Position numbers and translations under genes: made by a program. From the IMG/VR virus record IMGVR_UViG_3300042900_000746, positions 62,001 through 126,000 of that record: a stretch of DNA of 64,000 bases. One strand, given 5' to 3'. This stretch comes from a virus. The notes under the pieces were generated by a model that did not search any database, had not been told where the DNA came from, and worked only from the letters and a program-made list of their open reading frames with translations. Below are positions 1 to 64,000 of this stretch, piece by piece (the stretch's first letter is position 1; each line of letters opens with the position of its first letter).

Positions 1-3000
1 GCTCAATACGTTATTAACAGTGGCATTGTCTAAGAAGTTCTTGTTAATTGAAGTCAATGACTTAACAACAACTGCATTAAAGTATTCTACTATTCCACCT
101 TTATCTATACTGGTATCAATATAATTTGCTCTAGCAAACTCAATAGCTTCCTTAAAGTTTTGGTTGGAAGTACTATCTGCACTAGATTCACTGGAAGAAT
201 TATTTGTACTTTGTAAATTATTTACAAAATCTGAACCCAATAGAATTGAGAACTCATCTAAAGCTCCAGCTGAACCATTTCCAGTAGTATCATTGAATTT
301 TGCGATAGGATTTGCAATAATTCCAGATCCAGTAAGTATATTTTTATAAAACTCTGGAAATTCATTTTCGTTATCAGGGTCTAAACTAAACGCATCAAAA
401 AATATTTGTTTAACACTTTCATAATTATGATAACCAAATCTAAATTGATCCCAGATATCTTCAGCCTGCCTTAAGGTTCTGCCATCTCCAGCAATGACTG
501 ACACTGAGGCATCAAAGTTTTCATCATAATATGATCTAGCCTCAACGCTAACTATATCTAACGGAGAATAAACTGGAGCAAATGAAACTCTTCCAGTTCC
601 AGAATCACCTCCCGTTGTAGTTAATTCATCATCTAGTATTTCATAGAGATTATCTCTTTTTAGACTATCATAGTCATCGCCAGTAGCATCTATGACGGCC
701 TGGAAATAAGTTTTTTGATCACCTTCTTTTACGACATTTAATGCATTACCGCCGTATTGCAAACCTTCGACATTTGATACCATATTAGTATCCAATGGCT
801 TATACGCATTTAATGAATCATTTATGGCGATAGCTCTTCTTTCTATCGTATCTGCCGAACCACTTCTATCTCCTGATGCTGTTCTTTGTATTGCATAATT
901 TACATCACCTTCTTTTGGTTTAAAGGATCCAAAACCAATTAACTGAACTTCATCTCCCTCAATTTTTTCTCCATTTTCACCCTTTAATGAGAAGTCTGAC
1001 ACTGGTGCAACTGCATCTGCTATAACTCCAACAGGAACATTATCCGGAACAAATGCCATAAAGCATTCTTGCATAATGGGATAAGGTCTAAATCCAGAAT
1101 TTCTCCAGTTATTCATATCTCCACCACCACCCTGTGCTGCCCTAGAGACGACCATGTCTTCTTCTTTAGAATTTCGTGTAATTACACCTAAGTAATAAGC
1201 TGCATCTGGCGACACTACTGCATCAGACAATTGATAATCCTTAGCGGTGCCGTCACTATCAACTCCACTAATTGTTTTTTGACTACCCCATAAGAAGTAT
1301 GCTGGACGACAAACCACCGCTCTTCTATTGGTAGGGTTGTAAACTAAAACTTTTCTAGATTTATAATCTTTTACTGTTCCATATAGATCTTCAAAATCAT
1401 AATTAGATTTAAATTGACTAATAGTATCTTCATCTGCGCCAGTTCTATTGGTTTCACTCTGGGAGACTGGGTTATATGGCCATCTCATGGCTATATAGAA
1501 TTGTTCGTCTTCAGCTGTAGCTGGAGTACCCCATTCCTTATAGGTTAATTCTCCATAATTATCTGATTGATATTCAAAAGAAAAATCATCATCAACATTT
1601 TCTTTTTTTATTACACCTGAACCAATAGACCCTGCTGCATTAGTCGAGAGATCTATTCTTGGCAGCGGGACCATTACTTTTCGTGCTTCTGGATATAATT
1701 TTATTGCTTCTTGATTAAGTTGTCCAAAATTTAATGGATTATCAAGATTAATGGTGTCATCAGACGGGATCAGTGTTTGTTTTGTTTCTTCAAAGAAAAT
1801 ATATTCTAAACTTTGAAGTTTTAATAAATTATTATAATAGTCCTTATTACCTTCAGTTATATGATCTCCATCACTGTCGTCCATATGATCTTTGATATCA
1901 CGTGCCAAAGAAATAAACGGAGCATTAATTAATTGATCGTCAGGGAGATCTTCATTTGCGGTAAAGTATGGGAAACTGTATCTTGGCGGAAGATTGGGCA
2001 GCTGCTTATGTTTATCTTGTTGTATAGCTAGGGTATCTTCTGTTCCGCCACCAACGACTCCTACTGGTAAGTGTAAACCAACATTAACATAACCTTTAGA
2101 TACTGGCAATTTAGCTAATATTTTAGTTGTGTCAGATGGATCGTAATATGTCATAGACGGTTCTGAATAAAAGTTTAATATTTTTCCAGCTACTTTTGAT
2201 GTAGGTGCGTAGACGCCACCAGAAGTTAACATGGATTGAGACATATCCTGAATTGTTTGACTTGGCTCTGATGCTTGAAAAAAGGCTGCGTAGTCAGCAA
2301 GGGGGTTGGAGTCTTTATTGATTTTATCTAAAATAGATATAAGATCTTGATCTGGTTGCTTCATCTGAGGAGGAATGATTCCTAATTCCTCAGCTTTTTC
2401 TTGCCCAGGAAAACCTGTTGTAATTGGGACTACACCAGATGTATAAAGCCAATGTGGTTTGCCATAAAATACTGTCGACCTATCTTCAAATGGTCTAACC
2501 GCTACAATATAATTAGGTAGCAATCTTGCGCACATTTGAAATAAATCCCAAACAGTTCTCATATAAGTTTGAGCTTTAAACGAGACTTCGTCAAAACCGG
2601 GTAAATCATCATCAGAATTAGGAGATATAATTCCCATAGTTCTGAATAGATTAGTTCCACCTCTGCCACGTAGTACTCCAAGCAACCCTGATCCAGCTAT
2701 GGCTGCAGTAACCGGTCCTCCTAGTGCAAAAACTCCTGCGGTTATACCAGCGCCGAATAAACCTTTGACTAATCCAGCTCTTCCTTCTGAATTTACAAGT
2801 TGGTTATCTTCTGTTAAGAAATCTAATGTGCTATTTGCTCCAGTATCTAATAGGCCATCATTTTCTAACTCTGAATTAGAAATTAAGTCATTCCAAGTTC
2901 TATCGGTCAACCTGCCAAGATAGCCTTCCATTCTTTCATTGTGGCTATTTTCTTGGGTAAGAGATGATGCCGTAGACCATCCATCATCTAGGTCACCACC

Positions 3001-6000
3001 AAGAAATTGAGCAATGCCCGTTCCATTTCCGGGATAAATATTTCTTTTATATATTTCAAGATCTACTTGAGCGCAGAAGTTAGCAAATAATTGGCTAACT
3101 GCGGAAAATGTATTGCCTCTATAATTCATGCTAAAACCCTCGGTAATTCCAACAGCTTTATTCATGAAACTATTATTGCTTCCAGCAATACTAAATGCTC
3201 CAGTTATACTATCCCGAACAGCGTCATTCTTTGCCCGCTCTCCTGTAGTCAATGGCTCATACAAAATATTGCCAAAGTGTCTAATGCCAAATCTATTTTC
3301 AGAAAATACTGTTCCTCTTGTCGCATGAGCTATAGCTTCTCTTGTCCTAGAAGCGCCCATAGAAAGTAGTCTTACCATTAAGTCTCTAGGCTCTGACATA
3401 TACATGCCAGTATCAACGCCGCCATCGATCTTTCCGCTACTGCCTTTTTTATTTACTGAATTGATTACTGCGCCTAATTCAATTGCGTCTGACTGTGCTG
3501 TAATTGTGACAATTTCACCTTGTTCAACATTGGTAATAACTCCATTGAAAAGAGTTTGCAGTGAGTTTGGATTTGATCCATAACCTGCTCTTAAATGAAC
3601 CCTTACTCCTGGCTTTAATCGTATATTAGCTATATCAACAACATATTCATTTCTCATATGTCCAAGAATATTTTTTGACATATTTAAAGTTCTTTCAATA
3701 ATAGAACTTAAACCATCAGTTAAAGAAAGTGGGTCATTATTTCCTTCAGTATCATTAGGGTTAAATATTTTACTAGATTCATTCTTTGTTAATTTACTGT
3801 AAAGATTAGAAACTCTGAAAATTAAAGTATCACCTAATAAATCTTCTGAGCTTACTACAGAGAAGTCAATAATAGATTGTAGACCATAGAAGTTGTCGAA
3901 CAGTTTAACGCCCGCAAACATACCGCCTTCATCTATTAACCATAACATATATGTTGGAAACGCGCGTAGCATTCGGCCTGACACATCTCGGTAAGATGCA
4001 TCGACCATCATAGTCTCCCAATGTGATTGCACATCACCTGTATAGGCGTTTTGGTATTCAGAAACTGCTTTTGCCCCAGAGACACCTGTATTAACAGTGG
4101 TATTTCCAGTTTCTGGAGTCTGTACATCTTTTATGAAATTAGATGAAAATTTGGTAACCCCTGAATTGGCGGAATCACTTTCATCGGTGACCTTCTTAAT
4201 ATTCGTGCCATTAGCGGTTAAGTAGAATCTACCATTGTCTCTACTAATATATCCAAAATGAGTGCCTGCTGCAGTTTGCAAGATCGATGGAATTTTATTA
4301 TCTAATATATCAGCTGGATCTGATGCAGGTACTGTAAAAATTTGTTTATGAAAATCAACTTCATCTGGATCAAAACTGACAAATTCTTCACCTTGTATGT
4401 TAAAGGCTCCGCTCAAAGCTGCTTCAATAGAATTAGCGTTTGCTGCATCATTCGGAGATAAGTCTCCCTGCTGAAAACGAGCTGGAGTAACTGCATCAAA
4501 GAATGGATTTGTTTCACTAGTTTCTTCAGTTAATGTAATGAAATCAGTCAATAGTTGCACATTTGTGGCACTGCTATAGTCTGTGTTGCCGGTAACAACA
4601 TTTCTTAGTAAATGAATAAATCTAGATAATCCAATTTGATTTGCAATTATGTAATCTTTCATTTGCTGCACAACGTCTGAAGAAGCTATAGTATCTTCTC
4701 TATTATTGTATAACTGAATAAATTCTAATATTTTTGCAGTTATCCCTAAGCCATCAGAACCTTCACCGCCCCATCCACCTGAACCATCGGAATGAGTATC
4801 AAAATTATAGTCTTGAATTTTTGAATGCTGTGTACTAAAGCTGTTTACTACATCTCTATCAAACATTTCAAAACTTCTGAAGTAATAATCTGGATCTAAA
4901 TGCCCTACAACATCTCCGTCAGAATTTTTTAAACTTAAAGGAAAATCTGGATACGCATTGAACGTTCCCCAGAATTGTTTAATTCTTAAAAATGGATTTT
5001 TCTTTGTACTGAATTGTTGTATTAATTCTTTTTGCTGAGTACTGCTAAGTTCTTCTCGTTTTTGTTGGAATATGTCAAAGTCTATTAGAGTTAATTGGAC
5101 ACTGTATGCGTGAGGATAATTAGGTATCGTACTAACATTATAACTTAGTGGTAAGACATATTTAATTCCGCACAGTGCCGTAATAATATTCTTAATACCT
5201 AAGAAGCCAATTACTCCAGTAGCGTGCTCTAGTCTTGCTAAATTAGATATATGATCAAAAACATTTTTTAATTTAATTAATTCTTTTTCACCAATTACAG
5301 TCATAGATATACTGATACTGCTGTCCCTGCCACCAATGTGCTGATAGGTTGGCTCATCTTGCATTTGTATTTGTAATTTAGCCAGGCTGTTACCCATGGA
5401 TACTGTCACGCCATTAATAATCACGGCATGAGGATCTAAGTCAACCCGTATCATCGGAACTTCCCATTCTTTGAATGAGTAACCACTTTCCCTAATTACA
5501 TTTCCATCTTCATCTATATTGTAATTACCTTTGGCTCTTGCTGCTTCCATTAAAGATTGAATAGGCCCACTCATAAAAAATCTTTGATATAAAGACACAC
5601 TAAATGCTTGAGCTAATTCATTTTGAACACTTTTTTCAATAGAAGTTCTCATTTCATCTGTAAGATCTGGAATTCCAAGTTTACGTATCTTTTCTTCAGT
5701 TATTCCACTCTTTATTAAGTCTAAGTAAGATACTGGATCTCTTGAAATATCAGTGAATGAATCTTTCATACCATTAAGGGATACATTATTTATAAACTTT
5801 CCTTGGAAAATGTATGTGCCCTGTTCAGGATAATTCGCTGCTGAAGTATTAAAGTTATTCTTTAGCCAATCTGCTTGAGTCTTAGTGATGCTTTTATTTT
5901 CAGCAATAAATGAGGTGACAAAAAACGCATATATCTGTTCAGCTTTATCGTCTGATGTAATACCGGCTGTCAATATATCTATAGAATCTTTTATTGTATT

Positions 6001-8391
6001 CGCTATTGATTTAGAATAAGAGTCTGAAAGTGATATATCTTGAACTTCTGCTAAAGACACCCCATATGATTCTGATTGATTAATATCTATGCCAAACCTA
6101 GAAAGTATTCCTTGCCAAGTATTTTGCCCTAGATCAGTTAACGTTTTTTCCTGTTTAGTTCTGAATGAAGATGTATCAGGCAAATAAATCTTTGTTTGAG
6201 TTTCAGCTGGGGCAAATAGAGAAATATTGTTTCCATTTTTCCATTCAGAAATTACGTTAATATTTAATACATCATTATCAAATACATTCGGCGGAACTGC
6301 GGGTGTTTCAGGATCTGTGTCAATATCAGAATCAGTTATGCCAATAGCAAAACCAAAGTCAGTTACAGTTTTTCCAGTAACAGTTTTAGCGGTTAAATCC
6401 ACTTCTTTTACATCAGACTGCTTTAATAGAAATTCTTCATTAACATAGTCATGAAGATGTCCTGCGGCCTTGCCCATATAATGACGATATTTACCCCAAT
6501 GAATTGCTTGATTAAAGTCTTTGATCATTGGAAGAAATGGTTGGTGATTAAAATTCAATAATTCAATATCAACAGCGAGTGCAAAAGGATAATTTGGAAT
6601 AGTTGAAATACTCATACTAGAAAGGGCTACTGCTGTTATTCCGTGAACAGTATTTAAGTAATTATTCTTAATAGGGAGAATTGGAGAATATTTAAACGCC
6701 GCGACTAGGCCTCTTAGTGAGGAAAGAAATTTATCTATCTTTATTTCAGTATCTCCACCATTTTTAAAATCAATTTTAAATGTATCATTTAAATCTATTC
6801 TCGACAAGGCGTCTACTGACAATCCCCAAATTTCTTCATAGTTTGGAAAAAACAATCTCATTCTAATACTGGTCTCTTTATATCCAGAATTAAACTTAGG
6901 ACTGTTCTTCTGCCTAATGGCCGCACCAGTAAGGCTTCCAGTTTTAAAATTAGAATTTACATCTATTGATACAGGGGGAACATAGAAGTTTGCTGCACCC
7001 AATCTTAGGTGAAAATTATCTGGAGTATTTGGAGCTATATTAGCTCTGAATGGTGATGTCTTCAATACATTTTGAATACGTTGCGATGTATTAGTGAACT
7101 TGTAAGCCATCTGGAAAATTGCTCTTGCAGTTTGACCAATGGCAACAAAGTTTCCATAATCAGTAGCTGTAAGTACAGAGGTAACACCAAAAGCTTTTTC
7201 TAAAGATAATGCAAAGTCATCTGCGTTATTGAGGGTATCTTCTTCTCCTCCGCCTTTACCATTATCGGAATAATCTCCAACAACTGCTAGTGCATCGACC
7301 AGGAAGGTTGTTAAACTTGGGAAGTAAAAACTTATCGCTGCAAAAGTTAAGGGATCATGTTTCAACCTTTGTATTACTTCGCCTAATGAAATTAACCAGG
7401 GTAGATCTACAGTAGGATCTACTACATCATTTGCAGATCTCTTCAGTGTAAATTTATTTCTAAGCCTTTTCTTTGCAAACTCTGATATTTCATAGGCATA
7501 AGATGCTAGGTGGAGTAGGCCAATTTCTTCTATTTTATTCATTATAGTTTCAAAATTATTTCTTCCAGATGACTGTTCTGCTAAACCATTCAATCCTTCA
7601 AGATTTAAATTTGAAAAAACTCTACTAAAACTATTGACATACTTAAGGGATGATTCATAATTTTCATATGTAATACCATCTAAATTTCTTCCCTTAAAAG
7701 TTCTTTCCAAAACTCCAGGATAATATGAACCTAAGGAAAATAGACTATAAATATCTTCAAGCTGTCCAATATCTGATTCTATAACCGTATCTTCTGAATT
7801 ATCCCTCTCTTCACCATCAGTTGCGTCTTCAGGATTTTCTGTATTAGAATCTTTAAATGAAGATATTCTACTTTTAACAAATTCCAAAAAACATCTATAT
7901 ATTCTAAAACCAAATATGATAAAAACGTTTTGGTCATACTTAGCATTAATAAAATTATTTTGATAAAAATGAACTCTTATTTGAGCCATTGTTGTAGATG
8001 GAGTTAGCTCATATTCCGTTGCATAAAACCTCAATATGTCTTCTGTCCACGTTTTAGCAACTGCATTTCCTACAAGAGTGGCTATGCATGAACTATACGC
8101 ATCGACTGCTATTTGGTCATTTTCATCTAAAAATATTAATTGAGATAAATTTAAATCATAATCTTTTAACTCAATTTTTTCTGAATTAGAATTAAATTCT
8201 CCGGATCCATCTTTAATGAGATCTCTCATTTTAAGATATTGATCTGCCTCACTGTACGGAGTATAAGATGTCTCTTCATCATTCCCTATTGAGGGATCCA
8301 ATAATAGGTCAATATACCTCGCAAGTGAATCTAGCGCATTATTGCTTTTTAATGTTGTTAGCGCGTTAAATGATTGGGGACTGATAGCCAT
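1..8391 (-). CDS. Giant baseplate/hub fusion protein, at least 2796 aa, 3' end outside window
   Basis: The frame stays open from an ATG at 8391 (good AGGA site 8 bases upstream, directly after the 147-aa gene) to the left window edge in every stretch I translated, so the C-terminus is missing. A tube/baseplate-like segment occurs twice: GIxxV...ISTIPNYPxAxxV near residue 597 and again near residue 1088, about 490 residues apart. Residues about 1584-1634 read like a tail hub (gpD/gp27 type) barrel: KPGVRVHLRAGYG, then LFNGVITNVEQGE and VTITAQSDAIEL. A short Gly/Ala hydrophobic stretch (about residues 1880-1910) follows. Position after the tape-measure candidate and the next giant gene agrees with baseplate genes. 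Hub and baseplate role is inferred; no lysozyme motif was seen in the parts I read. A protein of this size that joins domains usually found on separate hub and wedge proteins is unusual. Confidence 0.8.
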   Translation of the reverse strand, partial: MAISPQSFNALTTLKSNNALDSLARYIDLLLDPSIGNDEETSYTPYSEADQYLKMRDLIKDGSGEFNSNSEKIELKDYDLNLSQLIFLDENDQIAVDAYSSCIATLVGNAVAKTWTEDILRFYATEYELTPSTTMAQIRVHFYQNNFINAKYDQNVFIIFGFRIYRCFLEFVKSRISSFKDSNTENPEDATDGEERDNSEDTVIESDIGQLEDIYSLFSLGSYYPGVLERTFKGRNLDGITYENYESSLKYVNSFSRVFSNLNLEGLNGLAEQSSGRNNFETIMNKIEEIGLLHLASYAYEISEFAKKRLRNKFTLKRSANDVVDPTVDLPWLISLGEVIQRLKHDPLTFAAISFYFPSLTTFLVDALAVVGDYSDNGKGGGEEDTLNNADDFALSLEKAFGVTSVLTATDYGNFVAIGQTARAIFQMAYKFTNTSQRIQNVLKTSPFRANIAPNTPDNFHLRLGAANFYVPPVSIDVNSNFKTGSLTGAAIRQKNSPKFNSGYKETSIRMRLFFPNYEEIWGLSVDALSRIDLNDTFKIDFKNGGDTEIKIDKFLSSLRGLVAAFKYSPILPIKNNYLNTVHGITAVALSSMSISTIPNYPFALAVDIELLNFNHQPFLPMIKDFNQAIHWGKYRHYMGKAAGHLHDYVNEEFLLKQSDVKEVDLTAKTVTGKTVTDFGFAIGITDSDIDTDPETPAVPPNVFDNDVLNINVISEWKNGNNISLFAPAETQTKIYLPDTSSFRTKQEKTLTDLGQNTWQGILSRFGIDINQSESYGVSLAEVQDISLSDSYSKSIANTIKDSIDILTAGITSDDKAEQIYAFFVTSFIAENKSITKTQADWLKNNFNTSAANYPEQGTYIFQGKFINNVSLNGMKDSFTDISRDPVSYLDLIKSGITEEKIRKLGIPDLTDEMRTSIEKSVQNELAQAFSVSLYQRFFMSGPIQSLMEAARAKGNYNIDEDGNVIRESGYSFKEWEVPMIRVDLDPHAVIINGVTVSMGNSLAKLQIQMQDEPTYQHIGGRDSSISISMTVIGEKELIKLKNVFDHISNLARLEHATGVIGFLGIKNIITALCGIKYVLPLSYNVSTIPNYPHAYSVQLTLIDFDIFQQKREELSSTQQKELIQQFSTKKNPFLRIKQFWGTFNAYPDFPLSLKNSDGDVVGHLDPDYYFRSFEMFDRDVVNSFSTQHSKIQDYNFDTHSDGSGGWGGEGSDGLGITAKILEFIQLYNNREDTIASSDVVQQMKDYIIANQIGLSRFIHLLRNVVTGNTDYSSATNVQLLTDFITLTEETSETNPFFDAVTPARFQQGDLSPNDAANANSIEAALSGAFNIQGEEFVSFDPDEVDFHKQIFTVPASDPADILDNKIPSILQTAAGTHFGYISRDNGRFYLTANGTNIKKVTDESDSANSGVTKFSSNFIKDVQTPETGNTTVNTGVSGAKAVSEYQNAYTGDVQSHWETMMVDASYRDVSGRMLRAFPTYMLWLIDEGGMFAGVKLFDNFYGLQSIIDFSVVSSEDLLGDTLIFRVSNLYSKLTKNESSKIFNPNDTEGNNDPLSLTDGLSSIIERTLNMSKNILGHMRNEYVVDIANIRLKPGVRVHLRAGYGSNPNSLQTLFNGVITNVEQGEIVTITAQSDAIELGAVINSVNKKGSSGKIDGGVDTGMYMSEPRDLMVRLLSMGASRTREAIAHATRGTVFSENRFGIRHFGNILYEPLTTGERAKNDAVRDSITGAFSIAGSNNSFMNKAVGITEGFSMNYRGNTFSAVSQLFANFCAQVDLEIYKRNIYPGNGTGIAQFLGGDLDDGWSTASSLTQENSHNERMEGYLGRLTDRTWNDLISNSELENDGLLDTGANSTLDFLTEDNQLVNSEGRAGLVKGLFGAGITAGVFALGGPVTAAIAGSGLLGVLRGRGGTNLFRTMGIISPNSDDDLPGFDEVSFKAQTYMRTVWDLFQMCARLLPNYIVAVRPFEDRSTVFYGKPHWLYTSGVVPITTGFPGQEKAEELGIIPPQMKQPDQDLISILDKINKDSNPLADYAAFFQASEPSQTIQDMSQSMLTSGGVYAPTSKVAGKILNFYSEPSMTYYDPSDTTKILAKLPVSKGYVNVGLHLPVGVVGGGTEDTLAIQQDKHKQLPNLPPRYSFPYFTANEDLPDDQLINAPFISLARDIKDHMDDSDGDHITEGNKDYYNNLLKLQSLEYIFFEETKQTLIPSDDTINLDNPLNFGQLNQEAIKLYPEARKVMVPLPRIDLSTNAAGSIGSGVIKKENVDDDFSFEYQSDNYGELTYKEWGTPATAEDEQFYIAMRWPYNPVSQSETNRTGADEDTISQFKSNYDFEDLYGTVKDYKSRKVLVYNPTNRRAVVCRPAYFLWGSQKTISGVDSDGTAKDYQLSDAVVSPDAAYYLGVITRNSKEEDMVVSRAAQGGGGDMNNWRNSGFRPYPIMQECFMAFVPDNVPVGVIADAVAPVSDFSLKGENGEKIEGDEVQLIGFGSFKPKEGDVNYAIQRTASGDRSGSADTIERRAIAINDSLNAYKPLDTNMVSNVEGLQYGGNALNVVKEGDQKTYFQAVIDATGDDYDSLKRDNLYEILDDELTTTGGDSGTGRVSFAPVYSPLDIVSVEARSYYDENFDASVSVIAGDGRTLRQAEDIWDQFRFGYHNYESVKQIFFDAFSLDPDNENEFPEFYKNILTGSGIIANPIAKFNDTTGNGSAGALDEFSILLGSDFVNNLQSTNNSSSESSADSTSNQNFKEAIEFARANYIDTSIDKGGIVEYFNAVVVKSLTSINKNFLDNATVNNVLS

Positions 8392-8400
8392 GTAATTTTC

Positions 8401-8844
8401 CTATTTAAACATCATATTATTTTTAACTATATTGCTAATTTTATTACTAGATGATCCAGTCGCAGACATCGAACTGTAATTATCCATTATACTATAGTTT
8501 TTATCAACAGGTGCCATATTAAAATTAAAGTTTTCATTATTATGAGATACTTGGTTTTTATTATATCGGGCATTTTGTATAGCTTTATTGTCATAGCCCA
8601 CACCATCCATTTGTAGGACAGTGGAGGAACTATTCTGCAGGCCTTCGTATGAGCCTTTTAGCTTGGCAGAATTAGATTTTCTAACAGTAGCTTTTGATTC
8701 ACCAATAGTTTTATTTGCAGAAGACTTACTGGAAGAGATCTTACCTGAGTAAGCATCTGCATTTTGTTTTCTATAAGATGTATCTTTTGGACGACCAGCT
8801 GCACTACTCAGTTTTTTATTTTGGTCACCTGCACCAAAAATCAT
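8401..8844 (-). CDS. Ser/Asn/Lys-rich 147-aa protein of unknown function
   Basis: Low-complexity hydrophilic protein rich in Ser, Asn and Lys, with no recognisable domain, no hydrophobic helix and no cysteine. It lies between two giant virion genes with gaps of about 10 bases, so it is surely co-transcribed with them. The start has AAGGTTAGG a short distance upstream. Its disordered character would fit a linker, a small tail-assembly factor or a minor virion component, but nothing in the sequence decides. The stop lies just before the ribosome binding site of the giant baseplate gene. Confidence 0.75.
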   Translation of the reverse strand: MIFGAGDQNKKLSSAAGRPKDTSYRKQNADAYSGKISSSKSSANKTIGESKATVRKSNSAKLKGSYEGLQNSSSTVLQMDGVGYDNKAIQNARYNKNQVSHNNENFNFNMAPVDKNYSIMDNYSSMSATGSSSNKISNIVKNNMMFK

Positions 8845-8856
8845 AAATACCTAACC

Positions 8857-11800
8857 TTAATAATTGGCTGCCATTTCCGCATATGGATCCTGGGCTACAT
8901 TGGGGATTCTATTATACATAGTAGTGTTGATATTGCCATTAACTAACCCTCCTGCAGCAGCATTAAATCTTCCGACGGTGTCTTGGTCTCCATATAAGTT
9001 TACTTTGTAACTGACGCCAGGATCATAACCTGGTCCTCCAAAGGTGCCAATTTGTGGAACTCGATTTGGATAACCGCTTTCATAGGCGGATCCGCCTGGA
9101 AGTAGTGGGGGGCCAGCCATATCTTCGTGAGTCCTATCCCTGATCTCTGAATAGGCCAAGCTTCCTGCTATTAAGCCTCCAATTGCCAGGGCGCCTTTCT
9201 TGATAGTAGGATTTTTGAAAAGATCTTTAAGATCTCCCATTTTTTCGCCTATTCTTTTATATACTGCTTTGTTCTCTACGAGTCCATCGTCTAGGTCTGT
9301 AATTGAATTAATGATATTATCAGCTAGTCCATCATCTCCAAATGCTGTTCTGGCAGCATCAGCATCTAATACACCAGCTGTTCCTAGGGTCCCTGGTGTT
9401 ACATCATCTATTAGGCCTGTCGATGGATCAATATTTATTAATCCAGCTTGCGCTAGTTCATCTTTTTGCATTTGAGCTCTTATTAATGCTACCTGATGAT
9501 TAGCGTTTCCTCGTACCAAATCGTCAGCAATTTCATCTGACTGACCTAGTAAAGCTCTAAAAACATCATTTTGTTCGTTAGTTGTTTCGAAGATATCGAG
9601 CATTGTGTTCGTGCCGTCATCTATTCTTTGCTGGGCTTCTTTCACGGACTTTAGTCTTTTTTTAGCTTCTATTTCCAAGTCCTCCATAGTGCCTTTATTT
9701 CCGAGGCTAGCTCTGACTTGATTGGCGTAATCTTGATCAAAAGATTCATAATGTTTTACTCTTCTGTACGTTCTAACATCTTGTATTGCTTTAGCTGCCC
9801 TTTCCGCGTCCTCTGGTAGCTCTCCTGCTTGCAGCGACGTTAAATGTCTTAAGCCTCCAATATCAACTCTAGTTCCAGCTGTTACTTTATCTATTGCATT
9901 TACTAAATCTACTGATGACATTCCGACTAATTGAGAAGCTTGACCTATATCTCTTAGTACCTTTTCGCCTATATTATCCAAAAGTGCAGAGTGATTAAAT
10001 AATTCAGTTTGATTCATTGTCTTAATGCTATCTGTGGTCGTATTGAATATCCTATCTAGCTCATCCTTATGGGTAGCAATAATTGATCGAGCAACTGAAT
10101 CAGCTTCCCTAGAAGTTCGTGTTGAAGATAAAATGTCGTCAGATGGAATCCTAGATATTGAGGACCTGTTCACAGAATCAAGATATGAAGAATATCGAAC
10201 GCCTACGTCATGCACCCTGGATATTGATGCAAATGAGTGGTCTGCGTTTAGGCCAATTCTTTTTATTAATTCCTCTTTAATCTTACTTGCATCATTAGAA
10301 GCGGATATATCTTTTAATTCTTTTAATGTTTTGTCTAAATCAACAGCTGTTGCAAGCCCTTGCCTTTGAGCGTCTTCCATACCTGTAATCATATTGTCTA
10401 ATATAGATTTTGTGTCTGTGTCTCTAATTCTATCTTTCAGTAGAAACTCATCAATACCTAATAGAAGACTATCGTCAGAGGAGCCAACTGCGCGCGAGAA
10501 GCCAATCATTTTTCCTAGTCCCTCGATGCTTTGTTCACCAAAAACGTCAAGCCCTAAATCTGCTCCAGACAGTCCTAATTTTACTAGCGCTTTTTGAACT
10601 CCTACATCTTTCATATAATTAGCATTATCAGCTGAAGATAGAAGGCTTCCTACATTTTGAGATAGATTCCTCGAGGAGGCAAAACTTACACCAACGGAGG
10701 CGTCAATTGCCTCGTCCTGTGCTAGTAGGCCAATCTTATAGTTTTTCAGCATGTACTCTTTGGTTGCTTTAGAGGTACCTGCATCATTTAAGAATGCTTC
10801 ATATTGATTCAATACACTGCCAACTGTCATCGATCTATTGACGTACACTCCAAGAATATCTCCACCTTCAATAGCTTTTTTGACACTAAAATCATCTATT
10901 GCTGTCTGAAAAATTGCCCGCAGAGCCGGGTCTGTCTCATAGGTGGATTCCATCATCTTTAGCATTTCTTCAAAATCTGCGGCTTTTGAAAATTTATTTA
11001 TCATTTTTTGATCAAAATTGTTTGCTCTCATTGTTTCCAGGAAATCATCCTTCATGTCAAAAGAACCTGATTCTATAAAAGCTTTAAATATTCCTTCTCT
11101 AGTATAATCTGGTCGTTTGCTTAAATCTTTGACACTCAATGTAGAAGACCCATATCTTTTTATTTTTTCCGCTCTTTTTATGTCTAATTTTTGTATTGTA
11201 GTTACTCCACGTGCTTCTAAATCTCCAAAAACATTTACTATAGCTTGTTCAAAATCATCTATATGATTTAAGGATAGTGTTTTGTCTTTTTTGACAATTT
11301 GTCCTTTAACAGTTGTTTGGTCAGTATGTTTACCATCTAGTATGTCTTGAAGAATTCTGTACGTTTTTTTATGGGCTGTATTGCTAGTTGATTGTGTTAA
11401 AGAGTCTAAGGATTTTCTAAATTCCATAACTGAAGAAGAATCTTCCCTACCCCCAAATAGACCCCTAATAGTATCTTGATCCATATTCATTCTAGCAAAT
11501 ATTAATTCTTCCGGGCCAGATGGCTGACGACTAATGTTGAACCCTAATCGAGTTAATCCTTGATTATCTTTATATGTTAAAACTTTTTCTAACACCTTGT
11601 CGTCTAAGTCGAATCCACCAAGAGCATGTCTGTATTTACCAATAGAGTCAGCCGGCAACATCATTTTATGGCCACTAACTCTAAACTTTAATATGTCGTG
11701 TTTTACATCGCCTAAACCCTCTATCGATATACGATCATATCCCCTGCCTTTATTCAGAATCATCTTTCCTTTTTCGGTTCCCATTAAAATTGCTTCACTG

Positions 11801-13725
11801 TCAATTGCAAAACGATGAGTGTCAGGAACAACCATTTGCATGAAGTCGCCCTTCATTCTAAATGCCTCTGTTGCAAAGAAGGTGTGCATCATGTTCATCA
11901 TTGTTGGATTTTGCTTTGGACTAACGCCACTCCTCATCATGTCTAATATGGAATTAGCAAATTCTTTATTTCTCACCGCAGAAAGACGTGAATGTGATGG
12001 GAGATGACTTATATCGCGCTGTGATGCTTCTTCTAGCATCGCCCTTACCTTACGGGGCACTGTGCCACTGTTGATTGCGCTTTCGAATTCTCGAAGAACA
12101 CTTTGGCCTCTTTGTTCCATTGCGTCCAGTGTTGCTCGATCAGCAAAAACTTCCGGATGAAAGGCAGCCGATACTGGATCCGAATACACTAACTCGCGCC
12201 CTGAGCCCATTCCGCTTAAAGTTAATATATCAGTTTTTCCTGCAAAACCTAATTCTGGCTTAAATGCAAATTTACTGGCAATCATTGTATATTTTTCTAA
12301 TTGCTTGTCGAATTCTACTGCTTGACCAGCTGTTTTCAAATCTCCGTATTTAGCAGCGTGGCCTCTGATGGTGAACTGGTCAAGTCCTCCAGTAGCTTGA
12401 GCCCTAGAAGTCTGTCCTTTAATATTTTCCAACTGCTTTATTCTTATTGCTAGATCTTCCATCTCCTGAGAAGAGAGAGGTTTACCTAAACCTTGCTGCG
12501 CATTTTTTAATTTGTTTTTCAGAACATTTATTTCTTTGCGCATCGTTGTGTCGGTATATCCAGAGATCTTTTTCGCATTCATCAAATCAGATCCGTCGTA
12601 CGCAAATTCGATATTGTCAAATAATTGTTTTACAAGACTTGCTCGTTTTTTGTCTCCATTAATAAAATTTGTTTCTAAATGTTTCATTAACTGATCACTA
12701 GCAAACTTGCCAGTTTTATTTGTTTCTTTGTATGCAAAGTCTGCGGAACGTATAACATTTTCAAATTCTGTTCTTTGCTTTTTAGTAAATTGGTTCAGTA
12801 TGCTTCCAACAAAATCTTCTGCATCTACGTTCTTATAATAAGCCGCTAACTCCTTACCTCTCATGGTGTTTCCAAAAGCTTTTGTTTTATCAGTTCCTTG
12901 ATAGGTCATTTTTTTCAATAACTCATACTGAGGATCTGGCACAAATATGGACGCGCTAAAAGTAGAACTTCCTCTTTTCCCAACAAAGTTTTCTAAATCA
13001 CCACCTGCTAAAGATACTTCTCTTTCAGAGGCTAATGACCTAAATCTTTTGGGTATTTTCAACAAATGGTCGACTAGTCTTCCAGATCTAAGTTTATTTG
13101 GATTCTTGCTAAGAACCTTCTCGGACATTACCCCTGGATCCAACATATCATGACCTGTCACGGATAAGAGTAGATTGGACTGATAACTAGTTAGCATGTT
13201 ACCTCCAGCTCTCATGGTTATCAATCTTGCGCTTTCATCATCAATAACAGTTATCCCCTGCAGCGAACCACGTTTTCTCAGTTTGTCTATCTCCATAGCA
13301 ATATTTTTAACTCCACCTTTGTCTTCATGGAGAGTTAACAAATCTACCTGCATATCTTTTATTGAACTTACGTCAATTCCGGCATCTTGCAGTAATTTGA
13401 TTTGGCTCGCTGAGAATGTCTGTGATTTGCTTTTTACGTCAGCCATTATTTCAGCCATACCACTTACTTTACTGCCTAATCTTGACTGTCCTGGTTTACT
13501 GTCTAAATTGTTAAATTGAGAAATTCTTAGTGTACCTGCTCGAGCAAAGGCTCTGTCGATAGATTTGAATGATTCACCAGTAGCACTCAAGACGAATTTT
13601 ATTTCATCTCCATCAGGTTCTATCTTTATAGCATTACCCATGCCATAAGACGTTCTCATCAAAGCAGATCTTGCGGCAGCCATTCTCTCTGGAAGGGTGT
13701 CGTACATTCTATTAATATCTACCAT
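8857..13725 (-). CDS. 1622-aa giant virion protein with RNA-polymerase-like barrel motif
   Basis: The start ATG overlaps the TAA of the 2212-aa gene (TAATG), which implies translational coupling. Mostly polar, helical sequence with a central stretch that resembles the double-psi barrel of RNA polymerase beta-prime: VVPDTHRFAI at residues 632-640 (compare RAPTLHRLGI), VSGHKMMLP at 683-691 (compare IEGKAIQLHP) and GGFDLDDK at 703-710 (compare ADFDGD). The acidic motif is not the canonical DxDGD. A weaker lysine-containing segment, AAKYGDLK, lies near residue 455. Around residues 1505-1525 there is a glycine-rich hydrophobic helix (KKGALAIGGLIAGSLAY) followed by a Gly/Pro-rich tail. Position between the tape-measure candidate and the baseplate giant would also fit a second tail protein. 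The polymerase reading is a hypothesis; that it is a real virion-operon gene is secure. Confidence 0.8.
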   Translation of the reverse strand: MVDINRMYDTLPERMAAARSALMRTSYGMGNAIKIEPDGDEIKFVLSATGESFKSIDRAFARAGTLRISQFNNLDSKPGQSRLGSKVSGMAEIMADVKSKSQTFSASQIKLLQDAGIDVSSIKDMQVDLLTLHEDKGGVKNIAMEIDKLRKRGSLQGITVIDDESARLITMRAGGNMLTSYQSNLLLSVTGHDMLDPGVMSEKVLSKNPNKLRSGRLVDHLLKIPKRFRSLASEREVSLAGGDLENFVGKRGSSTFSASIFVPDPQYELLKKMTYQGTDKTKAFGNTMRGKELAAYYKNVDAEDFVGSILNQFTKKQRTEFENVIRSADFAYKETNKTGKFASDQLMKHLETNFINGDKKRASLVKQLFDNIEFAYDGSDLMNAKKISGYTDTTMRKEINVLKNKLKNAQQGLGKPLSSQEMEDLAIRIKQLENIKGQTSRAQATGGLDQFTIRGHAAKYGDLKTAGQAVEFDKQLEKYTMIASKFAFKPELGFAGKTDILTLSGMGSGRELVYSDPVSAAFHPEVFADRATLDAMEQRGQSVLREFESAINSGTVPRKVRAMLEEASQRDISHLPSHSRLSAVRNKEFANSILDMMRSGVSPKQNPTMMNMMHTFFATEAFRMKGDFMQMVVPDTHRFAIDSEAILMGTEKGKMILNKGRGYDRISIEGLGDVKHDILKFRVSGHKMMLPADSIGKYRHALGGFDLDDKVLEKVLTYKDNQGLTRLGFNISRQPSGPEELIFARMNMDQDTIRGLFGGREDSSSVMEFRKSLDSLTQSTSNTAHKKTYRILQDILDGKHTDQTTVKGQIVKKDKTLSLNHIDDFEQAIVNVFGDLEARGVTTIQKLDIKRAEKIKRYGSSTLSVKDLSKRPDYTREGIFKAFIESGSFDMKDDFLETMRANNFDQKMINKFSKAADFEEMLKMMESTYETDPALRAIFQTAIDDFSVKKAIEGGDILGVYVNRSMTVGSVLNQYEAFLNDAGTSKATKEYMLKNYKIGLLAQDEAIDASVGVSFASSRNLSQNVGSLLSSADNANYMKDVGVQKALVKLGLSGADLGLDVFGEQSIEGLGKMIGFSRAVGSSDDSLLLGIDEFLLKDRIRDTDTKSILDNMITGMEDAQRQGLATAVDLDKTLKELKDISASNDASKIKEELIKRIGLNADHSFASISRVHDVGVRYSSYLDSVNRSSISRIPSDDILSSTRTSREADSVARSIIATHKDELDRIFNTTTDSIKTMNQTELFNHSALLDNIGEKVLRDIGQASQLVGMSSVDLVNAIDKVTAGTRVDIGGLRHLTSLQAGELPEDAERAAKAIQDVRTYRRVKHYESFDQDYANQVRASLGNKGTMEDLEIEAKKRLKSVKEAQQRIDDGTNTMLDIFETTNEQNDVFRALLGQSDEIADDLVRGNANHQVALIRAQMQKDELAQAGLINIDPSTGLIDDVTPGTLGTAGVLDADAARTAFGDDGLADNIINSITDLDDGLVENKAVYKRIGEKMGDLKDLFKNPTIKKGALAIGGLIAGSLAYSEIRDRTHEDMAGPPLLPGGSAYESGYPNRVPQIGTFGGPGYDPGVSYKVNLYGDQDTVGRFNAAAGGLVNGNINTTMYNRIPNVAQDPYAEMAANY

Positions 13726-16700
13726 TATCTAACTCCCGCCGAAACGTCAATGCCCTGTGAGCCAAAAGGATTCATAACTGGAGTAACACTTCCGGAAAAT
13801 CCAAATCCATTCATCAGTTGGCGCAATTTATCAAGAGTGCTATTTCCATCGCTGCTTTTCCCAAATTGGGGATAACTAGGATTAGCTAAATTTGCTTCAC
13901 GAATCTGCTGAGGGAAATATCCCATTTGAGACATTTCTATACCCATAGATTCTCCTGTTTTAATTTTTACTTGTTCTAAGTTTGTGTTGGGGTGCCATCC
14001 TTCCCATGACGCATCCGGTAGTTCATGCCGTGTAAAATAATCGTCGAGATCTGGTCTTTGTTCAACATTCATACCCCATGATGCTTCATATATTCTTCTC
14101 TCTAGACGTCCTGCAGTAGAGAGTATCCTGCCCCTTTCTCCTTCTGGAGCATTAAGCATGGCTTTAAAGTGTTCTCTTTTTCTTTTTGGAATAGATAGAG
14201 ATAATGTATCAATGTCTTTACCATAAAGATCCGCACCATACATTGTTCTTTTTGCAGCCATCCCATAGTCTAATGCTGCTTTTTCATCCCCTGAAGATTT
14301 AGCCATAGTTTCTAATCTTTTATTTTTTACATAATTTAAGATGTCCGAATATTCTTCTAATGCTAATTCTTTTTTTCTTTGCTTCGGTATAAATCTTTCA
14401 CCAGTTATTAATTCTGAAGCCTGCCCGTATGTTGATGCTGCCAGACCGGTAGTCACACCAACCGCTGTTCCCAGCAGTTTAGCTTTAGCTGTTCTGCCAA
14501 AAAGTGATCCGGCAATACCTAGTCCAGTCGCTGCTGTTATGGGATCTCTTTGTGTAGATTTGTCAATCATTGGTTTGATATAACTATCGTATGGTCTTTG
14601 CCATTCAGGGAACGTAGCACCATATACATGCTTCCTTTCCCAATCTTCAGTAGCTGTTCTTTTTCCTATTGTTTTGTTAATAGCAAAGTTGTCGGAATGA
14701 GCTATATATTCGCCAATTCTTCCTGCGCCAAATTTTAATGGATGTTGCCCCATTTCTTCAGCTGATGACCCCTTGTATTTATAATCAGTAAATTCATTTT
14801 TAGTTGCCATACTTTCAACTTGGGATCTTATATCAGCTACTTTATTTCTTTCAGCGGGACCTAAATCCATGCTGTCAATTTTTTTATCTAATGTTTTATA
14901 TTGCTGAGAATATGGCGCAACATCTCCTAATATTTTCAATTGATCTAATGCGCCGTATGATCCAGTTGAATCTGGATTTAATCTATTAAACCTTTCATAC
15001 CCTACTCCCGGTAGTCTCAGTTCACCTTCTTGCACCTTAGTGTATGGATCTCCTCTAGTGAAGTCCGTAAAATATTCAGAACCAGGAAGGAATGGATACT
15101 GTTTACCCATTGTGTTTTCTATTGGGTTTATATAGTCTACGCCAGTTCTTTCTTTTGGAATAAATCTTCTAACAATTTCAGAGAATTCCAGGTTGCCCAA
15201 TCCTTCTCTGTTGCCCAGCGGTGCGTCTCCTAATCCTCCAAGATTTAAATCCCAAAATGCTCGAGTACTTCCATAAGCTTTTGATGCCGACTGCAAAACG
15301 CTTCTTTGAGGCTGATAATCTTGCTGACCAAATCCTAATGATTTTCTTAAATTGCCAAAACCAAAACCATAGATACCAGCCATTTCTTGCATTCTGAATC
15401 CAAGCTCACCTGCCTGGAAGGAACTAGTACTGGGTTCTAACGGAGCACCAGCTCCGACTATTCTGGGAGCCATTACGCCAGACACCTTGGGTGGACCATA
15501 AGCTAAATCGCTGTATTGAGAGTTTACATCTTTTAGTGAAGACCTAACCATCGACCCAGCAGCGCCGGTACTTCCAGCTCTGCTAGCCAACATTGAGTTG
15601 ACCCCAGAGATGCCTGTAGCTCCGCTGGAGCCGATTGGTGAACCAGGCCTAGCTGTCATTGCCCCAGAGCCAGTCAGGGGCATTCCAGGGGGCCCTCCAG
15701 CCATATCTCTTGTGAACCCCACTCCGTCTATGTAGCTTGAAGTCATTCCATACGCAGACGCGTCATAGGCCCCAGATTGACCTGCATTTGTATAATTAGC
15801 CAATCCTTGTGCTGTTTCATCCTCGTGCATTAGCACTTGAGGCTTTAGTAGTTTTCCGACTGTCATATTTGCGAGTGGGACAAGTGGACCAAAAGGACCG
15901 GTAAAATATTCACCGCTGACTGGGTATGGTCTGTCTTCGTAGTGCTTACGTTCAAATCTATAAGGATCTAATGGTCTTAGTGGCGAAATATCATTATAAA
16001 ATAAGAATTTTTCAGCTGGACTTCCGTATGTATCACTGGTGAACATGGCGCCTGCTTGAAGTTTTCGATACCAAGAAGGCCTGTAATACTGGATCTTTCC
16101 ACCTTTAAATGGAGTATTACCTAAAGGCCAAAATCTTCCTTGTCTTATTGGTACTTCTCCCTCAACCAATTGCTCTTTCTTTTCGTCATATGTCATACCA
16201 CCAGGAGTCAGCCCTGCAGATAAAGACTGCAGTTCCATCGCACCTTTTGCTACCTGGCCCAATACTAATGGCGAATAGACCCTTTCTCCTCTGTCATCCT
16301 TTTCATTGACCATCCCACCCATTGTTCTATCTACAGTAAGTGCCGTAACTCCAGCTGCATACATTGGCAGTACCCTCTTGCCAACCATTCCTGTTGCAAA
16401 AAGGTCTAGTGGTCCCTTAAAGTCAGAAACATTTAACTGCATCCCCAGTGTACCGAAATATCTATTTAGTCTTTCTACGCCCTGAGAAACTGGTATGCTC
16501 GCGGTAGAGAAACTTTGTGGATCAGAATACGTTGTTAATCCAATTGCGCTTTTGATCGCACCCATTGGATCTCTTCCAAAAACTGTTCCAAAAGTTGGAA
16601 CAACAGTTATACTTTGCCCAGAACCAAGTGGGTCTACAGCTAAATCATCCGCCTGATACCCAGATGTCCCGAGTGCTTTTTGTTTTAAGGAAACTAGTGG

Positions 16701-19700
16701 TGAGAATTTTTTACGAATACCCGTAGAAATTTTGCTCATCTCTGACTTAGCAAAGGGGTCAAACATACTCTTTAAACTACCGTTATTGGATCTTGAAAGT
16801 TCAAACATCTCTACTGCACCAGCACGAGCGTTTTCTAAATTCCCAGCCGAGTGTTTAAATGTTTTAAATGCACTCATGTTGAACATAGTGGACAGAGCTG
16901 CTGCTTGAGCTTCAACTCTCTCCGATGAACTGATGGCTCCAGATTTAATTAATTTGTCAACAACGGTTTGCATTTCGATGAATATATTTCCACTGCTACC
17001 TGCTTGCATTTGATTAGATTGAGAAATGTACCTAAATATTTCATTTTTTAATTGATCTAATTTAGTGGTAATAGTCGGAGACTTTTCCGCCATTTGCGAC
17101 ATTGCATTGAGATTAGTAGAATCCTTTAAATTTCTTATTCTCGATGAAGAAGCGTTCAACATTGTTGGGTCTACGCCCTGTCTCCTGAGTTGTTGAGACA
17201 CTAGTTTTTGAGCTGCTAATAAATCATCTGCGAACTTGACAGCGTCTTCTGCTGTTTCGATTGAGCTAGCGGTTCTTCCTCCAAATGTGAATAGACCTGG
17301 GTTAAGAGTTTCTAGTTCTTTCATTACCTTGACTGGAGTGCCATATCTAAGGGATTCTTTAGACAAAGAGTGCATTCCCCTTAAGAGATCTGCTTCAGAA
17401 AAATCATCTACTACATTTCCCAGATCATCTACTACACGAAGCCCTCCACTTGTTTGTTTGTCTATTTTTATTAATCTTTCTTTTCCGCCAGAATTATATT
17501 TCAAGTCATCGCCAGATAATAGTCGAGCCATAACTCCATTATTACTTAAATCCGTAGAACGATTCTTAAACCTAGAAGCTAGTCCGAACAATGAGTTTGG
17601 TTGTTCAGGATCAATGCTCATTTTTTTCTTGAAACGTAATGCTCTTTCTCCACCAAGAATTCTATCTAAAAATTTTGAACCGCTTGAATCTCTAATCTCA
17701 TTAATTGTTTGACCCTGCATATTTGCCGCAAAACGAGTATGTCTTGTTAGCAGGTCTGTGGTATTCGTGGGCAGTGCTCTATAGGTTCCACTCATCAAAG
17801 AACTATGAATTGTTTCCGATACATTATCTGTATCAAAGGCCATTAATTTACCCTTGGAGCCTTTTGTTTTAAACCACATATGGAAATCAGATTTAGTACT
17901 AGCTCCCTCAGGCATAAACGGTTGGACAGATCTAGATGATACATACTGTAGTGGTGATCTATTGGCCATTTCCGAGAATGACCTATATCCAAATAGGTCA
18001 GCTGGATTGAATCCTAGAATTGGGATCTTAAACTCTGAAGCAAAAAAGTTTGCTGTTTTAGAAAATGTAGATTTAACTGATGTAAAATCTAATATTTGAC
18101 CGGATCTAGATTGATATACTCCATCCATTTTGCTAAATCCAATTGATTTAGAAACTGGATCGTTAATAGCCATTCTTGAAGCTAAGTCGTGGATTATCTT
18201 TTGTTCTGGTTCTGACATATGAGAGAAGCGTCCAGATTGTCGAGCTTCGTCAATTGTTAAAGATTTTAATCCGAATAGATTATGTCCACCGCCAGAAACA
18301 CCAGAAGTCATTTGACGATTCTTAATTAAGAAAGCTCTTAAGTCTGTAAATTGATTTGGATCAAAACCACGTTTTCTCAAGCCCGCTGTGACTATGTCAT
18401 TGGATACTTGTCGCCCAGTGCTATCTGTTAAATTTATTCCTAATGTTTGAGCAGTTTTTCTTTGCAAAAATTCTGTTTTAGCTGCAGTTTGTGGGCCAGT
18501 GAAATCATTATAGTTAGCCTTCATTGGCTTGAGTATTCCGCCACCAATTGTAGTTAAATCATCTCTATAAAATTTATTCCAGTTTTTTTCTATTTTATTA
18601 TTTAAACCTTTTTGGAATTCCTTAGAAGCAAATATATCTCTTGCGTCTTCAACTGAGTTCTTGAGCGCGTTGGGTTGAATTGCATCCTCAAAAGTTTTAC
18701 CGCCAGAGACTCCCTTGTATCTTTGTATTACTCTTGAAAAAAAGTCTTCACTTAGGCTTGCTGCGTCTGCGCCTTCTTCATAAATTTTAGTTTTACCAAT
18801 AGTTATTATATTGGTGCTTTCCATATTGGATCTTGGTAGTCGCACCTTTAAGTAATCTGTAAATTGTTTAGCCTGCTTACCGTCAAGCCCTCTTGATATC
18901 AACTGATCCTGAAGAAGATCTTTAAAAGCGTCAGTCTGTTGATTATATGCAAAGTTAGATCTTGGAAGGGATTCATTGCCTGGGCCCCCTCCGCCCATTA
19001 TCCTCACTCCTCTTGCAAAACTAGACAACCTACTAGAATGCTGGGACTGAATTTTGTGCATTGCGCTTTCTAGCGTTTGTGCAGCTTGAGGGGTGCCCCC
19101 CATTGACTTCAATACTCTAGCGTGAGCAATTGAATTTTCTAAGGCGTCATAACCTCTTCCTAAATTCTTGTATTCTTCTTTACCAGCAACAAATGCTTTT
19201 CTTAATCCACGGAATGCGGAGGGGAGTTCTGTGATAGATGCTGAAGTTTCACCAGAAGCGTCTTTGAAGCCCTTGAAGAATGCATTAGCTCCAGCCTTAT
19301 TTATAGCCTGCCTAGAAGCTCCCTGTGCTATCTCTGCATCGCGTGCCGCCTTGACTCCATGTCTAAGGCTCTGGAGATTTTGTACGAAACCCTGTTGATT
19401 TTGCGTGTAAGCCTTAGTGGCAGTGCTAAGTGCTCCTGAAGTTTGTGCAGAACTTTTTAGAAATTTGTTAGTCATAGTGGCAAAGTCGTGACCGACATCT
19501 GCCAAAGTTTCTGTTACATCAACAAAACCTTGACGTAATTTTTTATTAAAAGGAGTTAGATTTCGCATATCGTTCATTGAATACCTCAGGGTATTTAACG
19601 AACTCTTGCCAGCTCCTAATGCTGCTCCTGCGCCTTCAAATGGCGCTATCATAGTGGCCATCATAGTTAATGATGACTTGGTGAAATCAGCAATCACATC

Positions 19701-20363
19701 TGCTGGGTTATACCATTTTATTTTTCTCTGACCTTCTTCGCGTTCTCCAAAGATTGGGTCGACAATTGCTTTTTGCGCACCATACATTGCTGGTAATTCG
19801 TAGGGCATTCTTCGGCCAGCTCGGACCAATCTCTGTTGTAGCTCATCCCTATATTGCCATACGGCTGGAGGCTCATTGCCCAAAAAGTTAGATCCTGCAA
19901 GATTTTTTTCTTCTTTAGTTAGGTATTGATAGCCATGTCTTTCGCTAACAATTCCATCATATCCAGTAGTTAGCTGCCCTTGGCGCTCATATACTAACTT
20001 GGAATAAACATCGCTTTCACCTTCTACATACCTGCTAACACCTTGCAGCTCATCTAAATGGCGACGAATTTCAACAGCGCTTTTAACCATTTTTGTTGCA
20101 AGTGGTTTGCCATTGTCAGAAGAAGTTTGTAAAAACTTTGCTAGTTTTAATCCACCACGCTTAGTGACTTTTGAAGCTACACCAGAAGCTACCATTACAG
20201 TAGCCGTCGAGGCAAAGAATTTCATTATAGGATGGCCATTTAAGGCCCTGCTAATCATTCCAGAGTTTGATGCTGTACCTTCAGATTCACCCTCATTTAT
20301 GGGCAAATCTCTAGACGTTACACCGTATCCTAAGTTTTGTATTGGCCCTGGATCGCGTATCAA
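13725..20363 (-). CDS. 2212-aa giant tail protein, tape-measure candidate
   Basis: Directly follows the tail chaperone pair, the usual place of the tape measure gene, and is among the longest genes here. The frame begins at a TTG preceded by AGGGAG at 5 bases; the first in-frame ATGs come later, so TTG is the likely start. Hydrophobic segments lie at residues about 48-66, 225-250 and about 1940-1975 (GLGIAGSLF then LLGTAVGVTTGLAAS). Residues about 1380-1510 form an aromatic/proline module (PIRQGRFWPLG, YYRPSWYRKL, RPYPVSGEYF, GKLLKPQVLMH) that I have seen in other very long phage virion proteins, function unknown. Residues 1520-1660 are Gly/Ser/Pro-rich. If it is the tape measure, the usual 0.15 nm per residue predicts a tail near 330 nm. 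An ejected internal protein is the alternative. Confidence 0.75.
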   Translation of the reverse strand: MIRDPGPIQNLGYGVTSRDLPINEGESEGTASNSGMISRALNGHPIMKFFASTATVMVASGVASKVTKRGGLKLAKFLQTSSDNGKPLATKMVKSAVEIRRHLDELQGVSRYVEGESDVYSKLVYERQGQLTTGYDGIVSERHGYQYLTKEEKNLAGSNFLGNEPPAVWQYRDELQQRLVRAGRRMPYELPAMYGAQKAIVDPIFGEREEGQRKIKWYNPADVIADFTKSSLTMMATMIAPFEGAGAALGAGKSSLNTLRYSMNDMRNLTPFNKKLRQGFVDVTETLADVGHDFATMTNKFLKSSAQTSGALSTATKAYTQNQQGFVQNLQSLRHGVKAARDAEIAQGASRQAINKAGANAFFKGFKDASGETSASITELPSAFRGLRKAFVAGKEEYKNLGRGYDALENSIAHARVLKSMGGTPQAAQTLESAMHKIQSQHSSRLSSFARGVRIMGGGGPGNESLPRSNFAYNQQTDAFKDLLQDQLISRGLDGKQAKQFTDYLKVRLPRSNMESTNIITIGKTKIYEEGADAASLSEDFFSRVIQRYKGVSGGKTFEDAIQPNALKNSVEDARDIFASKEFQKGLNNKIEKNWNKFYRDDLTTIGGGILKPMKANYNDFTGPQTAAKTEFLQRKTAQTLGINLTDSTGRQVSNDIVTAGLRKRGFDPNQFTDLRAFLIKNRQMTSGVSGGGHNLFGLKSLTIDEARQSGRFSHMSEPEQKIIHDLASRMAINDPVSKSIGFSKMDGVYQSRSGQILDFTSVKSTFSKTANFFASEFKIPILGFNPADLFGYRSFSEMANRSPLQYVSSRSVQPFMPEGASTKSDFHMWFKTKGSKGKLMAFDTDNVSETIHSSLMSGTYRALPTNTTDLLTRHTRFAANMQGQTINEIRDSSGSKFLDRILGGERALRFKKKMSIDPEQPNSLFGLASRFKNRSTDLSNNGVMARLLSGDDLKYNSGGKERLIKIDKQTSGGLRVVDDLGNVVDDFSEADLLRGMHSLSKESLRYGTPVKVMKELETLNPGLFTFGGRTASSIETAEDAVKFADDLLAAQKLVSQQLRRQGVDPTMLNASSSRIRNLKDSTNLNAMSQMAEKSPTITTKLDQLKNEIFRYISQSNQMQAGSSGNIFIEMQTVVDKLIKSGAISSSERVEAQAAALSTMFNMSAFKTFKHSAGNLENARAGAVEMFELSRSNNGSLKSMFDPFAKSEMSKISTGIRKKFSPLVSLKQKALGTSGYQADDLAVDPLGSGQSITVVPTFGTVFGRDPMGAIKSAIGLTTYSDPQSFSTASIPVSQGVERLNRYFGTLGMQLNVSDFKGPLDLFATGMVGKRVLPMYAAGVTALTVDRTMGGMVNEKDDRGERVYSPLVLGQVAKGAMELQSLSAGLTPGGMTYDEKKEQLVEGEVPIRQGRFWPLGNTPFKGGKIQYYRPSWYRKLQAGAMFTSDTYGSPAEKFLFYNDISPLRPLDPYRFERKHYEDRPYPVSGEYFTGPFGPLVPLANMTVGKLLKPQVLMHEDETAQGLANYTNAGQSGAYDASAYGMTSSYIDGVGFTRDMAGGPPGMPLTGSGAMTARPGSPIGSSGATGISGVNSMLASRAGSTGAAGSMVRSSLKDVNSQYSDLAYGPPKVSGVMAPRIVGAGAPLEPSTSSFQAGELGFRMQEMAGIYGFGFGNLRKSLGFGQQDYQPQRSVLQSASKAYGSTRAFWDLNLGGLGDAPLGNREGLGNLEFSEIVRRFIPKERTGVDYINPIENTMGKQYPFLPGSEYFTDFTRGDPYTKVQEGELRLPGVGYERFNRLNPDSTGSYGALDQLKILGDVAPYSQQYKTLDKKIDSMDLGPAERNKVADIRSQVESMATKNEFTDYKYKGSSAEEMGQHPLKFGAGRIGEYIAHSDNFAINKTIGKRTATEDWERKHVYGATFPEWQRPYDSYIKPMIDKSTQRDPITAATGLGIAGSLFGRTAKAKLLGTAVGVTTGLAASTYGQASELITGERFIPKQRKKELALEEYSDILNYVKNKRLETMAKSSGDEKAALDYGMAAKRTMYGADLYGKDIDTLSLSIPKRKREHFKAMLNAPEGERGRILSTAGRLERRIYEASWGMNVEQRPDLDDYFTRHELPDASWEGWHPNTNLEQVKIKTGESMGIEMSQMGYFPQQIREANLANPSYPQFGKSSDGNSTLDKLRQLMNGFGFSGSVTPVMNPFGSQGIDVSAGVR

Positions 20364-20380
20364 TCTAACTCCCTAGATTA

Positions 20381-21004
20381 TTATCCCCATAGTTTTTGAG
20401 CGATGGGGTCTTCATATGTTGATGTTCCTGGCATCTTAGACAGATTATGTCGTGCTGCATGCATTTTCTGTTTTTCTAACTCTTCTTCAGGATCTATCAA
20501 CTGAAGAGTTAGATTAGTAGATTCAATGCCGTTAATGCCTTGTTTAATTTCTATTATTTTTTCAGCTAGGGCAACTCTTTCTGCTAATTGAGAAAAAGTC
20601 ATTTCGTCTAATTGCTCTGGGCTGTATGTACTTATAGTAGCGAGAACAAAGGCTTTCATTAAATTTTTAACTTCTGTTGCTTCTTCTCTTTTTTCTTGAA
20701 GAATTCTTTTTGCAAGTTTTGCAGAAGTTATCCCAGATATATCTAATACCTCCTGGGCTAAAGAAGAAACATTCCCAGGAGGTATTCGAGCAATATCAAA
20801 ATCTTCAGGATAAACAATCGTAAATTCTAAGACTAGATCTTCAACATCAGCCGAAGAAAAATCTTCCAGATCTTTATAATAAAGAATTTTATTATATTCT
20901 TTAAATGTTAGTTCTCTAAAAATTATATCTTTATTTTTAATATTAACAGAATAGATATTTCCATATCTGTTTTTAAGATCAAAGATTAATTGGCTGTCTA
21001 GCAT
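20381..21004 (-). CDS. Tail assembly chaperone-like protein, second copy
   Basis: 207-aa acidic, helical protein immediately upstream of the 2212-aa gene. It shares a pattern with its upstream neighbour: a beta stretch ending in IFRELTFKEY (neighbour: VWRVLNRVEY), then a Tyr-Pro pair, then SSLAQEVLDISG (neighbour: SLIAQEVLEASG). This marks the two as paralogues. Position before the tape-measure candidate is that of tail assembly chaperones, which bind the tape measure during tail building. Unlike classical chaperone pairs, this frame is closed by a TAG right before its own ATG, so it is translated separately and not by frameshifting. Function is inferred from position and pairing. Confidence 0.7.
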   Translation of the reverse strand: MLDSQLIFDLKNRYGNIYSVNIKNKDIIFRELTFKEYNKILYYKDLEDFSSADVEDLVLEFTIVYPEDFDIARIPPGNVSSLAQEVLDISGITSAKLAKRILQEKREEATEVKNLMKAFVLATISTYSPEQLDEMTFSQLAERVALAEKIIEIKQGINGIESTNLTLQLIDPEEELEKQKMHAARHNLSKMPGTSTYEDPIAQKLWG

Positions 21005-21008
21005 CTAA

Positions 21009-21557
21009 TTAGAGTTGTCTAACCTCAAGGGCAACAAAGCCTGAAGCTTCGAGCACTTCTTGAGCAATAAGAGATGGCATACCAGCCATGACTCCAAGTG
21101 CTGTTTTTTTGTCGTACTTAGGATAAAGCACGCAAAGTTCTGTGATAGCTTCTTCGTTCCACATGTTAGCTTCAGCAGAAGTAAGCTGTCCACCCTGGAC
21201 CAATTGCTCCATCTTCTTAACAACCTGCTTGTATTCAACTCGATTCAGTACTCGCCAAACAATATGCTTATCATAAGAAATGGATGTAACGTAAACGTCT
21301 CCGTAATGTTGCTTCCATTGTTTAATCATTCCAGCGTTGGGGCCACCGTCCCAAATTTCTACATCATCTGCCAGATCTTCAATATCTTTTGACTCTTCAA
21401 CTTCAAGATCGAGATCGTATTCTTCGATTGCTTCCTGAGCTCTTACGTCGATGGCATCTGGATCATCGGTTGTAACCAATGTGACTGCTTCATCAAAACC
21501 TAAATTTTTGATATCCTCTGGGGTATCTCCTATTACTACTTTTCTTTGATTTGTCAT
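21009..21557 (-). CDS. Tail assembly chaperone-like protein, first copy
   Basis: 182-aa protein with a very acidic first 60 residues and a C-terminal half related to the next gene (VWRVLNRVEY, LYPKYDKK, SLIAQEVLEASG). AAGGAG stands 9 bases before the ATG and a good promoter lies just upstream, so a new transcript probably starts here for the chaperone and giant tail genes. Codon choice looks more regular than in the second copy, which suggests this is the more abundant one. The stop is 5 bases before the next ATG. Tail chaperone role is inferred from position; family membership was not tested. Confidence 0.7.
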   Translation of the reverse strand: MTNQRKVVIGDTPEDIKNLGFDEAVTLVTTDDPDAIDVRAQEAIEEYDLDLEVEESKDIEDLADDVEIWDGGPNAGMIKQWKQHYGDVYVTSISYDKHIVWRVLNRVEYKQVVKKMEQLVQGGQLTSAEANMWNEEAITELCVLYPKYDKKTALGVMAGMPSLIAQEVLEASGFVALEVRQL

Positions 21558-21588
21558 ATTAATGTTTCTCCTTAGTATGTATCAGTAC

Positions 21589-21617
21589 ATAATATCATAA
21601 AATTACTTTTTTTTCAA
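21589..21617 (-). promoter_or_regulatory. Sigma70-type promoter for chaperone and giant tail genes
   Basis: On the minus strand TTGAAA (21617-21612) is followed by exactly 17 bases and TATTAT (21594-21589), each five of six matches to the bacterial consensus. It falls in the only sizeable gap between the tube-like genes and the chaperones, about 30 bases before the first chaperone gene. An A-tract right after the -35 box may act as an extra A+T element. Confidence 0.6.
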
Positions 21618-21633
21618 TTATAAATCACTAAAA

Positions 21634-22599
21634 TTAAAAGCTCCAGCTAGTACTTGGATCTCGCAACAACTGATCAAATGTTGTTGAATCAGGATCAATA
21701 TTAGATGGCGCATCAGAATCTGAAGTATTATTTGCAGACATTCCTTTTATAAAATCAAGCTTTGCTTCAGTAAAATAATAATCTCTAGCTATGAATTGGT
21801 AACTTTCACCAATTGCCATTCCTCCTGGGCTATAGGTTGTTGACATATTCATTAGATTAACTTGCTGAAGTATTGTTTTCATTGGACTTACTTTATTGTC
21901 CATTTTAATAGTTCTTTGATTAACGTCAAAAGACATTTGATTGTTTAAATAACTAGAAGTACTTGTATCTTCAGAAGTATTAGCACTAAATGGACTTAAT
22001 GCTGTTTCTTCTAGTCCGTACAAGATAACAAAATTGAATGGTGGATGGGCGCTGAATATATTGGTAGTGTCATATCCAGAAACTGCCGGGTCAGAAGTTA
22101 TTCTATCCAATTGACTATAGGCCCAAAATTTTTCTATATTACTTTCATCGCTTGAAGAAAGTTGTGAATCTAATCGTGAAACAATTGTGTCTTTTGGTGT
22201 CCTAACATCTTTATTCATCACTCGAGATTTTGCTGCTTTTTCTAGAAGCTCTGTCATTCTGCGCGGATACCTGGTAAATATGCTTATTTCACCACTAATG
22301 ATTCTTGAACCAAGCATGACAGTATCATAATTATATGACCAGAATCCGTAAACAGGTTGCTTTTCCTGCCTAACGGAATAGGAAAAGGAAGCAATATCTA
22401 ATTCATCTTCCGGGCCAAAAAGACCATCAATGTAAACTCTTACATCTTCTCCACTGAAGTAGTAATCATAATAATTATTAAAAGTTTTGTCAGTGTCTGG
22501 TGCTCTACCTGCGTAGACTCTATCTATATGATTTGATAAAGGATCGTATTCTTTATCAAATTTCCAAAACTTTTTATTATCTAATCTTGATTCCGACAT
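21634..22599 (-). CDS. Divergent tail tube-like protein (321 aa), probable tube or baseplate end protein
   Basis: A remote member of the tube group: MLGSRIISGEISIFTRYP corresponds to the 'AGSLIFTVF' strand of the two preceding genes, HPPFNFVILYG to their 'PPFDI.I.F.NEYG', and IGESYQFIARDYY to their closing strand. It is longer, with a Ser/Thr-rich insert near residue 210-230 and a Ser/Asp-rich end. Being third of three tube-type genes and next to the chaperones, it may be a tube initiator, terminator or baseplate adaptor rather than the main tube. The exact role is inferred. Confidence 0.65.
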   Translation of the reverse strand: MSESRLDNKKFWKFDKEYDPLSNHIDRVYAGRAPDTDKTFNNYYDYYFSGEDVRVYIDGLFGPEDELDIASFSYSVRQEKQPVYGFWSYNYDTVMLGSRIISGEISIFTRYPRRMTELLEKAAKSRVMNKDVRTPKDTIVSRLDSQLSSSDESNIEKFWAYSQLDRITSDPAVSGYDTTNIFSAHPPFNFVILYGLEETALSPFSANTSEDTSTSSYLNNQMSFDVNQRTIKMDNKVSPMKTILQQVNLMNMSTTYSPGGMAIGESYQFIARDYYFTEAKLDFIKGMSANNTSDSDAPSNIDPDSTTFDQLLRDPSTSWSF

Positions 22600-22628
22600 T
22601 ATTACCTGCTATCTAACGATGTTTTCTA

Positions 22629-23363
22629 TCATATTGGGATGATACGTTCTACCATATTTTGATTATAAAATTCAGATATTTTATCTACAGCTTCGTCACC
22701 AAATATATTTCTAGATATTTGCACATCTCTTTGGGTTACTGCTGGATCTTTCGTTGAGTCTATTTCAGAACTAATATCCATTTTCACCATAGGTTGAATG
22801 CCACGAGCCATATAGGTGTAAGTCTGTTCTGTAATTATGTCCTCAATTGATACTGTTTGACCTTCATCTACTATAGTAATACCAAAGATCTTCATTTTTG
22901 CAGATTGGCCATACTCATTGAAGAAAGAAATTACTATATCAAATGGTGGAAGCATGTCCGCCAGTGGAGCGAAGAAGCCGTTTCTTCTGGCTAGAAGTTC
23001 TCTATATTTTTTAATTTTATAAAATGCATACTCATTAAAAACGGTAAATATTAAGCTTCCAGCTATTGTTCTTCCACCTTTAATGAAGCCTCTTACATTT
23101 ACGTGCCCAAGAGTTCTAACGGGAGAATTTTCTCTATGTATTGAATACGACAATGTTTGCAGTTCGCCCAATTCGATAACGTCACCATCATTAGTGATTT
23201 TTCCGTCTTCACCTATAACTGGGATAATCATTGTTGCTACGGCATCTGCTCCTGAGAATGATATATTCTGAAGACCGGTGTTTGGATTGTAGGTCCCACG
23301 AGGTTCGGTGTCCTGTGGCGGTTCAACAATAATTTTTGGTCTTCCAGTAAAAAGTTCTGTCAT
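22629..23363 (-). CDS. Second tail tube-like protein (244 aa)
   Basis: Clear paralogue of the 225-aa tube protein: both carry SGADxVAT, IAGSLIFTVF, PPFDI, NEYGQSA and an (E)xTxTYxAR closing strand. It has an extra N-terminal 35 residues rich in Pro and Asn, and A+T-rich codons unlike its neighbour. AAGGA precedes the ATG. The strong hairpin just upstream probably lowers its expression relative to the major tube gene. Likely a minor tube or baseplate-proximal subunit. Confidence 0.75.
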   Translation of the reverse strand: MTELFTGRPKIIVEPPQDTEPRGTYNPNTGLQNISFSGADAVATMIIPVIGEDGKITNDGDVIELGELQTLSYSIHRENSPVRTLGHVNVRGFIKGGRTIAGSLIFTVFNEYAFYKIKKYRELLARRNGFFAPLADMLPPFDIVISFFNEYGQSAKMKIFGITIVDEGQTVSIEDIITEQTYTYMARGIQPMVKMDISSEIDSTKDPAVTQRDVQISRNIFGDEAVDKISEFYNQNMVERIIPI

Positions 23364-23387
23364 TGTTCCTTGTCCTTATAATGAAAT

Positions 23388-23414
23388 GTGCACGGAGGAA
23401 GATCCCCCGTGCAC
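23388..23414 (-). promoter_or_regulatory. Strong hairpin between the two tube genes (attenuator or processing site)
   Basis: In the minus-strand RNA a 12-bp stem (GUGCACGGGGGA pairing with UCCUCCGUGCAC, one G-U pair) closes a 3-base loop. No run of U follows, so it is not a textbook terminator. It lies 25 bases before the second tube gene and 25 bases after the major tube gene. It could protect the tube mRNA 3' end, be an RNase site, or stop part of transcription. Confidence 0.65.
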
Positions 23415-23439
23415 ACCTGTCAACCTAAAGTAGTTTCTA

Positions 23440-24117
23440 TTAGGGTCTGATAATATCTGACTTAAGAGCGTTTGACTGAATAAAGTCAAGAGCATCAACG
23501 TCCATATTATCAATGAGACCATCTGTTTTGATTGTGTACATCGGGCCGAGTTCACGAGCAACATAAGTCATTGTTTCTTCAATGACGATGTCATCCATTG
23601 AAGCGCCTGAACCTTCGTTCAAAAGTTCGCAACCATAGATCGATCTAACGGCAGATTGGCCATACTCGTTTACAAATGTGATAGTGATATCAAAAGGAGG
23701 AATCTGGTCAGCGTAGTAAGGAACTTTCTTTACAACACTGAGCGCCTGATCATTGACATCGGCTATTCCGCGATATTTGTAAGATGTATCGCCAGGAAGT
23801 GCGTTATGACTTCTTGTGTAGAAAACCTGTGTCGGATCACCATTCGCACGGTTCTTGTCCAACATTGTATACAACGCTGGGCGATCAAAAACTGTGAAAA
23901 TTAATGAGCCTGCAATACCTCTTTTTCCTCTTGAAAAAGAACGAGGATTAGGTGAACCCATTGTGTAAATGGGAGCTTTTTCTCTAGTGACAGAGAAAGT
24001 AATGCCCGAAAGAGCACCAATTTCAATTCCACCAAAAGTGGCTACAATGTCTGCACCTGAGAAGGTGGTGTAGGTATTTAGGTATTTATTTACTGATGTA
24101 TAATCTTCAGTTGCCAT
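23440..24117 (-). CDS. Major tail tube protein
   Basis: 225-aa protein that follows the sheath gene, the standard order sheath then tube. All-beta pattern with IAGSLIFTVF, PPFDITITFVNEYGQSA and TMTYVAREL. GGAGGG stands upstream of the ATG. Codon choice is visibly richer in C and G than in the paralogous next gene, as expected for the most abundant copy. It would polymerise into the inner tube of the contractile tail. Assignment rests on position, length, paralogy and codon use; no database comparison was possible. Confidence 0.8.
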   Translation of the reverse strand: MATEDYTSVNKYLNTYTTFSGADIVATFGGIEIGALSGITFSVTREKAPIYTMGSPNPRSFSRGKRGIAGSLIFTVFDRPALYTMLDKNRANGDPTQVFYTRSHNALPGDTSYKYRGIADVNDQALSVVKKVPYYADQIPPFDITITFVNEYGQSAVRSIYGCELLNEGSGASMDDIVIEETMTYVARELGPMYTIKTDGLIDNMDVDALDFIQSNALKSDIIRP

Positions 24118-24142
24118 TTTGAATTACCCTCCAATCGGTATA

Positions 24143-25417
24143 TTATAAGTTAATGGCTACCTGGACTTCGATTGTTTTAAGTTCGAAGGCAGGTGTTAAA
24201 ACGAGGTCAACAATCGCTTTATTTTGGTTGGGAACATACGAAACTGTAAAATCGCTTCCCAATAAAGCACCCATGAGCTGCATTCCTCTTAGACCAGAAG
24301 TAATTGCTGTTTCCATCGCATTACGAACTTGAATATTTGATGGCTCACCAATAAACTTCTGGCAAACTTGTCTAATGACAAGAGAAGCTTCGTCAACAAT
24401 TCTCTTTGTTGACAAACGCGTGTAATCTGATGTTGACTGGCCGAATGTCAAGCCTTCACCAAAAACTGCTACTTTATTAAAATTAAGAACAACAGTATTG
24501 ATGCCCTTTGTACTCAAAGCTTGCTGCTGAGTTCTTGTTGGAGCATAACGAAGAGCCTCAACGTTGTAAAGTGGCTTGTTAACTACTGAACTATATGAAG
24601 GAAGTCTACTCATTGAAGCTGCCAAAAAGGCTGCACCATTTGAATAGCCAAATTGTGTTGTTCCTGATGAATAGTTAACTGGCTTGATCTCAGTGGCGAT
24701 AATGGTGACGTACGGTCCGACTGTCTTCCATGCATCTCCAGAATCTCTGTCTGGCAATCCAGACAAGTTAATTTTAGTTGCTATTTGACTTGGAGTCATT
24801 CTTTCGTAAGTAGCAGCTCCGCCTTCAGCTTGACTTACCAAGAAAGGCTTAACGCCCATAACGGCTATGCAAGGGTTTGTGCTTTCTGAAATTTCCTTAG
24901 CCTTAACTGCAACCTTATAGGCCCAGTTTGTTGCATAGGCGGTATTGTTGTCGGCGTGGAAACCAAATTCTCTGTCATCGCTAGGCGTGGCAGTTGCATT
25001 CAGCGACCAGTCATTCGGATCTGAGCCACGGCCCCAAGGGATGATAATATCCGGGACTGCTGATTCTGCTGCAACAAAAGCTGCATCAAAAACAGATCCA
25101 CCAAAGGTTGAACTTGTTACTGTGCAGAGTGAATGATCGAATATTGTATCGCTTGGAAGCGGAACAACGAAAATTCTTTCAGCGCCAGCGGTGACCAACT
25201 CCACAAATGCGCGGTGTGCATCTGATCCGTTGCCAAATGCGGTAATTGCATCAGCTTCGTTTGATACTCTAACTATGTCAAGGTCGGGAACTCCACCAGT
25301 GCCGTCAGCAGTGCTGCGCTTTGCAATGGTTACAATTCTCGGACCAACAGGTGCGTCTTGTCTCGACACACTGTAAAAACGATCTCTTATTAAGGTTGTT
25401 ACTCCAGGTATAGCCAT
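24143..25417 (-). CDS. Major tail sheath protein
   Basis: 424 aa. Typical sheath order: N-terminal arm (MAIPGVTTLIRDRFY...), an alpha/beta domain with HRAFVELVTAGAERIFVVP, and a C-terminal domain in which KRIVDEASLVIRQVCQKFIG, a helix, and FELKTIEVQVAINL form the conserved sheath fold. GGAGG precedes the ATG by 12 bases and a promoter candidate lies upstream. Codons are well adapted like those of the capsid and tube genes. It forms the contractile outer cylinder around the tube. A second sheath-type gene lies two genes upstream. Confidence 0.85.
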   Translation of the reverse strand: MAIPGVTTLIRDRFYSVSRQDAPVGPRIVTIAKRSTADGTGGVPDLDIVRVSNEADAITAFGNGSDAHRAFVELVTAGAERIFVVPLPSDTIFDHSLCTVTSSTFGGSVFDAAFVAAESAVPDIIIPWGRGSDPNDWSLNATATPSDDREFGFHADNNTAYATNWAYKVAVKAKEISESTNPCIAVMGVKPFLVSQAEGGAATYERMTPSQIATKINLSGLPDRDSGDAWKTVGPYVTIIATEIKPVNYSSGTTQFGYSNGAAFLAASMSRLPSYSSVVNKPLYNVEALRYAPTRTQQQALSTKGINTVVLNFNKVAVFGEGLTFGQSTSDYTRLSTKRIVDEASLVIRQVCQKFIGEPSNIQVRNAMETAITSGLRGMQLMGALLGSDFTVSYVPNQNKAIVDLVLTPAFELKTIEVQVAINL

Positions 25418-25459
25418 ATTATTTTTAGACCTCCGATTAGGAATCTTTTAGAATCTTCA

Positions 25460-25489
25460 TTTATAGTAACAGACAAGTTATAAAAACAA
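25460..25489 (-). promoter_or_regulatory. Promoter candidate for sheath and tube genes
   Basis: Minus strand TTGTTT (25489-25484), 18 bases, TATAAA (25465-25460), in the 113-bp gap before the sheath gene. The -10 region also reads TATAAATG, close to the late promoter box of T4-type phages. A small A+T-rich hairpin (TTTATC/GATAAA) lies at the upstream side of the gap. Confidence 0.45.
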
Positions 25490-25530
25490 CTTCACAAACA
25501 TTTTATCTGAAGATAAATATATAGGTTTGA

Positions 25531-26427
25531 CTAGTAATTTGGGCTGGCAGATTGTTGTAAGTCAACTATATTTATAGTGACATCTTCAAAATTTGGTGTC
25601 GCTAATGATTCAACGATACTTCTTTCATATGCCATCCAAGTTCTTGCATCCACTGCGATCTTCTGGATTCTTTCATTCTTAATTGCAAATGTTTTTTCTG
25701 TAGTTAACATATAGGTTACAGTTCTTTTATGCAGGTCTTTTCCATCTCTATTTATTTCAGAATCGGAAAGTCTTCTAGAATACACTAACTCCGAAGCGCC
25801 AGAAGCTTTGAAGACTGGAGTATATTCCAACATAAAATCTTCAAAAGCTTCTATAACTTGATCGGCCAGCACCGATGCATCGAGATCGTCTCTAGTTGTT
25901 GTAATATTATCATTTTGGAATGTTCCCACTTTTGTGAGAACTGAAAATGAAACTATATTTTGAAATTTTTGACCATATACTGTTACAGTATTTTCCAATA
26001 CATTTTGTCTCATTCTAGGCTTTGGCTCTGTAGTATGAGTTTTTCTTAATTCCAAAGAATAAACAATAATTGCTGGAAATTCTTCTAAAGCTGTTAATCC
26101 AGAACTTGATGACGCTGGCGCAGAAGATATTTCACTAACTTGAGTGCTAGATGTCATTGTATCAGAATAGGTACTACTAGTCTCTCTATTGATACCACTA
26201 GGAAGAATGGGTATCGTAGGATAACTTTCTTCCCATATTTTTTTAACTAAACCTATAAATTCGAGATAACTTAGATTGCCAGAATATATTTCTTCTACGC
26301 CATTCTCATCCAGTCTTCGGTAGCCTGGAGATTGGAGTACTGAATCTTTTAGTTGACTAGCCCAAATTGGTTCAGTAAATCTACTTTTTCTTCCGTGAGA
26401 AGGAAAGCCTCTATTTATATATGCCAT
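25531..26427 (-). CDS. Tail completion/terminator candidate (298 aa)
   Basis: The frame opens further upstream, but AGGAG stands before the ATG at 26427, immediately after the stop of the previous gene, so that ATG is preferred. The sequence is mixed alpha/beta: a helix with FIGLVKKIWEES, a Ser/Thr-rich loop near residues 85-115, a segment with LASVLADQ-type helix (DASVLADQVIEAFEDFM), and a C-terminal helix-strand end. Location between neck genes and the main sheath is where tail terminator or completion proteins sit. Function is inferred from position only. Confidence 0.55.
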   Translation of the reverse strand: MAYINRGFPSHGRKSRFTEPIWASQLKDSVLQSPGYRRLDENGVEEIYSGNLSYLEFIGLVKKIWEESYPTIPILPSGINRETSSTYSDTMTSSTQVSEISSAPASSSSGLTALEEFPAIIVYSLELRKTHTTEPKPRMRQNVLENTVTVYGQKFQNIVSFSVLTKVGTFQNDNITTTRDDLDASVLADQVIEAFEDFMLEYTPVFKASGASELVYSRRLSDSEINRDGKDLHKRTVTYMLTTEKTFAIKNERIQKIAVDARTWMAYERSIVESLATPNFEDVTINIVDLQQSASPNY

Positions 26428-26428
26428 A

Positions 26429-28024
26429 TTAAACTCCTGGTCCTGTTGATAAGGCAAAGTCAATTTTCTTTAACCCTAGGGCAGAAAGAACTTCTATGTA
26501 GAATATTATACTTCCAACAGTGGTACTACTTACTTCTACGTTAAAAGAATAACTAACTATAATTTTATCGCTTTTTAAAGATTCTAATAAAGATCTTACA
26601 TCGTCTACTACCTTATCGTATCCTAGTTGACCGATAGCTTTGTACCCATATCCTCTGATTCTGCTTACTAGAAGAGCTACGAGTCTCATTTGTGCCGCTT
26701 TGTGCAGGGTGGATTCTGGATCAGAAAGGGTATACTCATTGGTTAAATAGACTTCAAATGGAACAGATCTTCTAGTCTTTTTTCCTCTATATATAGTATT
26801 GACTCCTATGTCATCTAATCTTTGATATTCAGATTGGGATAAGTCTGATCCATACAATGACATTGCTCCTGGTATTCTTGTTCTAATGAGACCCATATTT
26901 AGTGGTCTTGAGGCGAACATTCCCGCTAGCGATGCTGCTATGGACGAAACGTAAGATGTTTTTATTTGATCGTGCTGGTATACAGCTTCACCATATACTG
27001 GAATGACAAATCTTCCATTATCAGAAGAAATTTGACCAGTCATATTTATTGTAGTTAATTTATCAGTTAGGACAGAATTTGCCTCTAATAAATCAATATC
27101 TGGAGATGTAACGCCACCACTTCTTGATCCTATTATTCCAATTTGGACATAGCCAGTAGTGTTGTGGAAATCAGCGCAATAATCAGCTAACTGGGTTATA
27201 AAATCAACTCCACCTGTTTTAATAATGGAAGTTTCTAGTGGAACAATAATATCAATAAAATCTAAATCTTTAATTATTGAATATGTTTCTTCTAATCTTT
27301 CATAATATTTTTCATAAAAAGTATATTCACTGGGTGTGGCGGCGTTTCTGTCAAATAGAGTATTGGAAATATTTCTGTCAGAATATTTATCCACATATTC
27401 AGACATGGGAGCTGTTGCGCAAATCATAATATCCCTAGCTCCTGCAGCGTATGCATCAAATACACCTCTTAGCAGGGGGCTGGAAAGATCTGCCCCAAGA
27501 AGATCAATAGCACTTTGCATTGACCTAACATTAACGGGGTTATTAAATTCCATTCCATTTGCGTGGCCAATTAATAAAATCGTACTAGTATTATTTGAGT
27601 TTAACTGTTCATAACTTGGCTTATAGTTTACTACGGTACTTTTATTTGGGGAAATAACTATTGGACTTAAAGTCGATACTTCACCTTTAACTTGAAACTT
27701 TGCACTTATGTTTAAATTTCCAGTGGAGTTAGTTGTTTGTGCAATAACAGAATAAATTCCCTCATATAATTTATCTGGAATTTGGTAATAAAAAGTAAAT
27801 TCTTTAGAATTACTTTTTTCAATATAAATAGGTCCTGAAGGATTTTCTTCTTGAATTAAATAAGAATATGGACCATCTATTACTGGACCGCTACCATACT
27901 CTCCTCTAATAACAGAAAAATATATGTCTAATGGTGTTGAATTGGCGGTTGGGTCATATATATTTCCTTCTGAAATAAATATAAATTTAAATTGTACCGA
28001 CTGACCTCTGCTAACTATTAACAT
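26429..28024 (-). CDS. Sheath-type protein with N-terminal Ig-like domain (531 aa)
   Basis: ATG at 28024 lies right after the stop of the 123-aa gene; an upstream in-frame TTG is less likely. Residues 1-120 look like an Ig-like beta domain (RGQSVQFKFIF, YEGIYSVIAQTT). The rest has sheath features: STILLIGHANG, SMQSAIDLLG, SPLLRGVFDAYAAGARDIMIC, and a C-terminal domain with a VVDDVRSLLESLKSD helix followed by paired strands. This 'PLLRAVxxAYxAGAxxI' pattern is characteristic of sheath proteins. Codons are A+T-rich, unlike the major sheath gene, so this is probably a minor sheath-like ring (neck or collar end) rather than a second main sheath. Confidence 0.75.
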   Translation of the reverse strand: MLIVSRGQSVQFKFIFISEGNIYDPTANSTPLDIYFSVIRGEYGSGPVIDGPYSYLIQEENPSGPIYIEKSNSKEFTFYYQIPDKLYEGIYSVIAQTTNSTGNLNISAKFQVKGEVSTLSPIVISPNKSTVVNYKPSYEQLNSNNTSTILLIGHANGMEFNNPVNVRSMQSAIDLLGADLSSPLLRGVFDAYAAGARDIMICATAPMSEYVDKYSDRNISNTLFDRNAATPSEYTFYEKYYERLEETYSIIKDLDFIDIIVPLETSIIKTGGVDFITQLADYCADFHNTTGYVQIGIIGSRSGGVTSPDIDLLEANSVLTDKLTTINMTGQISSDNGRFVIPVYGEAVYQHDQIKTSYVSSIAASLAGMFASRPLNMGLIRTRIPGAMSLYGSDLSQSEYQRLDDIGVNTIYRGKKTRRSVPFEVYLTNEYTLSDPESTLHKAAQMRLVALLVSRIRGYGYKAIGQLGYDKVVDDVRSLLESLKSDKIIVSYSFNVEVSSTTVGSIIFYIEVLSALGLKKIDFALSTGPGV

Positions 28025-28025
28025 A

Positions 28026-28397
28026 TTATTTCTCTCTAGTTGCGCCAACTATCCAATAATTAATCTTACCATGTCTGCCTCTTACTGCAGTGATAGCATC
28101 AATCTTGAACATTGTATAGTTTTTTGTTGCTTTGGCGGAATAATTCTCATATATTCTATCACCCTCTTTAGGGTAAACGATGTCTTCAAAATAATATACT
28201 GCATCATATTTTGTCAAAAGACCTTCATCATATTCTTGTGTTGAATTAGAATTCACGGCCCCCGATTGGCCAACCTGCCTAGTTGTGACTAACTCGAATT
28301 GATTATAATGATTTCCATTTGCAAGTATTCTTTGAATATGAACGTTATGTCCCCATTCTCTAAGAATCTTTTTGAAAGTTTTCTTGACATCAATCAC
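28026..28397 (-). CDS. Head-tail joining (stopper-type) candidate, 123 aa
   Basis: Small beta-rich protein with a basic N-terminal helix, then VTTRQVGQSG, LTKYDAVYYFED, YPKEGDRIYE and a C-terminal strand pair. Size, the 'xxGDxIxE' turn and position between the 292-aa neck candidate and the sheath-type gene fit the small head completion proteins that seal the portal. It overlaps the upstream gene by 8 bases. Assignment is by fold impression and order only. Confidence 0.6.
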   Translation of the reverse strand: MIDVKKTFKKILREWGHNVHIQRILANGNHYNQFELVTTRQVGQSGAVNSNSTQEYDEGLLTKYDAVYYFEDIVYPKEGDRIYENYSAKATKNYTMFKIDAITAVRGRHGKINYWIVGATREK

Positions 28398-29268
28398 GGC
28401 TTCTCAAACCTCTATTGGGCATAGGGTCATGACTCGCTGGGACAGTTCTTACTACACCATACAAATCTCTATCAGTAAGATGAGCAATTTGTCCACCAGA
28501 ATAAAACGGACCAGCACTTGGTAAGCCTTTCATCTGGAATCCCATTGGACTAACTCTATTTGATAACATTTCTTTTCTAAGAGCTGTGGCAATTTGGCAC
28601 CATGTGGTGGCATTGTCTCTTGTAACTTTATTCCTTGGTATAGACTTATTTGTGAGGCTGAAATCCCCAAGGCTTATAGATATTTCATCATCACTGCCAT
28701 AACCGTATGTTCTACTTAGCTCACACGCTGTAGCAGCTTTAATGTATTCATATACAATAAATGACAGATCACTACCGTCGTCGGTCTCTATGAGACTATA
28801 GATGCCTTTAACCTCATTAGAGAAGTTGTGGGCAATTTCGCCTATTTCTAACATCGTTGCGTCAGGGAAATAAGAGAGTAATTGCTCAGGGTCGATGTAA
28901 AGAGGTGCCACATCTGGGGCAAAAGTAATAGTCTCATCATTTTTGAGAGTTACTGTTGGCTGATATTCTTCTACTGTGGAACTAACGTATAATCTTTGTT
29001 CTATAACTACAGTATTAGAATTAGCTAATATGCCAGTAAACTTAACTGTATATGTATCGGCTATAGTTGGAGTGTAATCAAAGTAAAATATTGAACTAGA
29101 TATTTGGCTAGAAGTATCTGTGACTACAGTTGCATTGGAAGAGTTTTTTATTATTACTTGTGGATTGGCTACAGGAGATAATGCTACTTCATTTCCATTG
29201 GCGTCAATATCTTTAAATTTTACAGTTATTCTAACTGTGTCACTGACTACAACTCTATCTGTTGACAT
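28390..29268 (-). CDS. Neck/adaptor candidate with N-terminal Ig-like domain (292 aa)
   Basis: Residues 1-100 form an Ig-like beta sandwich (VRITVKFKDIDANGNEV, DTYTVKFTG). Residues about 120-230 are helical (YIDPEQLLSYFPDA, EVKGIYSLIETDD, EYIKAATACELSR), like connector proteins that sit under the portal. The C-terminus is loop-rich and ends in basic residues (GLRSRD), as in adaptors that reach into the portal. Overlaps the 123-aa stopper candidate by 8 bases. The Ig-like N-terminus is shared in type with the 531-aa sheath-like protein. Confidence 0.6.
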   Translation of the reverse strand: MSTDRVVVSDTVRITVKFKDIDANGNEVALSPVANPQVIIKNSSNATVVTDTSSQISSSIFYFDYTPTIADTYTVKFTGILANSNTVVIEQRLYVSSTVEEYQPTVTLKNDETITFAPDVAPLYIDPEQLLSYFPDATMLEIGEIAHNFSNEVKGIYSLIETDDGSDLSFIVYEYIKAATACELSRTYGYGSDDEISISLGDFSLTNKSIPRNKVTRDNATTWCQIATALRKEMLSNRVSPMGFQMKGLPSAGPFYSGGQIAHLTDRDLYGVVRTVPASHDPMPNRGLRSRD

Positions 29269-29283
29269 TTTTTACCTCTTGTT

Positions 29284-29736
29284 TTATGCGTTAGATATAA
29301 TAGTAACGTTAATTGTTCCAGCTGAGTTGTCCTCTAGAATAATACTTTCTGCACTGGAAATAGCATAAGCTTCATTCTTATCTATTGATATTGCTATATA
29401 GCCAGAGCTATATATTTCTTCGCTATCCAGACTTGAGATAGCAAAGGCGTCTGCGTTTATTATATCTATCTCCGAAGACCCGTAACCGTCAAACATGGCG
29501 AATGTCATTGAGGATGAAGTTTCTGTATTTTCTAATATTCCACTTGGGGTAAGAACAGAATGACTATCAACAAAAACTAATGTGCTATTTACAGACGGTG
29601 GTGATATGACAATAACGCCTAATACTTTTAGGCCACCAAAATTAGTAGTTATTCCAAAAGACTCAGGAGAAACTACATATACACCACTATAATTAAAATG
29701 AGCTTGGTTATAGGCTATATCTCCATTGTAGAGCAT
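29284..29736 (-). CDS. Beta-rich virion protein of unknown function (150 aa)
   Basis: A small, Ser/Ile-rich, acidic protein predicted to be nearly all beta strand, with no cysteine and no hydrophobic helix. It stands between a fibre gene and the neck genes with gaps of 13-16 bases. The pattern of short strands and polar turns suits a fibre tip, collar or decoration component. I do not recognise a family. Confidence 0.65.
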   Translation of the reverse strand: MLYNGDIAYNQAHFNYSGVYVVSPESFGITTNFGGLKVLGVIVISPPSVNSTLVFVDSHSVLTPSGILENTETSSSMTFAMFDGYGSSEIDIINADAFAISSLDSEEIYSSGYIAISIDKNEAYAISSAESIILEDNSAGTINVTIISNA

Positions 29737-29749
29737 CTAAATCCTTTTA

Positions 29750-31936
29750 TTAGAATGTTCCACAATCAATGGAGAAACCACTTAATGTACTGCCATTTCC
29801 GTACAATGCGCCTGAGACTCCGATTCCACCAGTCACAACTAAAGTACCAGTTGTGTAAGATGATGACGCTGTTGCTGCAGTAAATGTTGTAGCACCGTTT
29901 GAGGTTAAGGTAGTGAAAGCTCCTGTGCCTTTAGTTGTTGCGCCTATATTGGACGAATCAATTGTCTTATTTGTAAGACTTTCAAATCCAGCTAAAGTGG
30001 CAAGAGTTCCAGATGTTGGAAGAGTTACGCCTGTTGTTCCAGTCGAGGTGAAAGTTATTGCATTAGCTCCAGATGTAACAAGGTTGCCACCAAGAGTAAT
30101 GGTACTAGCTCCATTATTTACTCCGGTTCCACCATAAGTTGAACCGATTACTGTACCATTCCAGGTACCAACTGCGATAGTTCCTACAGTCGTAATACTG
30201 TCATCGCCAGAATAGGTTCCACCAGCCACTGCAGCGAGTGTAGCGTTGTATGCCTGAACATCAGTGCCAATAGCTAGGCCAAGAGCAGTTCTAGCTGCTC
30301 CAGCATCTGTAGCTCCAGTTCCACCATTAGCTATTGCTATGGTTGTGCCATTCCAAGTGCCAGTTGCAATTATTCCAACTGAAGTAAGGCTTGAGGCAGT
30401 TACTCCTGAGCCAAGAGTTGAGCCAGAAAGTACAGACGTTCCAGCAATTAACAATGACTTGCCCGTCAGAAGATTAAGATTTTCTGAAGACGTCCATGCG
30501 TCAGTTGCATCAACCCAGTTAAAAGTCTTGTCTGTATCACCCTTAAGAGTGATGCCACCACCATCGGCACCTGCGTCTGTCGGAGAGGCGCTTGAGCCAA
30601 GTTCAAGATTCTTATCGTCAACAGTTACGGTAGTTGAATTGATTGTAGTTGTTGTACCGTTAACTGTTAGATCGCCAGAAAGGACAAGAGACGTGCCAGT
30701 GGCAGCGCCAATGTTTGGCGTTACAAGAGTTGGCGTGTTAGCAAATACAAGTGCTCCAGTACCAGTTTCATCCGATATAATTCCAGCAAGTTCTGCTGAG
30801 GAAGTTGCTGCAAAATCCGAAAGCTTATTATTAGTAAGTGCAACCGTACCTGTTGCATCTGGCAGAGTGATAGTGCGGTCTGCAGTTGGATCTGTGACTG
30901 CAAGAGTTGTTTCAAAGTCATTTGCAGTTGCACCTTCAAAAACCATGCTTCCACTATTGAGTGTAAGCCCTGCAAATGTTACACTTGCAGAGGTTGCTAC
31001 ATCTTGACCAATAGATAATGTGTGAGTTGTTCCCTCACCTGTTGTTGCTGCAGAAGAAGTAACACCAGTTCCACCAGTTATTGTTGCTACATAACTTCCT
31101 GAGGTATTAGTTCCAAGAGCAATTTCTATAGTTGTCGAACTTGCTGCAGTTAAACGACCCTGAGCGTCAACCGTGAAGCTACCGACTGATGCAGCACCGC
31201 CGTATGAGCCAGCTGTTACTGTAGTGTTGTCAAGATCTAAAGTAAGTGTGTCAGTTGCGGAGGCAACCGATGTTAAGCCTATGCCACCAATTATAGTGAA
31301 GGTATCTCCACCAGAAATTGTTAAATTGTCACCGTTGTCTGCATCTACTGTAAATGAAGTAGAAATAGAAGCTGTCCCTGCTGCAGACAAACGGCCTTGA
31401 GCGTCAACTGTGAAAGTTGGGATTGCACTAGCTGAACCATATGAACCAGCAGTAACTGTTGTATTGTCAAGATGTAGGGTTATGGTATTTGTAGATGATG
31501 CTATTGATGAAAGCCCAGTTCCACCAGATATAGTTACGGTTTCTGCGTCATCGATTGTTTGTGAAGATCCCGAATCACCTGCTAAAGTAAAGTTATATGT
31601 AGCAGCAGTTACGGCAGAATCTACATAACCGGTTGTTGCGACTTTTGTGCTATTATCTCCTGCTGTTTGTGTTGTTGCAGTTGCAGAAGATCCTAAGGCT
31701 ACTGTTCCAGAAAATGTTTTATTTCCAGAAATAGTTTGAGTACTAGTTAATGTAGTAAATGCGCCAGGGCCAGCAATAGCTATGGGAGTACCTGTTCCTC
31801 CAGCTCCTGAGGTTCCTTTTCCATAATAGAGTACGTCGTCTACTTCTGTAAAAGCTAATTCTGCGTTTTCTAAAGATCCTGGAGCTCCAGATATTCCTCC
31901 AACCGCTCTTCTTTTAATTCTGATTGTATTAGACAT
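29750..31936 (-). CDS. Repetitive fibre protein (728 aa)
   Basis: GGAGG stands before the ATG at 31936; an upstream in-frame start would run into the 112-aa gene. The N-terminus (MSNTIRIKRRAVGG, SLENAELAFTEVDDVLYYG) and two copies of a unit LDNTTVTAGSYG...FTVDAQGRL(S/T)AA, near residues 155-260, resemble fibre proteins that I recall from aquatic phages. Further repeats of Thr/Ser/Gly-rich strands follow, e.g. IANGGTGATDAGAARTALGL and STYGGTGVNNG. The extreme Thr/Gly content and lack of Cys suit a trimeric beta fibre. Target unknown. Confidence 0.8.
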   Translation of the reverse strand: MSNTIRIKRRAVGGISGAPGSLENAELAFTEVDDVLYYGKGTSGAGGTGTPIAIAGPGAFTTLTSTQTISGNKTFSGTVALGSSATATTQTAGDNSTKVATTGYVDSAVTAATYNFTLAGDSGSSQTIDDAETVTISGGTGLSSIASSTNTITLHLDNTTVTAGSYGSASAIPTFTVDAQGRLSAAGTASISTSFTVDADNGDNLTISGGDTFTIIGGIGLTSVASATDTLTLDLDNTTVTAGSYGGAASVGSFTVDAQGRLTAASSTTIEIALGTNTSGSYVATITGGTGVTSSAATTGEGTTHTLSIGQDVATSASVTFAGLTLNSGSMVFEGATANDFETTLAVTDPTADRTITLPDATGTVALTNNKLSDFAATSSAELAGIISDETGTGALVFANTPTLVTPNIGAATGTSLVLSGDLTVNGTTTTINSTTVTVDDKNLELGSSASPTDAGADGGGITLKGDTDKTFNWVDATDAWTSSENLNLLTGKSLLIAGTSVLSGSTLGSGVTASSLTSVGIIATGTWNGTTIAIANGGTGATDAGAARTALGLAIGTDVQAYNATLAAVAGGTYSGDDSITTVGTIAVGTWNGTVIGSTYGGTGVNNGASTITLGGNLVTSGANAITFTSTGTTGVTLPTSGTLATLAGFESLTNKTIDSSNIGATTKGTGAFTTLTSNGATTFTAATASSSYTTGTLVVTGGIGVSGALYGNGSTLSGFSIDCGTF

Positions 31937-31938
31937 GA

Positions 31939-32277
31939 TTAAAAATTTCCTCCATCGGTAAGATTTTCTTCGGGGTGGTTCACCCAAGCTGAACCGTTGT
32001 AACGCAAAATATTACCTGAGTTCACTGTGGTAATAGTAACGTCAGTCAATCCATTTAAAACTGATTGAGTAGTAATTGCAGTTTCTGCAGATATTATTCT
32101 ATCTTTTACTGTTAAATGACTGCCTGCTGGATTTAATCCAATAACCGTTTGTATGGCTTCAATGGCGTCATTTGCGTTAGCGTGTTGTTGATGGTGGGGT
32201 ACTGTTGCTGAATTGAGTGGGTCAGACGATGTCGGATTAATCAATATATCCAACGCTGCGGGATACTGGGTGCTCAT
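31939..32277 (-). CDS. Small fibre-associated protein (112 aa)
   Basis: Contains PTSSDPLNS, then VPHHQQHANANDAIEAIQ and a VIGLNPAGSHLTVKDRI segment, the familiar His-rich turn and short coiled coil found at the base of phage fibres. The C-terminus (RYNGSAWVNH) reads like a fibre strand. Its stop lies 3 bases before the start of the 728-aa fibre gene, so the two were probably once one fibre gene or are assembled together. Confidence 0.75.
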   Translation of the reverse strand: MSTQYPAALDILINPTSSDPLNSATVPHHQQHANANDAIEAIQTVIGLNPAGSHLTVKDRIISAETAITTQSVLNGLTDVTITTVNSGNILRYNGSAWVNHPEENLTDGGNF

Positions 32278-32286
32278 TATTTTCCT

Positions 32287-32697
32287 TTACAATGAAAAAA
32301 TTTTATATTGATCGTTACTCCAGCTAATTGTGATGGAGATAGGACTAGCAGTAGCAGCTACTGGCAAACCTGTGGCTGTATCTATGTAGGCCAAAAGCCT
32401 TGATGTAGATCTAACTCCAGTATCCTTATATAAAACCAGATAGGCAAAACCGCTAGTCCCGTAATCTTCTACCGTAATATTATCAGCGTCAAAGACACCA
32501 GAAGCTGTTGTTTTTCCGGCTAGTAAACTAGTAGTTGCTGCGACTGAATCTTCACTAATGCTTGACAAGAATTCATGTGTACTTAAATTTACTGTATAAG
32601 TATTTTTTACTAACGCAATTTTTATATTATTGTCAGTCAAGTCAAATAGGCCTTCCAATAAGCCTTCTTTGCCTTTTGCATATAATGAATTAGCCAT
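32287..32697 (-). CDS. Phage structural protein of the 'YAKGKEGLLEG' type (136 aa)
   Basis: The N-terminus (MANSLYAKGKEGLLEG, DNNIKIALVK, THEFLSSI) matches a small protein family that I remember from many tailed phages next to fibre or head genes. All-beta apart from a short first helix. Starts immediately at the end of the 257-aa gene (1-base overlap). Exact role unknown; a head or tail surface component is likely. Confidence 0.75.
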   Translation of the reverse strand: MANSLYAKGKEGLLEGLFDLTDNNIKIALVKNTYTVNLSTHEFLSSISEDSVAATTSLLAGKTTASGVFDADNITVEDYGTSGFAYLVLYKDTGVRSTSRLLAYIDTATGLPVAATASPISITISWSNDQYKIFSL

Positions 32698-33470
32698 TAT
32701 ATGCCGACTTCCGAAGAGACAATAACTCTATATTTATATCCAGTCTCGAAATAAGTCTTGCTATCTGTGTAATAAACCGGAGTTGCGTCGGTAGATGGAA
32801 AATCTATATAAACATCTGGTTTCCATGAATGCATGGACACTTGGGTAGGAAGCGTTTCCCACCTGGTTGGCGTTTTTTGCATCTTCTTACGTTGTGCTTT
32901 AAAATACTTACTGGTTAAAAAGTTTGATGCTGGGCGAGAACTAAATGAGATAATAGTTCTTCCATTATTCTCATCATTTCCTATATAAAAATCTCCATTA
33001 TTTGGACTGACAGATTCTATATAGAAATTAGGATTTTTAGCTAATATTTGATAACCAGTTTCAATATCTGTTCTAATAGATTTATCTTCTACTAAAACTT
33101 CATTTAAAACAGTAGCTTTACTTTCCTGTAGGATTGACGGAGTTGCTGACTGTGTTTGACTCGTGAAACTGATTCTTTCTTCAGGGACAGTCATACCCGA
33201 GGAATCTAGTAAATTTTGAACGCGGACAACATAGTCTATATTACCGGGTAGAATGACATCCCAATATAAAGTTAAAGTTCTACTAATCTGATTATAATCA
33301 GTAATAGTGTTAATAGTCCTAAATGGGGAATTTATCTGAACAGGTGTAGCTGCGTCAGTATATACTAAAAAATTTGCATCAACTAAGGATGCTATTTTAA
33401 TAGTCCTACCGAATTTAATATTAACAGTATTAACGCTTACTGTAGCGTTATCAATAAGATATAAGGCCAC
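32697..33470 (-). CDS. Beta-rich virion protein (257 aa), GTG start
   Basis: Reading begins at GTG (33470), which is preceded by GGAG at 8 bases; no ATG lies near. The N-terminal 90 residues look like an Ig-like strand set, followed by a region rich in Ser/Gln/Thr and a second strand set ending ETGYKYRVIV. It follows the capsid terminator and a weak promoter and heads the second fibre/neck block. Likely an appendage or capsid surface protein; not recognised. Confidence 0.65.
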   Translation of the reverse strand: MALYLIDNATVSVNTVNIKFGRTIKIASLVDANFLVYTDAATPVQINSPFRTINTITDYNQISRTLTLYWDVILPGNIDYVVRVQNLLDSSGMTVPEERISFTSQTQSATPSILQESKATVLNEVLVEDKSIRTDIETGYQILAKNPNFYIESVSPNNGDFYIGNDENNGRTIISFSSRPASNFLTSKYFKAQRKKMQKTPTRWETLPTQVSMHSWKPDVYIDFPSTDATPVYYTDSKTYFETGYKYRVIVSSEVGI

Positions 33471-33495
33471 TCAACACACTCCAAATTCAAAACCT

Positions 33496-33524
33496 ATTGT
33501 AATAGTAATAAATCAATTCAATAA
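33496..33524 (-). promoter_or_regulatory. Weak promoter candidate restarting transcription behind the capsid terminator
   Basis: Minus strand TTATTG (33524-33519), 17 bases, TACAAT (33501-33496), about 25 bases before the GTG of the 257-aa gene. The -10 is good and the -35 poor. The position right behind a strong terminator supports a restart, but read-through is also possible. Confidence 0.35.
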
Positions 33525-33560
33525 AAAGCAGAGGGGGCAGTAGATTTCTCTACCGCCCCC
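33522..33560 (-). terminator. Intrinsic terminator after the major capsid gene
   Basis: Minus-strand RNA GGGGGCGGUAGA-GAAA-UCUACUGCCCCC: a 12-bp stem with one G-U pair and a GAAA tetraloop, followed after a few bases by CUUUUUAUUG. It lies about 45 bases after the stop of the capsid gene. This ends or thins the highly expressed decoration/capsid transcript. Confidence 0.85.
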
Positions 33561-33604
33561 AAGCTTCAGGGTAATTTGTAACTATAACGACCCTAAGGTT
33601 TCTA

Positions 33605-34663
33605 TCAGGCTATGTCGTTAGTAACCTGTACTTCGTAGTTACGGCTGAGTCTGACGTTCTTAGCAACAGTGATACCTTCACCATCACCCAGCATCACGAT
33701 GTCGTAACGCTCTTTCATCTTGAGCTGGCGAATATCGCGGCCCGGATCGTCGAACTGATCGGTACTCATCTCGTCTTTGACGAGAAGTGTTCCGACTTCA
33801 TTACGGTCGATGAGGAAGAGGTCTGACTTAGCTGCTGTTGCACCACTCTTAGCTGTGAAGCTAACGAAAGGAGAAACAATAACGTTCAGTCCCATAGGGG
33901 CAGTCTGATTCAAAGCGCCATCTGCAGACTGGGGACGATAGCCCCAGCTTGTTCCAACGCCTGATGCTGCGCCACCTTGATGGAAGATGGCATCCTTGAG
34001 GAAGATCGACCACATGAGGGGGTGTAGAATAAAGTCTGTTGGAATATGGTTTTCAGCCATGAGAACGGCAGCCATGTCGATGATATCGTCCCACTTGACT
34101 GTCTTATTGGCAGCGCCATTAATGTCAAGACCGGTTGTGTCATCGTATGAACCACTATCGTTGTCAAAAACGATTGTAGCTGCATCTTTAAATCGGCTCA
34201 AAGCAATTTGCTCCTTAAGGCGAGCCATAGCACGGCCAGCTGCGCGAACATGTAGACCAACAATGTCCCAAAGTGAATCAGCGATCACTTCTTCTGTAAA
34301 AGAAAGCTTAACGCCCTTCTTTGAGACTTTGCCCTCTACCTGCTTTGCGAAAGCGAGTGCTTGTTCTGGATACTCTTGTCCTTCTGGGATCTCAGCAGCT
34401 TGAATAGCATTGACGGCCGGGAATTCCAATGAACGTCCCTTGCCGAGACGAACAGTGGAAAGCAATGGAGTCACTAAAAGCTGTGGCTCTGCTGCTTCTC
34501 TGAGCGTACGTGAGAGAACTTTCGGGAAAAGTGCTGCTGCGTCTGACGATGCAAAAGCTTCCTTAATTGTTACTCTATTGTCTGCGTCGATATACCCGTC
34601 CTCGGTCATTGCTGTCTCCCAAGCTGGGAGACCCGAGAGGAGCTCTTGGATTGTCTTAGTCAT
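33605..34663 (-). CDS. Major capsid protein, HK97 fold
   Basis: 352 aa. N-terminal arm with LSGLPAWETAMTEDG and an ALFPKVLSRTLREAAEP segment, then the EGQEYPEQALAF extended loop region, KVSKKGVKLSFTEEVIADS and the long spine helix (DIVGLHVRAAGRAMARLKEQ), then the A-domain with a WDDIIDMAAVLMAENHIPTD helix and a C-terminal KERYDIVMLG strand. This is the order of HK97-type capsid proteins. AGGAGG precedes the ATG, codons are well adapted, and a strong terminator follows. Encoded after protease and decoration candidate, as usual. Confidence 0.9.
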   Translation of the reverse strand: MTKTIQELLSGLPAWETAMTEDGYIDADNRVTIKEAFASSDAAALFPKVLSRTLREAAEPQLLVTPLLSTVRLGKGRSLEFPAVNAIQAAEIPEGQEYPEQALAFAKQVEGKVSKKGVKLSFTEEVIADSLWDIVGLHVRAAGRAMARLKEQIALSRFKDAATIVFDNDSGSYDDTTGLDINGAANKTVKWDDIIDMAAVLMAENHIPTDFILHPLMWSIFLKDAIFHQGGAASGVGTSWGYRPQSADGALNQTAPMGLNVIVSPFVSFTAKSGATAAKSDLFLIDRNEVGTLLVKDEMSTDQFDDPGRDIRQLKMKERYDIVMLGDGEGITVAKNVRLSRNYEVQVTNDIA

Positions 34664-34701
34664 CTTAGGAATATTCCTCCTGTGTTATTGTTTCTTTTTT
34701 A

Positions 34702-35478
34702 TTAGAGTGTCAGGTTGACGCGGAATGCACCAATGACATTAGTTACATCTAGATTCGAACGAATACCGAGCTTACCATTATTAGGACCAGCCTTGGTAAG
34801 TTCATAAACGGTCTTCAACGCACCCGGATCTGATGGAAGCTGCATGTAGCTGAGGAGGCCGTCATCAAAGTTTGTAGCAAACTTTTCGACTTCGACAACC
34901 TTACCTACTTGCAAGTAGCTGTATACGGAGCTGCTATCGAGGAAATCGGTAGCTGCAGCCAATACTGGACGTCCCATTACGTCGGAACGAACTACTGAAC
35001 CAACTGTCACGTCATTGTTAATACCGCTGACCATTGGATACTCTACATAGCCGTGAGTGATAAATCCAGCACCTTGCGAGGTACCTTTATCGAAGGGTCT
35101 GTAAAGATCATACTGTGCGCAACCGATAGGAATCGAACGAGCAGGCACAGTGACTGTGTCAGTTGCTCCGGACGAGTAAGCGGGTGTTGCACCAGCTGTG
35201 GGGTCCCATGCTGTATTGCTCATGTCATCGCCCCAGACCTTACTTGAGCCTGTACCGTTAGCAGGCACAATGCGAGCGTCACCATTAGCATCGGCTATAA
35301 CTGAAAGAATAGTTCCCTTTGGAATAACGATTTCAAAGCGATCATCTTCACTGTCATAGTACCAAGTAGGAAGACCGGGGTGCGGCAACAGGTATGCTGC
35401 GGGGGCTATGCCCTCGGAAACAACGAAGCGACCAGAACCGGTCTTACTGTGTACTTTGCGAAATTTTGCTAAACTCAT
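34702..35478 (-). CDS. Capsid decoration or head protein candidate (258 aa)
   Basis: Beta-rich protein between the protease and the capsid gene, preceded by AAGGAGA. It has the same C/G-richer codon choice as the capsid gene, so it is probably made in large amounts. Segments FEIVIPKGTILSV and VGSVVRSDVMGRPVL look like the barrel found in many head decoration proteins. Function is inferred from position and expected abundance. Confidence 0.65.
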   Translation of the reverse strand: MSLAKFRKVHSKTGSGRFVVSEGIAPAAYLLPHPGLPTWYYDSEDDRFEIVIPKGTILSVIADANGDARIVPANGTGSSKVWGDDMSNTAWDPTAGATPAYSSGATDTVTVPARSIPIGCAQYDLYRPFDKGTSQGAGFITHGYVEYPMVSGINNDVTVGSVVRSDVMGRPVLAAATDFLDSSSVYSYLQVGKVVEVEKFATNFDDGLLSYMQLPSDPGALKTVYELTKAGPNNGKLGIRSNLDVTNVIGAFRVNLTL

Positions 35479-35495
35479 TTTTTATCTCCTTAGTT

Positions 35496-37118
35496 TTAAA
35501 GTTTACGTCTACCCATAAGGGCATCAACTAGAATTTGTTCGAAAGACTCTTTGGGATCTGAAGCCTTAATGGGCTCCTCTTCCATGTCTATAGTAAGCAC
35601 ATTTTCTTCTTTTACCGAAACTTCGGCTTCTGAAGCAATTGTGGGCATATTCAACATCTCGCCAATTCTTTTACCAGACTTACTTGGTGTCTTAGCAAGA
35701 TCTCTCAGGCTATCAGCTAAAGAAGATGCTGTTCTTGTAGAATACTCTTCGATTAGTTTTTCACGATCATCTGATAGTTCAAAACCAAGTCCGATTCTAG
35801 TATCAACAACTCTTTCAATCAATGTTCTATGTAATGCACTCTTGAGTTTTTTATTTTCTTCTTCAAGGGATTGAATTCTAGCTTTTGCAATTGCATCCTG
35901 CTCAGAGACTACATTTGTGTCAGTGAGGTCTGCTCCTGCTGTTTCTTTCCCTTGATCTTCTTCGGCCTCAGATGAATTAGCTGAATCAACTTCTTGATTA
36001 CCTATTTCTTCTGCTTCTTCAGGCAAAGCCTTAGATCCATTTTCTTTCGACTCAGATTCCTCAGAAGCCACTTCTTCTACAGTGGTCTCGGAATCTGCCT
36101 CGGTGACAACGACTTCTGATTCAATCGTTTCTTCTGATTCAATCGCCTCTTCTAATTCTTCTGATTCCTTAGCTACTGAGATTGTAGAAAGATCATCACT
36201 TAATTCTTGGACTGCAGCGAGGATATCATCGCCGTTAGTGTCTTGATCCATATTGGAATTCTCCTGACAATTATCGATATTTTTATTCTGATCAGATAGT
36301 AATGAACTATCATTGTATTTGTAATTTTCGTTCTCCTGTATGGACAGGGCCGTTAGAAATGCTCCCTTTAGTTGGAGATAAATTGGCTTAGACTCTTTCT
36401 TCTTCATATCAGAAAGAATTGATCTATTCTCTTGAATTGAGAAGATATCCTCATTATCCATACTTAAAACAAATGCGTTACTTCGTGCAATCCAATTTTC
36501 TGAATCAAAAAGCTCTGCTTTACCATCAACAGCTTTTAGGGATCTAACGCCAGACTTTTGATCTGCGGGTTGATTGACGAATGAATACTCTTTAAAGCTA
36601 ATGTCTTGCATATCTACATAAGCGAGTTTACCTTTATAAACTTTGCCTCTTTTGTATTTTACAACCTTCGGCCTGCCTGATGCATCTTCTGTTGCTAAAT
36701 CTTCTCCTGAGACGCTACAGACTGCTTTACCAGCCCTTCCGCCAACGGAGCCAGTCAAGTATCTCTTATCAAGAACTTTTTGAGCAGCAACGGGATCAGT
36801 AATTGCTATTTGTAAACGAACGAATGAGGAACCATCTTCTTCTTTGTCCATTTTTGCAGCCATAACCCTGCCAATAGCTTCTGTATTTAAATCATGATTA
36901 AGGATGATTGGCTTTGGATATGGATCCACCCATGATTGGAGTGCTTTTTCTAATTCTTGTGCGGAATAATTATTGTAGTTAGAAGTGAGACCCTCATGGA
37001 TTGCAGCGACTTCTATTATTAAACCGTGCTTTGAATTAAATGACTCTGAAAAATTGATATCCGACTTAGAGAAGTCAGGAAGTTCTAATGTAAAATTTTC
37101 TATAAAGTCAAATGACAT
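35496..37118 (-). CDS. Prohead protease fused to scaffold (540 aa)
   Basis: ATG at 37118 has AGGTG upstream; an in-frame GTG three codons earlier is less likely. Residues 1-200 are a herpes/T4-type prohead protease: IILNHD with His75 and YLTGSVGG with Ser124, the expected catalytic pair, and a VGR-like strand (AIGRVMAAKM). From about residue 290 the chain becomes very acidic (many Glu/Ser) and then a coiled coil (ARIQSLEEENKKLKSALH), as in scaffolding proteins. The C-terminal tail ends with basic residues (LMGRRKL), typical of a scaffold that binds capsid. One gene thus supplies protease and internal scaffold. Confidence 0.85.
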   Translation of the reverse strand: MSFDFIENFTLELPDFSKSDINFSESFNSKHGLIIEVAAIHEGLTSNYNNYSAQELEKALQSWVDPYPKPIILNHDLNTEAIGRVMAAKMDKEEDGSSFVRLQIAITDPVAAQKVLDKRYLTGSVGGRAGKAVCSVSGEDLATEDASGRPKVVKYKRGKVYKGKLAYVDMQDISFKEYSFVNQPADQKSGVRSLKAVDGKAELFDSENWIARSNAFVLSMDNEDIFSIQENRSILSDMKKKESKPIYLQLKGAFLTALSIQENENYKYNDSSLLSDQNKNIDNCQENSNMDQDTNGDDILAAVQELSDDLSTISVAKESEELEEAIESEETIESEVVVTEADSETTVEEVASEESESKENGSKALPEEAEEIGNQEVDSANSSEAEEDQGKETAGADLTDTNVVSEQDAIAKARIQSLEEENKKLKSALHRTLIERVVDTRIGLGFELSDDREKLIEEYSTRTASSLADSLRDLAKTPSKSGKRIGEMLNMPTIASEAEVSVKEENVLTIDMEEEPIKASDPKESFEQILVDALMGRRKL

Positions 37119-37198
37119 GTAAATCACCTATTGATGTATAATTCTTTTTTATATAGTAAGTTTATTTTTATAACATTAAACAAATTTATATGAATATA

Positions 37199-37978
37199 TC
37201 AGACTTTAGCATAGTTGTCTGATAAAGATTCATATCTATTATCTCCGTTTTGGAGAAATGACTGATAAAATACTTCTGACATAATATGTGGAGCGTAAAT
37301 ATACGATGCACAGTATAGCTTAAAATTTTCTTTTTTGCAAGCTAGTGACCAGCCGACATCTTCACCCTGTTGATGAACATCGTAAGAGATGTTGTTGTAT
37401 ACATCTTTACTCATCATTTTTGCAGCCATTATTACATCTGATTGAAAATATGTTCCAAGTTCATATTTTTCTTTTCTATAAGCTTTTGATGTATCATCCT
37501 GTCTCCAGTCCATGACGCTCGGATATAGTGTTCCAATTGGCGTCATAAACATGAGTGGATTAACTGCATCTGCTCCAGCTTTAATATGAGCTATTAATAG
37601 TTCTATTGTATTTGGATTTGTTAATAGAATATCTGAATCTAAACTAAAATAATAATCTGGTTGGATATCTCTAACTGTTTGCAATAGAGAGTTTCTCAAA
37701 GAAACCATATTTACATACTTAGATATATTCCATTGTCTTCCATTGTTTGAATGTTCAAAATGAGGAATATCTTCTCTTACCTTAATTTCAAAGTAAGGTA
37801 TATTTTTATCGAATCTTTTCCAAGCTTCTAATGAAGCTATTGTTTCTTTATCATCTGGAGAAACTTCAAAAACAAAACCAATTTCCTTGAAATTAACTGA
37901 TTGGTTTATCAGGCAACGTATCCAATGTGGAAGAATCCATGATCTCTTGTACATTGGAGTCCCAATTAAGAGTTTCAT
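37199..37978 (-). CDS. GT-A type glycosyltransferase
   Basis: 259 aa. N-terminal LLIGTPMYKR, a central metal-binding DxD (SLDSDILL, Asp114 and Asp116) and a later QQGEDVGWSLACKK acid helix are the features of GT-A glycosyltransferases of the family 2 type. No membrane segment, so it acts in the cytoplasm. It sits between the portal-side genes and the protease, so it may glycosylate a virion protein, but DNA or cell-surface sugars are also possible acceptors. A 70-base A+T-rich gap separates it from the protease gene upstream. Confidence 0.75.
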   Translation of the reverse strand: MKLLIGTPMYKRSWILPHWIRCLINQSVNFKEIGFVFEVSPDDKETIASLEAWKRFDKNIPYFEIKVREDIPHFEHSNNGRQWNISKYVNMVSLRNSLLQTVRDIQPDYYFSLDSDILLTNPNTIELLIAHIKAGADAVNPLMFMTPIGTLYPSVMDWRQDDTSKAYRKEKYELGTYFQSDVIMAAKMMSKDVYNNISYDVHQQGEDVGWSLACKKENFKLYCASYIYAPHIMSEVFYQSFLQNGDNRYESLSDNYAKV

Positions 37979-37981
37979 GAA

Positions 37982-38281
37982 TTATTTCTTTTCTTCCTCT
38001 GATATTTCAGTGGTAGTTTCTTTTGCCTTCGTAATTGGTTTCTCTTGCGCGGGCGCGGGCGCGGGTGTAGGCGCGGGCTCAGGAGATAGATCTTCTTTAG
38101 TGGATACAATCTCTTCAAGTGTATCGATTCTATCAATTAGCTGGGTAATGATATCGAAAATTACTTCAAGAGCTAATCTAGTTTGACCATTATCTACGAC
38201 CTTTTGAAGGCCCTTAACAGCGTCTTCTGTTCCTAGGTATTGGGATAATTTTTCATTATTTATTATCATTTTGTTCGACAT
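37982..38281 (-). CDS. Coiled-coil protein with Pro-Ala tail (99 aa)
   Basis: ATG at 38281 has AAAAGGA 8 bases upstream and lies inside the end of the portal gene (26-base overlap). Residues about 15-65 are helical (VIFDIITQLIDRIDTLEEIV), followed by a Pro/Ala linker PEPAPTPAPAPA and a Lys/Glu-rich end. The linker DNA is almost pure G+C, in strong contrast to the surroundings. Possibly a small capsid-assembly or portal-associated factor; unknown. Confidence 0.7.
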   Translation of the reverse strand: MSNKMIINNEKLSQYLGTEDAVKGLQKVVDNGQTRLALEVIFDIITQLIDRIDTLEEIVSTKEDLSPEPAPTPAPAPAQEKPITKAKETTTEISEEEKK

Positions 38282-39914
38282 TGATTTCATCCTTTTCATC
38301 ATTTGTATAAACTATAGTATACTCTGATTCAAGCGCATTTTCAACTAGTGTCAACCAAGCGTTATCTGATCTTCTAATATTTGCTGAGCTGCTTCTTCCC
38401 TGCTGATTAGTCGGGCGAATTACATTACCCGCACCTTTTCTTTTATTAGGAAGATTTGTTTGACCTTTTTGTGCTGGCTCTTGTTTGTCGGCGTTCATAG
38501 TGGCGTCTTTAGACTTCAGTGAAGCACTTAGTTCTGTTTGTTTTTTATTCGCATTTATTTGAATTTGTGATTGAATAGCTGCATAGAAATCTTTTGGATC
38601 GTGATCGGCGTCCATGCCTAATTCCATTCTAGCTTCTGACAGTCCTATTAAATTACTTGTAAACTTTTGAATAGTATGAGTTTCTTTTTTAACTTGAGTA
38701 TCAACATCTATTTCGTTGAACTTAAAGTAACAACGATCTGACGCATCACTTTCAAGTGGATTAGTCATAGGGTCAAATCCACCTTCAAGTAAAAGCTCAT
38801 TAAACAAATGTACTCTTACCATTTCAGAGAAAAGCTTTTGATATTGCTTGACCTTGTCGTAAAGAGCTGTATCCAATCTATCTGTCATTGATCTGTTACC
38901 GCCGCCCATTGACATACCAAGGTGATGAGGCGCAACACCCAATCCAACAGATACTCTTTCCTTAAAATGATCAAGATACTTAGATGCATCGAGTGCGGTA
39001 TTGGCAGCCCCGATAACTTCTATGTTGTGACGGAAAGGTAAAATCAATCCACCTTCTGCTCTAAGATTTTCTAATTCTTGGCCAGCGGTGCTTATCTCAT
39101 GAGGTTCTGCTGGTTGATCTGCAGTTCCTATGGTGTACTTGTACAATGGGAATAGTTCTCTATGAACCAGGTTTTGAATATCCTCTTCGATTTGTCGAAG
39201 AGCGACAATGTCATCCAAGGCCGATTCTATGAATGGCGTCCCAAATGCTCTGCCAGTTTTCTTGTCGATATAGACATGAATGACTTTGTCTGCGCTCCAT
39301 ACAGGGTCACGATCTGATGGCATATACGTCAGCGGATCTGTGCTCTGTTCATACTTCTGTGGTCTATTGTGTCTATCTCTTAAAATCCTTACTTGCTCAG
39401 TAGGTATTAAGTAATAACCAACAACAGGCTGACTAGCATTGACTCCCTCTAAAGGACTTGGAAAGTATTCTGATATGTCTCCACGTGCCTTAACAATGAA
39501 TGCGTTCCCATATTTAAAGAGATGATCTGTGACTTCTATTAGAAAATCTAAGAAAGGGCGCTTCATTGCCAATTCCATATAATCTATTCTTTGATATAAG
39601 TAGGAAATTGCTTCAGGATTTTCACCTACAATTTTCCAATTTTCTTTCCAGAATAACTCTTTATATTTATTTAAAGCCTGCTTTACATATGAATCGGTGT
39701 CAGCTGCCTGCATGATTCTATGGAAATCATACGGAGAAGGTTCGAATGTAGATCTTTTGCTATAAAAATAAGTATTACCTTGAAAACCGAGAGCTAACGA
39801 TGCGACTTTCATCGATCTACTAACTGATTTGATTTCTTCGCCATCTAGTGCTTTGGCTGTAAAATTATTATTTTTATCAACTTGCCTAAACGGCAAATAG
39901 TCAAAGACTGCCAT
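38256..39914 (-). CDS. Portal protein
   Basis: 552 aa from ATG 39914 (GGAG six bases upstream). Portal features: a DTDSYVKQALNKYKELF clip-side helix, FLIEVTDHLFKYGNAFI, the VIHVYIDKKTGRAFGTPFIE strand-turn, the long helix DDIVALRQIEEDIQNLVHR, and a GVAPHHLGM-type region before the C-terminal helices. The last 110 residues are disordered and Lys/Gln-rich. It forms the dodecameric ring for DNA passage and docks the terminase and neck. Confidence 0.9.
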   Translation of the reverse strand: MAVFDYLPFRQVDKNNNFTAKALDGEEIKSVSRSMKVASLALGFQGNTYFYSKRSTFEPSPYDFHRIMQAADTDSYVKQALNKYKELFWKENWKIVGENPEAISYLYQRIDYMELAMKRPFLDFLIEVTDHLFKYGNAFIVKARGDISEYFPSPLEGVNASQPVVGYYLIPTEQVRILRDRHNRPQKYEQSTDPLTYMPSDRDPVWSADKVIHVYIDKKTGRAFGTPFIESALDDIVALRQIEEDIQNLVHRELFPLYKYTIGTADQPAEPHEISTAGQELENLRAEGGLILPFRHNIEVIGAANTALDASKYLDHFKERVSVGLGVAPHHLGMSMGGGNRSMTDRLDTALYDKVKQYQKLFSEMVRVHLFNELLLEGGFDPMTNPLESDASDRCYFKFNEIDVDTQVKKETHTIQKFTSNLIGLSEARMELGMDADHDPKDFYAAIQSQIQINANKKQTELSASLKSKDATMNADKQEPAQKGQTNLPNKRKGAGNVIRPTNQQGRSSSANIRRSDNAWLTLVENALESEYTIVYTNDEKDEINVEQNDNK

Positions 39915-39977
39915 GTATCTCTCCAATATGAAAACTATATATAATAGTAGCTAAAGTGGTGTTTTTTTATAAGTTAA

Positions 39978-40187
39978 TCAGTTAACGTCGAGATTAGCTT
40001 TATCAAAAGCGTTTTTCATAATGATATTTTTAACAGCTTCAATCCAAAAAATTGTCTCTGCTTCATTAAAATCGCTTCTGTACTGGAGATTTGCATTTGA
40101 AATCTTAATTTCAATTGAAAATTCCTTAGCTTCTACTGGCTCAGTTGTTTGAATTTCTTCAATTATTTCAGTTGTTTCTTCTGACAT
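39978..40187 (-). CDS. Small acidic protein (69 aa)
   Basis: ATG at 40187 preceded by GAGGT; the frame could also start at a TTG further upstream inside the previous gene. First 20 residues very acidic (ETTEIIEEIQTTEP), then an alternating strand (FSIEIKISNANLQYR) and a helix (IFWIEAVKNIIMKNAF). No family recognised. Lies between the coiled-coil gene and the portal gene. Confidence 0.65.
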   Translation of the reverse strand: MSEETTEIIEEIQTTEPVEAKEFSIEIKISNANLQYRSDFNEAETIFWIEAVKNIIMKNAFDKANLDVN

Positions 40188-40197
40188 TTTATTTACC

Positions 40198-40389
40198 TCA
40201 CTCAAAGTTGTCTGTTTTTGTTTGTTTAATTGTTTTTTCTGTTTTACCTGGTTGCATTGCAGCGATTAAGTTTGCGACTTTGATGTTCAGCTGCTTAATC
40301 GTTGCCTCTTTTATGACCAAATCGGTTGTTAACTGGCCAATTTTTTCGCTGAATGTTTGAACTAGAATGTTAATATCTAAATCGTCCAT
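40198..40389 (-). CDS. Small coiled-coil protein (63 aa)
   Basis: Predicted single coiled coil (LTTDLVIKEATIKQLNIKVANLI), then a Lys/Thr tail. AAAGG stands upstream of the ATG. Its end overlaps the region upstream of the next gene's start. Unknown; size and context suggest an assembly or scaffold helper. Confidence 0.65.
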   Translation of the reverse strand: MDDLDINILVQTFSEKIGQLTTDLVIKEATIKQLNIKVANLIAAMQPGKTEKTIKQTKTDNFE

Positions 40390-40425
40390 ATTTACCTTTC
40401 GTCAAAATTCTAAACAATTATTATA

Positions 40426-41568
40426 TCACATTGGATAGGAGTCTAGCAGAGTATTTACGTATACTTCTTGATCATTTAGTCTTTTAGAATATGTTCGATA
40501 CATTTCCATAATCCAATGTTTAACGAATTCTGGCACTATCGGATCCTCTTGATCTTTAATAAGTAGTGTGGAATCATTCTTGATATACTTTTCTACCGTT
40601 TGTGCAGGTATCTCTAGTAAAGCATTTCTCACTTCTAAGGGCATTTGAATCGCTCTGAGCACCCTATCGCTAATCACTGCTATTGGTTCCCTATTGCCAA
40701 ACTCCAAATACGCTAGACCCCATTCTATGATAAGTCTAAGCAATTCTTCCAAGGTAGAGCCTATACACTGCGGGTGTATGGCCCAAAGACTTTTTGAATC
40801 TTCTTTAGAAAATTGGTCTATGTAATCTTGATCAATTTCATCGTATGTGATAATTGCATGTGGTGCTAAATCTAAAACTGTTTCATGTCTAGTTACAATC
40901 TTAAATTTACCTAAGGGATTATCATCTAGTCTTTGTATTCCATGATTAGAAATTGTTTTAGACATAAAATCCATTGTTCCATGAGTTATGTCTTCAAAAC
41001 TTTTAATCATATAATTATTATTAGAGCAAACATCACCATAAAAACTTTCACTATATGTTGGAACTGCTCTCCACAATAGGAAGCCTCTATATTTTCTTTC
41101 GCATGGATTTCTTAATTCAATATCCCAGTTAAGTCTATTTTGATTCCATGAATAAGTGAACTCTACTGAAAGCTTTGGTTCCTCAACTGGAGGTCTCCAA
41201 CAATTCATATCTTTATTCCAGACCCAGTTATTATACGGTTGCTTTTCTTGGTCTTTATTATCCACTAAATCATCAAAAGAGGAATGTGATATTGTTAAAA
41301 TATCTGAATTTTCCCCTATAGCTTTTGCTTGAATCCCGGCTTGACTATTAAGAAATGTGATTAATTGTTTTAAAGTATAAATTTTAATATTAAAAAAATT
41401 AATTGATTCCTTTTTTAAATTAGAAATCTTAAAATTGTCATCAACTTGAGACACACTTATCCCTTCATGCGTTTCGAGTATAATTTGATCAGAAGAAGGA
41501 ATGTATTTTTTTAAAACGTCGTAAATATTAATCGCTTGATTTTCTTTTAAAAAAGTAATATATTTCAT
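40426..41568 (-). CDS. 380-aa fibre-associated protein with duplicated N-terminal domain
   Basis: Residues 1-95 are related to the whole of the neighbouring 108-aa protein: MKY(I/V)TF, INIYxxL, (F/I)PSSD, VDD(N/D)F and ESINFFNIKI occur in both. After it comes PYNNWVWNKDMNCWRPPVEEP with a second Trp-rich strand (YSWNQNRLNWDIEL), a pattern that I recall from small proteins beside fibre genes in aquatic phages. The last 230 residues are mixed alpha/beta with ELLRLIIEWGLAYLEFG. AAGGTG precedes the start. Fibre assembly or attachment is a guess. Confidence 0.65.
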   Translation of the reverse strand: MKYITFLKENQAINIYDVLKKYIPSSDQIILETHEGISVSQVDDNFKISNLKKESINFFNIKIYTLKQLITFLNSQAGIQAKAIGENSDILTISHSSFDDLVDNKDQEKQPYNNWVWNKDMNCWRPPVEEPKLSVEFTYSWNQNRLNWDIELRNPCERKYRGFLLWRAVPTYSESFYGDVCSNNNYMIKSFEDITHGTMDFMSKTISNHGIQRLDDNPLGKFKIVTRHETVLDLAPHAIITYDEIDQDYIDQFSKEDSKSLWAIHPQCIGSTLEELLRLIIEWGLAYLEFGNREPIAVISDRVLRAIQMPLEVRNALLEIPAQTVEKYIKNDSTLLIKDQEDPIVPEFVKHWIMEMYRTYSKRLNDQEVYVNTLLDSYPM

Positions 41569-41578
41569 AAATTACACC

Positions 41579-41905
41579 TTAATGTTCAGTTGATTCATCA
41601 AACGGAGGGGGCGTACTTGTGTCGAATATATCCCTACGTCCATTCATAACTTCTAATGAATAATCGGAATTATTATTTACAAATTCTTTTAGTTCTTCAA
41701 TTGAATGAATTTTAATATTAAAAAAGTTAATTGATTCTTCTGTCAAATTTGAAAAATCAAAATCATCATCAACTTTGGAAATAGATAATTGACCAAAATA
41801 AGAATTAAGTAAAAAAAATGCTTTATCACTAGACGGGAAAAGGGTACCTAAAGTTTCGTATATATTTATATTATTCTTATATTGACAAAACGTTACATAT
41901 TTCAT
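41579..41905 (-). CDS. 108-aa paralogue of the next gene's N-terminal domain
   Basis: Nearly collinear with residues 1-95 of the 380-aa protein (shared MKY, INIY, PSSD, VDDDF, ESINFFNIKI). It ends in a short acidic, proline-containing tail (TPPPFDESTEH). The start follows an A-tract with no clear ribosome binding site, so translation may depend on the upstream fibre gene. Probably arose by tandem duplication. Confidence 0.65.
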   Translation of the reverse strand: MKYVTFCQYKNNINIYETLGTLFPSSDKAFFLLNSYFGQLSISKVDDDFDFSNLTEESINFFNIKIHSIEELKEFVNNNSDYSLEVMNGRRDIFDTSTPPPFDESTEH

Positions 41906-41911
41906 TTTTTT

Positions 41912-44065
41912 TTAATCATCCAATGTTTCATAGGTTGCTTGTAGTTGCACTTCTGTTACTGTAGCATAGTATAGATTATCGCCCGAATAAAGAGCTGAAT
42001 CTATATCGAAAGATATATTATACGGTGGAGAGTTTAGCACATCTGGAGTTACTATATATGTCTGATATGCCGACAGATTATTTATATCACCATATTGTGT
42101 ATAATTGATTCCATCAACAACGAGACTAGATATTCGAGGTGAACCAGTAGGGCCAACCCTAATGGAGAACTTATATAGTTTTGCATTCCTATGACCATCG
42201 GGTAATGACGGAGTAAAGTTTGCCGAGAATGATTCTGTCACTCTGGATGATACTTTGGTAGTTGTAGGAATCGTATATGTCGCAGATCCTGATGCCACAC
42301 AGAGTGGAACATCAGCTCCATATTCACCATCGGTTTGTGTAAAGTAGTTATCTGCCGCTGATGTATAATTACTAGTTCCACCAAAAACGCTAACATCATT
42401 ACCAGCTGTTTTGTAAACAAATAAGGTGCCACCAAAAGAGTTAGTATTGTTAGCTGGCGTTGTTCCTCTTGGTGCTAAAAATACCGTTGATCCAGAAGAC
42501 GACATCACAAAGTATCGTTGATTAAAAGCGCTATTACTGCTACTTACAACGGTAACCTCATCTGCGTATTGTAGAATACATCTTGAATCTGACTCTAAAG
42601 CCAGTATGACATATGGTGAGTACGCGGTACTTCTTGCTATAGAAGAAATGCCATATCTCAAGCTAGTTACTGTCGTAGTAATTGATGGGTATGAGGATGA
42701 AATTGCGTGATTGGAGTCTAAAAAGTAAAGGTTTTGGGCATAATAGGCAGTGCGCGCAAAGGCTGTTATTACTTTAAACTCCGTAGCAGTTCCAGATACA
42801 TTACGATATGGATAAGAAAACCATATAGAACCTTGATTCCCATCTGAACCCATGGAAGAAGAATATCCTGAGGCGTTAGAACTCGATGTTGTACTACTGG
42901 CTGATATCCAGCCAGTAGTTTTAGTAGTCCATGTTTTTCCTCTTATTGCTTCAGTGTACTGTCCATTATTACTCCATGGCCCATATATCCCAAGGTCAGA
43001 ATAATATACTCTTGCTCTAAATCGGTATTCTCTTGTTTGAACTACGGAGAAATTTTGTCCATAATAACTTGTACTAGTTCCGGTAACAACTTCAGTTCCA
43101 AAGAATGTAGTAGTTCCCAACCAAGATAAAGTACCACGTGATCTATATTGCCATTCCCACTGAATTTTTGCATTACCGTTATTATACGCATTAATATCAG
43201 TAAGTATGGCTAAATTGGTATCCCAAGTATATAGATCAATCCTAAACGGTATGGTTGCAATATGAAGTGGATACGTGCTTGTTGCACTAGAAAAAGAACT
43301 ATAAGTACTAGAAGAGTCTACTGGCGATCCATAGTAAGTTCTTGCACGACAATAGTATGGAGTGTTCGGCGTCAAGCCAGTAAATTGGACTGTTCTAGAA
43401 GCAGTTGTATTATCTAGGGGAAGAATACTACTATTAAGTACTTGTACCGGTGCACTTCCGTTTTCTGTCCATATTTCAAATCGAATATATGCTGCAACTC
43501 CGTTAGTTGAATAGTTGGAGCTAGAGCTTGATGAAAATGACAGTTTTGTGGAACTGATTGTTCCTGTATTTATTGGTGTTGTTGGAGTTGTTTTTGAATA
43601 GGATGCTGTTGAGGCATTGAGTGTTGATACCGCACTAAATCCTATGAAAGTTCCCTCTGCGTCATAGAATGCGATGTAACTAGAAAAGTTATAGGACGTT
43701 CCTGGACTTAGATCAGAAAAAGTAAATGTTTGATTTATTGCGCTGGTTGTTGGATCAACTGGGCTACTCTGAAAGTTTCCTGGGTTACTTGTTCTATACG
43801 CATAAACTTCTTTGTTATCAGAACCTGATGCTATGACTCTAACAGTAACAGAAGTCGGAGTTGCACTTACAAAGCTAAACGCTGGAGGAGTGTTATTTGT
43901 TATTCTTGAATAAAAAGTTGACCAATCATTTGGTCCCGCACCAGTTTTAATCTCTCCTTTATTAACACTTGCCCAATCATTAGCTCCAGCTCCTGTTTTA
44001 ATTTGTAGATTAGTTACAGTTGTCCAATCGTTGGCTCCAGGTCCTGTTTTAATTTGTATAGTCAT
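41912..44065 (-). CDS. Fibre/adhesin with Trp repeats and FN3-like domains (717 aa)
   Basis: Starts with three tandem units of about 16 residues: IKTGPGANDW, IKTGAGANDW, IKTGAGPNDW. Fibronectin-III-like domains follow (from about residue 55: FSFVSATPTSVTVRV ... LSPGTSYNFSSYI; again near 160 and 260: LTPNTPYYCRAR). The second half is Ser/Thr/Tyr-rich beta sequence ending in a compact domain (TVTEVQLQATYETLDD). Such repeat-FN3 architecture suits a virion surface fibre that binds the host. No Cys pairs, no signal peptide. Confidence 0.75.
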   Translation of the reverse strand: MTIQIKTGPGANDWTTVTNLQIKTGAGANDWASVNKGEIKTGAGPNDWSTFYSRITNNTPPAFSFVSATPTSVTVRVIASGSDNKEVYAYRTSNPGNFQSSPVDPTTSAINQTFTFSDLSPGTSYNFSSYIAFYDAEGTFIGFSAVSTLNASTASYSKTTPTTPINTGTISSTKLSFSSSSSSNYSTNGVAAYIRFEIWTENGSAPVQVLNSSILPLDNTTASRTVQFTGLTPNTPYYCRARTYYGSPVDSSSTYSSFSSATSTYPLHIATIPFRIDLYTWDTNLAILTDINAYNNGNAKIQWEWQYRSRGTLSWLGTTTFFGTEVVTGTSTSYYGQNFSVVQTREYRFRARVYYSDLGIYGPWSNNGQYTEAIRGKTWTTKTTGWISASSTTSSSNASGYSSSMGSDGNQGSIWFSYPYRNVSGTATEFKVITAFARTAYYAQNLYFLDSNHAISSSYPSITTTVTSLRYGISSIARSTAYSPYVILALESDSRCILQYADEVTVVSSSNSAFNQRYFVMSSSGSTVFLAPRGTTPANNTNSFGGTLFVYKTAGNDVSVFGGTSNYTSAADNYFTQTDGEYGADVPLCVASGSATYTIPTTTKVSSRVTESFSANFTPSLPDGHRNAKLYKFSIRVGPTGSPRISSLVVDGINYTQYGDINNLSAYQTYIVTPDVLNSPPYNISFDIDSALYSGDNLYYATVTEVQLQATYETLDD

Positions 44066-44074
44066 AATAAAGTC

Positions 44075-45727
44075 CTAAGAAAGATATATATCTCCAATAG
44101 CGCCATCAGTTGGCCTTCCGTTATTAGCCTGACCAGGCATACTATACTTGATATTTCTTAGAATCATAGTATTTAAAGCTCCGCCATTAGTTGTCACGCC
44201 AGTGGTAAAGCCACTGATAGTTGGTGTAACAACTCCACCACTAAACCAAGCTATTCCACTTGGAGACATAAGTGCCAAATTTCCTCCACTTTGCACAAAA
44301 ATACTACCAGGAAAAGCTGCTAGTGAATCTGTTCCTGTTCCTATGCTCCAGCCACCTATTGATCCAGATGATGCAGATATTACTCCAGTAAAAGATGCTA
44401 CCCCATCTGAACCTATTGAAACAGTATTCGTTCCTGCGGCATTAAATGCTTTTATTCCTGTTGAATTTATTTGCAGTCTTGCTCCACTCGATCCAGTTTG
44501 AACATTTACAGTACCTAGATTGATTGTTCCAGTAGTAATAACTCCACCACTAATCGAGGTTACGTTAGAGTTTACTTGTGCCCCAGTAATTAAACTTGTT
44601 GCTGCAGTACCGCCAATAGTTAGAGTATTTCCATTCCAACTCAATTGATCTTTTAAGGAAAATTGACCAGCGTTGTCAACATAGAATGCTGTGTTCGCAT
44701 TATTAAAAGTTCCTGTTCCAAAGTATATCTTTGTAGGGGCTATAGTTAGTCCTGCAATTGTTCCACCAGTAATCGGATCTCCGTTATCAAATGTCCCAGG
44801 AGTTGTTCCATCTGCAAACTGCAAGGTTCCTCTTATAGATAGAGCTGTACCATTCCATGAAACAAAATTAGTCGCATTTCCAGTTCTGAACTGTCCGTTG
44901 GTGTACCAATAGTTGAATCCTCCAGAGCCCAGTGTCATTCCACCTGCACCAGCATTTATGGAGTCATTAATATTTAACAGGTTTCCGCCTGAACCCACAC
45001 TGATACTATCTGCAGCTAAGTTTGCTTGGACCTGAACATCAGATCCAATTGTTATACTGTCATTGTCATACGTAATACCATCTGGTCCACCTAAACTAAA
45101 ACTACCATCTCCTTTAATCTGCCACCCTTGTAATCCAAAAGTGTCACTATAAGTAGTGGACTGGATAATTGAATTTGCTCCAAGAAGATTAATGGTATGT
45201 GATCCAATTGTTCCAGCAGTTAATTTTGAAACGGTTAAAGATCCAATATATTGGTTATCAATTAAAGGAGTGTGTGGATCAGTTTGAACTAATGAAGTCC
45301 ATGGTCCTACATTCCCGGTTGTGTCGATAGTTCTTGCTCTACCCCAAAAAGGCAAAAGCCCCTCATCTGGATCATATTCTTCCTCTAATTGAAGATTACT
45401 TACTCTGACAGTGAAAACATTGGCGTCAGCGAAGCCAGTTAATGGACCAGTTTCATCAGACATATCAGAATTTTGATATAATTCATATTCATATCTACTT
45501 ATATCTAAGTCTTGGCTATAATCAAAAACAAACATAACATTTTCTAAGCCAGCAAAAAGTTGAAGACTAGTTAATGCAGAAGGTGTTGTTGTGTCGGTTG
45601 GAACTTGAAATCTAATGGTATCGGAATAATCAGAAAGAACATTTAAATCAGAGTTTTTAGCCCTGACGGTAAGAACATATTCTTTTCCAGGCTTTAAATT
45701 TTCTATTTTCTTTTTTATAATAGCCAT
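44075..45727 (-). CDS. Tail fibre or central appendage with FN3 and beta-repeat stem (550 aa)
   Basis: ATG at 45727 follows the stop of the 305-aa gene directly. Residues 1-45 look like the end of an FN3 domain (EYVLTVRAKNSD), then a second one with DISRYEYELYQ. The remainder is a long Gly/Ser/Asn-rich beta stem with repeats such as GTLQFADGTTPG, FYVDNAGQFSLKD and WNGTxLxIxG, like the stems of host-recognition proteins. Ends GAIGDIYLS. A partner of the adjacent FN3 fibre is likely. Confidence 0.75.
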   Translation of the reverse strand: MAIIKKKIENLKPGKEYVLTVRAKNSDLNVLSDYSDTIRFQVPTDTTTPSALTSLQLFAGLENVMFVFDYSQDLDISRYEYELYQNSDMSDETGPLTGFADANVFTVRVSNLQLEEEYDPDEGLLPFWGRARTIDTTGNVGPWTSLVQTDPHTPLIDNQYIGSLTVSKLTAGTIGSHTINLLGANSIIQSTTYSDTFGLQGWQIKGDGSFSLGGPDGITYDNDSITIGSDVQVQANLAADSISVGSGGNLLNINDSINAGAGGMTLGSGGFNYWYTNGQFRTGNATNFVSWNGTALSIRGTLQFADGTTPGTFDNGDPITGGTIAGLTIAPTKIYFGTGTFNNANTAFYVDNAGQFSLKDQLSWNGNTLTIGGTAATSLITGAQVNSNVTSISGGVITTGTINLGTVNVQTGSSGARLQINSTGIKAFNAAGTNTVSIGSDGVASFTGVISASSGSIGGWSIGTGTDSLAAFPGSIFVQSGGNLALMSPSGIAWFSGGVVTPTISGFTTGVTTNGGALNTMILRNIKYSMPGQANNGRPTDGAIGDIYLS

Positions 45728-45728
45728 G

Positions 45729-46646
45729 TTATCTGATTCCACCTATAGATACAAAAACTGCTTGATCACTAATTTCTTCTTTGCCAATAGTTAAGTATAA
45801 ATTATAACTAAAAGAATAAGAAGATATTTTAACGTTATTCCCAGAGGATATAATATTTTTATCGGCAATTGTTTGAAGTTCTAAATTATAATCTCGATAA
45901 TTTAAATCATTATTTTCATATAAAAGAACATTTTGTTGCGACGCTGAATTATAACAATCTACAGTTGTCCAGTCAAGCTCTAATTCCATATTGGGAAATT
46001 GTGTATTTTGTAAACCGGTTAATTTAAATTTAAATTTACCGTAATCTGGTCCTTTATTTCCATATATCTGAATACTTGGTCCCGTAAAAGTAAAGTACAA
46101 TTTTGCGCCTGGATTTGAGGCAAGCCCGTTATCCCAATCGAGGTTTGAATTTATGAATGAAAAGTTATAGGATGATTCCGAGCCAGCGACTACATCATAA
46201 TCAGTTACATCTACTTGAGAGAATGCTGAATTAAATTCAGCTTGTTCTGCTGAAGTAACTTGGTAATCTTCAGAGTTAAATAATTTAATGTATCGTAAGT
46301 TTCCAGTTTTGTAATATATACTATATTGACTTATTGTTTCTATATCTGCGGCATGATCTTCTGCAGCTTGAAAATACAACGTATTATTATTAATGATATT
46401 ATTTACTGGAGTAAATTCAGAGTCTGACCCAATAGTTTCATAAACTACTAGATATGAAGAATGGTCGTTTAAAAGATCTAAAGAACTATTATAATATTTT
46501 TCTATTTCCAGATCAGTTACATCTATGAATAGCCATGTATCTTTTAATATTTTATCATTAGGCGTGAACTTGTTAATAGTTCTTTTGACGAGCGGATAAG
46601 AATAAGCTGTGGATTCTCCTTGTTTAAAATATTTAAACCATGTCAT
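45729..46646 (-). CDS. Beta-rich virion protein, possible sugar-binding fold (305 aa)
   Basis: Mainly beta. Residues about 165-210 (KLYFTFTGPSIQIYGNKGPDYG, quoted in part) resemble the jelly-roll 'LxFxFxGxxIxxxGxxxxxxG' pattern of galactose-binding-like domains. It is flanked by two fibre genes and overlaps neither. Could be a fibre hinge, collar or adhesin. The similarity is an impression, not a search result. Confidence 0.55.
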   Translation of the reverse strand: MTWFKYFKQGESTAYSYPLVKRTINKFTPNDKILKDTWLFIDVTDLEIEKYYNSSLDLLNDHSSYLVVYETIGSDSEFTPVNNIINNNTLYFQAAEDHAADIETISQYSIYYKTGNLRYIKLFNSEDYQVTSAEQAEFNSAFSQVDVTDYDVVAGSESSYNFSFINSNLDWDNGLASNPGAKLYFTFTGPSIQIYGNKGPDYGKFKFKLTGLQNTQFPNMELELDWTTVDCYNSASQQNVLLYENNDLNYRDYNLELQTIADKNIISSGNNVKISSYSFSYNLYLTIGKEEISDQAVFVSIGGIR

Positions 46647-46647
46647 A

Positions 46648-48324
46648 TTAAATTACTTCCGTATATAAAATTTCATATTCATGAGTATTCAATGTAATGT
46701 CATCTACTTCAATAGAAATAATTGTATCAAATACTGGAATTCCGCCAGGAATTATATCAGACACAAATCCATCAACTGTTACAGATAAAGGCTTGATGGC
46801 ATATATTGCGTCAGTTGTATTTTGAATTCTAATATTATCATAATCGATATCTGTAGACTTAATTCGATGAGAACCATCTGATCCCGTGTGCGCGTGCTCA
46901 CTTAGGTCAACTCCATCTATAGTAATTCCTTCTTCTACGAATATATCTCCAGTAATATTTCCTTTATCTTTTAATAAATACTGAGGATGATCATTATCTA
47001 ATAATCCATCAAGTCGCGAATGACTAGATAGGAATGTATTATTTCTATTGGTATTAGTATAAATATTTCTAAATAATGCAGAATAAATATCATTTTCTAC
47101 TGTTTTTAAAACTTGTCTTTTTTGGACAGATTTGTTTCCTAATTGAGAAATATAGTTTGCGTACTTTCTTTTTTCGTGAATTAAAGACATCATGGAATCT
47201 ACGCGTGCAGACATCATTTCAAATCTCTGCATACAGTCCGCATGGATAGAGGCAAAGTTTCCTTTTATCAGATTTGTAGCGACTACTAACTCTCCGGATA
47301 ACATTGGATTATCTTTAGAAAATCTGGTTGTTAAAAAATCAAATTCTAACGGATTGGATATATCCTTAGATATTCTTAATGACGGACTAATAAATCTATT
47401 ATAAAATATTTCACAATTATCTACTAAATCTCTTTTTAGTGAGGCTATTTGATCATTAATTTCAGCGTCGACTGCGTTTAATCTAATCGCAAAAAAAGCT
47501 TGGAATTGAGCGGCTTGTTTTTTAGATATCTTATCCAGTTCGGCATCGGGTATTTCTGCTGGCTTTGAAACGATTGTTTTTGCAATCCGTTGCGAATAGT
47601 GTACTGCGATTTTCCCCCATGTGTCATATTGTAACGCGATTTGCTGCTGTGTTGGATTTTCATATTCATCCCCAAAATCAAGTAGTAGTGAATTTTTAAT
47701 ATAACTAATTTCATTTAAAAATAAGTTTAATAATTTTCTTAATTGATAAAAATATGAGAATGTTGCTTGAGTTACGGCTTGATCATATTCATTAACTAAT
47801 CTTCTTCCTGCTGTAGATGCGTGTCTTTCGGCAAATAAATATTCGTCGAAACATATATATCCTGGTGGATTATCTTTTGTTGCTGTGTCTGGGTTATTAA
47901 TAATCGGCATGATGCTCATCTGGTCATCTTCTATGAATTCAGTTGTGCGAAAAACAGTTTCTTCTTTTTTATCTGGGATATCCATTAGGGGCGATGCTTC
48001 GTTCCAAATTCTAAAGTGGGATTCTTCAAGATCTGGATCAAGATATGGATTAATATATATTTTTCTTAATAAATTATTTTCTATATTATTTTTAGTGCCG
48101 ACTAACATATTTTCAGAATTTAATATCTGCTGCTTAACAGAACTTAACGGAATAAAATAATCAGTTCTAAAGTTATAGTCTGAAGCGTTCGGAAGAATTG
48201 CTGCTAAACCTGGTGGCCTTTCATTTGTAGCAGTTTTGTCTCTGTAAAAAGTGTCGCCAAATTTATAATCTGCATATATTTCTTTGGAGTCAGTTGAGTA
48301 ATTTTGGATATTGTTTATAGACAT
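46648..48324 (-). CDS. Appendage/fibre base protein with His-rich turn (558 aa)
   Basis: First 440 residues are long helices (e.g. YFYQLRKLLNLFLNEI, VDAEINDQIASLKRDLVDN). Then comes the fibre hallmark LDGLLDNDHPQYLLKDKG followed by HAHTGSDGSHRI, a histidine turn often seen near fibre joints, and a beta C-terminus. AAGGA precedes the ATG. Helical base plus fibre-like end suggests a collar or fibre attachment protein. Encoded right after the terminase. Confidence 0.7.
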   Translation of the reverse strand: MSINNIQNYSTDSKEIYADYKFGDTFYRDKTATNERPPGLAAILPNASDYNFRTDYFIPLSSVKQQILNSENMLVGTKNNIENNLLRKIYINPYLDPDLEESHFRIWNEASPLMDIPDKKEETVFRTTEFIEDDQMSIMPIINNPDTATKDNPPGYICFDEYLFAERHASTAGRRLVNEYDQAVTQATFSYFYQLRKLLNLFLNEISYIKNSLLLDFGDEYENPTQQQIALQYDTWGKIAVHYSQRIAKTIVSKPAEIPDAELDKISKKQAAQFQAFFAIRLNAVDAEINDQIASLKRDLVDNCEIFYNRFISPSLRISKDISNPLEFDFLTTRFSKDNPMLSGELVVATNLIKGNFASIHADCMQRFEMMSARVDSMMSLIHEKRKYANYISQLGNKSVQKRQVLKTVENDIYSALFRNIYTNTNRNNTFLSSHSRLDGLLDNDHPQYLLKDKGNITGDIFVEEGITIDGVDLSEHAHTGSDGSHRIKSTDIDYDNIRIQNTTDAIYAIKPLSVTVDGFVSDIIPGGIPVFDTIISIEVDDITLNTHEYEILYTEVI

Positions 48325-48332
48325 AATAATCC

Positions 48333-50189
48333 TTAAAACATCTTTCTAGAGATTCGACTACTGGAATTCTTCTTGCGACTCATCCCAGTGGATAAAGCTT
48401 GAACTCTTCCAGTAATAAAACTACTGGGATTCTTCTCTTCTTCATCATCTTTAGTACCAGGTTTAGTCATAAAAAACTCATTGGAAAATGATTGAGTCTT
48501 GTCTGCATAATTGGTTCTAGCAAATTCCCCATAGTTTTGGGTGACAGCCAACAGCGACAGCATTAGGGCGTCATGGGCGTGGTCTACAGCTGATCCACCA
48601 GCTTCAAAGACTGGTCTACCACTACTGGTCATTCTAACAACTACATATGAAATTAATTGAAGATACATTTCTTCATCATCTTCTGAAAATAGTATATCTT
48701 CGCGCTCTAAATACTGACGAAGATTATCGACCATATAAGGTTTCATTTCTTTCTTAATCATTAATTTAGTATAAGGATCTCGAACTTCTATGGACTCCCC
48801 AAATCCAATGCCCTTAACTCTTTCTTTCATTTTTGAAGATGGATTTTCGACGCCGTATTTTCTTAATAGTTCTACTTGGACTTCTCCATATCCACGGTCA
48901 ACATATATATGTTTGGGATTAAAAATTTGATTAAGTTCGATGATTCTATCTACCGCGCGCGTGAGCGTGTATTCAGACTTACTAATTTCTTCTCGATAGT
49001 ACAGTCTTACTTTACCCCTAAATCTTGGGTCCTCATAGTTGTCAGCGCAGACCTCTAAAACGACTATATTAGTACCTGCTCCATACTTATCCCAGTCAAC
49101 ACCAATTACATGGAATGATCGAGCAGACATAATCTCAGCATGATACTTCCATGGTGGAGATACGAATGCCCTGTCTATAAACTTTCTTGGATATACTCCT
49201 TCTGAGTCTTCTCCCCAGTCAGCTTCTATTTCATGTCGATATCCACTAGAAGAATATTGTTCTCTAAATTCTTCTTCTTGTTCTTTACTGAAAAATGGAT
49301 TACAGTATGATGGAAACCAGAACTCTTTAAATCTTGCACTATTGCACCATTCCCAAAATCTTTCTCTACGACCAGTTGGAGTAGATGCACCGATCATTAC
49401 TTTGTCTGGTTGGTCTTCTGCGGTTTTCTGAAGCATAGCATATAGTGCATCGAGGTCGTCCGCATGCATATAGTCCATTTCGTCAAGGACAATTAAGTGT
49501 GCTTCCTGACCACGAGCAACATCACTCTTTCCGCCTGACTTCATACCAGAAGTGAAGAATCTAATAGTTGATCCATTAGAAAACTGAATCATAAACTGCG
49601 GGCTAGTAACTTTTCTGGTAATAGAATTAGTTACTACTTCATTTTTTGCTGATATTCTTAATATTTCTTGATAGATAAGTTCTACCTGAGTTTTCATTGG
49701 CGCGATAACCAATGATCTTCCATCTTTGTGGGTATAACTATAATGCAATAGTTGTATTGCGAGACTGAATGTTTTACCCAGACGACGACCAGCTCTAAGA
49801 ACTTTTCTTAAAGATGGATCTCGCAAAATGAGAATTTGGTATACTCTCAGATCTGCTTGCAAAAATTGTTTCGCCCAAACAACCGCATCTTTTGCGACGT
49901 GCAATTGCCTTTGATGTTCTGAACTAATTCCCGCAGATAATAATTCTTTATCTAATTCGAATGGTTCATCTATAAGAAGTGATAATTCTTGATTATTTAA
50001 TTGCCTATTCAATACAGGCGTTCCATCATTCCATGACAAATGATTTAGCTTATTTTCAAAGACCCATTCAATTCTATTAATTTGTTTTATTAATTCAGGA
50101 TCTTGTGCTTTGATTATTTCAAGAAGATCTTCTCTTGAAAGAGCTTCTAAAGATTCTCTAAATTGTTTTGTCTTACTTGATACAGTCAT
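48333..50189 (-). CDS. terL: Terminase large subunit (ATPase and nuclease)
   Basis: 618 aa. ATPase: Walker A RAGRRLGKT (residues 132-140), Walker B LIVLDE (232-237) and coupling motif GASTPTGR. Nuclease: VIGVDWD with Asp365, IYVDRG with Asp431 and the final VDHAHDAL acidic motif near residue 560, the RNase H-type set. The residue order is complete, so it should pump DNA into the prohead and cut it. No small subunit is adjacent; the 238-aa Cys-rich gene six kilobases upstream is only a weak candidate. Confidence 0.95.
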   Translation of the reverse strand: MTVSSKTKQFRESLEALSREDLLEIIKAQDPELIKQINRIEWVFENKLNHLSWNDGTPVLNRQLNNQELSLLIDEPFELDKELLSAGISSEHQRQLHVAKDAVVWAKQFLQADLRVYQILILRDPSLRKVLRAGRRLGKTFSLAIQLLHYSYTHKDGRSLVIAPMKTQVELIYQEILRISAKNEVVTNSITRKVTSPQFMIQFSNGSTIRFFTSGMKSGGKSDVARGQEAHLIVLDEMDYMHADDLDALYAMLQKTAEDQPDKVMIGASTPTGRRERFWEWCNSARFKEFWFPSYCNPFFSKEQEEEFREQYSSSGYRHEIEADWGEDSEGVYPRKFIDRAFVSPPWKYHAEIMSARSFHVIGVDWDKYGAGTNIVVLEVCADNYEDPRFRGKVRLYYREEISKSEYTLTRAVDRIIELNQIFNPKHIYVDRGYGEVQVELLRKYGVENPSSKMKERVKGIGFGESIEVRDPYTKLMIKKEMKPYMVDNLRQYLEREDILFSEDDEEMYLQLISYVVVRMTSSGRPVFEAGGSAVDHAHDALMLSLLAVTQNYGEFARTNYADKTQSFSNEFFMTKPGTKDDEEEKNPSSFITGRVQALSTGMSRKKNSSSRISRKMF

Positions 50190-50192
50190 AAA

Positions 50193-51884
50193 TCATCCAT
50201 AGTGGGCAGCCATCATTGCGCCCTCTGATCCTAGCATACTTCTTGCATTTAATCTAGAGTTTTGAATAGCCATAACTCCTCGTGATCTTGAAGTTGCTGC
50301 TGCTTCTGTATCCTTATACCCCATTCCAAATGATGGTTTATAAATATCTCCTTGTAAAGATTTTCCAGCGTCTTTAGCTAAGTTAATTCCGCTCTTGACA
50401 ACTTCTCCTGCCATCTTACCCAAGTCATAGACTAAGGCTGCTGTAGCTATAACATTCAATCCGGGTATAGCCATTGCTGCTGCTCTAGCTCCAAGTACCT
50501 TTGCACCAGATTTTGTACCTAGTGCTTCCATGACTCCTTTACTGCCAAGTGTTTTAAAAGCGCCTTGTTCTAGAACATGATGTGCTGCCTCTAAGCCAAC
50601 TTTGCCCGCAATTTGCTTTTGCCCTAAAGATTCTGCCATTTGGGCAACTGCTTTTTCTGCGCCACTCAAAGCTTTTCCTTCTAGTCCACCTTTACGAGCA
50701 TACCCCTGAGCTCCTCTGAAATAACCAGCTGCATATCTAGTTGCCTCGCCAGACATGGATGATGCTATTAAGTTACCTCTAGACCCACTTTTCAGACCGT
50801 CGTCTAGAATGCTTATATTTTGTCCGAATTGAACATTAACATCTCTAAATTGATTAGAGAAAGGCACCATCATTCCTGCGCCTTTTCTTGCAGCTCTACC
50901 AGCTGGGCCTGCTCCTTTTCCATAATACATTTTGGGGCCTGCCTTACTGGTACCAGCAAAAGATTTGCCTTTTCTGACATGAAGTCTTCCAGTTTTAACA
51001 TTTGGTTCCAACATAGCTCCGCCACCTGGCAAAAATTGACCACCAGTATACGTTCTTCCATTCATAACAACTCTTTGACCAGCTGGTACTCGAAGTTGCG
51101 TAGTCAGATCATGTCTAAGAACTCCTGGAAGTGTTTTTTCAGCCATCAATCCTGGATTATTCATTGCAGCTAAACTACGTATATTCCTATCTAATATATC
51201 TAATTTTTTTCGTGCCCTGGCTGCACGTCCTCCTGATCCAGCAGCTCTTCTTTCCAATAGGTCTGCTTTTCTACCTGCACTTACAAAAGAAAGTAAACCT
51301 GGACCAAATGCTGATTCTCCAGCGGCGGCAGTTGATCCTGAGCTTTGAGCAAATTTTCTACCCATTTTAGTATTACCTAAGAAACCTGATGCGCCAAATG
51401 GAGAATACATTCCACCTTGGCCCATCGTACTTATTGAATGAAGACGGCCCATAGCTCTTGGTCTTGCAGTCAAGGTGTTAACTCTAGCTCCACGGAAGAA
51501 TCCAGCTTTTTGAGTTGGGTTTGCCCCCAGTAGGCCTCCTACTGCGCCAGTAGAGGCAGATTGTGTAGCAAGTCTTTCTGCTCGCCTTCCAAGGATCCCA
51601 CGACCACCTGCTATCCTTCCTCCACCAACAAAATTAGCTTTATTTCTTGCCGAAAGAACTCCATCTTGATCCATGACCCTGAATTTATTGGCCATGCGTG
51701 ACCCTTTTGCGTGTTTGTAGTCCATATAACCACCACGCATTATGGTGTTAGATCCTCTTGCAGAGCTAAATCCTATGGAAGTTGCTATACCTGGTAGATT
51801 TTCTGTCATACGCATTGCTAAAGGTGCCTGGACACCAGCTGTATCCATGGCTTCTTGCATTACTTGTTCTCTCATAACTGCCAT
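50193..51884 (-). CDS. Basic Gly/Ala/Arg-rich virion protein (563 aa)
   Basis: Very rich in Gly, Ala, Arg and Met, strongly basic in the first 350 residues (FRGARVNTLTARPRAMGR, RKKLDILDRNIRSL). Around residue 475 a hydrophobic helix appears (MAIPGLNVIATAALVYDLG). Ends with MLGSEGAMMAAHYG. AAAGGG precedes the ATG. It lies between terminase and a glycine-zipper protein. A DNA-associated internal or ejected protein is a reasonable guess; no family recognised. Confidence 0.65.
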   Translation of the reverse strand: MAVMREQVMQEAMDTAGVQAPLAMRMTENLPGIATSIGFSSARGSNTIMRGGYMDYKHAKGSRMANKFRVMDQDGVLSARNKANFVGGGRIAGGRGILGRRAERLATQSASTGAVGGLLGANPTQKAGFFRGARVNTLTARPRAMGRLHSISTMGQGGMYSPFGASGFLGNTKMGRKFAQSSGSTAAAGESAFGPGLLSFVSAGRKADLLERRAAGSGGRAARARKKLDILDRNIRSLAAMNNPGLMAEKTLPGVLRHDLTTQLRVPAGQRVVMNGRTYTGGQFLPGGGAMLEPNVKTGRLHVRKGKSFAGTSKAGPKMYYGKGAGPAGRAARKGAGMMVPFSNQFRDVNVQFGQNISILDDGLKSGSRGNLIASSMSGEATRYAAGYFRGAQGYARKGGLEGKALSGAEKAVAQMAESLGQKQIAGKVGLEAAHHVLEQGAFKTLGSKGVMEALGTKSGAKVLGARAAAMAIPGLNVIATAALVYDLGKMAGEVVKSGINLAKDAGKSLQGDIYKPSFGMGYKDTEAAATSRSRGVMAIQNSRLNARSMLGSEGAMMAAHYG

Positions 51885-51886
51885 TA

Positions 51887-52708
51887 TTAATAGCCCTTTC
51901 TGGAGTTATGCATTCCTAGAACTATATTACCTGACGCACCCGTGTCATTCATTATTTGCTGTGTACCTCTACCAGAGTAAGGTGAACTGGCAAAGAACTC
52001 TGCGTTGTCGTTCATATAAGATTTAGTTGAAATTCCAGCTGCGGTTATAGGTGCAGCGCCACCGATAGTAGCTCCCATCCCTGCGCCCATAACTCCACCT
52101 ACTATTCCCTTAGCAACTTTTCCAAATGTACTACCGCCAGATTTCGCTCCTAATAAAGCCCCTCCTATGCCTCCTGTTACTCCTCCAAGTCCAACTCCAG
52201 CAACCGTTTGCCCACCTATACCGTCAGCACTGAGTGTACCCATTCCTCCGCCAACTACGGCTCCTATTAGAGCTCCCGCTACTCCGCTTTTAATTCCTTT
52301 TCTTGCGCCCAACATTCCTCCTGCAGCAGCCCCGAGCGTTCCGCCCATAATGGCCCCTCCGGCTGCTGCTCCTGGTGCGCCAGGTAAAATTGAATTAGTT
52401 TTAGTAAAGTCTTTAGGGCTAGTCATTTGGATAGCTGTTCCTAAAGGACCGCCTATTCCGGCACCAACTAATGACCTGGCAGAAAATTTACTTCCCATAA
52501 AGTATCTGTCTGCATTTTCATCTCCAAGACCAACTTCCAATGCAGCATCTCTTGCTGCTGGGCCAACTTTACTTGCAAGACCAGCAGTTCCTGCAATAGC
52601 TCCAATTGCCATCAAGGATCCTCTATTCGTACCAAGACGAGACAAACTTCTCCCAGCTGCTCCTCCTGCTCCTCCTGCTACTCTCCCTAATGAGCTTAAA
52701 ATTGACAT
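51887..52708 (-). CDS. Glycine-zipper membrane-type protein (273 aa)
   Basis: Residues about 25-230 are built of small residues in GxxxG steps, for example AIMGGTLGAAAGGMLGARKG, GALIGAVVGGGMGTL and GIVGGVMGAGMGATIGG, enough for four to six packed membrane helices. Such glycine zippers occur in pore- or membrane-spanning proteins. GGAGG stands 8 bases before the ATG, inside the end of the exonuclease gene. The C-terminus is polar. A membrane-penetrating component of DNA delivery is inferred. Confidence 0.65.
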   Translation of the reverse strand: MSILSSLGRVAGGAGGAAGRSLSRLGTNRGSLMAIGAIAGTAGLASKVGPAARDAALEVGLGDENADRYFMGSKFSARSLVGAGIGGPLGTAIQMTSPKDFTKTNSILPGAPGAAAGGAIMGGTLGAAAGGMLGARKGIKSGVAGALIGAVVGGGMGTLSADGIGGQTVAGVGLGGVTGGIGGALLGAKSGGSTFGKVAKGIVGGVMGAGMGATIGGAAPITAAGISTKSYMNDNAEFFASSPYSGRGTQQIMNDTGASGNIVLGMHNSRKGY

Positions 52709-52712
52709 TTAG

Positions 52713-55700
52713 CTATCCTCCAAAAAGATGATTATATTTATTTGGGCCCATTTGAGTATGCCCAATTTTTGCTCGATCTAGATTTCCAACAACTCCAGCA
52801 GTGACTAATGGATCTTTTCTAACAGAAGAGACTTGGCTGAATACTCTACTTGAAACCCTCATGTCATCAGTGGTTATATTTCTTTCAGTAGGCTGTTGTT
52901 GTAAGGTTTCTTCATAAAGCTGTTTTTCTCTACCCTTTTTATAAGCATAGTAACCAGTAGCTGCTATTCCTAAACCTAATGCTCCGTATCCCATTTTAAC
53001 TTTATGAGATGCATAGAATTCTGCTACTTTATTAACCTCAAGGCCAGATTTACCACGACGAATATTTTTTCCAATTGTTGTAGCACTAGACGGATCTGCT
53101 TCTATCATCTCTGTAAGTTGATTAGCATTATGTACTGACTTAGATATCTTTCTTCCATTGCCAAGATCTACAAGTTCTTCAGCTTCTTTCACCTGACCTG
53201 ATAATCCAGCAGCTTCTGCTGCTTCGCGATCAAAGTATTGACCAACAACAAAATTGTCTGCCGTATGACCCGTCCGCTGCTCTGAAGCTGTTCTAACATT
53301 TAGAAACACATCATTGTCAGTTGGAATACCTAATTGTCGGATATTAGATATAATTTCTGCGGAAGCCGTTTCGTCTGCATGAGCTACGACAATTCCTCTA
53401 TCTCTAATAGATCTATTCAAATTTTCAACTTGTACCTCATCAATTTGTGGCAATCCGGTTGGTCCCATCGGCCCAACTTTTGCTGCAGCTTGCACATCAC
53501 TAACTGCGGATAGTACTGAAGCATCTACCTTAGCTTCATCCCCTCCCATTAATGATATTACCCTATCCCTATCCTGCATAATCTCTAATATATTTCTAGC
53601 AAGTTGTTTTGATTCTGATTCCTTCTTCATTTGTTTTTCAACTAGCCAAACTGCGTTAACTTGGTCTGCGCCTCCAGCTTTAGCATTTTTGAAAATGGAT
53701 ATTCCTACATTTTTTATTGTATCGTCAGGATTTATCATTCTTAGGGCTTCGCGTGCTATTTCTGGAGGAAGACGTACTTTGTTAACTGTGTCTGTTGCTA
53801 TTGCATTAATAACTTTTGTATCTCTTTGTGATTTAAAGAAGGTCATTCCGAGTTCAGATATAAGATTAGGTTTAGCTGAATGTGATATATCTTCTGCTAA
53901 ATAGCCGACTGCAGGTCCAGCCCTATTCGCCGCATGCGCCGTGCTACTCGTGGCGCTAGACATAATTGTAGAATAGACTCTGTCATTCATGTCCATTACG
54001 CCTGCGTAAGGATCCCCAATGTCAGAAAACGCTTTAGCTATCTGTTCAGCTTTTCCAAGATCATAATTATTTAATCCTTGTTGGAAAACTGACTGAGCTG
54101 GAGCTCTGCCTCGAGCAACTCTCATTTGATCACTCTGAGATAAACCACTTCCCAATTCCCTATATGTAGTTCCCAAGGTATCTGTAACATCTTGTATTGT
54201 AGCGGAATTTCTACCAGCAACACTAGCAGCTTGCCTTGCACCATGTGTCGGTAGTACTGCTGTAGATATCCGTGCTAATTCATCTATCTTCGAAGCACGT
54301 CCGTAGGAAATTCCAGTGTCGAGAATGGATTCTAGAGCCCTATTCCTAGGACCAGTTAGACTGCCTACAGTAATATTAGGAAGATTCCTAGATCCTCCTA
54401 AAGCAAAATCTGTATCATTTCTAGCATCATCAAGTATCTTAGTAATTATTTTTTCAGATTCTGTTTGATCAAGAAGTTCTTTTTTACCATGTGATGTTGC
54501 AAAATAGAATCCTTCAACTGAATTACTTGTTGCCTTGTGATATGCCAATGTTCCTTGTTTGGTTTGATTGCCGACAAGACCTAATCCAGACATTTGATTT
54601 ATCTGTTCTCTAGATAATGATAAAGATACTTCTTGCAAACCTTTTGGCGTATCTCTCACATGTTTGAAAACTGTTTCAGACATGTGTTGCACGTTAGCAA
54701 TATTTGTCGTTGCATTAACTGCACTAGACTGAGCTATTTTTGATCTAGCAAAATTACCAAAGTCAGTTTTCCCCAATGCTTCATCAGCTATTTCCTGTGC
54801 AGTCTTACCTATAGATTGTTGATCAGCTATAGGTCGTATTTTTAATCTACCTGACTGCACATAATTACCTATGTACGTCTGAAGGTGTACGTCAGTTTCA
54901 GCTACGTGTGAACCTTTTTGGATTAAACCAAATAATTCTTCTGCCTGTCCATCTTTTTCTATTAACTCAAAAAGGTTAGTATTGAGAGCTAAGTTTGTGA
55001 CTGATCCGTATGATGCGCTACCGCCAATGTGTACTTTACTTAGCGTTTCTTGCGCAAAGAGATTTTTAACATAGGCATTAGATCGTGCCTCCCCGTCCAA
55101 ATAGCTTCCAAGATTAGTGGCTTGTTCAGCCTGATTCTTAATATATGCCCTAGTAGATTCAAGGGTATCCACAAAATACTCCTTATCATCCATGGCCCTT
55201 TGGGTGAATTGATCTATTGCTCTTTGTGCCCCTAAATGAGATCCAAAACCATCTTGCTTCATCGCAGTGCTTATCATGTGATCTATGTCGAAGTTAAGGT
55301 TGTGACCAGCAACTCTGTCTGCCTCAAGAAGCTTATTGAAAAACCTTTCTACTTCATCTAGATATGTAGAGCCACCTTCGCCCATTTGCTTTGAAGTGGT
55401 ACCAACTTCAACATTTGCTAGATGTTCGGTCAGGGATGTTACTGCCTGATTTTGAGTCTTCGTATCAAATGTAGTTACATTTACTCCAGATAATTTATTA
55501 GATTGAAAAGAAACGTTAAAATCTTCAAGAGTTGTAGGCTTGCTTATTTGCCCAGTGTCGTCCAATATCGACTCAGCGATAGTCATAGATCTTGTATCAG
55601 AAAATATGTCTACTCCTGTTGTTTCAATATCTATAGTAGCTATTTTTAAAGTTTGACCTTGAGTCGGCGTTTGCCCAAATATTTTTTCAGGGCTACGTCC

Positions 55701-56300
55701 TTTTGATGAATGAAAAAGGTTCGATAATGAACGATGTGACATTTGTTCACCGCTGCCAATATTTAGTGAATCCAATCCCCTTTTATTAGGATCAAAGTTA
55801 ACCGACATTCTGTTTAATAATATTTGAGCTGGATGGACAATACCTTGTTCGTTGTCAACTGAAAATTGAAATAAGTCTTTGTATAAGTTTGCATTTGGCA
55901 TATCATATGCTGGTAAGCCTACCTCTTTAATGAGATCACCCATTCTCATGACATCATTCATATATGATTTATATAGTTTATCTCTAGTTTCTCTATTTAA
56001 AACTGATAAATCTGTTTTACCTTGCCTTTTCATCAATTCAACATTTACTGTTGAACCCTTAGCGTGATTCAATTTATTACTTATTGCCGCTTCGTAATCT
56101 TTTTGGAATCTTCCATATCTTTCTAAGAACTCATCTTCTGTCCCAAATACTTTATTCATCTGGCTTTCAGTAATTGGTGCTTGTTGAAAAAAGGAATCTT
56201 GAGTTATTTTTTGACCCACTCTAGCTTTGGGATCTAGATTATCCATAAGAGCTTTTACTAGATTAGACCTAGCCAGAGCGCTGTCTCTTATCCTAGCCAT
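52713..56300 (-). CDS. 1195-aa virion-operon protein with DEDDh exonuclease domain and C-terminal membrane helix
   Basis: Residues 218-475 contain all DEDDh 3'-5' exonuclease motifs: KIATIDIETTG with Asp224 and Glu226, AGHNLNFDID with Asp338, and HVAETDVH with His465 and Asp470; YFVDTLESTRAY between them is also typical. The first 215 residues are helical and not recognised. After the nuclease come 600 residues of mixed sequence with Ala/Ser-rich helices. Near residue 1098-1118 a glycine-rich hydrophobic helix (KMGYGALGLGIAATGYYAYKKG, quoted in part) is followed by a polar tail. It is encoded among virion genes, with no polymerase beside it. The nuclease could attack host DNA or process phage DNA ends upon entry. 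Confidence 0.85.
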   Translation of the reverse strand: MARIRDSALARSNLVKALMDNLDPKARVGQKITQDSFFQQAPITESQMNKVFGTEDEFLERYGRFQKDYEAAISNKLNHAKGSTVNVELMKRQGKTDLSVLNRETRDKLYKSYMNDVMRMGDLIKEVGLPAYDMPNANLYKDLFQFSVDNEQGIVHPAQILLNRMSVNFDPNKRGLDSLNIGSGEQMSHRSLSNLFHSSKGRSPEKIFGQTPTQGQTLKIATIDIETTGVDIFSDTRSMTIAESILDDTGQISKPTTLEDFNVSFQSNKLSGVNVTTFDTKTQNQAVTSLTEHLANVEVGTTSKQMGEGGSTYLDEVERFFNKLLEADRVAGHNLNFDIDHMISTAMKQDGFGSHLGAQRAIDQFTQRAMDDKEYFVDTLESTRAYIKNQAEQATNLGSYLDGEARSNAYVKNLFAQETLSKVHIGGSASYGSVTNLALNTNLFELIEKDGQAEELFGLIQKGSHVAETDVHLQTYIGNYVQSGRLKIRPIADQQSIGKTAQEIADEALGKTDFGNFARSKIAQSSAVNATTNIANVQHMSETVFKHVRDTPKGLQEVSLSLSREQINQMSGLGLVGNQTKQGTLAYHKATSNSVEGFYFATSHGKKELLDQTESEKIITKILDDARNDTDFALGGSRNLPNITVGSLTGPRNRALESILDTGISYGRASKIDELARISTAVLPTHGARQAASVAGRNSATIQDVTDTLGTTYRELGSGLSQSDQMRVARGRAPAQSVFQQGLNNYDLGKAEQIAKAFSDIGDPYAGVMDMNDRVYSTIMSSATSSTAHAANRAGPAVGYLAEDISHSAKPNLISELGMTFFKSQRDTKVINAIATDTVNKVRLPPEIAREALRMINPDDTIKNVGISIFKNAKAGGADQVNAVWLVEKQMKKESESKQLARNILEIMQDRDRVISLMGGDEAKVDASVLSAVSDVQAAAKVGPMGPTGLPQIDEVQVENLNRSIRDRGIVVAHADETASAEIISNIRQLGIPTDNDVFLNVRTASEQRTGHTADNFVVGQYFDREAAEAAGLSGQVKEAEELVDLGNGRKISKSVHNANQLTEMIEADPSSATTIGKNIRRGKSGLEVNKVAEFYASHKVKMGYGALGLGIAATGYYAYKKGREKQLYEETLQQQPTERNITTDDMRVSSRVFSQVSSVRKDPLVTAGVVGNLDRAKIGHTQMGPNKYNHLFGG

Positions 56301-56302
56301 TT

Positions 56303-57019
56303 TTAAATCTCTTCCTTATCTTCTTCTACTATGATGTAGTCATCTTTATCGTAAGTGCCAAGCTTCTTCTTAATAAGCTTTTCTCTTTCGATTTCAATAT
56401 GCTGAACTTTATGAATAATGTCTGAAATTGCTTGAGCTGTATCAAGTTGAGTCTGCCCAATCTTTGCTTTAGCTTCTCTCGTTGCTAATAGTTGATTGCG
56501 TAAATCTTTTCTGCGCTTGTGTAAACGATCTTCTAGTTCTACGGCTAAGTGAAGTTCTTTCTTAATGATTGGTTGACCCTGATGGTCAATGCCAATAATG
56601 TTTTCTTGAATGAAATGTTCTTTTGCAAGTAATTTAGTTTTACGAATGTACTGCACTTCTTGATCTACTAGGTCTCTTATCATGGATACTTCAACTAAGT
56701 TATCAGATTGCACATCCAGTTGTTCCATATACTCCGCTGTGAACTGTGCAACTATTGACATTTCAATAGGACATGGATTACCTTTTGGCGCAAGATTTTC
56801 TTTGAGTAACGGACATGTATCTGCGAATGTACACTTCGTTGCTTCGCAGTTCATAGGAATAGAAGAGAACATTGAAGTCCTAGTTTTTTGTGGGCGAACT
56901 AATTCAACCGCTCTTTCTTTCTCATCATCAGTCCATGTTTCAGGGAAGAAAAGATCTGGGCGTAAAGACTCGAACTGTTTCATGAAATCAGTTTTATTTG
57001 CTTTTTCTATATTAGACAT
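56303..57019 (-). CDS. Cys-motif and coiled-coil protein (238 aa)
   Basis: Residues about 55-85 hold four cysteines in the pattern C-x4-C-x5-C then C-P-I-E (NCEATKCTFADTCPLL, NPCPIE), a likely metal site. The remainder is helical with heptad-like stretches (ELEDRLHKRRKDLRNQLLAT) and a very acidic end (IIVEEDKEEI). The ATG overlaps the end of the 56-aa gene. The metal site plus coiled coil vaguely recalls small terminase or assembly proteins, but the family is not known to me. Confidence 0.65.
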   Translation of the reverse strand: MSNIEKANKTDFMKQFESLRPDLFFPETWTDDEKERAVELVRPQKTRTSMFSSIPMNCEATKCTFADTCPLLKENLAPKGNPCPIEMSIVAQFTAEYMEQLDVQSDNLVEVSMIRDLVDQEVQYIRKTKLLAKEHFIQENIIGIDHQGQPIIKKELHLAVELEDRLHKRRKDLRNQLLATREAKAKIGQTQLDTAQAISDIIHKVQHIEIEREKLIKKKLGTYDKDDYIIVEEDKEEI

Positions 57020-57182
57020 TTAAATCAATCCATTCGGTACTATAGGAACTATCTGAATAGAACCTTTGTATGGTAGCACTTTTGCAATACGAACAATAAT
57101 CATCACGAACTAAACAGTCACTTTTGAAATCATAATATTCACTAACTGTTTCAGTTTTCTTGTCACATCTAGGACAATTCAT
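57012..57182 (-). CDS. Hidden 56-aa zinc-ribbon protein
   Basis: A short frame overlaps the end of the 137-aa gene (ATG lies within GGATGAATTG) and the start of the 238-aa gene (TAA lies within ATGTCTAA). It encodes CPRC at residues 3-6 and CSYC at 30-33, a clean zinc-ribbon pair, separated by polar sequence. Without it there would be an unexplained 150-base gap in a packed operon. Translational coupling to both neighbours explains the missing ribosome binding site. Confidence 0.7.
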   Translation of the reverse strand: MNCPRCDKKTETVSEYYDFKSDCLVRDDYCSYCKSATIQRFYSDSSYSTEWIDLNV

Positions 57183-57582
57183 CCAAGGCTTTCATTAAAC
57201 CTTTTTGCAGTTTTCCTGCGAGGTCTGCGTTCTGTGCCGCGTTAAAGAAAATTCCAATTTCTCTAATTTCATCAGAGTTTAAATATGAAGATAATTTATA
57301 TCTTGCACCCTTGCATACTTCACAATAAGTTTCCTGAACTTCATTGTAGCAGATACATTTTTCTATGATGTCAAAGAATTCTAAAGCCTGAGCTATTTCA
57401 AACCATTTGTTTTTAAACAACTTTTTAGTTTGCTCTTTATAAGCTCTAAGTTTATGGGGATCATTTGATAGAAGTGTTCCCATATCAAGAGAATGCTTCA
57501 TAAGGTCATTGATACCTTTATATAAAAAATTAGCTAACTGAAAATCACCATTAACATCTGTAAACTTTTTCCAATCATTCAT
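57169..57582 (-). CDS. 137-aa helical protein with CxxC pair, unknown
   Basis: Helical, with a cluster of cysteines in the middle (KCICYNEVQETYCEVCKGAR: four Cys in 15 residues), possibly a zinc site. The rest is amphipathic (FKNKWFEIAQALEFFDIIE; AQNADLAGKLQKGLMKALDEL). Overlaps the 56-aa zinc-ribbon gene by 14 bases. Not recognised. Confidence 0.65.
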   Translation of the reverse strand: MNDWKKFTDVNGDFQLANFLYKGINDLMKHSLDMGTLLSNDPHKLRAYKEQTKKLFKNKWFEIAQALEFFDIIEKCICYNEVQETYCEVCKGARYKLSSYLNSDEIREIGIFFNAAQNADLAGKLQKGLMKALDELS

Positions 57583-57606
57583 GACATACTACATCTTTCT
57601 TATTAA

Positions 57607-57885
57607 TTAAACGTATCTTCCAGATCCTTTAGCTGTTGGTTGAGGGTTTATAGGTTCAGGCTTTCTTCTTGAGGCCATACCAACTCCGCCAACTGCACCT
57701 CCGCCGAGTAATAGTCTTTGTCCTTGTTGAGATTGCCTCATTCTGATCATTTGGTTATGATCAAACCCTTTTGCAGCACCTGTTGCTTGCAATTTTTGTG
57801 CATTTTTCGCACCAGATCCGAGATATTTTACAGCTCTTTCAGAATCCATTCTTAGAGCTTTTCCTATAAGGTTCTTATAGTTCAT
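57607..57885 (-). CDS. Small Gly/Arg-rich protein with hydrophobic segment, third of three
   Basis: 92 aa. A basic helical N-terminus (ALRMDSERAVKYLGSG), a short hydrophobic glycine-rich segment (RLLLGGGAVGGVGMASRR) and an end GSGRYV. Same architecture as the next two genes. The start ATG overlaps the stop of the 104-aa gene (AT-GA type overlap). A small membrane-active or DNA-bound virion component is possible. Confidence 0.65.
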   Translation of the reverse strand: MNYKNLIGKALRMDSERAVKYLGSGAKNAQKLQATGAAKGFDHNQMIRMRQSQQGQRLLLGGGAVGGVGMASRRKPEPINPQPTAKGSGRYV

Positions 57886-58199
57886 TATGCGAATCTCCCT
57901 ACGCCTCTACCTGTTTGCGTTGGTCCACGATAGGCTGTTCTAGACTGATTTGAATTGGGTCTGGCTGCGGTCATTGATCCAGCACCGAGAACTCCCATTC
58001 CTATTAAAGTTGGTTTTCTACCAACACGAACGGCAGTGGATTCTGCGGTTCTTTGGAGAGCCAAGCGTTTAGCAGTAGAACCAGCTCCTCTCATCCCAAC
58101 TGGCAGAGCCGTGTGTGCTGCTACTGCCTGCGCTGCTTTTCTGCCTTCGGGCATCATTTTCCCTACTGTCCCATAGAGTGCCTTCATTGCTGACTTCAT
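57885..58199 (-). CDS. Small Gly/Arg-rich protein with hydrophobic segment, second of three
   Basis: 104 aa. Basic, Ala-rich first 65 residues, then KPTLIGMGVLGAGSMTAARP as hydrophobic stretch and the C-terminal TGRGVGRFA. The tail GRGVGRFA matches in style the RGRGVDKF of the first gene and GSGRYV of the third. Codon use is like the neighbouring genes. Confidence 0.65.
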   Translation of the reverse strand: MKSAMKALYGTVGKMMPEGRKAAQAVAAHTALPVGMRGAGSTAKRLALQRTAESTAVRVGRKPTLIGMGVLGAGSMTAARPNSNQSRTAYRGPTQTGRGVGRFA

Positions 58200-58201
58200 A
58201 A

Positions 58202-58483
58202 TTATCTCCCGTACATTCCAGTAGGTCTACCACCTGCAAATTTATCTACGCCACGACCTCTTCGACCACTCAAGCCATATCCACCAACGCTAACAGCACC
58301 TAGGCCAATAGCTGCTGACTTTCCAGGATTCTTCACTATCCGTTGTGCCGTTTTACTGTTCTTAGCAAAACCTCTGACAGCGGATGAAGTACCAGTAGCT
58401 GCTCTTGAGACATTTGCAGATGTAGCTCTCCCCTTCATCGCGTTAACCCCTTGTTTCACAAGTCCTGTAGCTCTTTGTAACAT
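58202..58483 (-). CDS. Small Gly/Arg-rich protein with hydrophobic segment, first of three
   Basis: 93 aa. Basic N-terminus, hydrophobic KSAAIGLGAVSVGGYGLSGRR stretch (residues about 54-74, quoted in part), then RGRGVDKFAGGRPTGMYGR. Only 15 bases separate it from the Clp-type gene. The group of three probably arose by duplication, though overall identity is low. Confidence 0.65.
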   Translation of the reverse strand: MLQRATGLVKQGVNAMKGRATSANVSRAATGTSSAVRGFAKNSKTAQRIVKNPGKSAAIGLGAVSVGGYGLSGRRGRGVDKFAGGRPTGMYGR

Positions 58484-58498
58484 TGTCAGTTTCTCCTA

Positions 58499-59917
58499 TT
58501 AAGATAATTGAGATCGTATTCTTTTTATTGGTTTTTGCATGTCAAAAGTAAAACTTTTATTGACATAGTCGATATGGAATATAGTACCTTTAGGTACGTT
58601 ACTATGCACAATTGTTTTTGCTAAAGGTGTTTCTATGACATCTCTTCTTACTTGAGCAATGCCACGAGCACCTTTAATGGTGTCAATTCCACGTTCAATG
58701 AGACCGTCAATAACGTTATCGGTATAAGAAACAGAGATACCTCTTTTGGAAAGTTTATCCGCAATCACAGACATCTCTAGCTCAGCTATCTTTTCACAAT
58801 CCTGTCGATTCAAGTGATTGAAAACAACTATTTTATCTATTCTATTAATAAATTCTGGTCTGAAATATTTATCTATTGCCTGGTGAGTATTTCTTTCTAC
58901 AATAGATCGAACGGGTATCTCTGAAGTTTGACGATCAAAAACGATGCTTCTGGCGAAGCCAGTTCCTGTGGAGATTAGATTATCAACTGTTTTTTCATTA
59001 CCTAAGTTGGTAGTCATGATAATAATTGTATTTCTAAAATCTACTAGTTCACCTTTATTATCTGTAACTATTCCTTCATCAAATATTCTTAAAAAAGTAT
59101 TCCAAATATCTTGATGCGCTTTTTCGACTTCATCTATTAAAACAACAGAATAAGGATTCTTCTTAACTTGGTTGGTTAGCTGTCCGCCTTCATCATGACC
59201 TATGTATCCTGGAGGAGAACCTAATAGTTTTTGGTTTTCATGTTTATGTTGAAACTCTCCGCAGTCCATTCTCACTATCTGAGATCCATTGCCAAACATA
59301 TAATTATTAAGCATGTTTGCTAGGTGTGTTTTGCCGACTCCTGAAGATCCTGCAAATAAGAATACTCCTAACGGTCTATTTGAATCATGTAAATCTGCTT
59401 GTGATCTAAATAAAGCTGAAACTATTTCTTCTATTGCTTGATCTTGTCCTATCACATTTGACTTCAAGAATCCCTCTAAACCTAAAAACTTTTCTTTAGC
59501 GATCTTTCTATTCTTAGGAATGATCTCTTTGACTGTTTTTCTTTTAATATTCTTTTGAGCTTCTTGCAAAAACTTCTTTACTTCATTGAGATCGTAATCT
59601 TCATCTTCAGGGCTAATTTCTATAGGAGCTGTTGAGTAGGCAATGCTTATCCAGTAATCAATATCTAAACCAGGGTTAAGCATAACACATCCAGCATAGA
59701 TCGCTTCTAGTGCGCGTTCTGCTGCAGTACGAGACATTGCATTTAAAGATGACGAAACATCTGTATTCAAATTAAAAACTACATACTGTAAAACTTGCTT
59801 GCGAAGATCTTTACTCTTTTTATGTTTAACAACGAATGCTTCTACATCTTCTGTCGGAATAATTTTAAATTTTACATTAGCGTGCAACTCGGGTACGAAA
59901 ATCTGGTATATCTGCAT
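58499..59917 (-). CDS. Clp/Hsp100-type AAA+ ATPase, single ATPase domain
   Basis: The frame is open from a GTG at 59944, but the ATG at 59917 has a purine-rich AAGAAAGAAG upstream and gives 472 aa. Walker A AGSSGVGKTH (residues 189-198), pore loop GSPPGYIGHDEGG (233-245), Walker B VVLIDE (258-263), sensor Asn304, and RPEFINRID near residue 350, as in the second domain of ClpA/ClpB. A small-lid segment follows (KGARGIAQVRRDVIETPLAKTI). No clear ClpP-binding IGF/IGL loop is seen, so it may unfold or remodel without the protease. The first 150 residues are not Clp-like and have a pattern related to tail chaperones (VKFKIIPTEDVEAF). Confidence 0.85.
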   Translation of the reverse strand: MQIYQIFVPELHANVKFKIIPTEDVEAFVVKHKKSKDLRKQVLQYVVFNLNTDVSSSLNAMSRTAAERALEAIYAGCVMLNPGLDIDYWISIAYSTAPIEISPEDEDYDLNEVKKFLQEAQKNIKRKTVKEIIPKNRKIAKEKFLGLEGFLKSNVIGQDQAIEEIVSALFRSQADLHDSNRPLGVFLFAGSSGVGKTHLANMLNNYMFGNGSQIVRMDCGEFQHKHENQKLLGSPPGYIGHDEGGQLTNQVKKNPYSVVLIDEVEKAHQDIWNTFLRIFDEGIVTDNKGELVDFRNTIIIMTTNLGNEKTVDNLISTGTGFARSIVFDRQTSEIPVRSIVERNTHQAIDKYFRPEFINRIDKIVVFNHLNRQDCEKIAELEMSVIADKLSKRGISVSYTDNVIDGLIERGIDTIKGARGIAQVRRDVIETPLAKTIVHSNVPKGTIFHIDYVNKSFTFDMQKPIKRIRSQLS

Positions 59918-59942
59918 TAGCGACTTCTTTCTTTTATCTTGC

Positions 59943-60022
59943 ACATATAAGTATATAGGATAATATTATTATATATTAACATATAAGAATATATTATTAT
60001 ATGTAAACATATAAGTATATAG
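59943..60022. repeat. Three 16-bp direct repeats, A+T-rich
   Basis: ACATATAAGTATATAG at 59943-59958, ACATATAAGAATATAT at 59979-59994 and ACATATAAGTATATAG at 60007-60022, spaced 36 and 28 bases. The first and third are identical. Each contains a near-palindromic TATAxxTATA. They lie between the Clp-type gene and the 53-aa gene, next to a G-tract. They may be binding sites, late promoters or origin iterons. Confidence 0.7.
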
Positions 60023-60026
60023 TAAA

Positions 60027-60049
60027 GGGGGGAAGGGGGGAAGGGGGGG
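60027..60049 (+). repeat. Triple G-run, possible G-quadruplex
   Basis: G6-AA-G6-AA-G7 on the plus strand, in a genome that is otherwise about two thirds A+T. Three long runs can be split into four G3 tracts, so a quadruplex is possible on the plus strand. On the minus strand the same tract is C-rich and would lie in the leader of the Clp mRNA. Confidence 0.7.
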
Positions 60050-60090
60050 TTATGGCTAGCTTATCACATGAGATCAAGTTGCGTCTAGCT

Positions 60091-60252
60091 TCAATCATTT
60101 TTCTTATAATCTTCTATGCTAGGATGTTCTTCTATGCAAGGGCCCGCAAAAGACCAGTACTTCAGCAAATCAATAGGTCTGTTGAATCTTTTATTTAATA
60201 AATACAATGCCAACTGGAATTCTTCTTTTTGTTGTTCTTGCGACTTGCTCAT
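60091..60252 (-). CDS. Small 53-aa protein at head of the late block
   Basis: AAGGAG stands 7 bases before the ATG at 60252; the frame runs 53 codons. Composition is charged at the ends (MSKSQEQQKEEF; EDYKKND) with a middle LALYLLNKRFNRPIDLLKYW. No domain recognised. It is the first gene behind the minus-strand promoter at 60284-60312. A 48-codon frame on the other strand here lacks a ribosome binding site and is treated as its shadow. Confidence 0.65.
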   Translation of the reverse strand: MSKSQEQQKEEFQLALYLLNKRFNRPIDLLKYWSFAGPCIEEHPSIEDYKKND

Positions 60253-60273
60253 TTAATCTCCTTAAGATATAAT
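60245..60273 (+). promoter_or_regulatory. Promoter for the recA cluster
   Basis: TTGCTC (60245-60250), 17 bases, perfect TATAAT (60268-60273) on the plus strand; the transcript would start near 60280, just before the 99-105-aa gene. The -35 box lies in the first codons of the divergent 53-aa gene, so the two promoters overlap. Confidence 0.6.
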
Positions 60274-60283
60274 ATATATATCA

Positions 60284-60312
60284 ATTATACCATTATTGAA
60301 AGGTTATTACCA
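60284..60312 (-). promoter_or_regulatory. Divergent promoter for the minus-strand block
   Basis: Minus strand TGGTAA (60312-60307), 17 bases, TATAAT (60289-60284); the -10 is perfect, the -35 weak. A start near 60277 would leave a short leader with AAGGAG for the 53-aa gene. The weak -35 suggests a need for a phage-encoded factor. Confidence 0.5.
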
Positions 60313-60313
60313 G

Positions 60314-60613
60314 GTGGAATATCCCCAGCATAACGAAACAAATTCTATTCGCAACAAGACACCAAAACCCGTGGACATTAAAGAAGTGAATCGCGCATTA
60401 ATGGTCTTACGCGAGAACTCAATGTCAATGCTCGATCTAATCGAAAAAGATCTTTACGATTTCTATTCAACTGACATAGAAGTCATCAAGTTTGTTGATA
60501 AAGAACTTGTCAAAAAGATTCTTCAGTTCAAGCAAGATATCAAGAACATTGTTGTATACTCTAAGAACCTGCAGATTATGCACGAAGAACAAGGAAGATT
60601 ATTCTATGACTGA
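60314..60613 (+). CDS. Small helical protein upstream of recA (99 aa)
   Basis: The frame could begin at TTG 60296 (105 aa) or GTG 60314 (99 aa); AAAGG lies 10 bases before the GTG, so the latter is preferred. Helical, charged protein with ALMVLRENSMSMLDLIEKDL and KELVKKILQFKQDIKNIVV. Its last 8 bases overlap the recA start, so the two are translated together. No family recognised; a RecA partner or regulator would fit the context. Confidence 0.65.
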   Translation: MEYPQHNETNSIRNKTPKPVDIKEVNRALMVLRENSMSMLDLIEKDLYDFYSTDIEVIKFVDKELVKKILQFKQDIKNIVVYSKNLQIMHEEQGRLFYD

Positions 60614-61631
60614 TGAATTCGACATGGAGACTGGCGAGATTCTTATTCCCGCAGCTAAAAAAGTTATTGATAAAGAAGAATCAAAAGTATTAGAACTCGC
60701 AATCGCACAACTTCAACGTCAATACGGAGCTGGATCAGTCGTTAGACTCGGCTCAACTAATATCAAACCATGGGACTCAATCTCCACTGGGGCACTTACT
60801 TTGGATAGTGCACTTGGAATTGGTGGTTTCCCGCGCGGGCGCGTAGTAGAAATCTATGGACCTGAGTCATCAGGTAAGTCTACTCTCGCTCTAGCGACAG
60901 TAGCCAAGGCCCAGCAGATGGGCCTCACGTGCGCCTACATCGACGCTGAGCATGCTTTAGACCCAGTCTACATGCAAGCCGTAGGAATCGATCTAGACAA
61001 CCTGCTACTGGCTCAACCTGATTATGGTGAGCAAGGCTTCGACATTGCTGACAGACTCCTGCGCACAGGGGAAATTGGCGTCATCGTCATTGACTCAGTT
61101 GCAGCATTAGTTCCTAAGGCTGAGCTTGATGGCGAAATGGAACAGGCTCACATGGGCTTGCAGGCGCGTATGATGGCTAAGGCTATGCGTAAGCTTACTG
61201 GACTCGCTGCCCAGCACAACACTCTTATTATATTTATTAACCAGCTCCGCAACAAAATTGGAATTATGTTCGGTAACCCAGAGACTACTCCTGGTGGAAT
61301 GTCACTGAAGTTCTATGCTTCAGTCCGAATTGACGTCCGCAAGAAAGAAGATCTCAAGGACAAAGCCGGAAATCCAATTGGCGTCAAAGTCAAAGCTAAG
61401 GTTATCAAGAATAAGATGGCACCCCCAATGAAAATCGTAGAGTTTGATATCATCTATGCTCAGGGTATTGACGAGTACGGATGTATCTTCGACATCGGAA
61501 TCGACAAGGGGATATTCACCCAAAAGGGCGCATGGGTCTATTACAACGGTGAGAACTTCGCCCAAGGCAGAGATAACGCTATTGAGAAGTTGAAGTCTTC
61601 TCCTGAGATTGTAAGTGTGATTAAAGGCTAA
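60606..61631 (+). CDS. recA: RecA-type recombinase
   Basis: 341 aa from ATG 60606 (AAGGAAG upstream, overlapping the previous gene). Walker A GPESSGKS (residues 85-92), catalytic Glu115 in YIDAEHALD, Walker B VIVID (159-163), loop 1 DGEMEQAHMGLQARMM (175-190) and loop 2 INQLRNKIGIMFGNPETTPG (211-230). All essential residues are present; only the acidic C-terminal tail of bacterial RecA is lacking. It pairs homologous DNA during replication and repair. Codons are richer in C/G than in the virion block. The sequence keeps bacterial core motifs well, which suggests capture from a bacterium. Confidence 0.97.
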   Translation: MTDEFDMETGEILIPAAKKVIDKEESKVLELAIAQLQRQYGAGSVVRLGSTNIKPWDSISTGALTLDSALGIGGFPRGRVVEIYGPESSGKSTLALATVAKAQQMGLTCAYIDAEHALDPVYMQAVGIDLDNLLLAQPDYGEQGFDIADRLLRTGEIGVIVIDSVAALVPKAELDGEMEQAHMGLQARMMAKAMRKLTGLAAQHNTLIIFINQLRNKIGIMFGNPETTPGGMSLKFYASVRIDVRKKEDLKDKAGNPIGVKVKAKVIKNKMAPPMKIVEFDIIYAQGIDEYGCIFDIGIDKGIFTQKGAWVYYNGENFAQGRDNAIEKLKSSPEIVSVIKG

Positions 61632-61837
61632 TGAGTCTTAATCCAGTATCTTGCGAGGATTGCAGTTTCCCTCCAAACTTTATTGTTCTTGAATTAAAAG
61701 ACAAAGAAGACATCCCGTACTACTCCATCAAATGCCGTGACTGTGGCGACAGCTGGTATGAACCGAGTGAAAATTTTTTTGAAAATACAGAGACCCCCAT
61801 TAGCGACGGAAATTTTTTTGAGAACGATGACAAATAG
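61631..61837 (+). CDS. Zinc-ribbon protein after recA (68 aa)
   Basis: ATG overlaps the recA stop (TAATG). CEDC at residues 8-11 and CRDC at 35-38 form a zinc-ribbon pair, followed by an acidic tail with two NFFEN blocks. Probably co-translated with RecA. Binding partner or nucleic acid contact unknown. Confidence 0.75.
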   Translation: MSLNPVSCEDCSFPPNFIVLELKDKEDIPYYSIKCRDCGDSWYEPSENFFENTETPISDGNFFENDDK

Positions 61838-61933
61838 CCTACGCCTCTATCTTGAATTCTCGCGTTTGTTCGCTGAATTAAAGTAACCAGTACTATTACA
61901 GTATCTATATCCTTATAGAAGGAATGCTGTGTT

Positions 61934-62224
61934 ATGGAATTTATACGTAGAATACTCAAGTTCTTTTCAGGTTCAGACATGAAGCGAAATGGCGACATGA
62001 TTAACTTCACCTATGACCTGGAAGATGACAACACTCAACGTGTCGTATCTATTCATGCCGATGCCAATGGGTTTATGATCTTTACCATCTTCTCTGTAGA
62101 GGAATGGCAAATGATCGAAAGTATTAGTGAATTATCAGATCGTAATGTTGAAGACATCGTACGTGAAATCTCAGAAGACGAAAGCCTGACAACAATCACC
62201 ATCGATCCCACGGAGTTTGAATAG
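61934..62224 (+). CDS. Acidic 96-aa protein
   Basis: AAGGA lies 10 bases upstream of the ATG. N-terminal basic helix (FIRRILKFFSG), then a beta segment (VVSIHADANGFMIFTIF), a helix and an acidic end. No family recognised. The 96-base gap upstream shows no terminator and no convincing promoter, so it may still belong to the recA transcript. A bidirectional terminator follows. Confidence 0.65.
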   Translation: MEFIRRILKFFSGSDMKRNGDMINFTYDLEDDNTQRVVSIHADANGFMIFTIFSVEEWQMIESISELSDRNVEDIVREISEDESLTTITIDPTEFE

Positions 62225-62253
62225 ATTTCGCCCGGAACAAATAAGATATATAC

Positions 62254-62298
62254 AAAAGAGGTGCTACCCCCTAAAGGGTAACACCTCTTTTTGTTTTT
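62254..62298. terminator. Bidirectional intrinsic terminator
   Basis: Stem AGAGGTG..TACCC pairing with GGGTA..CACCTCT around a CCTAAA loop (one internal mismatch), followed by TTTTTGTTTTT on the plus strand and preceded by AAAA, giving a U-run for the minus strand as well. It sits between the convergent 96-aa and 72-aa genes and ends both. Confidence 0.85.
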
Positions 62299-62312
62299 AT
62301 CACAGGGTGATA

Positions 62313-62531
62313 TTAGTAATCGTAACCGGATTCGTAGCCTAGCTCTTCCCACACTTGGTTTCCATATGAGGAACCATAGTCATTTGCAGACATAGCGAAG
62401 GATGTATTAGCCATGCCTCCGAAGGGGTTTACCCATTGGAAACAGTCAGGGCATCTTGTGTTGGCTCCTGAGAGGTCTTCATTGACGATATATTCTGTGC
62501 CACAGTGTGGGCAGTCCATATATGATTTCAT
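62313..62531 (-). CDS. Zinc-ribbon protein (72 aa)
   Basis: CPHC at residues 7-10 and CPDC at 27-30, with TEYIVNEDLSGANTR between, as in short zinc ribbons of the transcription-factor type. The C-terminal 35 residues are Gly/Ser/Tyr-rich and end GYDY. AAAGGA precedes the ATG and a good promoter lies 70 bases upstream. Minus-strand monocistron facing the recA group. May regulate early transcription, inferred from the fold only. Confidence 0.75.
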   Translation of the reverse strand: MKSYMDCPHCGTEYIVNEDLSGANTRCPDCFQWVNPFGGMANTSFAMSANDYGSSYGNQVWEELGYESGYDY

Positions 62532-62601
62532 GATTATTCCTTTGTGATTGTAAGCATGGGATGCTGGTTGTGTGAATCATTCCCTACTGGGAACGTCTTG
62601 A

Positions 62602-62631
62602 ACTATATCTACTTGGCGGCGTCTTTGTCAA
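62602..62631 (-). promoter_or_regulatory. Sigma70-type promoter with 5'-end hairpin
   Basis: Minus strand TTGACA (62631-62626, perfect), 18 bases, TATAGT (62607-62602). The transcript would begin near 62595, and the palindrome TTCCCAGTAGGGAA (62593-62580) would form a hairpin at its very 5' end. Such hairpins can stabilise mRNA. Confidence 0.65.
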
Positions 62632-62738
62632 CCTATGTTAGAAAATATTCCAAATTTTTTGGGGCGAATCTCTATATGGGAAAAATTATTAGGGAAAAAT
62701 TTTTGGACTGAAATGGATGACAAGTGTTGCGGGCTTTT

Positions 62739-62773
62739 CTAATCTCGAGGGTCATTTGTTTCTAAACTCGAGG
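62739..62773. repeat. Pair of operator-like direct repeats
   Basis: CTAATCTCGAGG (62739-62750) and CTAAACTCGAGG (62762-62773), 11 of 12 identical, starts 23 bases apart, about two helical turns. Each contains the palindrome CTCGAG. Typical geometry for a dimeric regulator binding twice on one face. Confidence 0.65.
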
Positions 62774-62793
62774 ATGTATAAACATGTATAAAC
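62774..62793. repeat. Exact tandem 10-bp repeat
   Basis: ATGTATAAAC occurs twice without a gap, directly after the operator-like pair. Each unit contains TATAAA, so they could serve as -10 elements or as iterons. Confidence 0.7.
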
Positions 62794-63039
62794 TTATTAA
62801 GGTAAAAACTAGGGAAAATTTATGGGGTGGATATAGTGAGTATATGTGTGTACTTTAATTCTTTAACGTGCCCACCCCCCCATGGGGTCATATGCTCTAG
62901 TAATAAACGACAATAAGCGGTCGTCCATACCCCTACGTATGGTGCAGGGACTCAGCATAAAAGGACAGCTTCGGTGAACCCATTACATCGTTAAAGAAAT
63001 GGTTATCGCCCGACTAGAGGGCATAGAAAGGATATGATC

Positions 63040-63543
63040 ATGAACGATCATGTTTTCAACCTGTTTATCAGGGTTATCAATGCAGCAAGTAATGGCAATT
63101 ACGTCTACGGCAATGGAGCTAACTGGCACATTGTTGAAGGCGGAAAGGATGTCTTCATTGACACCCAATTGGGTACAGTAACAATGTCAAATGTTGACAG
63201 TACTGCAGTTAAAGGTACTGACATGCAAGCAGTACGTAACGTCAAGGCATACCTCATGGAGGCAGAAGCCACCATGCAGACTGTTCACCTTGATGGCTAT
63301 TACAACCGTAAGATGGCAGTAGATGCTATCTTGTGGGCAGACAAGAACAATGACTTGTTATACAGTAATGGTGGACAGTACAGTGTTCGTACAGGTGGTC
63401 TTGTGACTATCTGGGACATTGGTACAGCAGGACGCGTCATTGTTACTTACAAGGGTGCACATGCATCATTCAAACATCTGACAGCTAACAGTGGACGCAC
63501 TGTTAAGTTGTCAGAAGATACGAAGAACTATATCCGTATCTGA
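63040..63543 (+). CDS. 167-aa protein with duplicated domain
   Basis: ATG 63040 has AAAGGAT at good distance; another ATG two codons upstream is too close to it. The protein is two copies of one domain: VINAASNGNYVYGNGANWHIV then GGKDVFIDTQLGTVTMSN; and AILWADKNNDLLYSNGGQYSV then GGLVTIWDIGTAGRVIVTY. Codons are regular and richer in C/G, and the gene has its own leader and strong terminator, so it is probably an abundant early product. Function unknown; no catalytic motif or cysteine. Confidence 0.8.
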   Translation: MNDHVFNLFIRVINAASNGNYVYGNGANWHIVEGGKDVFIDTQLGTVTMSNVDSTAVKGTDMQAVRNVKAYLMEAEATMQTVHLDGYYNRKMAVDAILWADKNNDLLYSNGGQYSVRTGGLVTIWDIGTAGRVIVTYKGAHASFKHLTANSGRTVKLSEDTKNYIRI

Positions 63544-63551
63544 TTAAAGCA

Positions 63552-63571
63552 GTACCTAGTAGGGTAGGTAC
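63552..63571 (+). promoter_or_regulatory. Small hairpin after the 167-aa gene
   Basis: GTACCTA-GTAGGG-TAGGTAC, a perfect 7-bp stem 8 bases after the stop codon. It has no U-run of its own and precedes the real terminator; it may protect the 3' end. Confidence 0.6.
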
Positions 63572-63581
63572 GGAGAAGGTG

Positions 63582-63621
63582 GTTCCTCAGGATCTTATGA
63601 TTCTGGGGAACTTCCTTTTTT
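63582..63621 (+). terminator. Intrinsic terminator of the 167-aa gene
   Basis: 13-bp stem GTTCCTCAGGATC with GATTCTGGGGAAC (two G-U pairs) around a TTAT loop, followed by TTCCTTTTTT. Strong and well placed. Confidence 0.85.
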
Positions 63622-63769
63622 GAGGATAGGTCATTGTCCTTTAGTAAGGTTCGCCATGGGCCAACGGATTCACTCGCGTTAAAGAGTAGACATGGAAGAT
63701 GGTTTTACCATTCGTAATAATCACGTTCAATACGTTAAGTTGAACAAAGACATGTTTCTAGGAGGAATC

Positions 63770-63997
63770 ATGTTTGAAGTAATCAAGAAGTACAAGTACG
63801 CACTACTCATCTTGTTATTGGTATTCACACCAACAAGTAAGGTAGTGTTCGCGTTGTTCGGATTTCTTTCCGGATTCGTCAACTGGGGTCTTTTGATCCT
63901 GGTTGGCCTTGTTGTCTTGGGCATTAAGCTCAATAACAAGTTTGACCTGAGGGCAATGCTCTCAAGTCAGTCAGATGAGGAAGACTCCTTTATCTGA
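63770..63997 (+). CDS. Small membrane protein (75 aa)
   Basis: The frame is open from 63692, but AGGAGGA stands directly before the ATG at 63770, so that is taken as the start. Two hydrophobic helices (ALLILLLVFTP; FVNWGLLILVGLVVLGI) enclose a short loop, with Lys at the N-terminus and an acidic C-terminus (SQSDEEDSFI). Holin-like size, but it is far from any lysis gene in the window; could also be a superinfection or membrane-modifying protein. Ends 3 bases before the window edge. Confidence 0.7.
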   Translation: MFEVIKKYKYALLILLLVFTPTSKVVFALFGFLSGFVNWGLLILVGLVVLGIKLNNKFDLRAMLSSQSDEEDSFI

Positions 63998-64000
63998 TTA

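What the first reader, a model, noticed from the sequence alone, without database searches (positions are those of the whole stretch)
11600..11830. RNA polymerase beta-prime-like barrel in the 1622-aa virion protein
Three segments fall in the same order as in the second double-psi barrel of cellular RNA polymerase: VVPDTHRFAI (residues 632-640; beta-prime RAPTLHRLGI), VSGHKMMLP (683-691; IEGKAIQLHP) and GGFDLDDK (703-710; ADFDGD). The last is not a canonical DxDGD, and the spacing between the first two is longer by about 30 residues. From memory, crAss-like phages carry divergent single-chain polymerases with altered DxDxD motifs in their virions. If real, this would be a virion-borne polymerase fused to a membrane-helix tail in a contractile phage. 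The similarity may be chance.
Basis: partly seen in the sequence, partly recalled or inferred. Interest (0 to 1): 0.8.

Follow-up and report, generated by a model that had tools for sequence, protein, structure and literature searches.

The report
Hidden virion RNA polymerase in phage
A giant protein of unknown function, encoded among the tail genes of an uncultured phage, belongs to a previously unlabelled family of highly divergent single-chain RNA polymerases, and the same phage encodes a second, smaller family member in its early genes, so the phage probably injects its own transcription machinery.

Summary
The three motifs lie where stated (window 11596-11832, minus strand). Sequence searches of the 1622-aa protein alone find nothing, but 80 loci carry a positional homologue. 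Across 46-49 of these, GGFDLDDK is among the most conserved segments: Asp706/708/709 are essentially invariant, with Lys464, Lys489, Arg638, Arg733, Pro735, Glu740. The same genome encodes an 808-aa paralogue outside the window, with GGxDxDD followed by RxPxxxxE. The two families are homologous (hhalign E=6.9e-14; control 0.5). The model of a close relative of this paralogue has as its eight best PDB matches only single-chain two-barrel RNA polymerases: QDE-1 (E=1.4e-6), then phage P23-45/P74-26 gp64/gp62. The protein's own model ranks QDE-1 first among 350,542 chains, but not significantly (E=0.74). The first-barrel motifs of QDE-1 are present in order. Best reading: a virion-borne single-chain two-barrel RNA polymerase with altered aspartate spacing (DxDD, not DxDGD), paired with a non-virion paralogue in an early region whose genes share a non-sigma70 promoter-like element. 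Activity and virion location are inferred, not shown.

The parts
8857..13725 (-). 1622-aa protein P0001: virion-type member of the family (single-chain RNA polymerase core plus helical C-terminal part, membrane helix and conserved tail)
   Evidence: ORF; 80 loci with positional homologues; no Pfam/PHROG/PDB sequence match
10396..13143 (-). RNA polymerase core, residues 195-1110 (modelled)
   Evidence: AlphaFold2 pLDDT 84.2, pTM 0.85; Foldseek rank 1 in PDB is QDE-1 but E=0.74
13045..13059 (-). KxxKR (Lys223, Lys226, Arg227), invariant in both the virion and non-virion families
   Evidence: 44/44 and 40/40 rows
12592..12597 (-). Asp377-Gly378, counterpart of the DGxGxxS motif at the start of the first barrel of QDE-1/RDR enzymes
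   Evidence: 49/49 and 40/40; QDE-1 sequence NDGVGRMS
12334..12336 (-). Lys464, counterpart of QDE-1 Lys743 (R...KG motif)
   Evidence: 49/49; QDE-1 AVQGRFGSAKGM; PMC1750930 for Lys743
12259..12261 (-). Lys489 (KxE), counterpart of QDE-1 Lys767; spacing 25 here, 24 in the paralogue and in QDE-1
   Evidence: 49/49; PMC1750930
11803..11832 (-). VVPDTHRFAI (632-641), strand with invariant Arg638 of the second barrel
   Evidence: Arg638 45/45 in the virion family, not conserved in the paralogues
11653..11679 (-). VSGHKMMLP (683-691), strand before the catalytic loop; sequence itself not conserved in the family
11596..11619 (-). GGFDLDDK (703-710), proposed metal-binding catalytic loop, family signature GGxDxDD
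   Evidence: D706 47/48, D708 47/48, D709 48/48; 40/40 in the paralogues
11506..11529 (-). RQPSGPEE (733-740), invariant RxPxxxxE strand after the catalytic loop
   Evidence: R733, P735, E740 47/47; R503, P505, E510 40/40 in the paralogues
9145..9201 (-). Putative membrane helix near residues 1509-1527 (KKGALAIGGLIAGSLAYSE) followed by conserved GPPLLPGGSAYE tail
   Evidence: sequence and conservation of the tail
13725..20363 (-). 2212-aa structural-type protein P0002, upstream neighbour, homologous to KLEB27-3 gp31 and MTATph1 CDS26; anchor used to find positional homologues
1..8391 (-). 2797-aa (open-ended) baseplate-type protein P0003, downstream neighbour
   Evidence: PHROG 20474 E=7.7e-94; tblastn to KLEB27-3 putative baseplate protein
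63616..63629 (+). First copy of the TTTTTTGAGGATAG early element; the other copies lie beyond the window up to the non-virion polymerase gene (record position 131,365-133,791)

Best explanation
P0001 is a single-chain, two-barrel (double-psi beta-barrel) RNA polymerase carried in the virion. The first barrel (residues about 377-500) supplies Lys464 and Lys489; the second (about 620-750) supplies the metal-binding loop GG-F-D706-L-D708-D709, in which three aspartates are kept but spaced DxDD instead of DxDxD. The C-terminal helical part, membrane helix and conserved tail probably package it with the tail/ejection proteins and hold it at the cell envelope as DNA enters. There it would transcribe the early genes at the right end of the genome, most of them preceded by a terminator hairpin and a TTTTTTTGAGGATAG element; the last of these genes is the 808-aa non-virion paralogue, which would take over. 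Shown computationally: conservation, homology of the two families, structural resemblance of the paralogue family to QDE-1 and P23-45 gp64, gene order, repeated elements. Inferred: catalysis, virion packaging, ejection, and which enzyme reads which promoter.
For: Invariant Asp706/708/709, Lys464, Lys489, Arg638, Arg733, Pro735, Glu740 over distant homologues. Homology to the 808-aa paralogue family: hhalign E=6.9e-14 over 314 columns, from the DG motif through GGxDxDD to the RxP...E strand, 9.5e-9 with a smaller set; unrelated control 0.5. Paralogue-family model (pLDDT 87): the eight best PDB matches are all single-chain two-barrel RNA polymerases (QDE-1 E=1.4e-6 to 6.5e-5; gp64/gp62 E about 0.007-0.01), followed by isolated DPBB domains. 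P0001 model: QDE-1 rank 1, 849 aligned columns, E=0.74. QDE-1 motifs DGxGxxS, QxR...KG and the second Lys at matching spacing; QDE-1 catalytic segment LSGGDYDGD against LGGFDLDDK. The positional counterpart in Bacillus phage KLEB27-3, gp34 (labelled structural protein), has NRYPTINQ...ADYDGD and a weak Pfam RNA_pol_Rpb1_2 hit exactly there (E=0.015). The genome has its own Pol III alpha and DnaB-like helicase, so replication is otherwise provided for. Early region: 13 copies of the element in 8.9 kb, 0.11 expected, and a similar arrangement beside the paralogue gene in related phages.
Against: P0001's own model gives no significant PDB match (best E=0.74, TM 0.17); the fold claim rests on the paralogue. 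P0001 and KLEB27-3 gp34 show no detectable sequence homology. The catalytic motif is not DxDGD, and an RxP strand follows it. No coordinates were available to check that the Asps cluster with Lys464/Lys489. No mass spectrometry shows the protein in virions, and no activity has been measured.
Confidence: 0.83

Rival explanations
1. Two-barrel nucleic-acid polymerase, but not a transcriptase: a DNA polymerase or primase-like enzyme (PolD-like) that acts on the entering genome.
For: The two-barrel superfamily includes archaeal PolD, whose catalytic loop also departs from DFDGD (PMC4996933). Related giant proteins carry exonuclease domains.
Against: Best structural matches are RNA polymerases, none of those listed is PolD. 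The phage encodes Pol III alpha and a DnaB-like helicase. A virion/early pair is the known pattern of phage RNA polymerases (PMC10770324). The early region carries repeated promoter-like elements.
Confidence: 0.07
2. Tape-measure or ejection protein with a degenerate, catalytically dead polymerase domain kept for structure or DNA binding.
For: Location between tail genes and a baseplate gene, large helical C-terminal part and membrane helix. P23-45 shows that polymerases and tape measures can be one protein (PMC10770324).
Against: Catalytic-type residues are invariant over homologues that are only about 18-30% identical elsewhere, which decay does not give; the same residues are invariant in the stand-alone paralogues.
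Confidence: 0.06
3. Chance motif resemblance in an unrelated structural protein.
For: No single-sequence search finds a polymerase; P0001's own Foldseek match is not significant.
Against: Conservation, hhalign E=6.9e-14 to a family whose model matches RNA polymerases at E=1.4e-6, matching motif order and spacing.
Confidence: 0.03

Closest known systems
QDE-1 / RDR family (eukaryotic RNA-silencing RNA polymerases)
   Same: Single chain, two barrels; best PDB match of the paralogue-family model (E=1.4e-6) and top-ranked for P0001's own model (E=0.74); motifs DGxGxxS, QxR...KG, second Lys 24 residues later, GG before the catalytic loop
   Different: Catalytic loop GGxDxDD instead of GGDxDGD; invariant RxPxxxxE after the loop; phage virion context, membrane-helix tail; no detectable sequence match by HMMER
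Phage P23-45 gp96 (virion, fused to tape measure) and gp64 (non-virion) RNA polymerases
   Same: A virion and a non-virion two-barrel enzyme in one phage, virion one tied to tail proteins, non-virion gene among the early-transcribed genes (PMC10770324); gp64/gp62 are the next best structural matches; gp64 has a similar QVRM...KG...VKE stretch
   Different: P23-45 enzymes keep DxDGD and its tail is non-contractile; here the enzyme is a separate gene beside the giant tail proteins; no detectable sequence homology by hhalign
crAss-like phage virion RNA polymerase (phi14:2 gp66)
   Same: Giant virion-borne single-chain two-barrel enzyme in the tail/transcription block; ORF boundaries also vary among relatives (PMC7886860)
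   Different: crAss enzymes keep DxDxD; gp66 is not among the structural matches shown; different phage group, here with a tail sheath
Bacillus phage KLEB27-3 gp34
   Same: Same gene position between homologues of P0002 and P0003; structural-protein label; C-terminal membrane helix and tail
   Different: Canonical ADYDGD, exonuclease-like N-terminal part, no detectable sequence homology to P0001
phiKZ-type virion RNA polymerases
   Same: Virion and non-virion pair; polypeptides split
   Different: Multisubunit beta/beta-prime fragments; P0001 is one chain

Membership tests
Two-barrel (DPBB) RNA polymerases | Two double-psi beta-barrels forming the active-site cleft | tested here: met
   By structure search of the paralogue family plus homology to P0001; P0001's own match to QDE-1 not significant; barrels not inspected in coordinates
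Two-barrel (DPBB) RNA polymerases | First barrel supplies two conserved lysines | tested here: met
   Lys464 49/49, Lys489 49/49; Lys242, Lys266 40/40 in paralogues; spacing as QDE-1 Lys743/Lys767
Two-barrel (DPBB) RNA polymerases | Catalytic DxDGD / DxDxD in the second barrel | tested here: not met
   Invariant GGxDxDD instead: three Asps, different spacing. PolD also departs from the strict motif (PMC4996933). So it is filed as a variant of the superfamily, not as a member of a described family
Two-barrel (DPBB) RNA polymerases | Template-directed RNA synthesis | not testable with these tools
   Needs purified protein
Phage virion RNA polymerase | Present in the particle and ejected with DNA | not testable with these tools
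   Gene lies between tail and baseplate genes and carries a membrane-helix tail; mass spectrometry needed
Phage virion RNA polymerase | Early genes with promoters not of the host sigma70 type | tested here: inconclusive
   13 element copies in 8.9 kb, 0.11 expected; sigma70-like sites not enriched, 6 found, 9.0 expected. That the element is a promoter, and which enzyme reads it, is not shown
crAss-like phage RNA polymerases | Closest kinship to phi14:2 gp66, DxDxD kept | tested here: not met
   GGxDxDD; gp66 not among the listed structural matches
phiKZ-type multisubunit phage RNA polymerase | Separate beta- and beta-prime-like subunits | tested here: not met
   Both barrel regions in one ORF here; some relatives are split into 2-4 or more ORFs

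The most novel reading that the evidence does not exclude
A separate branch of two-barrel RNA polymerases, common in phages from environmental metagenomes and missed so far because its catalytic loop is GGxDxDD. Its second barrel may be circularly permuted: the predicted model places the loop between strands 3 and 4 of six, with the invariant RxPxxxxE strand after it, whereas in PolD the loop joins strands 5 and 6. Natural gene splits fall even inside this barrel.
Probability: 0.3. Interest if true: 0.9.

Novelty: new variant of a known kind. Interest (0 to 1): 0.78.

Why it matters
It adds a family of phage RNA polymerases, virion and non-virion, that no Pfam or PHROG model I ran recognises and that is found in dozens of environmental phage contigs. 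Its altered aspartate spacing questions how strict the DxDGD signature is, and surveys that rely on that motif will have missed it. The candidate promoter element and the two enzymes make the transcription programme of an uncultured phage group directly testable in vitro.

Tried and rejected
Pfam, PHROGs and PDB sequence searches of P0001, its profile and the paralogue profile: nothing relevant. hhalign of P0001's family against KLEB27-3 gp34, and of the paralogue family against YonO and gp64: nothing. Viral-contig scan with KLEB27-3 gp34: no match. Bacterial genome scan for the paralogue family to find a host: no relative. I considered GFDLDD as the counterpart of the beta-subunit GYNFED motif (from memory); the QDE-1 comparison (GG before the loop, strand after it) favours the catalytic loop instead. 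I considered RQPSGPEE as the displaced beta-prime RxP strand; unresolved without coordinates.

Full report
What was claimed. The segments are there: VVPDTHRFAI 632-641, VSGHKMMLP 683-691, GGFDLDDK 703-710.

Homologues. Alone, the protein matches nothing relevant in Pfam, PHROGs, PDB sequences or annotated phages. Scans with it gave only close relatives. Its upstream neighbour P0002 has recognisable homologues in Bacillus phage KLEB27-3 and Moorella phage MTATph1, and a scan with that alignment returned 80 loci, nearly all followed by a homologue of P0001, single or split over several ORFs.

Conservation. In 49 sequences (split ones joined for alignment only) the fully conserved positions include Lys223, Lys226, Arg227, Arg235, Asp377, Gly378, Lys489, Asp706, Asp708, Asp709, Arg733, Pro735, Glu740 and Asp1008. 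Counting only rows that cover each position in alignment A4 gives 44/44 to 49/49 for the basic residues and 47/48, 47/48 and 48/48 for the three Asps. Identity in this alignment falls to about 18%.

A paralogue in the same genome. Scanning the rest of the record (133,870 bases; the window is 62,001-126,000) for DxD motifs found an 808-aa ORF near the right end, on the other strand, with GGPDLDDTVKVHVRR...RNPNDFGEY. Its family was collected; every one of 40 aligned members has GGxDxDD and RxPxxxGE. Several related genomes carry two such paralogues. Profile comparison with the P0001 family gives E=6.9e-14 over 314 columns, against 0.5 for an unrelated profile.

Structure. The P0001 core (residues 195-1110, 58 rows) was predicted with pLDDT 84 and pTM 0.85. 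QDE-1 ranks first in the PDB over 849 columns, but E=0.74 and TM 0.17, not significant alone. Against predicted viral proteins it matches three uncharacterised phage proteins at E 9e-10 to 3e-6. A relative of the paralogue (60% identical to it, 40 sequences) was predicted with pLDDT 87. Its five best PDB matches are QDE-1 structures (E=1.4e-6 to 6.5e-5), the next three are the P23-45/P74-26 phage RNA polymerases (E about 0.007-0.01), and isolated double-psi barrels follow. This is the central evidence; it reaches P0001 through the profile homology.

Motif comparison. QDE-1 has, in its first barrel, DGVGRMS, QGRFGSAKGM and a second Lys 24 residues after the first (Lys743, Lys767). The paralogues have DGxxxIS, (Q/N)xR...KGN and NxKxE with spacing 24; P0001 has DGSDLMN, IR...LK and FKPE with spacing 25. 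A QDE-1 catalytic segment is LSGGDYDGDMAWV; here it is LGGFDLDDKVLE. The three-Asp content is kept, the spacing is not. Arg638 is invariant in the virion family only. The invariant RxPxxxxE after the loop has no obvious counterpart. In the paralogue model only three strands precede the loop in this barrel and three follow, while in PolD the loop joins strands five and six. A circular permutation would explain this but could not be tested.

Context. The gene lies between tail genes (sheath at 24,146-25,417) and a baseplate-type protein. KLEB27-3 gp34 in the same position has NRYPTINQ...ADYDGD and a weak Rpb1 domain hit there, although no homology to P0001 is detectable. The genome also encodes Pol III alpha, a DnaB-like helicase, a ribonucleotide reductase and a sigma-70 region 4 protein. 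At its right end most genes follow a terminator hairpin joined to TTTTTTTGAGGATAG: 13 copies in 8.9 kb against 0.11 expected, none of that density elsewhere, no excess of sigma70-like sites. Related phages have similar elements beside their paralogue genes. This parallels P23-45, whose virion enzyme transcribes pre-early genes including the gene of a second, non-virion enzyme (PMC10770324).

Limits. No coordinates could be examined, the record may be incomplete, the host is unknown, the supplements of the 2024 survey of two-barrel enzymes could not be read so prior listing of this family cannot be excluded, and virion location and activity are inferred.

Noticed in passing
G000 record 125,617-131,331 (window 63616 onward): Repeated [hairpin terminator]+TTTTTTTGAGGATAG elements, all on the + strand, between early genes; related phages have TTTTATGGGTAG in the same arrangement. 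Candidate phage promoter.
   Followed up: partly
window 52713-56300 (-): 1195-aa protein with DEDD-exonuclease-like segment (DIETTG...GHNLNFDID) and its own C-terminal membrane-helix tail; weak PHROG exonuclease hit. Possibly another ejected protein.
   Followed up: partly
L028, L029, L037, L040, L047, L063, L072, L092 and others: The P0001 homologue is split into 2-4 or more ORFs at many different points, in L047, L063 and L092 just before the catalytic loop; some split patterns recur in several contigs.
   Followed up: partly
L006:11460-18764 (KLEB27-3 gp34): Annotated only as structural protein; carries canonical ADYDGD and an exonuclease-like N-terminal part, so probably an unrecognised virion RNA polymerase.
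   Followed up: partly
L150, L153, L158: Some paralogue ORFs are extended to 1161-1395 aa; one family member shows a NADAR-like domain by Pfam.
   Followed up: no
L100:8481-8580: Tandem CTAAAAAGAAGGG repeats beyond the paralogue gene in a related phage.
   Followed up: no
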